NCBI RefSeq assembly: GCF_001590905.1
Contig: NZ_BCTT01000022.1
Span: 1 to 35,458, forward strand
Length of the DNA stretch: 35,458 nt
Reading direction: 5' to 3'
From: Serratia grimesii NBRC 13537
GTDB lineage: Bacteria > Pseudomonadota > Gammaproteobacteria > Enterobacterales > Enterobacteriaceae
The position numbers and the translations under genes were made by a program. The notes beneath the pieces are model-generated. The model did no database searches and was not told where the DNA came from. It was given only the letters and a program-made list of their open reading frames with translations. Of the stretch, positions 1 through 35,458 are shown one piece after another; positions within the stretch are counted from its first letter, which is position 1, and every line of letters starts with the position of its first letter.

Positions 1-612
1 GGGGTGAAAAAGTCCTCAATGTCACGGGCTATCGCCACCGAGTATACAAAGGCAGGATGGGGGGTTCTTGGGCTGGATATGGATATTGATCAGGGGTCTT
101 TCCTGGACTGGGGGCAACGTCGGTTGCGAAATGGTTTTGAACCTCCGGTGACAATTCAGGGATGCGGGACGGTTTCACAGGCGAAGAAACAGATCGAATC
201 CGGGCAATGGGATTTGATTGTCATCGACAGTGCGGCGTATGCCACGAAATCGTTACTCAGCCTGATTGATATTGTCGATTTGCTGGTACTGCCGACAGGG
301 TTTAGCGTGGATGATCTACGAACGACCGTTACGACCGTAAACGCGCTGCGTAACAAAGGACATTCGACAGATAAAATGGCGGTGGTGTTTGCGGGGGTAA
401 GTGAAAGTGAGAGTGAATATCGTGCGGCGCTGGAATACCTGCAACCCTGCGGCGTTCCCGTCATTCCGGGCGCTATTCCTTTTCTGACATCGTTCAGCCA
501 GGCGCAGGATAAAGGGCTTGCTCTTACGGAGTCGCCTTTCCCTGGCCCACGGCAGAAAGCTGATGATGTTGTGCAGGGTGTGATCGATCGACTGACAACG
601 CTTACGCAGTAG
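1..612 (+). CDS. parA: ParA/ParF-type Walker ATPase, main part
   Basis: Plasmid-partition ATPase; with the 12 codons at the other end of the window the protein is 215 aa, typical of the short ParF/type Ib class. Visible motifs are the deviant Walker A loop split by the window edge, the DMDIDQGSFLDW segment (the D-x-D-x-Q-x-S-x3-W signature of this family) and a Walker B strand DLIVIDSAA. The second glycine of the usual KGGxGK loop is lysine here (KGGVKK), which still fits KGGxxK. There is no amino-terminal DNA-binding domain, so DNA recognition probably comes from the small ribbon-helix-helix protein encoded 40 bp downstream. Palindromic AT-rich sites lie upstream (35329-35399). It likely segregates plasmid copies on the nucleoid. 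Confidence 0.9.
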   Translation, partial: GVKKSSMSRAIATEYTKAGWGVLGLDMDIDQGSFLDWGQRRLRNGFEPPVTIQGCGTVSQAKKQIESGQWDLIVIDSAAYATKSLLSLIDIVDLLVLPTGFSVDDLRTTVTTVNALRNKGHSTDKMAVVFAGVSESESEYRAALEYLQPCGVPVIPGAIPFLTSFSQAQDKGLALTESPFPGPRQKADDVVQGVIDRLTTLTQ

Positions 613-620
613 TATATAAT

Positions 621-634
621 AATATAATTATATT
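621..634. promoter_or_regulatory. AT-rich palindrome before the ParG-like gene
   Basis: A perfect 14-bp palindrome (AATATAATTATATT) in the 40-bp gap between parA and the small partner gene. The same 14 bases form the core of the larger palindrome at 10249-10274 in front of virB6. It belongs to a dispersed family of AT-rich operator-like sites. Confidence 0.5.
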
Positions 635-652
635 TATCTATAAGGTGATATT

Positions 653-886
653 ATGGCGAACGTCCCAGCAAAACCGCGCAATACCAAAGGTGAGCCGCCA
701 AGCCAGGCGGATACGGAACACGGCTTTAATCCTACCCGGAAAAGTGCTGATGGCCGTAAGGCACAGCTTAACTTATACATTGATATGGAGCTGAAACGTG
801 AGTTCCGCTCCATTGCTGCGGCCAACGATATGAAACATGGGGAGCTGTTCGAGGCGTACCAGGAATTCTGGAAAAAACATCATTAA
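653..886 (+). CDS. Ribbon-helix-helix partition partner (ParG-like)
   Basis: A 77-aa basic protein. The first 32 residues are polar and probably disordered; the rest (AQLNLYIDMELKREFRSI followed by two short helices) has the beta-alpha-alpha pattern of ribbon-helix-helix DNA-binding proteins such as ParG. Its position directly after a ParF-type parA, with a good ribosome site (AAGGTG), fits the centromere-binding and autoregulatory partner. Sequence similarity to any named ParG is not claimed; the assignment rests on fold pattern and context. It is also the best local candidate for binding the AT-rich palindromes scattered over the plasmid. Confidence 0.7.
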   Translation: MANVPAKPRNTKGEPPSQADTEHGFNPTRKSADGRKAQLNLYIDMELKREFRSIAAANDMKHGELFEAYQEFWKKHH

Positions 887-898
887 GTCACCCGGTAT

Positions 899-915
899 CC
901 CGGCCACTGGCCGGG
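899..915. terminator. Hairpin between convergent genes
   Basis: An 8-bp stem with a one-base centre (CCCGGCCACTGGCCGGG) lies between the 3' ends of the plus-strand partition operon and the minus-strand 924-1265 gene. There is no strong T run, so it is a probable but weak bidirectional terminator. Confidence 0.5.
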
Positions 916-923
916 TGATACCA

Positions 924-1265
924 TCACTGAACGTAGCTCTGCCACTTATCCAGTATTCTTTTTTCCAGATCGACGTACAATCCGCCTCTGACCAGGAAAC
1001 CGACCAGGGCAATAGCGATCAATGCAACGATGGCTTGAGCGCATCCCTCAGTAAACGATTCCGGCAGGTTTTGGCCTGAGTGCTGCATGATGAGGCCGAG
1101 TCCGAAATACGTAAGAAAGGTACAAACAAAGCCAATCATTCCGACTCTGGCGATCCATTCCGCCACTTTGAATGACCAGTATTTCAACGGCATCTCCCGT
1201 TTAATGTCACGAATAACCATTGTGTCTATCTTATGGGTCAGTGACTGAAATTTAGCGAATATCAT
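924..1265 (-). CDS. Small membrane protein of unknown function
   Basis: A 113-aa protein with two hydrophobic stretches (about residues 39-60 and 80-97) separated by a short polar loop; likely a two-pass inner-membrane protein. The ATG at 1265 is preceded by GAGGG at good distance. It lies downstream of the secreted-nuclease gene, at the end of the mobilization operon, with an AT-rich operator-like palindrome (1307-1324) just upstream. I do not recognise the family. Possible roles include a transfer accessory or immunity-type function, but nothing in the sequence decides this. Confidence 0.65.
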   Translation of the reverse strand: MIFAKFQSLTHKIDTMVIRDIKREMPLKYWSFKVAEWIARVGMIGFVCTFLTYFGLGLIMQHSGQNLPESFTEGCAQAIVALIAIALVGFLVRGGLYVDLEKRILDKWQSYVQ

Positions 1266-1306
1266 AAGTCCCTCGTCCGTCTAAAAATTAACCTTACCAT
1301 ATCAGA

Positions 1307-1324
1307 ATTATATAAAAATATAAT
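1307..1324. promoter_or_regulatory. AT-rich inverted repeat (7-4-7)
   Basis: ATTATAT-AAAA-ATATAAT, with the same 7-4-7 geometry as the site at 8487-8504. It contains the exact 10-mer TATAAAAATA found at several other intergenic places. It sits between the nuclease stop codon and the membrane-protein start and would be suited to repressor binding. Confidence 0.5.
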
Positions 1325-1325
1325 C

Positions 1326-1799
1326 CTATTTATTCTGTTTGCGCCACTTCCACGGCTCCACTGGATCAGATGACGACCACAGCCCGATTTTATGCCGTCT
1401 GGCTTCTTCTTCAAGGCGTAGCATTGTTTCGTCACTGGCACGGCCATGATATCGATAAGCCCACGCCATACCCGCTTTAACCTGCTCTGCGTTGATATCG
1501 ATACCGTCAATCATCAATGTTCCCAGCCAGCGGCCATAACGATCTGTATTGTTGGCTATGACCACCGTCTGTTTCTGGACGGCCAGCTTTAACAGGTTTT
1601 GCTTTGAGCGCTGGCCGAACGGTTGCCCCGATTCCGGGGCATCGATACCGTTAAGGCGAACTTTCATCATTTTGCCATCGGCGAGTACCTGGACAGTATC
1701 ACCATCGACGACCCGAACAACACGGCCAGAAAAGTCAGCCAGGCAAAGGGCGGGGAAAAGCAGGGGCAGAAACACAAGCAAACGAGATCGGCATTTCAT
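1326..1799 (-). CDS. Secreted thermonuclease (SNase-like) of the transfer region
   Basis: A 157-aa protein with an amino-terminal signal peptide (MKCRSRLLVFLPLLFPALCLA) and a staphylococcal-nuclease domain. The family active-site residues are visible: Arg48 and Glu56 in VRLNGIDAPESG and Arg90 in DRYGRWLG; Asp33 and Asp53 fit the Ca2+ site. The enzyme should cleave DNA or RNA in the periplasm or outside. SNase homologs are common on conjugative plasmids beside mobilization genes, but their role is unclear. It is not related to the phospholipase-D-type Nuc of pKM101. It lies 37 bp after the relaxase gene, with AT-rich operator-like sequences on both sides. Confidence 0.88.
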   Translation of the reverse strand: MKCRSRLLVFLPLLFPALCLADFSGRVVRVVDGDTVQVLADGKMMKVRLNGIDAPESGQPFGQRSKQNLLKLAVQKQTVVIANNTDRYGRWLGTLMIDGIDINAEQVKAGMAWAYRYHGRASDETMLRLEEEARRHKIGLWSSSDPVEPWKWRKQNK

Positions 1800-1810
1800 T
1801 TGTCACACCT

Positions 1811-1831
1811 TATAAAAATAGATTTATATAA
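1811..1831. promoter_or_regulatory. AT-rich operator-like site
   Basis: Contains the exact 10-mer TATAAAAATA followed by TTATATAAAT, in the short gap between the relaxase 3' end and the nuclease start. Member of the dispersed AT-rich motif family. Confidence 0.4.
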
Positions 1832-1835
1832 ATAA

Positions 1836-2603
1836 TCACTGGCCTCCGCTGGCGGCTGCTTGCTCCAGTTCATCAATGGTGCGGAAAAGAAACATTTCGC
1901 GGTTTTTCGCGTCGAACGGCACCGGAACGTTGTTCCTCATTACCGTTTTGATGGAGTCAAACAGTCGGATTAACGATGTTTTGGTTTTGTCATCCGGCAT
2001 GACATACATCGCGTAGTGCCAGCGTCCGGCATCGCTGGCCGCCAGATGGCTGTTAATGATGTTGATATAGCGTGCGCGGGTTTTCATTGAGCGCTCAGTT
2101 TCGACGGCGACGATTGCGCCGCTATCTAACGTGATAATCCCGTCAGGACGATGGCGAACGCCATGATAACGCGCAATAAACTCCCCCCGATCACCATTAA
2201 GCCAGCCTTGCCCGCCTTTCTCTTCCAGTGCAATTCTGACCCGATGATTCAGGAGCCGGTGTTCCAGTGTCCAGTATTTGAGTTTCCCCGGCTCAAAATA
2301 ACCGGGGAATACTTTATCATCGGGTTTAACCACCATCGCCAGCCCTTGCATGGTGATCCCCCATAGTGATTTTTTTCCGGCTATTACCGGGTATTCATGT
2401 TTTATCAGAAACCCCAATGCAACCGCCTTATTCAGTAGCGCATACGTTGGGCGGTGACTTTTACCCTTGAACCCAACAACCTTTTTCAGCGTTTTAAAAT
2501 CGGAGTATGTTTCTTCTTTAAGGAATGTCAGCAATGCAAGCATTTTTCTGTTTGCGGCTTCTTTCCTTTCTGCAACGTTATGAATAAGCATTTCAGCCCT
2601 CAC
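1836..2603 (-). CDS. mobC: MobC-type (MOBC) relaxase, replication-relaxation family
   Basis: A 255-aa protein resembling the CloDF13 MobC / replication-relaxation family. That family has no HUH or Tyr relaxase fold and instead carries a PD-(D/E)xK nuclease-like core. Visible here are an amino-terminal winged-helix-like region (residues about 20-90) and the segment RPDGIITLDSGAIVAVETER with Asp154, Glu168, Glu170 and Lys174 as likely catalytic residues. It would nick oriT and start DNA transfer. The GTG at 2603 overlaps the coupling-protein stop (GTGA), giving translational coupling; an internal ATG at 2591 is the alternative start. Next to a MobB-like coupling protein this reproduces the CloDF13 mobB-mobC pair. 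No other relaxase type is present in the window, so this is almost certainly the plasmid's only one. Confidence 0.8.
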   Translation of the reverse strand: MRAEMLIHNVAERKEAANRKMLALLTFLKEETYSDFKTLKKVVGFKGKSHRPTYALLNKAVALGFLIKHEYPVIAGKKSLWGITMQGLAMVVKPDDKVFPGYFEPGKLKYWTLEHRLLNHRVRIALEEKGGQGWLNGDRGEFIARYHGVRHRPDGIITLDSGAIVAVETERSMKTRARYINIINSHLAASDAGRWHYAMYVMPDDKTKTSLIRLFDSIKTVMRNNVPVPFDAKNREMFLFRTIDELEQAAASGGQ

Positions 2604-4336
2604 AGATTGATTGATGGCTTATGTTCCTGGCTTTCATTTTTTTCTGGTGTGGCTTGTTTATACTCAAATGAAAGAAGTTCGATGTTTTCTTTTTTGACCT
2701 GAACCTGAAACATCTTTGTAGCTCTTGGTAGTTCGGTTGACGTAAATACAAAACCAACTTTTTCAGGGAGATTTAAAAACATATTACTGTCAACGTAGTA
2801 ACTTTCTGCCTGTCTTATCATTCGGTCTGTATCCACTTTTTCCGTTAATGATAAATCAGTCCGTACTTTTCTCATCTCATCATCGACCAGGATAGAACCT
2901 GTCATTTTTGCCGCCCATTCTGCTGTTTCGGGATTCTGGATTTTATAAATCAATTTGAATTTGGCGTTTTCAATGATAGCGCCAATAACTGAATCACCAT
3001 TTAAATCAGACGGGCAGTCACGCAGATCGTCTATCGCCTGAAAAGCCATGAATATATGCACGCCTTTATCTCGTGCCGTTCCAAGTCCTTCAAGAGCAGG
3101 GCGAGAAAGATGATATTTCAACTCGTCGAGGAAAATAGCAACAGTACGCGGGGTACTGTTTATTCTGTCCCTAGTCTCTGCTATTTGTATCAGCCGGGTC
3201 AGAATCATTCTTTGTGCGGAAATTATCTTTTGATTTCGCGTTGAACCAATAATGTAGCAACAACCACCTTCATCAAAAACCTCTTTTAATGAAAATCCAT
3301 TTTTGGCATTAATTGAGTTAACTAAAGCAATTTCTTCCAGCTCGCCACAAAATGCGGGAACATCTTCACGTAATGACTGAACAAAGTCAGTGTTAAATAA
3401 ATCACGAAGCGTCATTCCTTTTTCATAAATTGCAGATGTATTTCTGGCTGCGCGACGGTCAGATATACGATAAAAATCTGACGCCTCCCCTTTCTTAGCC
3501 AGGCTAAAGCCAGCGTTAAATAATTCTTCCAGTTGTTCATGAGAGATATCAGCCAGTAAATCAAGCTGGGAATTTAGCTTGTTTAAATTTATAAGTGTGA
3601 ATTTCTTGCCTGCTTTTTTACATGCTTCCCTAAGTACGTGTGGTGCCCATTCATCATCTTTTGGATCTTCTACAAAAACAGCCTCACCTAAAAGAATAGC
3701 CTGATAAAGTAGAACGGTCGCAGTTACGCCTTTCCCGGAACCTGTTGTACCGATAATTGCTGCGTGTTGGGTTTTAAATTCTTTTATGGTTATGTATTGC
3801 GGTTGGTCATCTTTGTTTAAGCCAATAAAAACGCCTTTCTTTAAATCAATGTAATCGAGTGGGTTATATTCTATGGGGTCGGGTAATAGCTCTTTTACTT
3901 TGCGTACATCGGTTCGGGTATTTCTCTCCAGCTTGCTTTTCTTAATCATTCGATGTTTTAGGTTGTCAATTTCTCCTGCTAAAAGTCGTCGGGCTGCAAT
4001 ATGAAATATTAATCCTGCTGCCGTAAATATTATGGTCATGATCCATAGTGGAACTCTAAACAGTATGTTGTTGTCGAGTGACTTAAAAAAGTAGCTCAAC
4101 CCCTGAATAGTTAGCGGTGATATGGTGCCGAATATAAAAAAGAAAATGGACACGCACGCCACCGACTTTAACCAGAACGGGGCGTTCTTTCTTTCCTCGC
4201 GGGGAAGGTGGAATATAAAAGGTAATGTAAGACCTGCGAGCAGGGATAATATGACAGGGCTGTTTTGCAGCCATAACAGGAAAAATGAAAATGCATCGGC
4301 AAAGGCATTCAGCCTTTGCATCAGGTGGGAACCCAT
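2600..4336 (-). CDS. virD4: Type IV coupling protein (VirD4/TraG, MobB-like)
   Basis: A 578-aa membrane ATPase that links the relaxosome to the secretion channel. Three hydrophobic segments occupy the first about 130 residues, followed by a Walker A loop (IIGTTGSGKGVTATV, near residue 197) and a Walker B strand (TVAIFLDELKYH, near 402). I chose ATG 4336 because GGAG lies 9 bp upstream. An upstream ATG at 4351 would add five residues but lacks a ribosome site. It overlaps the relaxase start by four bases. The gene is clearly richer in A+T than the virB genes in its middle part. The upstream region holds repeats likely to be oriT and/or operator sites. Confidence 0.9.
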   Translation of the reverse strand: MGSHLMQRLNAFADAFSFFLLWLQNSPVILSLLAGLTLPFIFHLPREERKNAPFWLKSVACVSIFFFIFGTISPLTIQGLSYFFKSLDNNILFRVPLWIMTIIFTAAGLIFHIAARRLLAGEIDNLKHRMIKKSKLERNTRTDVRKVKELLPDPIEYNPLDYIDLKKGVFIGLNKDDQPQYITIKEFKTQHAAIIGTTGSGKGVTATVLLYQAILLGEAVFVEDPKDDEWAPHVLREACKKAGKKFTLINLNKLNSQLDLLADISHEQLEELFNAGFSLAKKGEASDFYRISDRRAARNTSAIYEKGMTLRDLFNTDFVQSLREDVPAFCGELEEIALVNSINAKNGFSLKEVFDEGGCCYIIGSTRNQKIISAQRMILTRLIQIAETRDRINSTPRTVAIFLDELKYHLSRPALEGLGTARDKGVHIFMAFQAIDDLRDCPSDLNGDSVIGAIIENAKFKLIYKIQNPETAEWAAKMTGSILVDDEMRKVRTDLSLTEKVDTDRMIRQAESYYVDSNMFLNLPEKVGFVFTSTELPRATKMFQVQVKKENIELLSFEYKQATPEKNESQEHKPSINL

Positions 4337-4379
4337 ATCTATTTTCTCCATACGAAAACTGACGTGTTGGGCGCAAAAG

Positions 4380-4439
4380 ATGGGAGCAGCTTATAGGAGC
4401 GTAACCACGCTCCCATGCGATGCTCCCATAATATGCTCC
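4380..4439. repeat. Phased GCTCCCAT repeats before the coupling-protein gene
   Basis: GCTCCCAT occurs at 4409 and 4422 and as GCTCC at 4435, exactly 13 bp apart, with one inverted copy (ATGGGAGC) at 4380. GGAGCGT/ACGCTCC (4396-4413) forms a 7-bp stem in the same cluster. These are probable protein-binding repeats, either for a relaxosome protein or for a regulator of the mob promoter. A further 8-bp stem (TGATCGCC/GGCGATCA) follows at 4460-4478. Confidence 0.5.
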
Positions 4440-4673
4440 GATGAACAGGCAAAAGGCGCTGATCGCCAGTGGCGATCAAGCCCGTTATCCGCGCTTTCAG
4501 AATACAGCCGACCAGTGGTCGTCTGTCCTCTGAAACGCCCGAATGAAGGGCAACGGCGTGTGCCATTACGTTCGGGCTGGACGCCCTCACTGCATGACAC
4601 ATGGGGGTAATGTCCCGGCTGGACGCCGAGCCAAAACCCCCAAGGTCAAAGGCGGCACACCGTCTTGCGCTAC

Positions 4674-4766
4674 GCGCGACCAACCCCTTTAAGACGCTGC
4701 GTTTAGCCTATTTTTCCTCGCAAGCTCGAAAAAATCGGAACGCTGCTTTAAAGGGGTTGGTCGCGC
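4674..4766. repeat. 18-bp perfect inverted repeat with 57-bp spacer
   Basis: GCGCGACCAACCCCTTTA at 4674-4691 and its exact reverse complement at 4749-4766. The spacer contains two direct ACGCTGC copies (4694 and 4740 areas). Long inverted repeats of this type are common near nic sites. Confidence 0.6.
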
Positions 4767-4772
4767 CTAATC

Positions 4773-4806
4773 GGTAATATCCCCCGCTGGGGCGGGTTAT
4801 ATTACC
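4773..4806. repeat. Two-tier hairpin
   Basis: GGTAATAT (4773-4780) pairs with ATATTACC (4799-4806). Inside it CCCGC (4783-4787) pairs with GCGGG (4792-4796) around a TGGG loop. A compact cruciform-capable element within the probable oriT. Confidence 0.55.
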
Positions 4807-4962
4807 TGGCTGCGACGGTGTGCGGGGCAAGCCCCCCACAAAAAACGGCACGTGGGCGTGCCTTTTTGCTCGCTGGGGCGGCAAAATTTTTGCGGCTCCC
4901 CCCGGCCTGCTCAATTCGCTGTGGGCGAATGTTCGCAGGTGGGCGCGGTTCCTGAAAATTAG

Positions 4963-5055
4963 CAATTTCTTCGAAATTGAATTTTCTTTCCGCGTACCAC
5001 TTCATTATTTTTCGTCTTAACAATTTCTTCGAAATTGAAGCCAAAAATAATGAAG
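4963..5055. repeat. Nested repeats: two copies of CAATTTC-TTC-GAAATTG plus a 13-bp inverted repeat
   Basis: The 17-bp palindromic element CAATTTCTTCGAAATTG occurs at 4963-4979 and 5021-5037, 58 bp apart. The second copy lies inside a perfect 13-bp inverted repeat (CTTCATTATTTTT at 5000-5012, its complement at 5043-5055). Two equal binding sites and a cruciform suggest relaxosome or regulator binding. Confidence 0.6.
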
Positions 5056-5081
5056 CCTTAAAGTCCCGTCGCCTGTTAGTC

Positions 5082-5101
5082 TGTGTATTGTACAATACAC
5101 A
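5082..5101. promoter_or_regulatory. 20-bp perfect palindrome
   Basis: TGTGTATTGTACAATACACA is fully self-complementary and lies 15 bp beyond the stop codon of the 5116-5421 gene. This is the size and symmetry of a dimeric repressor operator. Thirteen of its bases (TGTATTGTACAAT) recur inside virB11 at about 6779-6791. Confidence 0.5.
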
Positions 5102-5115
5102 TTTGTTTTGTGTGA

Positions 5116-5421
5116 TTACATTTGCTCGCGGTATATTTCAGCCCTGCACTCCCTTTCAGCTTCCAGTGCTTCACTGTAGGACGCATCATCAATTTTCGTG
5201 CCTTTGCTTTCGGCATAGCGTCGTAATTTATTTGCGTCAGCTTCATTAAGTTCTGAAAGATGATCGCGCAAAAGACCGATAAAACAGCTTTCGTATATTT
5301 CGTAATACAGCCCACAACCTCTGTGGGCTTCTTTTGATAACGTGTCATATACCAGGGCTACAGATATTCTGTCCTGATTTTTTGAGTGTAGATTATTAAT
5401 GAATAAATCTTCGTTTATCAT
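5116..5421 (-). CDS. Hypothetical protein at the end of the transfer operon
   Basis: A 101-aa acidic, mostly helical protein without signal peptide or membrane segment; the carboxyl half is rich in Glu, Ala and Arg. GAGAGG precedes the ATG at 5421. It lies 33 bp downstream of the TrbM/KikA gene in the same direction and faces the probable oriT, so a transfer-associated or relaxosome accessory role is possible. I do not recognise a family. Confidence 0.6.
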   Translation of the reverse strand: MINEDLFINNLHSKNQDRISVALVYDTLSKEAHRGCGLYYEIYESCFIGLLRDHLSELNEADANKLRRYAESKGTKIDDASYSEALEAERECRAEIYREQM

Positions 5422-5454
5422 TTCGAACCTCTCATATCAAAATGGATATGTCAG

Positions 5455-5760
5455 TTATCCTTTCACTCTGCCAAACTTTGAAAGGATTTTGCTTATTGAT
5501 TCAGGGTCTGCGGCTTTACATTCGCCTAAAAATTCTTTTCGCATATCGAATGTTTTACCCGGATTAAAACGATGGTGTTTTTTAAAGGCGTTGATTTTAA
5601 AAAATGCGCGTTCTGCTGAACTGCATTCACTCCCACCACTATTACCCGTAGCTTTTCCGTACATGCAAAGAACAACTTCGCACGGGTCAGCGGCAAAGGA
5701 ATAAAACGGTGTTCCTGCGGTCAGGCATAATACAGCCGCCGCGATAACGGTTTTTTTCAT
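5455..5760 (-). CDS. TrbM/KikA-family periplasmic conjugation protein
   Basis: A 101-aa exported protein: signal peptide (MKKTVIAAAVLCLTAG, cut near SFAA-D) followed by DPCEVVLCMYGKATG, a cysteine pattern characteristic of the TrbM/KikA/MpfK family (IncP TrbM, IncN KikA). Four cysteines remain in the mature part (CEVVLC, ECSS, GEC), suggesting disulfide bonding in the periplasm. The family belongs to mating-pair formation, though its exact function is unknown. It follows the Cag12-like lipoprotein with a 35-bp gap. Confidence 0.8.
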   Translation of the reverse strand: MKKTVIAAAVLCLTAGTPFYSFAADPCEVVLCMYGKATGNSGGSECSSAERAFFKINAFKKHHRFNPGKTFDMRKEFLGECKAADPESISKILSKFGRVKG

Positions 5761-5795
5761 GGTAAATCCTTATTAGATTGTATTGTTTAAATGGA

Positions 5796-6194
5796 TTAGC
5801 GAGAGAAATAAATGGTGGTTTCTCTGCATGTCAGGCAATTAAAGACGGGCTGGTATTCAATAACACCTTTTGCACCATTCTGGCGAAGCCAGTTTTTGGC
5901 ATTAAAGAAAGCAGTACCGGATTGTGCAGTGACGACAATTCGTGTTGAATGGGCGACTGCGTAAAATACTGCTGGAGTCCATATTGTATCGTAGAAACTT
6001 TGTGCGCTGATTGATGATGTCCATTTACCGTTAACTGTCGGGGAAGGAACTATAACGTTATTGTCACTCCATTGCGGTAAACTGGTGTTTAATGGGGCGG
6101 CGGCTTTATCCCACTCTACAGGAACGGGAGGCGGCGGCGATGAACATCCGGTAACTATTGCCGCTAACATGATTACTTTAAGTTTCTTTATCAT
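5796..6194 (-). CDS. Cag12-like outer-membrane lipoprotein of the T4SS
   Basis: A 132-aa lipoprotein: positively charged start, hydrophobic stretch and lipobox IVTGC-SSPPPP. The mature part is proline-rich and then contains a Trp/Tyr-rich domain with an INxLTCRETT-like end (paired cysteines FNCLTC). It resembles the Cag12 family found after virB11 in plasmid transfer operons. The start overlaps the virB11 stop by four bases (ATGA), so translation is coupled. Probably a core-complex accessory on the outer membrane. Confidence 0.75.
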   Translation of the reverse strand: MIKKLKVIMLAAIVTGCSSPPPPVPVEWDKAAAPLNTSLPQWSDNNVIVPSPTVNGKWTSSISAQSFYDTIWTPAVFYAVAHSTRIVVTAQSGTAFFNAKNWLRQNGAKGVIEYQPVFNCLTCRETTIYFSR

Positions 6195-7216
6195 GCTTTC
6201 ATTTCCTCAAAATACTGGTTTCGATGAATTGGACGGAAATAAATGTCATTCATACGGCGGACATTTCCGTCTAAATCAATGCTCACAATCACGTCCAGGC
6301 TATCCAGAACCTTACGTAACATAAATGTATAGGGGAGCTGGGCGCACTGTGGATTTTCATAGCAACGGGTAATAAACCCATCTATAGCTTCTTTCGCTGA
6401 TCCTGCATGAATGGAGGTCATACTCCCTTCATGGCCGGAACCTGTTATTTTAAGGAAGTCCCAGGCTTCCGCACCGCGAACCTCTGTTAATAAAATGCGG
6501 TCAGGGTTCATACGGTAATTCCAGCGTAAAAGGCTCGCCGGGGTAACGATAGAACCTTTTTCATCTGATGATTCTGACGGATAAAAAAGATGGACGTAGT
6601 TTTTATGGATAAAGAACGTGATTTCCGGGTTGTCCTCAATGGTTGATATCCGAAGATGTACAGGAATATACCCTATCAACATTTTCATATAGGTGGTTTT
6701 CCCGGTACTGGTTTCCCCGGCGACCGCGAGAGTTTTACCGTACTCGACGCATTTCTCCATAAACAGAGGAATATTTTTTGTATTGTACAATGCAATTAAT
6801 TCCTCGTCGTGCGTCTCCGTTTTTTCCTCGCCTGTTACCCGGTTATAAAATCCCGCATCGATGTATGACTGATGCGGGATTTGTACCTTCGATGGCTTAC
6901 GGATGGTGATAGACACCGTATCGCGCTCACAGGCCGGGGGAACAATCACCTGGCACCGTTCGCCAGATTCCAGCGTGGCTGACAGCCCCGGCTTAATATC
7001 TTCGATATTGTCGCCGTGGTGCTTTGCCAGGCACCGGGCAAAGTTGTAGCAATCCTCATAGGACAAAGGAACGGCGTGCTGCTTCCATACGCCGTTGATT
7101 TTGGTATACAGCTCACCTGGACGGTTGACGGCGACCTCCGTCAGGCCGGGAAGCTCCAGAAAGTCGCCAAAGAAACGCTGTTTATAGCGGTCGAGGGAAA
7201 TATTCTTAGCGGTCAT
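6191..7216 (-). CDS. virB11: VirB11 secretion ATPase
   Basis: A 341-aa hexameric traffic ATPase of the inner membrane that switches the channel between pilus assembly and DNA transfer. Motifs in order: Walker A GETSTGKTTYMK (about 166-177), Asp box ISTIEDNPEI, Walker B-like RILLTEVRGAEAWDFL, His box GHEGSMTSIHAGSA. Length is usual for the family. The start overlaps the end of virB10 by 11 bp. Confidence 0.95.
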   Translation of the reverse strand: MTAKNISLDRYKQRFFGDFLELPGLTEVAVNRPGELYTKINGVWKQHAVPLSYEDCYNFARCLAKHHGDNIEDIKPGLSATLESGERCQVIVPPACERDTVSITIRKPSKVQIPHQSYIDAGFYNRVTGEEKTETHDEELIALYNTKNIPLFMEKCVEYGKTLAVAGETSTGKTTYMKMLIGYIPVHLRISTIEDNPEITFFIHKNYVHLFYPSESSDEKGSIVTPASLLRWNYRMNPDRILLTEVRGAEAWDFLKITGSGHEGSMTSIHAGSAKEAIDGFITRCYENPQCAQLPYTFMLRKVLDSLDVIVSIDLDGNVRRMNDIYFRPIHRNQYFEEMKA

Positions 7217-8456
7217 TTTTCAACCTCAGTGTATAGATGTTGGAAAAATCAATATCCTCGCCTGTGATTAGGTTGATGATCTCGCCCTGATTCTTATAGA
7301 GCGTTGGGGGAATATTGATGCTGTTCTCCAGCGTAGTACGCGCCATATCTGCCATAGCCTGGCGGCTGTTTTCCGTATAGTCCGTATTGCGATCTTTTTT
7401 ACCCGCGCTGTTGGATGCCCATGCGCCAATATCGGGGATCATGCCGACCATTAACGCGCCGCCGAACCGTTCCCAGAAGTGCGAATCTATCCAGCCATCA
7501 ACGCCAGCCTCGCCCAGCTCGCCAGCCGCGCTGGTATCAACCAACGGGATATCGAGATAAGGCGGCTGGCGGGTGCGTAGCTTCGTCGCAATGATGAATG
7601 CCCGCCCTTGCCCGTGCTTCATACCTTCTTCCGCTATGGCGCGGTAAAGTAATGATGCGGTGGTGCCTTTCTCTATCAGCTTCGTGTTGCCGCTGGCGCT
7701 CCAGATGTCAGTAGTGACCGTGCAGCGAAGTTTCCCCGCCCGGTCAGATACAAAGCGGCGATCCAGTGAGCAGGGGATCGAGGTATTTTCCGGGATGTAC
7801 AGGTCAGGGTTATAGGGTATGCGGCGCACTGGTGCGGGGCTTTGTCCCGGGGACGGTGCGACGGTATTTGTGGCCGCGCTGCTGTCCTGTTGTCCGGTGG
7901 TCGTTGCCGATGTCAGCGTCATTTCCTGCTGCCGGGTTTTTACCGGGTTCTGTGTGGTGGCCGAACCATCACGGCGAATAAGGAAGCTGGCTTTGTTGAG
8001 TTCTGGCGGGGCGGCCGGAGCCGCCTGCCCTGTTCCCCTCGTGCTGCTCTGGCCGTTATCCTGTTGCTCTGGCTCTTCTTCGGCTGTATCGGTGGACATA
8101 CCGAGATCGTTACGCTGCCGGTAATCGGTTTTGTTCGTCTGCGGGGCTGTGTCCTGTTTCTTTTCTTCCGTAGGCTGCCACAGGATATTGCGATAAACCC
8201 AGTTACCACCCCATGCCAGGAAGATAAGCGCGACCGCGACAATGGCAAGAAAGGCGGTTGCTTTGCCCCGTTTGCGCTTTTTCAGCTTATTAACGGCGGG
8301 TTGTACCGGGTCTTTCTCTTCGTCGTCCTGCGCATTGAGAAGCTCGGCCTCCCTTTTAGCGCGGGCTTCCCGCTCAAGCGTGGCAATATCATCCTCAGCG
8401 TGTGCCGGGGATGCCTGCGCTTCATCCGGCACAGGCACTTTGTTTTCGTCGTTCAT
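7206..8456 (-). CDS. virB10: VirB10/TrbI core-complex protein
   Basis: A 416-aa inner-to-outer membrane channel scaffold. A charged cytoplasmic part (residues 1-65) is followed by one membrane helix (about 67-90), a flexible Gln/Thr/Pro-rich periplasmic linker (90-215) and the TrbI beta-barrel domain, with ENTSIPCSLDRRFVSD and the inserted VDGWIDSHFWERFGGALMVG antenna region. I chose ATG 8456: the AGGA site is 9 bp upstream, whereas the ATG at 8462 is only 3 bp from it. An AT-rich double operator-like site (8475-8504) lies between virB9 and virB10. Confidence 0.95.
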   Translation of the reverse strand: MNDENKVPVPDEAQASPAHAEDDIATLEREARAKREAELLNAQDDEEKDPVQPAVNKLKKRKRGKATAFLAIVAVALIFLAWGGNWVYRNILWQPTEEKKQDTAPQTNKTDYRQRNDLGMSTDTAEEEPEQQDNGQSSTRGTGQAAPAAPPELNKASFLIRRDGSATTQNPVKTRQQEMTLTSATTTGQQDSSAATNTVAPSPGQSPAPVRRIPYNPDLYIPENTSIPCSLDRRFVSDRAGKLRCTVTTDIWSASGNTKLIEKGTTASLLYRAIAEEGMKHGQGRAFIIATKLRTRQPPYLDIPLVDTSAAGELGEAGVDGWIDSHFWERFGGALMVGMIPDIGAWASNSAGKKDRNTDYTENSRQAMADMARTTLENSINIPPTLYKNQGEIINLITGEDIDFSNIYTLRLKNDR

Positions 8457-8474
8457 ATGCATGTTTCCTGATTT

Positions 8475-8504
8475 TATAAAAATATAAAACTATTTTTATA
8501 GTTT
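8475..8504. promoter_or_regulatory. Double AT-rich operator-like site before virB10
   Basis: TATAAAAATA at 8475-8484 and TATTTTTATA at 8491-8500, the same 10-mer in opposite orientation. The second is the centre of an AAACTAT-TTTT-ATAGTTT inverted repeat (8487-8504) that overlaps the virB9 stop codon. Confidence 0.5.
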
Positions 8505-9408
8505 AATTGGATTCCGGTTTTTCCACTCTTTCCACCTGCCGGGATACGGTGGAACCATCGGCGGCGTGTACCTTGCCAAATCCGCTATTTTCCAGACCCA
8601 CAACGGCATTACCGGAACGCAGTACCAGGCGTGGCGTCACCTCCTGAATCACCAGTACGGTGAAGTCGCCTTTCTTCTGGATACTGCTGTTAACCACATG
8701 CTCTTTGCCGTTCAGCTCTTTGGTGACGGAAGGAATGGACTTAGACGGGGAGAAGCCCACGAACGTAAAGCGGCCATCGTCGTAAGCAAAATCGGGAACA
8801 ATGTTGAAGCTGCCTTTGCCCGGATATTTTGTGTAACTCCAGTTGCGGGGCGTCTGTGCCGAGTTCAGCGCTTTCTGGACACTGGCCTGCTGCTGTTTCT
8901 GCTCCCACTCGCGTTGTCTGGCCGTCGCCTCCCGGCTCGCTTTGTCCCGTTCTTCGCCCGGATAGCGATAGCTCACTTGGAAAGCGGGTTGCTGTGCCGA
9001 TTTATCATCGATGACGTTCAGCTCGACGTTGTACAGGCGCTTACTGGTGACAACCAGCATATTGGTATGCCAGTCCCGGCTGTTCGGGGGGATCACGACT
9101 TGCGTTGTGTTGCCATCCTCTCCGGGCGCTCCCTGCGTGAGCGCGACCGGGCGAACGTTGACCCGGTTTGCATCCGGCGTGGCTTCCCACGCCTCATCAA
9201 AGCCGGGTTTGGCGCTTATGACCGCCTCATCGTTATCAAATACCAGAGTTGTCATAAAGCCGGGTTTGGTGTTAACGACGGTTACGTTCTGCGGGTTATA
9301 GATAACCTGCTGAACACGGGAGTCATAGCGGCTTGCCTGTGGTATGGCCGCACCCCATGCCGCACCGCACATCATCAGTGCCAGTGCGGTAAATGTTAAC
9401 TTTTTCAT
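8503..9408 (-). CDS. virB9: VirB9 core-complex protein
   Basis: A 301-aa periplasmic/outer-membrane protein that forms the T4SS core ring with VirB7 and VirB10. It has a signal peptide (KKLTFTALALMMCGAAWGA) and the two-domain CagX/VirB9 layout; the carboxyl domain contains RNWSYTKYPGKG and DDGRFTFVGFSP, typical of the family. Two adjacent ATG codons exist. The second (9408) is 6 bp from GGAGG and shares its A with the virB8 stop (TGATG), so it is preferred over 9411. Confidence 0.93.
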   Translation of the reverse strand: MKKLTFTALALMMCGAAWGAAIPQASRYDSRVQQVIYNPQNVTVVNTKPGFMTTLVFDNDEAVISAKPGFDEAWEATPDANRVNVRPVALTQGAPGEDGNTTQVVIPPNSRDWHTNMLVVTSKRLYNVELNVIDDKSAQQPAFQVSYRYPGEERDKASREATARQREWEQKQQQASVQKALNSAQTPRNWSYTKYPGKGSFNIVPDFAYDDGRFTFVGFSPSKSIPSVTKELNGKEHVVNSSIQKKGDFTVLVIQEVTPRLVLRSGNAVVGLENSGFGKVHAADGSTVSRQVERVEKPESN

Positions 9409-10091
9409 CATTCACCTCCCCGGATTTCGCGGTCGGTCTGCCAACTGGTGACGGTAAAGCCGAAGTAGTTGATCTCGCGTTCCGCATCGCTCATTTCCTT
9501 GTCAGGGTCAGAATGGAACGTGAACCGGGCATCCCAATATTCGTTGCGGATGCTGTTATCAGCCAGACGGCGGATAATCTTCTTGTAGCGAATGGTGGCG
9601 ACCCTATCAGGGGCTGTCGCATCGGTGATCTGGTTGGACAAGATCTCCACTTTCACGGTGTGCGCCCCGTTCTTATAAACCTTGTCCGGGGCGTTTTTTC
9701 CGGCGTAAAGCGCCAGGTAGTCATCGTTTACCTGGGGAGCGTTGTAGACCTGTACCGTCTCGTAGTCGTCCTGCAAAGAGGGATAGACATACCGCTCACG
9801 CACTTTGACGTAGTTTGCGGCCATCGCCTTTTGATAGGCTTCTGTTGCGGTCAGGCTGGTTTTCGATGTCCGGGTAACGTGTTCCACCCGTCCTGTGTGG
9901 TTATCCACGGTATACAGCTCAACGTCCGTCTGTTTCAGCGGCAACATCACGACCACGGCGACGAGCGCCAGTACCGCAATCAGCAGACCCACACCGCCAA
10001 CAACAAAACCGGCTTTTGTGGCGCGTTTATCCCGCTCAATCATTTGCTGCTCAAAGGTGCGGGATTCAGCTATTAATTTCTGTTCACTCAT
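9408..10091 (-). CDS. virB8: VirB8 inner-membrane assembly factor
   Basis: A 227-aa bitopic protein: short cytoplasmic tail, one membrane helix (about residues 30-52, GFVVGGVGLLIAVLALVAVVVML), then the NTF2-like periplasmic domain with ANYVKVRERYVYPSLQDDYETV and FTVTSWQTDREIR, characteristic of VirB8. It is the assembly hub for the channel. Its start lies inside the end of virB7 (8-bp overlap). Confidence 0.95.
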   Translation of the reverse strand: MSEQKLIAESRTFEQQMIERDKRATKAGFVVGGVGLLIAVLALVAVVVMLPLKQTDVELYTVDNHTGRVEHVTRTSKTSLTATEAYQKAMAANYVKVRERYVYPSLQDDYETVQVYNAPQVNDDYLALYAGKNAPDKVYKNGAHTVKVEILSNQITDATAPDRVATIRYKKIIRRLADNSIRNEYWDARFTFHSDPDKEMSDAEREINYFGFTVTSWQTDREIRGGE

Positions 10092-10221
10092 GACTGTTTA
10101 ACTCCGCCATAATTTGAGGGGTGTTTACGGGTTCTCCCTTACCGCTAAAGGCAGAGGGAGGCGTGTTCTGGGCGCAGCCAGAAAGCGCGCACAGCAAAGC
10201 CAGCGCAATCAAGCGTTTCAT
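10084..10221 (-). CDS. virB7: VirB7 small lipoprotein
   Basis: A 45-aa lipoprotein: MKRLIALALLCALSGC-AQN, with a clear lipobox (LSGC), then a short Pro/Ser-rich tail. Size, lipobox and position between virB6 and virB8 match VirB7/TraN, the lipid-anchored partner of VirB9. The stop codon TGA lies within the start of virB8, so the two are coupled. GATGAAACGC is preceded only by a weak ribosome site, at a distance of 27 bp from the large palindrome at 10249-10274. Confidence 0.85.
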   Translation of the reverse strand: MKRLIALALLCALSGCAQNTPPSAFSGKGEPVNTPQIMAELNSHE

Positions 10222-10248
10222 CAAAGATTTCCTCAACTGAATTAGAAA

Positions 10249-10274
10249 TATGAAAATATAATTATATTTTCATA
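10249..10274. promoter_or_regulatory. 26-bp perfect palindrome between virB6 and virB7
   Basis: A fully self-complementary 26-bp AT-rich sequence whose 14-bp core AATATAATTATATT is identical to that at 621-634. It lies in the only sizeable gap between virB6 and virB7 (about 90 bp), where an internal promoter for virB7-virB11 could be controlled. Confidence 0.55.
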
Positions 10275-10312
10275 GGTTGGTGTTTCGGGGGGATGGACTG
10301 GAAACGTCTGGC

Positions 10313-11386
10313 CTAGCTGTTGAACTTCTTAACCGCGGAATCTCTCGACTGTGCCAGCCTCCGCGCTTCGTTCCGGGCTATCATCTGCTCAATCGCGTAT
10401 TTACGCGCTTTAGAAGCGTTATAGCCTAATTCACCTCCGGGCTTGCCGGGCTTACCTGCATTCGCATCCTTCCAGCCCTGAATGTTGTCCTGGGCGGAGC
10501 GTGTGGTATTCCTTCCGGCACTCGCGGCCAGTTTCCCGGCACCAAAAGCAGCCGCACCGATACCTACTGCGGCCAGCCCCTGCATGGATACGGTAGCACT
10601 AGCCCCGGCCAGCGCTGCGGCCAGTTTTGCGGAGAGATAAATCAATATTGCCGCACAGATACCTGCAAGACAGACTTGCGCTCCTAGTTCTACGATATTT
10701 GCCTGGGCTGCACCTTGAGTTGCTAATGCAAGCCTTGAGTTTAAGTAATTAACCACAATCCTTAATGATAAAGAAGAAAGGAGAATTGTTAATATGGCTG
10801 CAAATATGTTTTGTAGCCAGTTATTAAACATGGGACGAAGGAAACCATACATAAGGCAAAAGATGAATATAGGTGCTGTAATACTCAGCAATAAGATCAT
10901 TACTTCCGCTATCATGGAAACGAACGCGGTGATAATCATTAAAACGAATATTCCAAGCCATACATAAAATTGAGCAGTCATTCCCTCATCTTTTATATAT
11001 GTGGAGTTATCCATATCATGTAATGTTTTACCTAATACTTTTGCATTATTCCATAAGCTATCTAATAGCTGCCATATATTATCACTGCCAGAAAAGCCCT
11101 CTTTTAACCCGTTGATAGCGTCGATAACGCCATCGAGATAACCACTAATATTTGCCACAAAGGAAAGGATGATCGCCATCCTCATGATGTCCCACATCGT
11201 ATCTTCCATCGGCGTGGATAGCTTACCCGCTAACGTCTGGTATCCACGCCACATGATGTAGATAGTGGCTGACGTAACCGCCAGCCCCATCATCATAGAA
11301 GAGTACGACATCATTAATCCCTTTGTGGCGTCCGTTATTCCACCTATCAGATGTTTTTCAACGCCAACAAAAACACCACCGGACAT
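10313..11386 (-). CDS. virB6: VirB6/TrbL polytopic channel protein
   Basis: A 357-aa inner-membrane protein with an amino-terminal periplasmic segment, a loop region around residues 80-130, at least five membrane helices (clear ones near 28-50, 65-85, 140-165, 165-200, 230-280) and a polar basic carboxyl tail (GRNTTRSAQDN onward). Pattern and position match VirB6/TraD, part of the substrate path. The middle part is A+T-richer than its flanks. The start is 10 bp from the eex stop. Confidence 0.9.
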   Translation of the reverse strand: MSGGVFVGVEKHLIGGITDATKGLMMSYSSMMMGLAVTSATIYIMWRGYQTLAGKLSTPMEDTMWDIMRMAIILSFVANISGYLDGVIDAINGLKEGFSGSDNIWQLLDSLWNNAKVLGKTLHDMDNSTYIKDEGMTAQFYVWLGIFVLMIITAFVSMIAEVMILLLSITAPIFIFCLMYGFLRPMFNNWLQNIFAAILTILLSSLSLRIVVNYLNSRLALATQGAAQANIVELGAQVCLAGICAAILIYLSAKLAAALAGASATVSMQGLAAVGIGAAAFGAGKLAASAGRNTTRSAQDNIQGWKDANAGKPGKPGGELGYNASKARKYAIEQMIARNEARRLAQSRDSAVKKFNS

Positions 11387-11396
11387 ATTTACCTCA

Positions 11397-11624
11397 CTAT
11401 GAATTTAAATCGACAGTCGGAGCATTTAATTGCTGAATTTGCCAGTGAGCTTCGTTCGCATTTTTACAATTTTCCGAAGCGCTCCCTGTTTTTTGACATT
11501 TTTCGTAAACAGCTTTTAGTTCTTCTGGATGGTCTTTATACCATTTGGTGGTTTTAGCCTCTTCTTTGCATCCACTAACTAAGAAAACTGATAATGTCAG
11601 GAGAGATATTGTTAATAAACGCAT
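11397..11624 (-). CDS. eex: Entry-exclusion lipoprotein (EexN family)
   Basis: A 75-aa lipoprotein: MRLLTISLLTLSVFLVSGC-KEE, with lipobox VSGC, then TTKWYKDHPEELKAVYEKC and ASENCKNA. This is the W-Y-x2-H-P-E-E plus two-cysteine pattern of EexN proteins from IncN-like systems. It should reduce redundant uptake of the same plasmid. Its last residues (QQLNAPTVDLNS) nearly repeat the end of the neighbouring VirB5 (QQLNAPTIDLNS), which is odd and is discussed under findings. Confidence 0.85.
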   Translation of the reverse strand: MRLLTISLLTLSVFLVSGCKEEAKTTKWYKDHPEELKAVYEKCQKTGSASENCKNANEAHWQIQQLNAPTVDLNS

Positions 11625-11637
11625 GTTGTAGTTCCCT

Positions 11638-12342
11638 TTAGCTATTTAAATCAATTGTTGGCGCGTTTAACTGCTGCTGATTCCACTGTTTAACGCGCTC
11701 CGCCTCAAGCACTTTTTCGCGCTTCTCTGCTGCTTTCACGCTCATTTCCCATTGGGTGGTAAGCGTGTTCAGCATGACAGATTTTAGCTGAATACTGTTT
11801 GCAAGGTCTTGAGATTCTTTCGAATCTTTGGCTAACGCTACCCTGTTGGAGAGGCTGTTGATTTCCCCCAGGGTCTGGCTTACCTGGTTCTGAACCTCGT
11901 CGGTTTGCTCAAGCTGGATAGCCTTGTTGATGACCTGCTGCTTGCATACGTTGGCATAACTCCCCGATTGTGCCGTGTTGCAGGTGTCGAAAATTTTATA
12001 CTTCTCGTACAACGCATCGAACTGCCCGGAGGAACCGCCGGAGAGAAGTAAATCATTCAGTGCCTGTCCGGGCTTACGCAGCTTTTCAAGGTCAGCTTTC
12101 AGGCCTTTGGCCTGGTCAACAAAATCAGCAATATCACGAACGCCAGTGGCCGTCGCCAGTTGGTCTTTATATGCCTGTATTTGTGACTGGTAGTGTCTGG
12201 CTGTTTCCATCCAGCGTTTTAACTCCTGCGCCCACTGCACGTCCCGCATAGGGTCAGCATCAACAGCGACGGGAATACCAGCATGAGCCAGTGGGCTTGC
12301 AATTACGCAAGCCAGAATAAGAGTACGAAAGCGAGTTTTCAT
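11638..12342 (-). CDS. virB5: VirB5 minor pilin
   Basis: A 234-aa secreted pilus-tip adhesin/minor pilin. It has a signal peptide (KTRFRTLILACVIASPLAHA-G) then GIPVAVDADP and long heptad-like helices, including WAQELKRWMETARHYQSQI, typical of the VirB5/TraC family. Two cysteines (DTCNTAQ and NVCKQ) may pair. The carboxyl tail matches that of Eex. It starts 17 bp after the virB4 stop. Confidence 0.92.
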   Translation of the reverse strand: MKTRFRTLILACVIASPLAHAGIPVAVDADPMRDVQWAQELKRWMETARHYQSQIQAYKDQLATATGVRDIADFVDQAKGLKADLEKLRKPGQALNDLLLSGGSSGQFDALYEKYKIFDTCNTAQSGSYANVCKQQVINKAIQLEQTDEVQNQVSQTLGEINSLSNRVALAKDSKESQDLANSIQLKSVMLNTLTTQWEMSVKAAEKREKVLEAERVKQWNQQQLNAPTIDLNS

Positions 12343-12359
12343 CGTATATCTCCTTTGGG

Positions 12360-15098
12360 TCAGAGCGCTTTAGCCAGGTAGGTATCGAGCCATTCATGAG
12401 GCTGCATTCCTTCCCGGTAAATCGATTCGAATATTTCGAGGTTGGGGGCATCGCCGCTCATGACTTTGGTGTATCTGCCGATACCCGACAGGTCGAGCGT
12501 GACGCGAGCGGCAAAACGTTTGGTATCGCCGCGCTTGAACTGATTTTTCACCACAACATACTGGCGGGCTTGCGGGTCAAGCCCTTTCACCACGTCGAAC
12601 ACTTCCGGTTCAAACTTCATGCCGTCAACATAGTGTGCGCGGTCGGCATTGGGGTTCGCCGCCAGAATCTGTGTCCCGCACTGCTCAATCACTGCCGGGG
12701 CGATATCATCTTTGATGATCTCTGCCGGGGATTGAGTACCTACGACCAGCATCCCGTTCAGCTTACGGATGGTTTTCAGCTTGTTATAAGCAAAGTCCTT
12801 AAACACCGGGTCGCGTAACCACTTCCAGAATTCATCCATGAAAATGACCAGGCGTCGCCCGTCAAGCAGGCTGGTAATGCGGTACAGCAGATAAAACGAG
12901 ATTGGCGCACATACGCTTGCATCGTCCAGGAACTCCGTTCCGTCGATGCCGAAGTTATCGCAGTTGCTGATATCGAACGTGTCAGATTCGTTATCAAACA
13001 CCCAGCCGAACTCACCGCCCTGCGCCCACTGTGACAGCCGAATGCTAAGGCCGTTTTCCTGGGCTTCTTTCGTAGCCGGCTCAGGCAAATTTTCCAGCAT
13101 TCGGGTAATTCCGTAGACGCGATATTGTGGCTCGTCATTCATCACAGCATTAATCGCATCACTCAGACGGCGTTCATCGCGTGGGGAGATCGTCGAGCCG
13201 TTGCGGGTACAAAGGATTTTCATCAGTTGCTTGATGAAATTGATATTGCGTTTGGTTGCAGGCAACGAGAACGGGTTCCACCCTGTAGACTCACCACTGA
13301 TAACCCGATAGTAACGGCCACCCAGCGCCCGGATGTTCATCTCTGCGCCCCGGTCTTTATCGAGGTAAACGGTTGTCAGCCGTTTAGTTTTGGCATCCGG
13401 GGAGAAGCTATCCTCGCGCCCGTATTTCTGCTGCATGATCTCAAAGAACGTCATCAACATGGTTTTACCCGAACCGTTCGTACCGAGGATGCAGGTACTG
13501 GCCGGGTTCTTCTCGTTGAATTCGTCCTTATCTGCCAGTGTGTTATGCAGGTTGATATAGTAGCCATCGCCTGACGGGGTGCGCAGTAAAGCCATCGCAT
13601 CCCCCCAGGGGGCTTTATCGCGCTTGCCCGGATAGAAATTATGGAGTGCGGCCAGCTCCACAAAGTTCTGGCTACTCAGCTCCCCTTTACGTGGCCGCAG
13701 ATTGTAGTTGCCTGGCAGTTGCGCCATATATGCCGCTGAAAGCGATATTTCTGCCGGAACAGGCGTTATCCCGATGTTGTTCAGCGCGTTACTGATTTCG
13801 TTAGTATCAGCAACCAGGCTTTCCAGCGACGGGGAATACACCATGATGGAAAAATGGTGCTTTCCGTAAGCGATTTTCCCCGATGTCAGCAGGTCAAGCG
13901 CCACATCCAGATCCAGCCGCTGGGAAACAGCATCGTCGTCGGCACTCATCAAAAGGCGACGGGTACGCTTAATGGCTTTCTTCGCTTCCTCGCGTGACAT
14001 GCAGGTATAGGACTGCGTGATCACGTAATCGCAGGGGGCGTAAAGAAGGGAGTCCATCATTCCAGTGGCGGTTTCTTCGGAGAACTCTTTAACCTCCAGC
14101 CCCCGGAAATATTGCGTACCGTTGGCGTGGTTTATCTGCCCGGATTCAGCCGAAAAGAACAACGCCGCCGCTCCCATCACGTCATAGGCCGGGGTGCGGG
14201 TGACGCGCACCTTTCGCCACTGGTGCGTTAACAGATATTCATAGAAAGCCAGTTGCGACGAAAACACCGCGCTTCCTTCGGTAAACGTACCGAGAGGCCG
14301 CGCACCATAGCGCGACAGCGCGGTATCGAGCGTGCTTTTTATTTCCAGCATTTCCAGCAAAGCACCGTCCAGCTCCTTTAGTTTCTGGCTGTCTTTCATC
14401 CGTTTGCGTTCTGCTTTTTCAAGGCTGACAAACGGGCGATAGCAGACCGTCAGGAACAGGCGGTTGCGCCGGAACAGACCGACAGAAGCGTAGTAAAGAC
14501 GGCTAACTTCATCTGCATACGGGTTGCCGGAATCTTTATGAAGATTGTCGGTAAACGTATTGCGGTCGTTATGGATATAGAAAGTAACGGGCATACCTTC
14601 GAATGAGCGGATTAGCCCGTGTAACTGGTTCGTCCCGAACTGGAGCGATTCGTCAGACTCGCAGTCGAACGGCGTTCCCATCAATTCCCAGGTGCAGTAC
14701 AGATCGCTCTTAGGGGAACGAACCACATGCTGATGAATGTGCGATGAGTACGGGATGTACTTCTTGATGGTGGCACACTGATTTAGTTTCATGGCGTCGA
14801 GAAACTCCTTGATATCAACATCATCATGCTCAACGGGCATAAATGTTGTTGCGCCAAATAAACGGTTCGCTACCGGCTTTCCCTTCGCTCTCAGCCATAC
14901 GGCAATCAGATTGAACCGCATCGGTTCATTTCTGGTAAGGGACTTCATCACCAGAAATTGCACAGGAAGTAAGAACAGGAGAGCGACGGAAGTCCAGATA
15001 GCAACGATGATGGTTACACCCGTGACAGCCAGCAGGGGCACCATTGGCACCCCCCACAGCGCCGCCGGGCGTTTCATTGCCTTGAGCAGCTTTGCCAT
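12360..15098 (-). CDS. virB4: VirB3-VirB4 fusion, T4SS assembly ATPase
   Basis: A 912-aa protein. The first about 90 residues contain two membrane helices (GVPMVPLLAVTGVTIIVAIW and ALLFLLPVQFLVMKSL) and match VirB3; the remainder is VirB4. The fusion is established for several plasmid and Campylobacter systems. ATPase motifs: Walker A TCILGTNGSGKTMLMTF (about 534-550) and Walker B RRLVIFMDEFWKWL (about 745-758). It energises pilin extraction and channel assembly at the inner membrane. It lies 12 bp downstream of virB2. Confidence 0.95.
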   Translation of the reverse strand: MAKLLKAMKRPAALWGVPMVPLLAVTGVTIIVAIWTSVALLFLLPVQFLVMKSLTRNEPMRFNLIAVWLRAKGKPVANRLFGATTFMPVEHDDVDIKEFLDAMKLNQCATIKKYIPYSSHIHQHVVRSPKSDLYCTWELMGTPFDCESDESLQFGTNQLHGLIRSFEGMPVTFYIHNDRNTFTDNLHKDSGNPYADEVSRLYYASVGLFRRNRLFLTVCYRPFVSLEKAERKRMKDSQKLKELDGALLEMLEIKSTLDTALSRYGARPLGTFTEGSAVFSSQLAFYEYLLTHQWRKVRVTRTPAYDVMGAAALFFSAESGQINHANGTQYFRGLEVKEFSEETATGMMDSLLYAPCDYVITQSYTCMSREEAKKAIKRTRRLLMSADDDAVSQRLDLDVALDLLTSGKIAYGKHHFSIMVYSPSLESLVADTNEISNALNNIGITPVPAEISLSAAYMAQLPGNYNLRPRKGELSSQNFVELAALHNFYPGKRDKAPWGDAMALLRTPSGDGYYINLHNTLADKDEFNEKNPASTCILGTNGSGKTMLMTFFEIMQQKYGREDSFSPDAKTKRLTTVYLDKDRGAEMNIRALGGRYYRVISGESTGWNPFSLPATKRNINFIKQLMKILCTRNGSTISPRDERRLSDAINAVMNDEPQYRVYGITRMLENLPEPATKEAQENGLSIRLSQWAQGGEFGWVFDNESDTFDISNCDNFGIDGTEFLDDASVCAPISFYLLYRITSLLDGRRLVIFMDEFWKWLRDPVFKDFAYNKLKTIRKLNGMLVVGTQSPAEIIKDDIAPAVIEQCGTQILAANPNADRAHYVDGMKFEPEVFDVVKGLDPQARQYVVVKNQFKRGDTKRFAARVTLDLSGIGRYTKVMSGDAPNLEIFESIYREGMQPHEWLDTYLAKAL

Positions 15099-15110
15099 AT
15101 ATTCAGCCTC

Positions 15111-15416
15111 TTAGCTCATCAGCAGAGCGCCGATTTCACTGCCTCCGCCAATTAAAATGCCGCCAATGATGATGTAGCCGCACTGCGACAGGCTCTCGCC
15201 TTTCCACAGGGTCTTATAGCCAATCCAGATCACGGCCACGGTGATCGTGATAGCCGCCAGACCATGCAGCCCGCTGGATACCTTCTCCATGATGGTATTT
15301 GCCCGGCTAAAACCATCAGCGAACGCCGGACTGGCAGCAAAAACGCTCATGGCCGGAGCCAGAACATAAGCAGATGCACGGCTGATTAATTCCTTTACCT
15401 TACTGAAAAGTTTCAT
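15111..15416 (-). CDS. virB2: VirB2 major pilin
   Basis: A 101-aa pre-pilin with a long leader ending FAASPAFADG (predicted cut after AFA) and two hydrophobic helices (GLHGLAAITITVAVIWIGYKTL and CGYIIIGGILIGGGSEIGALLM), the VirB2/TraM pattern. The ATG at 15416 overlaps the virB1 stop (ATGA) and has AGGAAG upstream; longer in-frame versions extend into virB1 and are not credible. Confidence 0.92.
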   Translation of the reverse strand: MKLFSKVKELISRASAYVLAPAMSVFAASPAFADGFSRANTIMEKVSSGLHGLAAITITVAVIWIGYKTLWKGESLSQCGYIIIGGILIGGGSEIGALLMS

Positions 15417-16123
15417 TTTTCTTCCTCTTTCGTTGTTACATCGCGATTTCCGCGCACAACCTGCGCGGGGTAATAGACGGTGGCCGCCTTTTTCTGGCGG
15501 AGTTGAGCCGGAACGCCGCGAACGATCGCCCCCGGCCACACCACGCGCGGGCGCGTCGGCGCGTCCACAGGCGTAGCTTTCAGGGTGGCCGCTGGGGTTG
15601 CGATATCATCGCGGGTGCCGGGAACGGCATAGCGGGTATCCGCCGGGGAGTAGCCAATCCGCTGTACATAGCTCGTCTTTGAAAAAGCGGGTTCCTGCTG
15701 TTGTCCGGTACTGAAATTGCCGGAGTAGTAGCAGCTCAACGCCCTTTTCAGGGTGCCGCCCCGCTGGTAGCAGTCGGTGATGATTTTTTCGTAGACGGAA
15801 AGATTGATGCAGGGATTGAAAAGGTCAGTAGCGGTGACGCCGTAACGCTTAAAATTGGTGCTGGTTATCTGCATCAGGCCAACAGAGTAGCGGCGACCTT
15901 TCGCCTCAATCTGATTGGTGATGCTGACTGCATCCTCCTTACTTTTTGGCATGTGAGTAATAAAGCCTTTATCGCCGGGTTTTCGTTCGGGCTTAGGCAC
16001 GATCTCAGCGATGGCATAGGGGTTGTAACCGGACTCCACTCTTGCCACATCGAGGGATGTAGAAGGGTGAACGGTGGCGGCACACTGCATAGCCACCGCC
16101 AGAAAAGCAGTGGTGGAAAGCAT
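15413..16123 (-). CDS. virB1: VirB1 lytic transglycosylase
   Basis: A 236-aa periplasmic muramidase that opens peptidoglycan for the channel. It has a signal-like start, catalytic Glu in DVARVESGYNPYAI (residue 30), the family motif YSVGLMQITSTNFKRYGV and ALSCYYSGNF, all usual for SLT-domain VirB1. The carboxyl third is Pro/Val-rich and probably unstructured, as in VirB1 proteins from which a tail is released. Confidence 0.92.
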   Translation of the reverse strand: MLSTTAFLAVAMQCAATVHPSTSLDVARVESGYNPYAIAEIVPKPERKPGDKGFITHMPKSKEDAVSITNQIEAKGRRYSVGLMQITSTNFKRYGVTATDLFNPCINLSVYEKIITDCYQRGGTLKRALSCYYSGNFSTGQQQEPAFSKTSYVQRIGYSPADTRYAVPGTRDDIATPAATLKATPVDAPTRPRVVWPGAIVRGVPAQLRQKKAATVYYPAQVVRGNRDVTTKEEEK

Positions 16124-16130
16124 GGCAACC

Positions 16131-16223
16131 TCAGAACAGAAAAATGGTGATCAGCCAGATGATGAACAGAACGAACAACCAGCCTGCGAACGCAAGCCAG
16201 GCATTGGTATTGTCTTGATTCAT
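16131..16223 (-). CDS. 30-aa single-helix membrane peptide
   Basis: ATG at 16223 with GGGAGA 6 bp upstream opens a 30-codon frame ending TGA at 16131. The first nine residues are polar (MNQDNTNAW) and the rest is one membrane helix rich in Trp, Phe, Leu and Ile (LFVLFIIWLI). It fits exactly into the gap between the 72-aa gene and virB1, which have 7-17-bp spacings to it, so it is likely a real gene that length cut-offs would miss. Function is unknown; possible pore, chaperone or regulatory peptide. Confidence 0.6.
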   Translation of the reverse strand: MNQDNTNAWLAFAGWLFVLFIIWLITIFLF

Positions 16224-16240
16224 TGTGCTGTCTCCCTGTT

Positions 16241-16459
16241 TTAACTCACAGGAGCAGCCTGCGGCGCTGCGTCATCTTTAGGTTCGAGGAGTACCAGCTT
16301 GCCGGAAACGGAAATACCGGGCGTGATCATGATGTTCAGCCCCGGCTTGCCGTTGTGTGCGAAGGCCGCACCGACTTTCGTCCAGTACGTATTTTTTTCG
16401 CCGTTCTCGTCGGGCTGGGTTTCCTGCGTGACGTACACGTTATAGGTGGGTTTTCTCAT
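16241..16459 (-). CDS. 72-aa beta-rich protein of the tra leader
   Basis: A small protein starting at 16459 (AGGAGT upstream). The core TYWTKVGAAFAHNGKPG then LNIMITPGISVSGKLVLLEP resembles short plasmid/ICE proteins of the W-x-K-x-G-x-A-x3-H-x-x-G type, which are often annotated DUF736-like or as hypothetical. It is acidic, soluble, without signal peptide. Four bp separate it from the upstream 71-aa gene. Function unknown. Confidence 0.65.
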   Translation of the reverse strand: MRKPTYNVYVTQETQPDENGEKNTYWTKVGAAFAHNGKPGLNIMITPGISVSGKLVLLEPKDDAAPQAAPVS

Positions 16460-16463
16460 TGCA

Positions 16464-16679
16464 TTACTCCTTTTGTTTCTCTGCGAGTAGCTGCCGGAGC
16501 AGCTCGGTACGGGCTTGCTCACCAAATTCATCCATCAGGAACTGGAGAAAGGTGCTTGGCCGGATATTTGATTCAGACAGGTAGCTGATTTCACGGGCTT
16601 GCTTTGCTAACTCCTGATAGCGCTTTTGCCCGATGTAAATAACAGCCGTGCTTGATTTGCCTGGTACGCTTTTCGGCAT
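16464..16679 (-). CDS. 71-aa possible ribbon-helix-helix regulator
   Basis: Starts at ATG 16679 with AGGAGT 9 bp upstream (a longer frame to 16733 runs through the terminator and is rejected). STAVIYIGQKRYQELAKQA followed by RPSTFLQFLMDEFG has a beta-alpha-alpha layout compatible with a ribbon-helix-helix DNA-binding protein. It is the first gene after the terminator at 16698-16731. It could control the transfer promoter, but this is inference. Confidence 0.6.
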   Translation of the reverse strand: MPKSVPGKSSTAVIYIGQKRYQELAKQAREISYLSESNIRPSTFLQFLMDEFGEQARTELLRQLLAEKQKE

Positions 16680-16697
16680 GAGGTAAAAACTCCTATG

Positions 16698-16731
16698 AAA
16701 AAAGCACCGCAGCTTATGAAGCCTGCGGTGC
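16698..16731 (-). terminator. Strong intrinsic terminator between actX and the virB operon
   Basis: On the minus strand a 9-bp GC-rich stem (GCACCGCAG/CTGCGGTGC) is followed by TTTTTT. It would stop transcription 20 bp after actX, before all T4SS genes, unless polymerase is modified, for example by the ActX antiterminator. Confidence 0.85.
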
Positions 16732-16750
16732 AAGGGAGGTCAGATTGTGG

Positions 16751-17206
16751 TTAGTGGTATTGGTTCTGGAGTAGTTTTGAAAAGGCTACCTGGCGTTGGA
16801 GCGGAGACCTTATCAGAGAGAGTTCTTGAATTTTTGCCAGCAAGTCCGGGGCAATATTTCGACACTCGATAGCATCTTCATCAGGATTGAGCGCCATCAG
16901 ACGGGCGCATTCAATCGCTGTTATCACTGATTTGGGGACGGTGCAGGGTGTTGAACCGAAGCTGACAAAACCATGCGCGCCCGGAATTGATGTGATAGTC
17001 GATGTATGCGTTATGTTGACGTCAAAGCAGAGGAAAAGATAATTAGGAAACAGCACCTTCTCTTCCTGACGTACCGCCCGGCAATCCTTACGTGGCGTTA
17101 CTTTGATATAGCGGGGGCAAAACACCTCGACATCCAGTCCCTCGACTCTTCGGGTGATGCGTTCAACATCCTGATTGTTGCAGTATAAAACGTACCATTC
17201 ATACAT
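16751..17206 (-). CDS. actX: ActX, NusG/RfaH-type antiterminator
   Basis: A 151-aa protein of the NusG family: MYEWYVLYCNNQDVERI begins the NGN domain, with VEVFCPRYIKVTPRK and VLFPNYLFLCFD typical of RfaH-like specialised paralogs (RfaH: the YPGYLFV-type strand). Such proteins bind paused polymerase and suppress termination in long operons; ActX is the IncX-plasmid name. Start 17206 is chosen for its AGGGAGG site; the in-frame ATG upstream (17227) lacks one. It is the first gene of the minus-strand transfer operon and is followed directly by a strong terminator. Confidence 0.85.
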   Translation of the reverse strand: MYEWYVLYCNNQDVERITRRVEGLDVEVFCPRYIKVTPRKDCRAVRQEEKVLFPNYLFLCFDVNITHTSTITSIPGAHGFVSFGSTPCTVPKSVITAIECARLMALNPDEDAIECRNIAPDLLAKIQELSLIRSPLQRQVAFSKLLQNQYH

Positions 17207-17238
17207 AAGATCCTCCCTAATGGGCACAAGCCCCCATT

Positions 17239-17267
17239 TTCCGCCGTCCTAAGTTGGCGGAACTTAG
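17239..17267 (-). promoter_or_regulatory. Mutually exclusive leader hairpins before actX
   Basis: In the actX 5' leader CTAAGTT pairs with AACTTAG, and TTCCGCC pairs with GGCGGAA; the arms overlap, so only one hairpin can form at a time. This is the arrangement of a switching or pausing leader and could be the loading site for ActX itself. Confidence 0.45.
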
Positions 17268-17287
17268 AGCGCGTACTCATAGCTTAA

Positions 17288-17319
17288 CTGTATAAATTTA
17301 CACCTGGTATTTTATACAG
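17288..17319. promoter_or_regulatory. Inverted-repeat operator over Ptra
   Basis: CTGTATAAA (17288-17296) and TTTATACAG (17311-17319), perfect 9-bp arms 14 bp apart. The right arm covers the -10 box, so a bound dimer would block transcription. The divergent XRE protein is the obvious candidate. Confidence 0.65.
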
Positions 17320-17336
17320 CCACTTCGGGGTGTCAA
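17309..17336 (-). promoter_or_regulatory. Promoter of the transfer operon (Ptra)
   Basis: Minus strand: -35 TTGACA (17336-17331), 16-bp spacer, -10 TAAAAT (17314-17309). It is the best sigma70-like promoter in the window and lies about 100 bp upstream of actX. Confidence 0.8.
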
Positions 17337-17384
17337 CATCAAGAACTGCTAATGATAATAACATTAAATCATTCAAAATCAACC

Positions 17385-17413
17385 ATCACTCAATATCACA
17401 ACATTTGAGTGAT
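17385..17413. promoter_or_regulatory. Inverted-repeat operator before the XRE gene
   Basis: ATCACTCAA (17385-17393) and TTGAGTGAT (17405-17413), perfect 9-bp arms 44 bp upstream of the XRE start. Probable autoregulatory site; it differs in sequence from the repeat at 17288-17319. Confidence 0.55.
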
Positions 17414-17456
17414 TTGTGACTTGTAAGATGAGCCTTCCCAAAAGGGGGGGGTAAAT

Positions 17457-17816
17457 ATGGTGCCTAAGCGATTAAAAGAAGCCCGGAAAGCAGTAGGTCT
17501 ATCTCAAGAAAAATTATCAGAATTGATTGGAATTGAAGGGGTTAGCACTCGTTCCCGTCTATCAAGTTATGAGATAGGTCGAACCGAGCCGCCCTTTAGC
17601 TTGGTGCAGAAGATTGCAGATGTTTTGGGATATCCAGAGTATTATTTTTATACAGTGAATGATGTCACTGCAAAAATATTGCTGGAAATGCACAAGAATG
17701 GAAAACAGCCAACAAACGGAAGCATTGCTGACGAGGCGCGAAAAATGGCGGAACAACTTGATGACGCACGAAAACTGGTCGCCCAGCTTACAGAATGCCT
17801 GAAACATCGCCCGTAA
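17457..17816 (+). CDS. XRE-family transcriptional regulator
   Basis: A 119-aa protein with an amino-terminal helix-turn-helix (residues 4-60: RLKEARKAVGLSQEKLSELIG and RLSSYEIGRTEPPFSLVQKIADVLG) and a carboxyl coiled-coil-like helix (EARKMAEQLDDARKLVAQL) that probably dimerises. Transcribed away from the transfer operon with two operator-like repeats in the 250-bp gap, it is a likely repressor of conjugation. A run of G residues (about 17444-17451) provides the ribosome site. Confidence 0.85.
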   Translation: MVPKRLKEARKAVGLSQEKLSELIGIEGVSTRSRLSSYEIGRTEPPFSLVQKIADVLGYPEYYFYTVNDVTAKILLEMHKNGKQPTNGSIADEARKMAEQLDDARKLVAQLTECLKHRP

Positions 17817-17838
17817 CCCTGCCGCGCTTCGCTTGTCC

Positions 17839-17883
17839 AACCCCTGATTTCTACACAAAAAATTTGCGTAAAAATCAGGGGTT
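17839..17883 (+). terminator. Long-stem hairpin after the XRE gene
   Basis: Perfect 12-bp arms AACCCCTGATTT and AAATCAGGGGTT with a 21-base A-rich loop, 23 bp after the stop codon. Terminator-like but without a T run; it could also insulate the rep leader. From here to 18131 I see no gene, only the leader of the rep transcript. Confidence 0.45.
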
Positions 17884-18135
17884 ACGTGTTTTAAATAGAT
17901 AGGGTAACGATGGGAGGATGATCTATATTTATAGTCTCAATGTTATTGAGATTCATACAACTTTATGATTTTTGGTAATAAAATAGAGTGGTTTTTTGCG
18001 GGATCTTTGGCGAGATAATTGATCCTAATGTAACGTCGTGGTAATTTACCGACGTTTACAGTATTCATGCGGGTGGGACGTTCCCGGTAATAGCGTCCAG
18101 GGATGGGGTGAAGCGAAAGCTCAACCCCTGAATGC

Positions 18136-18210
18136 AAAAACCCCCTGAAATCTGCTTCAACTTGGCGGGAGAGACAGAGATCAGGGGGTCCAAAAGCAGG
18201 CGCTGGCCTG
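18136..18210 (-). ncRNA. Antisense copy-control RNA (RNAI/Inc RNA type)
   Basis: A minus-strand promoter (TTGTGT at 18244-18239, 16-bp spacer, TATAAT at 18222-18217) predicts a start near 18210. The RNA would cover the rep stem-loop and end at its own stem (TCAGGGGGT/ACCCCCTGA) followed by TTTTT at 18140-18136, giving about 75 nt. The loop carries the complement of the TTGGCG hexamer. This matches the Inc/RNAI antisense RNAs of IncI1, IncB and IncL/M plasmids, which block leader-peptide translation and pseudoknot formation. Confidence 0.8.
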
Positions 18211-18260
18211 TGAAGGATTATAGCAAATGCATAACCTAACACAACCCCTCAGACTCGCCA
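18140..18260 (+). promoter_or_regulatory. RepA leader stem-loop and pseudoknot
   Basis: In the rep mRNA, ACCCCCTGA (18140-18148) pairs with TCAGGGGGT (18181-18189), with a second TCTG/CAGA tier. The loop displays TTGGCG (18162-18167). CGCCA at 18256-18260, 15 bp before the repA start, can pair with it to form the activating pseudoknot established for IncI-complex and IncL/M replicons. Confidence 0.8.
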
Positions 18261-18283
18261 TAAGTGCGGGCGGGTGTGACTGA
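18227..18283 (+). CDS. RepA leader peptide (18 aa)
   Basis: ATG at 18227 with a strong GAAGGA site 9 bp upstream; 18 codons (MHNLTQPLRLAISAGGCD), stop TGA at 18281-18283. The frame overlaps the repA GTG start (18276) in another phase, and ribosomes pass over the CGCCA pseudoknot arm. In IncI1 and IncL/M the equivalent peptide (RepY/RepB) is translated to unfold a structure and allow re-initiation at rep. The ribosome site also lies over the antisense promoter's -10 box. Confidence 0.7.
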   Translation: MHNLTQPLRLAISAGGCD

Positions 18284-18977
18284 TAAGAGTCTCTCTCTCA
18301 AATCGTCCGTATCACCTACGGGCGTCGCAAAGCAAAGCCCCTGTTATAACGTTGCCTCGCGCAAGCGTCGCCGGTTCCTCAATCGGTGGATTAAGTCGCT
18401 GGCGACCGAAGCCGGGCGTATCAAAATCAAAAACGAACTTCGGCGCCGCATCCGGCACAACAAGTATTGGGTCAATGAAGCGAACAAGTTCGGGCTTGAG
18501 GCTCTTTGCGAGCTGATGTTGGCCATCCTTGACGATCTGGATTTAAGGGACTGGCAAACCATACATAACCTTGAAACGCTGGCCGAACGTGCCGGACTTG
18601 CGACGCGCAGTGATGCGGGTCACAAGTCTATTTCACGTGCCAGCCGGGGATGTGATCGCCTCTCCTGGCTCAATGCCATTATCTCAGAAAAAGCCCCCTT
18701 CAATCCTTATGATGCCCGTTGCGCCTGCAAGCACATCGAGGTTACAGAGGATTTCTTTGCCATTCTCGGCGTTCCGCTGAAACAGGTCTACCGGGAACGC
18801 GCCAGGCTACTTAAGGCCGACCCGAATGAAATCATATCCTCCGGGGATGTCCGGTTAATCGCTATCAAGGTTGAGAACTGGACGCGTAAAGCCGCTGCCG
18901 GGTTAGCCAGGATGAAAGCGAAGCGTGAAGTAGCTCGCCAGCGTAAACAGGAATACTACTCCCTAACCTTTGCCTGA
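18276..18977 (+). CDS. repA: RepA replication initiator (IncFII_repA family)
   Basis: A 233-aa initiator. The stretch LAERAGLATRSDAGHKSISRASRGCDRLSW closely follows the conserved GLATxSxAGKxSITRATRxLxxL segment of IncFII RepA1; basic helices follow (LARMKAKREVARQRKQEYYS) for DNA binding. It is shorter than R1/R100 RepA (about 285 aa). GTG 18276 is chosen because it sits 15 bp after the pseudoknot arm and just inside the leader-peptide end. GTG 18264 is only 3 bp from that arm. Combination with an IncI/L/M-type pseudoknot leader suggests that group, but the exact Inc type cannot be read from sequence here. Confidence 0.88.
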   Translation: MTDKSLSLKSSVSPTGVAKQSPCYNVASRKRRRFLNRWIKSLATEAGRIKIKNELRRRIRHNKYWVNEANKFGLEALCELMLAILDDLDLRDWQTIHNLETLAERAGLATRSDAGHKSISRASRGCDRLSWLNAIISEKAPFNPYDARCACKHIEVTEDFFAILGVPLKQVYRERARLLKADPNEIISSGDVRLIAIKVENWTRKAAAGLARMKAKREVARQRKQEYYSLTFA

Positions 18978-19010
18978 TCCCCGCCTACTACCGCTTTAGC
19001 TGGCGGGGAT
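18977..19010 (+). terminator. Hairpin at the repA 3' end
   Basis: ATCCCCGCC (18977-18985) pairs with GGCGGGGAT (19002-19010), 9 bp, starting at the last base of the stop codon. Probable end of the rep transcript; the T run is weak. The next 180 bp to 19194 show no gene. Confidence 0.5.
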
Positions 19011-19194
19011 TCTGCACGTCTGCAATAAACCTCAGTACAAAAAACAGCCTTAACGTACAATAATTTCCGAAATCCAAATCATCCCTCCTATCGGAATGAC
19101 GGATTTTTCGGCGGTTCCGGCGTAGCCCCCCACAACTGCTGTATAGCTTGTGGGTAAGTGATAATGAAGTGCAAACGATATGCCGCAATTACTC

Positions 19195-19451
19195 TTTTGG
19201 TTTATCTTTTAATTACTTACGTAATAAAAGATAAACCAAAAAAATATATATACCTTACTGTTATCCCCTTTAAAAAGTGGATAACCGAACAACATCGGCG
19301 CAAGCGCCTCAAAAGTAGCTCCCCACGCTAAAGCGCGGGGCATTTAGATCGGAATCGTGAGAGGGCTAACAGCTCGCCTGTTAGCCGTCGAGGGATTAGA
19401 CAAATCCGGCCACGCCGGATGCGTCAGCAAATATCGCTGAACGATTTGCTA
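19195..19451. other. Probable replication origin (oriV)
   Basis: Downstream of repA, where IncFII-family origins lie. It starts with a perfect 17-bp AT-rich inverted repeat (19195-19211 and 19225-19241), followed by an A/T tract and two DnaA-box-like sequences: TTATCCCCT at 19261 and, on the minus strand, TTATCCACT at 19284-19276 (8 of 9 matches to TTATCCACA). Then come serial hairpins: CCCCACGC/GCGCGGGG (about 19321-19340), GGCTAACAG/CTGTTAGCC (19364-19386), ATCCGGC/GCCGGAT (19404-19420) and AGCAAAT/ATTTGCT (about 19426-19451). From 19452 to 19702 only weak repeats and no gene are seen. Confidence 0.65.
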
Positions 19452-19702
19452 ACACGCTCGTAAGCGGCTCTGACGACCCGCTAACGCGGAGATACGCCCC
19501 AACTGCGGCTTCGCCTTGTTGTGACCACTCCGACCGCGCACAGAAGCCTCTGAGCCGCTTTTAGTGGGTATGGCTTTACAGGGTGAAGGGATGGATAGGC
19601 GATCCCTTTCGATCCCTCATTGGTATCGGCGGCTAACCCTCAGTGCTACCCGTCATTTCATCCTGCCGCCTTACATGCGCTGACGCGCATAAATCCCCGT
19701 TC

Positions 19703-19724
19703 CTCAGTGGAACGAAAACTCACG
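19703..19724 (+). repeat. Relic of a Tn3 terminal inverted repeat
   Basis: 22 bases beginning CTCAGTGGAACGAAAACTCA match the inner part of the 38-bp Tn3 terminal repeat (also retained in pBR322). The outer GGGG end and the final TTAAG are absent or changed, so this is a decayed end with no transposon attached. Confidence 0.6.
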
Positions 19725-19767
19725 CTAACAGGGTAGTAACCGGTAGCCGCGATAACTGCCAACAATA

Positions 19768-19819
19768 TTAGCTTACAGGTTAATTTTGCCTTGCCTGAAA
19801 TTAGCCTATAGGTTAATAT
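19768..19819 (+). promoter_or_regulatory. Toxin-antitoxin promoter with two operator copies
   Basis: TTAGCTTACAGGTTAAT (19768-19784) and TTAGCCTATAGGTTAAT (19801-19817) are near-identical and 33 bp (three helical turns) apart. A promoter TTGCCT (19791-19796), 17-bp spacer, TAATAT (19814-19819) is overlapped by the second copy, the usual layout for autorepression by an antitoxin. Confidence 0.7.
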
Positions 19820-19839
19820 TAATGGAAATGGGAGGTCAT

Positions 19840-20169
19840 ATGTTTAGCGTCGTTTATCACCCGGAAGCCAGGGAAGAAGCCACAGCATTACCCGTAAAAA
19901 TCAGGGTGAAGTTTGACCGTCTCATCGGCAAACTGGAGTATGACGCCCGATTACTGCGGGAGCCGGATACGAAGCCCCTGGGCGATGGACTGTTTGAGAT
20001 CCGCACGATGGGGACGGACATAGCCAGGGGCATCTGGGTATACCACAAAGGCAATACCATCATCATGCTCCGGGTTTTCATCAAGAAGTCACAGAAAACG
20101 CCAGCGAAAGAAATCGATCTCGCCAAAAAGCGGTTAGCGGAGGTACTTAATGAAACTGGTAAGTCATAA
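19840..20169 (+). CDS. higB: HigB/RelE-superfamily toxin
   Basis: A 109-aa basic protein of the phage-derived Gp49-like/HigB family: MFSVVYHPEAREEATALP, LIGKLEYDARLLREPDTKPLGDGLFEIR, then IWVYHKGNTIIMLRVFIKKSQKTPAKEI. These match the RelE-fold mRNA interferases that cut mRNA on the ribosome. ATG 19840 follows GGAGGT; an upstream extension to 19786 crosses the promoter. Toxin-first order and overlap with the antitoxin gene are typical of higBA. It should stabilise the plasmid. Confidence 0.88.
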   Translation: MFSVVYHPEAREEATALPVKIRVKFDRLIGKLEYDARLLREPDTKPLGDGLFEIRTMGTDIARGIWVYHKGNTIIMLRVFIKKSQKTPAKEIDLAKKRLAEVLNETGKS

Positions 20170-20431
20170 AGAACTGCATAACGAGTGGATGCAGGACGAT
20201 GAATATCGCGCTGCATGGCAGGAAGAAGAACGCAAGGAGAAGCTCAGAGAGCTACTTGCGGAATGGCGTAAACATGACAACCTGACAAAAGCGCAGGTTG
20301 CTGAACGCATGGGGGTTACACCTCCGGTTATTTCCCGCCTGGAAAACAACATCACCAAAGCCAGCATCGACACACTGACCCGCTACGCTCACGCCTGCGG
20401 CATCAAAAAACCTGTCATTGCCCTGTACTGA
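20150..20431 (+). CDS. higA: HigA-like XRE antitoxin
   Basis: A 93-aa protein overlapping the toxin end by 20 bp (GGAGGTACTTA before the ATG). The amino-terminal half is polar and acidic, as expected for the toxin-wrapping part; the carboxyl half is a helix-turn-helix (LTKAQVAERMGVTPPVISRLENN, residues about 42-64, then ASIDTLTRYAHACG). It neutralises the toxin and probably represses the operon through the paired operators at 19768-19817. Confidence 0.88.
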   Translation: MKLVSHKELHNEWMQDDEYRAAWQEEERKEKLRELLAEWRKHDNLTKAQVAERMGVTPPVISRLENNITKASIDTLTRYAHACGIKKPVIALY

Positions 20432-20435
20432 ACAA

Positions 20436-20460
20436 CCAGCCCTCCGGGGCTGGCCTTTTT
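20436..20460 (+). terminator. Terminator of the toxin-antitoxin operon
   Basis: CCAGCCC/GGGCTGG, a 7-bp stem with a 4-base loop, followed by CCTTTTT, five bases after the antitoxin stop codon. A clear intrinsic terminator. Confidence 0.85.
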
Positions 20461-20500
20461 GTTTCGGTCAGCCCCAAAATTTTTGTTAAAGCAAGTTTAA

Positions 20501-20537
20501 AATGTCACCTATTTCGCCAAAGTTGAAATGTCACTTC
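20501..20537 (+). mobile_element. ISNCY-like terminal repeat, left border of the accessory island
   Basis: AATGTCACCTATTTC, then a second ATGTCACTT at 20527. The opposite border at 33176-33209 reads, from outside in, AATGTCACTTTCTACCC with a second ATGTCACTT. The pair looks like the two ends of one IS family. No IS gene remains on this side. Confidence 0.55.
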
Positions 20538-21040
20538 TAAGCCAATCTTTTTATACATAATCTTTACATCTTCACCCGGTGACACGGTGCTAATTGGCCT
20601 GTAATGTTCAATGTGTGGCATGCAAGCCGCCGGTGACTTAGGCATAAGTTGCTGATGGGTCGAAAAGAATCTCCGAGACTGCCTTGTGGGCAAACTTGTC
20701 ATTGGCAGGGCCGATGGTGAGGGTTGAAGTTCGTTCTGGAAAGCTCGAAACGTGGGAACAATACCGGTTACGTAAACCACGAACTGTCCAAGGTCAGGGC
20801 AGTCTAAATACACCAGAGATTAAATATCTGGGCGCCCAGATCATATCAGAGCTAAAGCGATGAATATTGATCTGAACATTGAGATAAAAGTGGATGCAGC
20901 TCGAGTAATTTGGTCCATTACCGGCCTGGTTACTTGCATTGCGAAGTGCCTCGGCTATCTCTAAAAAAATCCTGGGTGGCCATATGACTGCCCAGGTACC
21001 CAATTTTTGCTTTCTTACTCATTTCCGAATCGCCCCTTAG
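20538..21040. other. Inter-element stretch without an identifiable gene
   Basis: About 500 bp between the IS end and the resolvase res site. No frame resembles a known protein. It contains GGGCGCCC palindromes near 20830, one short frame (20860-20964) and an imperfect CCTGGG/CCCAGG hairpin (about 20969-20998). The missing left end and tnpA of the Tn3-family element should have been here, so the segment probably records a deletion. Confidence 0.5.
20860..20964 (+). CDS. Possible 34-aa hydrophobic peptide
   Basis: ATG 20860 to TAA 20964: MNIDLNIEIKVDAARVIWSI followed by a hydrophobic stretch GLVTCIAKCLGYL. The ribosome site is weak (GAGCTAAAGCG), but an imperfect hairpin follows. It could be a real short membrane-associated peptide or chance. 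Confidence 0.25.
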   Translation: MNIDLNIEIKVDAARVIWSITGLVTCIAKCLGYL

Positions 21041-21150
21041 TCTCGAATATTATAAGTTTTGAGACCTTTTAAAGTGCGTGCTTACATGAGTATCAAAAAT
21101 CGTGTTTTATGCTTTATGATACTACGCAGTATCAGTATCGATTTGTGAGA
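21041..21150 (+). other. res site of the Tn3-family resolvase
   Basis: TCTCGAATATTATAAGTTTT followed by GAGA (21041-21064) is an inverted repeat centred on AATATTATAA, like res subsite I of Tn3/gamma-delta. A GATACT-ACGC-AGTATC repeat (about 21117-21132) closer to the gene fits an accessory subsite covering the tnpR promoter. Resolvase would act here and repress itself. Confidence 0.6.
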
Positions 21151-21155
21151 CCAAT

Positions 21156-21713
21156 ATGGCATTACTGGGATATGCAAGGGTATCAACGAGCCATCAGAAA
21201 CTGACGGCGCAGATCATGGAGCTGAAATCTTCAGGCGTCAGAGATGACCGGATTTTTACTGACATGATGTCGGGCGCCACGGACGAACGTGAAGGGTTAC
21301 AACGGCTGCTTGCCCGTGCCGAAAAAGATGACATTATCATGTGTACCAAAATGGACCGGCTTGGCCGCAACACAGCGGATATGATCCACATTGTTGATGC
21401 CTGCTATAAAAAGGGAATAGCCATCCGGTTTCTGGAGAATGGACTGAGTACTGAAGGCACGATGGGTAAAATGGTCATTCAGATCCTTGCTGCCGTTGCT
21501 GAAGCTGAGCGGGAGCGGATCCTGGAGCGCACAAACGAAGGCCGGGTCATCGCCATGGCGGCAGGCGTCAGGTTTGGACGGAAACCTCATCACAAATCGG
21601 CCGCCGCACTGGAGCTTATCCGGCACGAAACGCCCATTAAACTGGTGATGGAGAAAACCGGCATATCCAGGGCCACCTATTTCAGGTTAAAAAAACTGGG
21701 CCCAGGCAGTTAA
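21156..21713 (+). CDS. tnpR: Serine resolvase TnpR (Tn3 family)
   Basis: A 185-aa small serine recombinase: catalytic Ser10 in GYARVSTSHQ, then DRIFTDMMSGAT, conserved CTKMDRLGRN and the E-helix MVIQILAAVAEAERERILERT. The carboxyl helix-turn-helix is KLVMEKTGISRATYFRLK. It resolves cointegrates or plasmid dimers at the adjacent res site. No tnpA is present, so the transposon part is defective; the resolvase may still serve as a multimer resolution system. Confidence 0.92.
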   Translation: MALLGYARVSTSHQKLTAQIMELKSSGVRDDRIFTDMMSGATDEREGLQRLLARAEKDDIIMCTKMDRLGRNTADMIHIVDACYKKGIAIRFLENGLSTEGTMGKMVIQILAAVAEAERERILERTNEGRVIAMAAGVRFGRKPHHKSAAALELIRHETPIKLVMEKTGISRATYFRLKKLGPGS

Positions 21714-21844
21714 CCCGACGCAGGCAGCGATTTTTTCCTGTGCCGGAAAGGGTTTCGCGGTTGATGCTGATGATCCCCTGCTTAAAAACAGAGTTAACAT
21801 TGCCCACAATATTGCTGGTTTTGATGAGCCGTTAAAGGAGTTTT

Positions 21845-22177
21845 ATGAATGGATGGATGTATCTGGTGATTGCCGGCATAGCCGAAGTCTTTTATGCCGC
21901 GTCAATGCTCCGGACTGAGGGATTTACCCGGATCTACCCCAGTATTTTTTGCCTGACATTTATCGGTGTGAGCATGTACTTTTTGTCCCTGGCAACACGG
22001 ACTATTCCTGTAGGAACCGCTTATGCGGTCTGGGTCGGGATTGGTGCTTTAGGGACAGCAGCGTACGGAATAATTTACTTAAATGAAGATAAGGGCCTGT
22101 TACGCATTGCCTGTTTCGGACTGATTCTGGCGGGTATCATTGGCCTGAAAATTCTGGCAGGACACAAGCAGCTGTAG
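21845..22177 (+). CDS. SMR-family exporter, Gdx/SugE-like
   Basis: A 110-aa four-helix small multidrug-resistance protein. Glu14 (AGIAEVFYA) is the essential proton/substrate carboxylate. The motif TIPVGTAYAVWVGIGALG matches the SugE/Gdx subgroup, whose characterised members export guanidinium, more than EmrE. GTTAAAGGAG precedes the ATG. The 130 bp upstream show no recognisable guanidine riboswitch. Substrate remains uncertain (guanidinium or quaternary ammonium). Confidence 0.85.
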   Translation: MNGWMYLVIAGIAEVFYAASMLRTEGFTRIYPSIFCLTFIGVSMYFLSLATRTIPVGTAYAVWVGIGALGTAAYGIIYLNEDKGLLRIACFGLILAGIIGLKILAGHKQL

Positions 22178-22489
22178 GTTCTCATCCATAAACAGAACTC
22201 CGGGGGCATTCTGATTTTAGACATCAGCATGCCTCTCCCTTTCCCCTTTTTGAAATGGGACATTACCCGCTACATTAATAACAGGCGAGAGAACCGACAT
22301 AACCGGGGGCGGCCAGGAAAAGTTGCCATGATTGACAAAAAGACTGCTTTTTGTTTGTACCTGCATGATTAACGGTGCGAATTTTTTCGGCAAACTATAA
22401 ATGCGGGCACCAGTGTGATGATAAGCACCTGAATAAATGCCGACGGTAATGAAGGTGGCCCTGTTGATTAATAAGTTTGCAGGGAAATA
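22178..22489. other. Gap between the SMR gene and nhaA
   Basis: About 310 bp with no convincing gene; contains a CAAAAAG/CTTTTTG hairpin near 22335-22353. Nothing else is seen. Confidence 0.5.
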
Positions 22490-22515
22490 AAAATCCCCGT
22501 CATCACGGGGATTTT
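22490..22515 (-). terminator. Terminator after nhaA
   Basis: AAAATCCCCG/CGGGGATTTT with a 6-base loop, 16 bp beyond the nhaA stop; the A/T flanks make it usable from both directions. Confidence 0.85.
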
Positions 22516-22530
22516 CCGGACCCGAATGCG

Positions 22531-23712
22531 TTACCGGGAAGGATGCGAAGGAGAAAAGCGCAGTATCAGCATACCCGCCAGTGCTGCCAGTACAGAGCCG
22601 GCAAGTACCCCCACCTTGACCTCGTCCACCAACAGGGGGCTTTCTGCAAACGCCAGGTTGCCGATAAACAGGCTCATGGTAAACCCTATTCCGCACAGGA
22701 CCGATACGCCGTAAACCTGCAGCCAGGTACTTTTTTCAGGCCGTTTTGCCAGGCCCAGGCTGACGGCCAGCAGCGACAGGCCGAAAATGCCCGCCTGCTT
22801 GCCAACAAACAGGCCCAGCGCAACGCCGACCGGTACCGGCGACATCAGGTCATCAGCCGTCATACCGGAGAGCGCGACCCCCGCATTTGCGAAGCCAAAC
22901 AGCGGCAGTATCAGAAACGTCACCCACGGATTGATGCCGTGCTCCAGCCGGGCAAGAGGGGATTGTTTATCCGGATCGGTTACCCGCAGCGGGATAAAGA
23001 GCGCCAGCAGGATACCCGCGATGGTGGCGTGCACCCCGGACTGAAGCATGAAAAACCACAGCACGCCCCCCGCCAGCAGATAGGGAAACAGCCGGGTAAT
23101 CCCGGCACGGTTCATGATAAACAGCAGAGCAACCGTGACCGCCGCACCGGCCAGCATCAGAAACGAAATATTACTGGTATAGAAGAGCGCAATAATAGCC
23201 ACTGCGCCCATGTCGTCCAGAATAGCCAGCGCCGACAGGAAAATTTTCAGCGAGGCAGGTACGCGACTGCCCAGCAGTGCCAGTACCCCGAGCGCAAAGG
23301 CAATGTCCGTGGCGGCAGGAATTGCCCAGCCAGCGAGGGTTTCATCGCTGCCCGCATTAAACCATACGTAAATGGCCGCAGGCACGGCCATCCCGCCCAG
23401 CGCGGCAAATCCCGGCAGCGCGCGCTGGCCCCAGGTGGCAAGCTGACCGGTGAGAAGCTCGCGCTTGATTTCCAGGCCGACCATCATGAAGAACACGGCC
23501 ATCAGGGCGTCGTTTATCCAGTGCTCAACGGAGAGGCCGGCGGCGTTGTATTTCAGGAATACCTCATATCCCTCCCTGAGCGGAGAGTTAGCCACGATGA
23601 TAGCGGCTGCTGAGGCGATGATGAGCACGATGCCGCCGGCTGCGGGCGAGCTGAAAAATGCAGATGGCACTTCTGACATCCTCTTTTTATTTCTGTCTGG
23701 GATTTCTGACAC
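22531..23712 (-). CDS. nhaA: Na+/H+ antiporter NhaA
   Basis: A 393-aa, about 12-helix inner-membrane antiporter. Recognisable blocks: [38 protein letters not shown], the ion-binding Asp pair in [30 protein letters not shown] and [21 protein letters not shown] start at 23712 has GGGAGGGAG upstream; ATG 23679 is an alternative. It lies downstream of crcB on the same strand with a 241-bp gap. NhaA homologs are among genes known to accompany fluoride riboswitches, so it probably belongs to fluoride or ion stress response here. Confidence 0.93.
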
Positions 23713-23953
23713 ACTCCCTCCCTTTATTCAAAAAAAACAGGCCTTCCCCTGATATACAACCGCTGGTTATCAGAGGATAAGCCGGCTGAGCTACGCTGAA
23801 GATATAAAAAATACGATAATTAATTGCTGATAAATTAACGAATTAGCGTGACGTTAATTTTATCATAACGTCCGGCCCGCTTCAGGCGGAAGAGGTAAAG
23901 CCCTGTAAAGCTGCCGCAGGCAGGGGCATTTTTATCCGTCATCAGCCACACGC

Positions 23954-24328
23954 TCACAGCAGCCATGTGACGACAAAAAAACCCAGGGCAGTCATCAGAA
24001 TGGAGCCGGTTACGTGTACCAGCAGTGAAGTAAACGCCCAGAAATAATTACCGGACTGCAGCTGTGAGAATATTTCCAGGGAAAACGTGGAAAACGTGGT
24101 CAGCCCACCGCACAGCCCGGTGATAACAAGTAATCGCCAGGCCGGATCCAGGTCAGGATGGCGCATGAACCAGGCCAGCGACGCACCAATGATAAATCCG
24201 CCCGCAAGGTTCACTACCAGCGTGCCCGGTGGCAGGTCAGGAAACAGGCTGTTCAGGCGTGCGCCAAGCAGCCAGCGGATCAGGCAGCCAGCGGATCCAC
24301 CAATGATAATGGCCAGATAAGATTTCAC
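23954..24328 (-). CDS. crcB: CrcB/Fluc fluoride channel
   Basis: A 124-aa, four-helix protein that dimerises to export fluoride. Visible hallmarks are GTLVVNLAGGFIIG with the pore Asn and GLCGGLTTFSTFSLE with the FxxxF-type Phe box and central Na+ site. Start is GTG 24328 after CAGAGG. A fluoride riboswitch sits about 80 bp upstream, and the gap from 23713 to 23953 (AT-rich, no gene) separates it from nhaA. Confidence 0.95.
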   Translation of the reverse strand: MKSYLAIIIGGSAGCLIRWLLGARLNSLFPDLPPGTLVVNLAGGFIIGASLAWFMRHPDLDPAWRLLVITGLCGGLTTFSTFSLEIFSQLQSGNYFWAFTSLLVHVTGSILMTALGFFVVTWLL

Positions 24329-24410
24329 GGGGTTTACCTCTGTGTCAGAGGGAGTATGCAGGCTGATGATACGGGGCGGCCTGACATACTCCCGGTTAAA
24401 GGGGAGTAAT

Positions 24411-24470
24411 ATCAGGCGTCATCAGCTTCTCAGGGGAAGCGGTTGGGTAAGGTGGAACGCCATCACCTCG
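24411..24470 (-). promoter_or_regulatory. Fluoride riboswitch (crcB motif)
   Basis: Minus strand 5' to 3': AGGTG-ATGGCGTTC-CACCT, then AACC, then GCTTC-CCCTGA-GAAGC, then TGATGACGCC. These are the conserved GGxGATGGxxTTCxCC stem-loop, the second stem, and the ACGCC that forms the pseudoknot with GGCGT of the first loop. An ACTCCC/GGGAGT hairpin (24407-24388) follows as the likely expression platform. Fluoride binding should turn on crcB and possibly nhaA. Confidence 0.92.
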
Positions 24471-24634
24471 CCGCAATTCTGGCCCGGTCACGGGCGTTAA
24501 TCAAGCGGCTATCCACTGTTTTTGTGCGACTCCCCCTGCGGCGGGCATGAGGAGCCCGTTTTCAGGCTTGACCTGAAGAGCATTAAAAATTATCGTTTCG
24601 GCAGCATTTTATATCTGACTGTGAGTCATGCACA

Positions 24635-24650
24635 TTACGCCACCCTGAGT
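24635..24650 (+). promoter_or_regulatory. Shared leader block, copy 1 (MFS gene)
   Basis: TTACGCCACCCTGAGT, 207 bp upstream of the MFS start. The identical 16 bases lie upstream of the SulP gene on its coding strand (28596-28581); CATGC is shared three bases further upstream. Probably a common control element of unknown type. Confidence 0.5.
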
Positions 24651-24785
24651 TTCTCTTCGCCCGTCCTTTATCAGAGAGCCTGCCGCGACAGCCAGTCCGC
24701 GCCGGGTACCGTTCTCTCATATCCGTTACGGGACTGCCACCTTTCACGGTGAACCCGCGTGTACCTGCTTCAGGGACGCAGGCGC

Positions 24786-24843
24786 CGTGTCCGCAGCAGC
24801 CGGTACGGACACGTCGTGATTAATCGGCGGGCTGCAGCCCGCC
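24786..24843 (+). promoter_or_regulatory. Structured leader before the MFS gene
   Basis: CGTGTCCG/CGGACACG (24786-24813) and the perfect 18-bp palindrome GGCGGGCTGCAGCCCGCC (24826-24843) directly before the ribosome site. Either may modulate translation. The rest of 24471-24785 shows no gene or second riboswitch. Confidence 0.4.
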
Positions 24844-24856
24844 TTCAGGGATATTC

Positions 24857-26053
24857 ATGCGTCAGCTTTTTCGGTTTATGTTTCATCACGCCTCTCACCT
24901 TACGTTCGGTGCGATGCTGATGGCCATGTCCAGCTTTGGACAGACCTATTTTGTCTCACTTTACGGGCAGGATTTTCGTGAGGCCTTTGGGCTCACCGAC
25001 GGCGGACTGGGCGGCCTGTACGCAATCGGAACGGTGATGAGCGCCATCACGCTGACCTGGGCCGGACGGCTGATTGACTACACCACGACCCGCCGCTTCA
25101 CGCTGGCGGTCACCCTTTTGCTGCTCACGGCCTGCCTGCTGGTTTCCGGCGCACAGGCGGCGTGGATGCTGTGCATCGGGTTTTACTTTCTGCGCCTCGG
25201 CGGCCAGGGACTGATGGTGCATACTGCGCTGACCGCAACGGCGCGCCAGTTCCCCCTTGATGCAGGCAAGGCGCTCGGCGCCATCGCGCTGGGGCTCTCG
25301 CTGGCGCAGGCCGTTTTTCCTGTGATTGCGGTGCAGATAAGCGCGCTGACGGGATGGCGCGCTGCCTGGGGCATCAATGCCGGAATGCTTGTTGCCGGCG
25401 TGGGGGTCGCGCTGATGTTTTTGCCCCGCGGGAAAGAGAAGCCGCTGCGTACGTTCAGAAAGCGGGGTGAGGAGAAAGAAAAAGAGGCGCCGGTATGGCG
25501 AAACCGCAACCTGCTGCTGGCGCTGCCTGTCGTGCTGGCCTCCCCCTTTATCACCACCGGCTTCTTCTTCCACCAGGCGAGGCTGGCACAGGAGAAAGGC
25601 TGGGAGCTGTCGTGGGTGGCGGTATGGTTTATTGCCTATGCCATTACCCAGGCGGTATCGCTGCTGTCGTTTGGCCCGCTGATTGACCGGCTCTCACCAC
25701 GCAGGCTGCTGCCGTGGTTTCTGATGCCACAGGCCCTGGCCATGCTGGCGCTATGGCTCAGCAACGGTCAGTGGGTGACGCCTTTTTACCTGATTATGAC
25801 CGGCGTATCGTCGGCCATTGCCTCAACGCTTGCCACCGCGCTCTGGGTACAGCTGTTTGGTCCGGCGCAGCTGGCCAGGGTGCGCTCGGCGGTTGAGGCA
25901 GGGACGGTGATTGCCAGCGGGGCATCCCCGGTAATCATGGGCGTGCTGATAGATAACCATGTCACCCTGCATCTTCAGGCCCTGTTCTGCCTGGTCTACA
26001 TTCTTGGCGCCAGCCTGCTGGCCACCGGTATCAGGACGGATGCGCCGCAATAA
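24857..26053 (+). CDS. Major facilitator superfamily transporter
   Basis: A 398-aa protein with 12 predicted helices in two halves separated by a charged loop (FLPRGKEKPLRTFRKRGEEKEKE, about residues 194-215). Family signs: AGRLIDYTTTRRFTL in loop 2-3 and GPLIDRLSPRRLLPW at the matching place in the second half. Substrate cannot be deduced. It lies between crcB and uspA-sulP in the ion-stress block and shares a leader element with the sulP gene, so a linked function is likely. Confidence 0.85.
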   Translation: MRQLFRFMFHHASHLTFGAMLMAMSSFGQTYFVSLYGQDFREAFGLTDGGLGGLYAIGTVMSAITLTWAGRLIDYTTTRRFTLAVTLLLLTACLLVSGAQAAWMLCIGFYFLRLGGQGLMVHTALTATARQFPLDAGKALGAIALGLSLAQAVFPVIAVQISALTGWRAAWGINAGMLVAGVGVALMFLPRGKEKPLRTFRKRGEEKEKEAPVWRNRNLLLALPVVLASPFITTGFFFHQARLAQEKGWELSWVAVWFIAYAITQAVSLLSFGPLIDRLSPRRLLPWFLMPQALAMLALWLSNGQWVTPFYLIMTGVSSAIASTLATALWVQLFGPAQLARVRSAVEAGTVIASGASPVIMGVLIDNHVTLHLQALFCLVYILGASLLATGIRTDAPQ

Positions 26054-26096
26054 CGCGCCTTTACCTTCATACCCGTCATCCTCTTTCCCCTGTGAA

Positions 26097-26120
26097 GGCG
26101 GGCCTGATATCAGGCCCGCC
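26097..26120. terminator. Bidirectional terminator between mfs and the usp gene
   Basis: A perfect 24-bp palindrome with 12-bp GC-rich arms (GGCGGGCCTGAT) between the convergent 3' ends, flanked by TGTTTC and TTTCCCC. Confidence 0.7.
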
Positions 26121-26124
26121 TGTT

Positions 26125-26952
26125 TCATCGCAGCATCAGCAGGGGCTGACGGCTTTCAGACAGCATTTCCGTGGTGTGGCTGCCAATAAAGAATCGCCGT
26201 AACCGGGAGTGCCCGCAGGCCCCCATTACCGTGAGGTCGATATCATGGGCGTCCGCGTAGCGGCACAGCGCCCCGGTTACGGACTCGTCTTCCAGCAGGC
26301 GTGTCTCGGTCGTGATACCGGCTTCCTGAAGAACAGCCTGCGCATCCTGCAGGGCTGACATGTCACCGTTGACCATCACGATATGACAGCTCAGGCCGTG
26401 CAGCAGCGGGCTGACCGTCAGGCGCGTCAGGTTTTTACGGCTCTCACTGCTGCCGTCGTACGCAAACATCACCCGCGCCGGCGGCGTAAACGTCTCCGGC
26501 ACAATCAGCACCGGGTTTTTCTGCAGGCGAATGACGCTTTCCAGATGGCTGCCTACCTGATTCTGCGTCCCGCGGCGCCCCAGCACCATCAGCCGGACTT
26601 CGCCCAGCTCCGCCAGGATTTCGTCCAGTGCGCCGTGCTTTTGCAGCAGCTGTGCGTCCGGCTGTCCGGTCTGCTTCAGGAGCTCCGCACAGCCGGCCAG
26701 CACGGCCTTGCCCTGCGCCATCAGCAGCCGGCTGCGCTCACCCTCGACGCGGACCAGCGCTTCGGTCAGCTGCTCCCGGCTGTCAATACCAATGCTCCCG
26801 GTCAGGTCAGACACGGCGGGAGTCTCACTCTTTTCGAGCACGTGCAGCAGCGCCAGCGGCGCGCCAAGTTTACCGGCTGCCCAGGCAGCATACTCACAGA
26901 CCGGCCGGGTTGACGGCGAGCCGTCAACGCAGGCAATAACGGTGTTATTCAT
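26125..26952 (-). CDS. Tandem-domain universal stress protein
   Basis: A 275-aa cytoplasmic protein with two Usp domains: the first begins MNNTVIACVDGS, the second PARVMFAYDGSSESRKNL. The second carries the ATP-binding-type GACGHSRLRRFFIGS (G-x2-G-x9-GS). The gene is 18 bp downstream of the SulP gene and surely co-transcribed. Usp genes are known companions of fluoride riboswitches and of SulP transporters. Confidence 0.9.
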   Translation of the reverse strand: MNNTVIACVDGSPSTRPVCEYAAWAAGKLGAPLALLHVLEKSETPAVSDLTGSIGIDSREQLTEALVRVEGERSRLLMAQGKAVLAGCAELLKQTGQPDAQLLQKHGALDEILAELGEVRLMVLGRRGTQNQVGSHLESVIRLQKNPVLIVPETFTPPARVMFAYDGSSESRKNLTRLTVSPLLHGLSCHIVMVNGDMSALQDAQAVLQEAGITTETRLLEDESVTGALCRYADAHDIDLTVMGACGHSRLRRFFIGSHTTEMLSESRQPLLMLR

Positions 26953-26970
26953 GATGCTTTCTCCAGTAAA

Positions 26971-28455
26971 TTAATGGCCACCCATCAGCTTTTCCACTTC
27001 TTCAGGCTTGTCATGCACTCCGAAGCGGTCAACGAGGGTGCGGGTCGCGTCATTCATACCCTTGATCTCCACTTCCGTGCCTTCGCGACGGAACTTGATA
27101 ACCACCCGGTCCAGCGCGCTCACGGAGGTGATATCCCAGAAGTGGGCGTGCGTTACGTCAATCACCACGCGCTCCACCGCTTCACGGAAGTCGAAGTGGC
27201 TCATAAAGCGATCGGATGAGGCAAAGAATACCTGGCCGGCTACGGTATAGGTGCGGGTGTCGTCCTTCAGCTCAGAGGAGACCGCCATAAAGCGGGCGAC
27301 CTTGGTGGCGAAGTTCAGCGAGGCAATCAGCACGCCGGTGAGCACGCCAAACGCCAGGTTATCGGTCGCCACCACCACCACCACGGTGGCCAGCATCACC
27401 ACGCTGGTTGACAGCGGATGGCTGCGCAGGTTGCTGATGGAGCGCCAGGAGAAGGTGCCGATGGAGACCATGATCATCACCGCCACCAGAGCCGCCATGG
27501 GTATCCGGGACACCCAGTCGCGCAGGAACACCACCATCAGCAGCAGCACCACGCCGGCGGTGAGCGTGGAAAGCCGCCCGCGCCCGCCCGATTTGACGTT
27601 GATCACCGACTGGCCAATCATCGCGCAGCCCGCCATGCCGCCGATAAAGGAGGTGCAGATGTTGGCCACGCCCTGCGCCTTGCACTCGCGGTTTTTATCG
27701 CTCGGCGTGTCGGTCATGTCGTCCACGATGGTGGCGGTCATCATCGACTCCAGCAGCCCCACCACGGCAAGTCCTGCCGAGTACGGCAGAATAATCATCA
27801 GCGTGTCGAGGTTAAGCGGGATATCCGGGATCAGAAACACCGGCAGGCTGTCCGGCAGTTTGCCCATGTCACCCACGGTGCGCACGTCCAGGTGCAGCCA
27901 CATGGAAATGGCGGTCAGCACGATGATGCAGACCAGCGGCGAGGGAATGGTTTTGTTCAGATACGGGAAGAGATAAATGATGCCCAGGCCCGCAGCGGTC
28001 AGGGCATAAACGTGCCAGGTGACGTTGGTCAGCTCCGGCAGCTGCGCCATAAATATCAGGATGGCCAGCGCGTTCACGAAACCGGTGACCACCGAGCGGG
28101 AGACGTAGCGCATCAGGCTGCCCAGCTTCAGGTAGCCGGCCGCCAGCTGCAGTACGCCGGTCAGCGCCGAGGCCGCCAGCAGATACTGCAGGCCGTGGTC
28201 TTTTACAAGCGTGATCAGCAGCAGCGCCATCGCACCGGTGGCGGACGATATCATTGCCGGACGGCCGCCGAGGAAGGCCATAACCAGGGGAATACAGAAC
28301 GCAGAGTAGAGCCCGACCTGCGGGTCGACTCCGGCGATGATGGAAAAGGCGATCGCTTCGGGAATAAGCGCGAGCGCGACCACAATACCGGCAAGGACGT
28401 CACCACGGACGTTACCCAGCCAGTCCTTACGCGTCGAGGACAGCAGCATAGTCAT
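26971..28455 (-). CDS. SulP-family anion transporter with STAS domain
   Basis: A 494-aa inner-membrane transporter: [43 protein letters not shown] is the SulP signature region, and a cytoplasmic STAS domain (about residues 390-490, [26 protein letters not shown]) closes it. Members carry sulfate, bicarbonate or other anions, often with Na+. Pairing with NhaA fits a Na+-coupled function. Upstream of it lies a shared 16-bp block and a hairpin-rich leader. Confidence 0.9.
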
Positions 28456-28878
28456 TTCTCAGTTTTTGATTACGGTCAGCCCGTGAGGGCAAAAATTTTA
28501 CGTACGAAAAAGCACATCCGCAGACGGGATGTTTTTGAGTGCGCGCCGAAGTTTATTCAGTGCGACAGAGGAGGGGTACGACTCAGGGTGGCGTAAGACG
28601 CATGGTGGTGTTTATCACTCCTTCACGGCTGACAGAGCAGCGCGGGTAATCAGAAAGACCGGATGAACAGACGTTCAGTACCGGCCACAAATGCCCGCCG
28701 GGCAGATGAACCACGGCAAAAAGCGCTTTTTACTCTACACGAATTGTTAACGGGGTCAACGCGCAGGGCAAAAACGCTGTTCATGGAATGCCGGTCAGGC
28801 GCATCCGGACGGAAAGTCCTTCTGCATGCTCAGGCTCGTCCGGCGTTCGCACATACATATGATTAAGTGAATATAAAT
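28456..28878. promoter_or_regulatory. Leader of the sulP operon and gap to arsR
   Basis: About 420 bp without a gene. On the minus strand the sulP leader holds the shared block TTACGCCACCCTGAGT (28596-28581), an ACATCC/GGATGT hairpin followed by GCTTTTT (attenuator-like, about 28540-28500) and a small GCCC/GGGC hairpin before the start. From 28640 to 28860 I see only a short frame with no credible start. Confidence 0.45.
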
Positions 28879-28906
28879 TTGACGGAGAAAGTTTCACAGG
28901 TACACT
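28879..28906 (+). promoter_or_regulatory. Promoter of arsRBC
   Basis: TTGACG (28879-28884), 16-bp spacer, TACACT (28901-28906), 27 bp before the arsR start. ATATGATTAAGTGAATAT immediately upstream is the probable ArsR operator. Confidence 0.7.
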
Positions 28907-28932
28907 CAGGTCAGTCACAATAAGGAGTCACC

Positions 28933-29286
28933 ATGCCACCCGTGTCCCCCCTGCAGCTTTTTAAAAGCCTTTCCGACGAAACCCGACTCAGCCTCGTGCT
29001 GCTGCTACGCGAAAAAGGGGAGCTCTGCGTCTGTGAACTTACGTCCGTGCTGAAAGAAACTCAGCCCAAAATCTCACGGCATCTGGCTCTGCTGAGAGAA
29101 AACGGGCTGCTTACCGACCGGCGGGACGGAAAATGGATCCACTATCGTCTGTCGCCTCATATGCCGGCGTGGGCAGCGGCGGTTATCGAACAGGCTTATC
29201 TCTGCCAGCGGGATGATATCCGCCAGCTCAGCCGGCAGGCTGAACGCGATAACGCCACCACCAACGGCAAGCCTGTCTGCATTTAA
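28933..29286 (+). CDS. arsR: ArsR arsenite-responsive repressor
   Basis: A 117-aa winged-helix repressor. The As(III) site [11 protein letters not shown] (Cys32, Cys34) lies at the start of the recognition region, followed by [31 protein letters not shown]. Good AAGGAG site. It releases the ars promoter on arsenite or antimonite binding. Head of arsR-arsB-arsC. Confidence 0.95.
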
Positions 29287-29381
29287 AAATTTACCGGTAT
29301 ATATCTGGATTATCGAATATATTACGCATCGAAAATTTATCAGTCCGGTTTAACAGGCATTTGTATTCAATAGGAGCGGGT

Positions 29382-30665
29382 ATGTTTCTGGCAGGTGCGA
29401 TTTTCATCCTGACGCTGGTACTGGTCATCTGGCAGCCGAAGGGGCTGAGCATTGGCTGGAGTGCCGTCATCGGTGCGGCGCTGGCGCTGCTGACCGGCGT
29501 GGTGCACATCGGTGATATTCCGGTGGTCTGGCAGATTGTCTGGAACGCCACGGGCACGTTCATTGCGGTCATCATTATCAGCCTGCTGCTCGATGAGTCC
29601 GGCTTTTTTGAGTGGGCCGCGCTGCACGTTTCCCGCTGGGGAGGCGGCAGGGGCCGGCTGCTGTTCACGTATATCGTTCTGCTGGGTGCCGCAGTGGCGG
29701 CGCTGTTTGCCAATGACGGAGCCGCGCTAATTCTGACGCCGATCGTTATTGCCATGCTGCTGGCGCTGGGATTCACTCCCGGCTCCACGCTGGCGTTTGT
29801 GATGGCAGCGGGCTTTATCGCTGACACCTCCAGCCTGCCGCTCATCGTATCGAACCTGGTGAACATCGTAACGGCTGACTTCTTTACGCTGGGCTTCAGC
29901 GAGTACGCATCCGTCATGGTGCCGGTGAACATTGCCTCCATTGCGGCCACGCTGGTGATGCTTCATCTCTTTTTCCGCAGGGACATCCCGGTCACCTATG
30001 ACCTGGCGAAGCTGAAGGCACCGCGGGAAGCCATCCGGGATGCACGAACCTTTAAGGCTGGCTGGGTGGTTTTGGTTCTTCTGCTGGTTGGCTTTTTTGC
30101 TCTGGAGCCGCTCGGCGTGCCGGTCAGCCTGGTGGCGGCGGTGGCGGCGTTTATTCTCTGGCTGGTTGCCCGCAAAGGACACGTGATTGACGCCGGCAGG
30201 GTGCTGAAAGGCGCGCCCTGGCAGATCGTTATCTTTTCGCTGGGCATGTATCTGGTGGTATACGGACTGCGTAACGCCGGACTGACTGATTACCTTTCCG
30301 CCGCCCTGAACCGGTTTGCAGAGCACGGCGTATGGGGCGCAACGCTCGGCACCGGCTTCCTGACGGCGGCACTCTCGTCCGTCATGAACAACATGCCCAC
30401 CGTGCTGGTTGGCGCGTTGTCGATTGACGGTAGTAGCGCACAGGGCGTGGTGAAGCAGGCGATGATTTACGCCAACGTCATCGGCTGTGACCTCGGCCCG
30501 AAAATAACCCCTATCGGCAGCCTCGCAACCCTGCTGTGGCTGCACGTGCTGGCACAGAAAAACATCACCATCAGCTGGGGCTATTACTTCCGCGTGGGCA
30601 TCGTGATGACCCTGCCGGTGCTTTTTGTCACGCTGGCCGCGCTGGCCCTGCGCCTGTCTGTTTAA
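29382..30665 (+). CDS. arsB: ArsB arsenite efflux pump
   Basis: A 427-aa, 12-helix inner-membrane As(III)/Sb(III)-H+ antiporter, the usual ArsB length. Start ATG 29382 ([20 protein letters not shown], identical in style to known ArsB) after TAGGAG; an upstream in-frame start at 29361 lacks a ribosome site. The family block [16 protein letters not shown] is present. A 95-bp gap separates it from arsR. Confidence 0.97.
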
Positions 30666-30675
30666 CTTTAACCCC

Positions 30676-30697
30676 GGGGCTGCGCCCGTGCAGCCCC
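30676..30697 (+). other. Intercistronic hairpin between arsB and arsC
   Basis: GGGGCTG/CAGCCCC with an 8-base loop, between the arsB stop and the arsC ribosome site. It may stabilise or partly terminate the message, lowering arsC relative to arsB or the reverse. Confidence 0.55.
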
Positions 30698-30714
30698 TTT
30701 ACGGAGTACCGCTT

Positions 30715-31143
30715 ATGACTGACATTACCATTTACCACAACCCGGCCTGCGGGACATCCCGCAATACCCTGGCGCTTATCCGTAACAGCGGCGCCGAACC
30801 CACGGTTATTCTGTATCTGGAAACGCCGCCGTCACGCGATGAGCTGAAGAAGCTGATTGCGGATATGGGCATCGGCGTGCGCGACCTGCTGCGCAAAAAT
30901 ACCGAACCGTACGAACAGCTCGGCCTGGCAGAAGACCGCTTCAGCAATGACGAACTGCTCGATGCCATGCTGGCTCATCCGATCCTCATTAATCGCCCGG
31001 TGGTAGTGACACCGCTCGGCACGAAGCTGTGCCGTCCCTCCGAAGTGGTTCTGGACATACTGCCGGACCCGCAGCAGGGCGCGTTTACCAAAGAGGACGG
31101 CGAAGCCGTCATTGATGAGCACGGGAACCGCGTCAGCCACTGA
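30715..31143 (+). CDS. arsC: ArsC arsenate reductase (glutaredoxin-linked)
   Basis: A 142-aa cytoplasmic enzyme that reduces arsenate to arsenite for export by ArsB. Catalytic Cys12 in IYHNPACGTSRNT; the anion-binding Arg set is visible in NRPVVVTPLGTKLCRPSE. Length matches plasmid R773 ArsC. Confidence 0.97.
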   Translation: MTDITIYHNPACGTSRNTLALIRNSGAEPTVILYLETPPSRDELKKLIADMGIGVRDLLRKNTEPYEQLGLAEDRFSNDELLDAMLAHPILINRPVVVTPLGTKLCRPSEVVLDILPDPQQGAFTKEDGEAVIDEHGNRVSH

Positions 31144-31175
31144 TTTTTTACCAGGCTGCGGGCATAACAGTGTGG

Positions 31176-31202
31176 AAAAAGCCGGCATCTGCCGGCTTTT
31201 TT
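31176..31202. terminator. Bidirectional terminator between arsC and arsH
   Basis: AAAAAGCCGGC-ATCT-GCCGGCTTTTTT: T run on both strands, placed between the convergent arsC and arsH genes. Confidence 0.92.
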
Positions 31203-31923
31203 ATATGCTGCGCTGGTTGACCCGCTCAGAAAGCTGCGCGGCACTCTCTTTCCTTTCGCTGTAGCGGTCGGTGAGATAATCACTGCGACCGCGCGTCAGC
31301 AGGGTGAACTTCATCAGTTCCTCCATGACGTCCACTATGCGGTCATAATACGAAGAAGGCTTCATGCGGCCATCCTCATCAAACTCGGCCCAGGCTTTTG
31401 CCACGGATGACTGATTCGGGATGGTGATCATCCGCATCCAGCGTCCAAGAATACGCATCTGATTTACAGCGTTGAACGACTGTGAGCCGCCGCTGACCTG
31501 CATGACGGCCAGGGTTTTTCCCTGTGACGGGCGGACCGCGCCTGACGTCAGCGGTATCCAGTCAATCTGGGCCTTCATGATGCCGGTCATGGCCCCGTGA
31601 CGCTCCGGAGAGCACCAGACCATGCCTTCCGACCAGAGAACCAGCTCCCGCAGCTCAGCCACTTTCGGGTGCGTCTCCGGCGCATCATCGGGCAGTGGCA
31701 GGCCGGACGGGTTGAAAATTTTCACCTCCGCGCCCATGGCCGTCAGCAGCCGGGCACCTTCTTCCGTTGTCAGCCGGCTGTAAGAGCGCGCCCGCAGCGA
31801 GCCGTAGAGCATCAGGATGCGGGGCGGATGCGTTATCTCTCTGGCCTTCAGCTTATCTTCCGTCAGCGGCGCGTCCAGGAGGGCCGGATCGATATTTTTC
31901 AGGGCATCAGTCAGGTTGTTCAC
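31201..31923 (-). CDS. arsH: ArsH NADPH-dependent FMN reductase
   Basis: A 240-aa flavoprotein; ArsH oxidises trivalent organoarsenicals and can reduce quinones. FMN-binding motif [16 protein letters not shown], then [20 protein letters not shown] and the conserved carboxyl [18 protein letters not shown]. The GTG start at 31923 overlaps the stop of the upstream regulator (GTGA), giving coupled translation. A longer frame starting inside that regulator is rejected. Confidence 0.95.
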
Positions 31924-32252
31924 AATGGGGTCTCTTCGGGAGTCTTTGCGGGTGACAGACTGCAGCTGCCGCCTGCGCAGCATTCTTCTGTCAGAAAGGC
32001 CATCAATTGCTCAAGCTGCGCATAGCAGGGCCTGCAGAACAGGGTACGACTCTGCCGTTCCTGGCTTATGAGTCCAGCGGATATCAGCGCTGAAAGATGA
32101 TGGCTGAGCGTGGAGGCAGGAATCTCAAGGTGCTTCTGCAGTTCGCCAACCGGCAGGCCTTCATGACCCGCCCTGACCAGCTCCCGGTATATGCTGAGAC
32201 GTGTCGGGTGGCCCAGTTCTCGAAGTGCGTTTGCAGCAGTGTTTAAATCCAT
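31920..32252 (-). CDS. arsR: Second ArsR-family regulator, C-terminal cysteine type
   Basis: A 110-aa winged-helix protein ([28 protein letters not shown]). It lacks the CVC site of the other ArsR. Instead Cys91, Cys92 and Cys97 in [10 protein letters not shown] lie at the carboxyl end, as in the Acidithiobacillus ferrooxidans ArsR class, and Cys73/Cys76 precede them. It controls arsH from its own promoter and so may respond to a different arsenical. Confidence 0.9.
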
Positions 32253-32266
32253 AATACCTCCTTTAT

Positions 32267-32304
32267 CTATATTTCCAGAATAATAGAAATATAGCCTGCG
32301 TCAA
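32267..32304 (-). promoter_or_regulatory. Promoter and operator of arsR2-arsH
   Basis: Minus strand: -35 TTGACG (32304-32299), 16-bp spacer, -10 TATTCT (32282-32277). CTATATTTC (32267-32275) and GAAATATAG (32286-32294) form a perfect 9-bp inverted repeat covering the -10 box, a typical ArsR operator. The stretch 32305-32478 beyond it shows no gene. Confidence 0.8.
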
Positions 32305-32478
32305 TCGTTTCTGCCGTGAGGGTACCGCTTTCCCAATCATGCTCTGTCCGCCAGGTTATGGGGGGCAGAGCCAGAGCACTACCGAAATCCTTGCGAATAC
32401 CCGTGCAGGGAATAATTTCCGCCCCCTTTATGGCCGGAAAAAAAACTGATAAACGTCGCCTTTTCAGAAGGTTGCTTT

Positions 32479-32516
32479 CTTAACGTGGTTTTTCGCATGG
32501 TTGGACCTCAGACCCC
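32479..32516 (-). mobile_element. 38-bp Tn3-family terminal inverted repeat (right end)
   Basis: Read from outside (minus strand) it starts GGGGTCTGAGGTCCAACC and ends CGAAAAACCACGTTAAG, exactly 38 bp. Both ends and the CGAAAA core agree with the Tn3 repeat. It abuts the ISNCY transposase gene, which is cut at this base. The five bases outside are TAAAA (candidate target duplication). No matching left repeat was found near 20.5-21.0 kb. Confidence 0.8.
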
Positions 32517-33118
32517 TAAAATGCCAACGGCTTACCATGTTTATCAATATATTCACGGGTAGCAATCATGTAGTCAAAAGCTGATTCGGTTTCACCGAAA
32601 CGAAGATGCATTATGCGGCCGGTGGCATCATCGACAAACACCAGAAGACAGCATTTAGGAGCGCGTCCTTCAAACCAGTCGTGAGGTGAGCCATCTATCT
32701 GTACTAACTCACCAAGGCAGTCACGGCGATAACGGGGCTGATATACACGTGGTTTACGGCGTGAGTATGGAACCCACAATCCGTCAGCAATCATCTAGTT
32801 ACGCAACGTTTCGACGGATACTGAAATATCGTGTCGTTCACTGAGTTTTTCTGCGGCGAGAGTTGGTCCAAAATCACTGTATTTTTCGCGCAACAGCGCC
32901 AGAACCCGCAATTTAAGCGATTCTGGAATCCGGTGATTACCTGGTTGGCCACGGCGAAGGCTGGCTAATCCTGAAACGCCAGACTCACGATAACGATTCA
33001 TCAGGCGCTGAACCTGTCGTTCGGTGAGGTTAAGTTGATGGGCTGCATCACGGCGACGCATGCGTTTATCGATAACTGCCTGAATAACGTTGATTCGGTT
33101 TAGCTCTTTATCTGACAT
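32517..33118 (-). pseudogene. ISNCY-like transposase, amber-interrupted and truncated
   Basis: From ATG 33118 the frame reads MSDKELNRINVIQAVIDKRM, a helix-turn-helix (AAHQLNLTERQVQRLMNRYRE), ending ETLRN, TAG (32797-32795), then continues in the same frame MIADGLWVPYSRRKPR to LVQIDGSPHDWFEGR and VFVDDATGRIMHL, which contain the first two Asp residues of a DDE nuclease. The amber codon probably replaced a Trp codon (TGG). The 3' half is lost at the Tn3-family repeat. It resembles ISNCY/ISKpn21-type transposases from memory; the exact IS name is not established. Confidence 0.8.
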
Positions 33119-33175
33119 GGTCACAAGCATCCTGATGTCTCCACGGCAACAAGGTTCAATCCTTTATGCCAGAAA

Positions 33176-33209
33176 AAGTGACATCTCTAAATGGGTAGAA
33201 AGTGACATT
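33176..33209 (-). mobile_element. ISNCY-like terminal repeat, right border
   Basis: From outside in: AATGTCACTTTCTACCC then GATGTCACTT, 58 bp upstream of the transposase start. It mirrors the left border at 20501-20537. Flanking backbone sequences (GCAAGTTTA left, AGAATATGG right) show no obvious target duplication. Confidence 0.6.
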
Positions 33210-33492
33210 AGAATATGGGAGCTACAAATTTGGTTCGCCAAATGCCTTTTATGTTAAATAGAAGTGTTTCTATACAAAAAGAGTCATCTCAAGCCACTAA
33301 CTATCTGAAAATGCGTTTTTTATATTTTTTATGTGCAGTTTAGCTATAAAAAATGCATGTAATTTTTTTGTTAAATTTAAATATCTGTGTAACATTTTTA
33401 ACATTTTATTTTTTTAGATCTTTTTTTCATTACCTCGATAAAACTCAACTTTTCAGAAAAGCGCTTTCCCTGAATTAGGCATGTATCAAATC
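33210..33492. other. AT-rich non-coding stretch
   Basis: About 280 bp, strongly A+T-rich with long T runs (about 33320-33435), downstream of the three-gene operon. No gene is seen; a GAAAAGCGCTTTCC palindrome near 33457-33470 may help termination. Confidence 0.5.
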
Positions 33493-34059
33493 TCATTCCC
33501 CGTCATCAAGGGAGTTTATATAATCGGCTATGATATCCCCATGACATGCATATGGCTTGCAATGACACGCAATAACCTTTCCCTTAAGAGATGATGCATT
33601 TTTATCAATATTATCAAAGGGTTTTAAAAATTCTTTATCAAAATCATATTTGAATTTTCTTATTACTTCATCCCTATCCCCATCTACGCCTATTTGATAA
33701 GGATTTCCCCATATCGTACCTCTGCCTATATATACATCAAATTTATCACCTCTGTCTTTATTGACAACCAGCGTCAGATTTAAAAGTACAACTTTTACTT
33801 TTGCATTCTCAGGTAATTTAAAATCACCAATATCTTGACGTTTGTCTCTAAAAATAATTGCATATTCAGCATCTTCGGCAGAATTCACCTCACGAATTCG
33901 AAATTGCTTATCTTCAGAAATTTTTCTGATAAATCCTCTAGGGTCAGAGATGAAAATTATCTCTGATATGCTTATTTTTTTAGTCAAAAAGTCCAATTTC
34001 CTTTTAAATTTACTAAAGCAATTGAACTCTTTACTATATTCTAAAAAAAGTACACTCAT
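33493..34059 (-). CDS. DUF4326-domain protein
   Basis: A 188-aa protein. The first about 95 residues are an alpha/beta segment of unknown type (SEIIFISDPRGFI, DAEYAIIFRDKRQD). From about 107 it is a DUF4326 domain: DVYIGRGTIWGNPYQIG, GDRDEVIRKFKYDF, and KVIACHCKPYACHGDIIADYI with Cys165, His166, Cys167, Cys172, His173. Biochemical role is unknown. The ATG overlaps the DUF488 stop (ATGA). The carboxyl motif parallels that of the upstream DUF488 protein. A+T content is far above the plasmid backbone, indicating separate ancestry. Confidence 0.8.
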   Translation of the reverse strand: MSVLFLEYSKEFNCFSKFKRKLDFLTKKISISEIIFISDPRGFIRKISEDKQFRIREVNSAEDAEYAIIFRDKRQDIGDFKLPENAKVKVVLLNLTLVVNKDRGDKFDVYIGRGTIWGNPYQIGVDGDRDEVIRKFKYDFDKEFLKPFDNIDKNASSLKGKVIACHCKPYACHGDIIADYINSLDDGE

Positions 34060-34508
34060 AGTATATGATTGATATCAGTTTTTTGGTTTGACCATTGTTG
34101 TTTTAAATACTCTGCCAAAAGTCTTCTATGGCAATTATGTGGCTTATCTTCGCTGCAAAGAAGGCATCCATTATCCACATCAACACTAGATAACTTCGAT
34201 GATATAAGTCTTTGTTCCATAAGATTTAAATATTCATATGAGTACTGTTCCCAAGTGATGTTTTTATTTTTATAATCATCTAGAATTTTCTTTGTTGGGG
34301 CTAACTCTGATCTGTATACATAATCTATGTTACATATCTTTCTTAAGAAGAACTCAAGATCTTTTGCCTTTGCAAAACCGGAAAGCTGGGAATTGTTATT
34401 CAATCTTGTATCTATTACTCGGATGACGCCATTTTTCTTTAATGCGTTAAAGAAATGCTCAGCTGTCTTTTTTGTAAAACCTATTGTATGTATGTTTACA
34501 TGTTCCAT
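34056..34508 (-). CDS. DUF488-family protein
   Basis: A 150-aa protein with the family blocks IHTIGFTKKTAEHFFNALKK, VIRVIDTRLNNNSQLSGFAK, LAPTKKILDDYK and CLLCSEDKPHNCHRRLLAEYL (Cys115, Cys118, Cys126, His127). DUF488 proteins have no settled function; conserved polar residues and the Cys/His motif suggest an enzyme or a metal/nucleotide binder. Its ATG follows directly on the TAG stop of the upstream gene, and its stop overlaps the next start, so the three proteins are made together. Confidence 0.85.
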   Translation of the reverse strand: MEHVNIHTIGFTKKTAEHFFNALKKNGVIRVIDTRLNNNSQLSGFAKAKDLEFFLRKICNIDYVYRSELAPTKKILDDYKNKNITWEQYSYEYLNLMEQRLISSKLSSVDVDNGCLLCSEDKPHNCHRRLLAEYLKQQWSNQKTDINHIL

Positions 34509-35156
34509 CTAAAATACTCCAGCTACTACTTTATATAAGTTTCCATTCAGTGGTTCGGCTAGACTGATAGTAAGATAGGAGACTCCATCAAGTTCTTCCT
34601 CTTCGCCATCATTCAACCTGTTGTTTTCATCTCTGAAATAGTTCTGTATTCCCATATCTGTAGTCGTTAGCAAGTATTCATTAGAGTTATAGGTGAACCT
34701 TATTCTCAGTTTATCAGTACCATACTCATTCTGCATCTGTACTATCACCGTATCATCAGGCTTGATCAGGTAGAGTGAATTATTTACCACACTCTGTCCA
34801 ATAATGATTTTGTCATTTACACCGTAGTTACTGCTTGTTCCTGTCCCCCATAGAGTTGCAGGCGTATCCACATAATCATCTAAATCATTAGCAGCACAAT
34901 GCCCATTAACAGTAAAAGTCACGTTTTCATCAATGATGTGGTTCTCTGTTTGGTGTCCTTGAGGGGCATGGTTAATGGTTGTTGCTTGGAAAAAATCTAG
35001 GGGTTGGATGGCATTTCCATGATGGAATATAGCGTTATTAATAGGATTTGCTGTAATTGTTCTTACCCATTGATTATTATCATTTTTTCCTGCAATGCAA
35101 AATCCTCCATTTTTCCAAGATTTAGCAAGACAAAGTAGTTGATGAATTGTTCTCAT
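34509..35156 (-). CDS. Dual OB-type domain protein
   Basis: A 215-aa soluble beta-rich protein resembling the dual-OB domain family: LLCLAKSWKNGGFCIAGKN at the start, the hallmark QTENHIID (residues 69-76), LLTTTDMGIQNYF, and YLTISLAEPLNGNLYKVVAGVF at the end. OB folds usually bind single-stranded nucleic acid, so a recognition role is plausible (inference). First gene of the operon; GGGAAGAAA precedes the ATG. A promoter candidate lies upstream. Confidence 0.75.
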   Translation of the reverse strand: MRTIHQLLCLAKSWKNGGFCIAGKNDNNQWVRTITANPINNAIFHHGNAIQPLDFFQATTINHAPQGHQTENHIIDENVTFTVNGHCAANDLDDYVDTPATLWGTGTSSNYGVNDKIIIGQSVVNNSLYLIKPDDTVIVQMQNEYGTDKLRIRFTYNSNEYLLTTTDMGIQNYFRDENNRLNDGEEEELDGVSYLTISLAEPLNGNLYKVVAGVF

Positions 35157-35328
35157 TTTCTTCCCTTACATTTTTCCATTAGAAGTCGCTAGGCAGAACC
35201 TTAATCATTGCTACATATATCAGATCTATCTTACTTTTCAATCCATATGTAACAAAGTTTTACATGGATTCTGATTGGCTTGTTATCAGTGGCCTCCATG
35301 CACACATCAAGGGGGGGGGGTATTATTA
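35157..35328. promoter_or_regulatory. Divergent control region between the three-gene operon and parA
   Basis: Minus strand: TTGAAA, 16-bp spacer, TATATG (about 35241-35214) is a plausible promoter for the dual-OB operon. A run of ten G residues occupies 35311-35320, beside the first AT-rich palindrome of the parA side. No gene is seen. Confidence 0.45.
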
Positions 35329-35399
35329 TATTTTTATATAAAAATATTTACTGATGGTGAGGTCTGGATTAGACTTACAGTATTACCTATTTTTATAGG
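35329..35399 (+). promoter_or_regulatory. parA promoter region with two AT-rich palindromes (possible centromere)
   Basis: A perfect 18-bp palindrome TATTTTTATATAAAAATA (35329-35346) and CCTAT-TTTT-ATAGG (35386-35399), both containing the 10-mer TATTTTTATA. They flank the probable parA start of transcription and are suited to binding by the ribbon-helix-helix partner. Confidence 0.55.
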
Positions 35400-35422
35400 A
35401 AAATATTTATATAGGGGATGAT

Positions 35423-35458
35423 ATGACTGCTGTTATCGCACTGGCTAACGGGAAAGGC
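35423..35458 (+). CDS. parA: ParA partition ATPase, first 12 codons (continues at base 1)
   Basis: ATG at 35423 opens a frame of 12 codons ending in Asn-Gly-Lys-Gly at the window edge. Joined to base 1 it gives GKGGVKKSS, a deviant Walker A box (KGGxxK[ST]), in unbroken frame. This is the amino terminus of the 1-612 gene, so the window is a circle opened inside parA. The first in-frame start after base 1 (GTG at 4) would remove half of the ATP-binding loop, so it is not the real start. A ribosome-binding sequence (ATAGGGGATGAT) precedes the ATG. Confidence 0.9.
   Translation, partial: MTAVIALANGKG

Follow-up and report, generated by a model that had tools for sequence, protein, structure and literature searches.

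DUF488 and DUF4326 are large protein families for which we know of no tested activity, and the conserved cysteine in their pocket is regarded as catalytic. Their Pfam profiles, PF04343 and PF14216, are what we take to be the defining families of the RapZ-C-DUF488-DUF4326 clade, which was reportedly named in Burroughs and Aravind 2023 and for which that work is said to predict DNA-end processing. A candidate virus-defence system is catalogued in PADLOC-DB 2.0.0 as PDC-M45; its component A is a DuOB protein, C a short DUF488 protein and B a second DUF488 protein of ~200 aa. The literature that we searched contained no paper on PDC-M45, none joining DUF488 with DUF4326 and no test of the system. 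According to the passages concerned in PMC9503650 and PMC7824862, viral DUF4326 domains are fused to SLOG, Macro or NADAR domains and are discussed against host signals; the domain is predicted there to act on the phosphate groups of ADP-ribose or of its products, and to form a bridge between NAD signalling and DNA modification. The corresponding passages of PMC9674854 and PMC12704722 place DUF488 in other settings.

Here we analyse a three-gene operon, D-C-S, in the window (the whole stretch of 35,458 nucleotides under study), which the original prediction had put forward as an undescribed defence or modification system. It can no longer be called undescribed: D and C are PDC-M45A (3.9e-45) and PDC-M45C (4.5e-64, residues 5-143) of PADLOC-DB, likewise in a contiguous operon, and Pfam already models DuOB, DUF488-N3a and mSLOG. 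These three models suggest that parts of the set are described in Burroughs and Aravind 2023, and the D-C-S form may itself already be published there. The difference from PDC-M45 lies in the third gene, since the B component is absent here, our own HMM finding no B-class ORF in the window, and an mSLOG-DUF4326 protein is encoded downstream instead. Four B proteins of sister loci match PDC-M45B (4.3e-72 to 5.8e-90); S has no match in PADLOC-DB, and neither do three further S proteins. With the B gene missing and S lacking a PADLOC match, the operon is filed as a variant of PDC-M45 and not as a member, and a variant of this catalogued candidate virus-defence system is what it looks like.

Comparison with the other described systems gives a mixed picture. 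As in the RapZ-C-DUF488-DUF4326 clade, C and S both score above the Pfam cut-off and keep the Cys/His core; here, however, the C and S profiles share 20 columns only, and sugar or phosphate transfer is a prediction. S resembles the viral SLOG-DUF4326 proteins, as treated in those passages of PMC9503650 and PMC7824862, in carrying a SLOG-type domain and DUF4326 in one chain, but its SLOG is a minimal one and its operon adds DuOB and DUF488. The relation of S to the ThsA SLOG sensor of Thoeris is one of fold, at a middling level, and the partner genes D and C differ from Thoeris in having no TIR or NADase family match in Pfam. The HIN-200 proteins (IFI16, p202, MNDA) carry two tandem OB folds, the layout predicted for D, and are among the best Foldseek PDB matches of D; the TM score is nevertheless ~0.33 with an rmsd of 8-9, the halves are arranged otherwise, and there is no evidence of common descent.

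Results

The window's ORF list holds three intact ORFs in the order D-C-S, running on the minus strand from 35156 to 33493 (Table 1). The original prediction had given this span (33493..35156) exactly and had left out the strand, which is minus for all three. Reading of the sequence also bears out its end-to-end coupling of the genes: the TAG stop of D directly abuts the ATG start of C, and the TGA stop of C shares bases with the start of S in ATGA. The claim of an A+T-rich composition holds as well, with 34.1% G+C in the operon vs 52.0% in window 1-33100. The operon is lower in G+C than its own locus in 8/8 relatives measured, by 2.3 to 13.9 points, and intergenic spacing is operon-like, with gaps of at most 20 bp from C to S in 41/41 cases and from D to C in 39/41. 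The copy on a Klebsiella plasmid (L002) has 87.1-91.5% DNA identity to the window genes, and dN/dS against it is 0.067 for D, 0.074 for C and 0.102 for S; these ratios indicate that purifying selection acts on all three genes. Codon constraint, and the recurrence of this gene order in plasmids with a D of only ~30% identity, show the operon to be more than a chance arrangement.

Table 1. The operon and its flanking features in the window
Feature	Position	Strand	Remarks
Two adjoining transposase-type ORFs (by eye)	32516..33130	-	Right end of inserted segment; outside the system
Operon downstream tail	33226..33492	.	A+T-rich; sister-plasmid homology starts at 33226
S, gene 3, mSLOG N-terminal + DUF4326 C-terminal, 188 aa	33493..34059	-	Start overlaps gene 2 stop
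C, gene 2, DUF488 protein, 150 aa	34056..34508	-	PDC-M45C-like
D, gene 1, DuOB (dual-OB-family), 215 aa	34509..35156	-	PDC-M45A-like
Gap between gene 1 and parA	35157..35422	.	A+T-rich, divergent, intergenic; presumed promoter region

The ATG of parA lies at 35423. A promoter scan of 33130-35458 returned 6 promoter-like sites against a mean of 11.8 in shuffles, and because these are fewer than in the shuffles we claim no promoter. Within the gap between gene 1 and parA, ten consecutive G at 35311-35320 mark a possible slippage site or an assembly uncertainty.

The families named in the original prediction (dual OB, DUF488 and DUF4326) are all recovered by Pfam profiles; the mSLOG half of S had gone unnamed. 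NCBIfam gave no match for any of the three proteins. D matches DuOB (PF22557) over residues 6-214 at 3.8e-47 and 161.5 bits (cut-off 27), which places D in the dual-OB family by profile, two OB folds in tandem and nucleic-acid binding being predictions from it. Residues C20, A22 and R32 are kept in 89/89 non-redundant rows. The AlphaFold model of D is mostly beta (pLDDT 94.0); Foldseek aligned whole tandem-OB chains to it, but at an rmsd of 8-9, and a second fold comparison gave good coverage for residues 1-129 only. By structure search the predicted OB folds of D match end-binding and recombination proteins. Across both proteins the AlphaFold models fit OB folds for D and SLOG-like folds for S with middling scores. 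D is probably a nucleic-acid-binding protein.

C matches Pfam DUF488 at 4.8e-20 and 72.8 bits (cut-off 22.2) and DUF488-N3a at 3.1e-10. The Cys/His motifs that had been pointed out in C and S proved invariant, with C118, S119, E120, C126, H127, R128 and R129 of C kept in 88/88 rows, and C165, C167, P169, C172, H173, G174 and D175 of S in 25/25; these and the other residue counts are for sets thinned at 85% identity and freed of fragments. C and S are probably two cysteine enzymes. Alignment between the C and S profiles covers 20 columns only, around the P-x-x-C-H core, at a probability of 14.5%. A quick-method tree of C from 88 rows mostly grouped the D-C-S loci and implied 4 changes between B and S; its support is weak and the window row sits on a long branch, so we do not use it to count swaps.

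S is composed of two domains, DUF4326 at residues 100-178 (2e-21, 76.9 bits, cut-off 25) and mSLOG (PF22565) at residues 1-80 (4.1e-12), the latter at 46.7 bits against a cut-off of 27, which places S in the SLOG superfamily by profile. The mSLOG match of a relative of S in L135 reaches 139.6 bits (5e-41). Starting S at the ATGA yields the full mSLOG domain, and relatives align with S over its N-terminal part. RefSeq starts S 24 codons late in sister plasmids, as at L001 2444-2938 (164 aa), and thereby cuts the mSLOG domain. The AlphaFold model of S has a pLDDT of 92.3. Among the matches listed in the fold search with S, none covers the DUF4326 half, and one row is the SLOG domain of ThsA, which by its title binds 3'cADPR. 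A glycine motif is typical of SLOG; by eye, most S rows show no obvious one.

The two ends of the window, 1-35458, meet within the parA gene of the sister plasmid L001 (positions 4411 and 4412), so the window seems to be an entire circular plasmid. The sister plasmids are of type IncFII with MPF_T, and window 1-17364 matches the L001 transfer region at 97.6%. Homology by blastn to L001, L002 and L166 starts at 33226 in all three. This break on the left is due to an inserted segment, 19729-33225, which occupies the place of ccdAB in L001 and carries genes that we named by eye as ars-, nhaA-, MFS/transporter-, universal-stress- and SulP-type. HTH_32 and other HTH families in Pfam match the ORF at 32795-33130; the ORF at 32516-32794 has no Pfam match. 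The IS border described in the original prediction is thus the edge of the insertion, and the operon itself lies in the repA-TA-[cargo]-parA slot of the sister plasmids. The window's 32517-35287 is shared with a Leclercia plasmid at 99.9%.

The region between the TA pair and parA is a cargo slot, in agreement with the cargo position first proposed, and its contents vary among relatives. We viewed 11 stretches from 74 records with all or part of parA-mobC and found the operon in 2/11 and other content in 9/11. These 9 slots hold SprT-like genes, a colicin accompanied by genes for immunity and lysis, type I R-M genes, a nucleotidyltransferase and a carbonic anhydrase, besides TA, recombinase, transposase and unnamed genes. 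Near matches to the operon occur in 8/72,556 records of the plasmid collection.

The depth of the family rests on genome, viral and plasmid collections. A tblastn search with D found 22 plasmid records, 14 of them at <60% identity (26.9-33.6% among the matches listed), and 12 of these 14 were fetched for their annotation. DUF488 and DUF4326 genes follow D in L012, L014, L015 and L017, and two DUF488 genes are annotated in L008, L010 and L013; C and S were recognized by HMMs in L011 and L019, whose genes are unnamed, and in L009, which has no annotation. The operon is interrupted in L016 and L018. The 14 plasmid loci fetched by means of D or of the whole operon comprise 9 D-C-S (a count that includes the copies L014/L015 and L011/L019), 3 D-B-C and 2 interrupted. 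L009 is a 4,167-bp mobilizable Klebsiella plasmid with the whole set at 2370-4028, ~40% of its length. L016 (pH205) has an ISEcp1-blaCMY-36 segment after a shortened D ORF and C in two pieces, and L018, from Acinetobacter, is a plasmid with D split in two and with short C and S genes.

Gene classes B, C, D and S were assigned with our own small HMMs at E 1e-4. C was chosen as bait, so that its neighbours were not preselected, and yielded 34 viral-contig loci and at least 576 genome loci, the best 80 of which were classified. These 80 comprise B-C-D (30), B-B-C-D (1), D-B-C (29), D-D-B-C (2), D-C-S (4), B-D-C (1), B-C (4), B-C with D elsewhere (2) and C alone (7); the 34 viral-contig loci comprise D-C-S (24), D-B-C (5), and C-S, S-D-C, D-C, B-C-D and B-C (1 each). 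The genes are thus found together elsewhere, the finding on which the original prediction depended: D shares a cluster with C in 67/80 genome loci (best 80 of at least 576), and D-C-S is present in 24/34 viral ones. They are conserved together across distant hosts, a trait looked for in anti-phage systems. A partner enzyme stands beside C in 73 of the best 80 genome loci, B in 69 and S in 4, with both in none, and no cluster in the loci examined contains both B and S. C stays constant, and its enzyme partner can be exchanged between B and S. B is a second DUF488 protein of ~206 aa, with C116, E118, P121, C124, H125 and R126 kept in 65/65 rows.

S is found in 26/34 viral-contig loci vs 4/80 genome loci (Fisher p 1e-14), a biased contrast between sets with unlike search patterns and taxa, near-copies within them, and genome rows that are the best 80 of at least 576; we do not lean on the p value for these reasons. 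The 31 genome rows of B-C-D order (one with a split B; L057 to L129) all have cyanobacterial titles, and their D comes last, not first. By HMMs, C has neither D nor an adjoining B or S in L077, L085, L122, L123, L124, L126 and L132; in L123 a B-type ORF of 431 aa lies on the opposite strand.

DuOB is rare. It occurs in 5/398 Pseudomonadota genomes, our own included, with 4 above the cut-off, and strong C matches occur in 5/295 Enterobacterales genomes, again including our own, as four D-C-S and one C alone. In this last case, G509 (L134/L170), C lies at L170 8116-8565 with no D, B or S nearby. The E. coli genomes gave no near match to the operon, and tblastn of phage records with D as the single protein query gave no match.

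Neighbouring genes were surveyed as 117 ORFs, at most 3 on each side, beside 22 D-C-S loci (18 viral, 4 genome) that were chosen by hand, with near-copies removed by eye. Pfam matches among them include phage genes (GpA 4, Terminase_6N 3, of the terminase large subunit, a P2 capsid protein, portal and others), so that some of the viral loci are prophage cargo, and metabolic genes (tRNA synthetases, carbamoyl-phosphate synthase and others). Defence genes lie near single copies of D-C-S: NotI-like R-M in L002, viperin in L011, a type IV REase with PDC-S42 in G466 and ZorA in G073. CBASS (L013) and type III CRISPR (L010) lie near D-B-C copies. L001, L012, L014 and L017 have no annotated defence gene besides TA pairs. 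Hand-picked ORFs beside G509, G104 and G560 encode a glycine dehydrogenase, a tRNA synthetase, a transposase and a ThiF protein. A PADLOC scan, which counts families and not ORFs (25 listed for each set), gave 40 families for the 117 ORFs vs 32 families for 114 ORFs in 13 hand-picked control stretches, and it proves nothing, as the control includes the look-alikes SspA, DndA and GlgB. The neighbourhood count proposed at the outset consequently yields single copies near defence genes and no separation from control stretches.

Discussion

The conserved operon, the invariant Cys/His residues, the mutual exclusion of B and S in the loci examined, and the carriage on plasmids and viral contigs form the observed base for a model of what D-C-S does. 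We tentatively favour, at somewhat less than an even chance, a mobile biological-conflict module that would keep nucleic acid bound to D while a pair of Cys-pocket enzymes, with an exchangeable second member, edits the ends. Its target would most likely be phage or rival mobile DNA. D, C and S would be co-translated; the dual-OB protein D would bind nucleic acid, probably single-stranded or end-bearing DNA; and C and S, probably paired, would act on sugar or phosphate at the ends held by D. Such editing would block the replication, joining or expression of invading DNA (or RNA). The mSLOG domain of S would probably bind a nucleotide ligand, perhaps derived from NAD or ADP-ribose, that gates or feeds S, and in the sister form the second DUF488 (B) would replace S. 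DNA as the substrate, end editing, ligand gating and an anti-phage effect are steps that we infer, and the end-editing step taken alone is perhaps doubtful. We know of no DNA-end modification chemistry of this kind among tested defence systems. A more detailed version, which seems to us unlikely as it stands, would make D-C-S and D-B-C two builds of one end-editing immune complex, with a dual-OB clamp that presents DNA ends to a constant DUF488 and an interchangeable Cys enzyme (B or mSLOG-DUF4326). In the version with mSLOG, which is the preferred one on plasmids and viral contigs, gating of the NAD/ADP-ribose type would be added.

The excess of S on viral contigs and the ThsA row of the fold search could also indicate counter-defence, in which D-C-S would serve the mobile element against host immunity, S would break down or sequester signals derived from NAD or ADP-ribose, and D and C would form a nucleic-acid arm. 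We judge this improbable: the viral/genome contrast is biased, with 31/80 genome rows being cyanobacterial B-C-D loci and near-copies among the viral rows; signal removal is hard to square with a dual-OB partner and with a sister form that has no SLOG; and the glycine motif is not obvious by eye in most S rows. No more probable, in our estimation, is self-protection or maintenance, whereby the module would repair or cap the DNA or RNA ends of its own carrier, plasmid or prophage, and so aid establishment. Such a role would suit the likeness of D to end-binding and recombination proteins, the annotated SSB gene just upstream in Moraxella and the 4,167-bp plasmid that gives ~40% of its length to the operon, but sister forms are also found on complete chromosomes (by title) and defence genes adjoin some loci.

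Two further explanations have considerably less to recommend them than either of these. That D-C-S is a toxin-antitoxin or addiction unit, one enzyme being a toxin restrained by the others, would account for the tight operon and for a plasmid slot adjoining ccdAB or a RelE-type pair; yet the profile matches include no toxin or antitoxin family, all three genes are under constraint, and L001 and L002 already carry a separate TA pair in that slot, which together make this very unlikely. A shade less likely again is that the operon plays no part in conflict and is simply metabolic or stress cargo. A carbonic anhydrase does fill the slot in one sister plasmid, and some neighbours elsewhere are metabolic, but the patchy distribution, the phage neighbours and some defence neighbours, and a G+C below that of the surrounding locus in every relative measured all argue against plain cargo.

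If the proposed conflict module does protect against phage or rival plasmids, a catalogued candidate would become a defence system with new chemistry. As a cassette of three genes that fits a 4.2-kb plasmid and has a natural swap of B and S, it offers a compact handle on the function of these enzymes. The plasmid family with this swap-in slot can also carry resistance genes.
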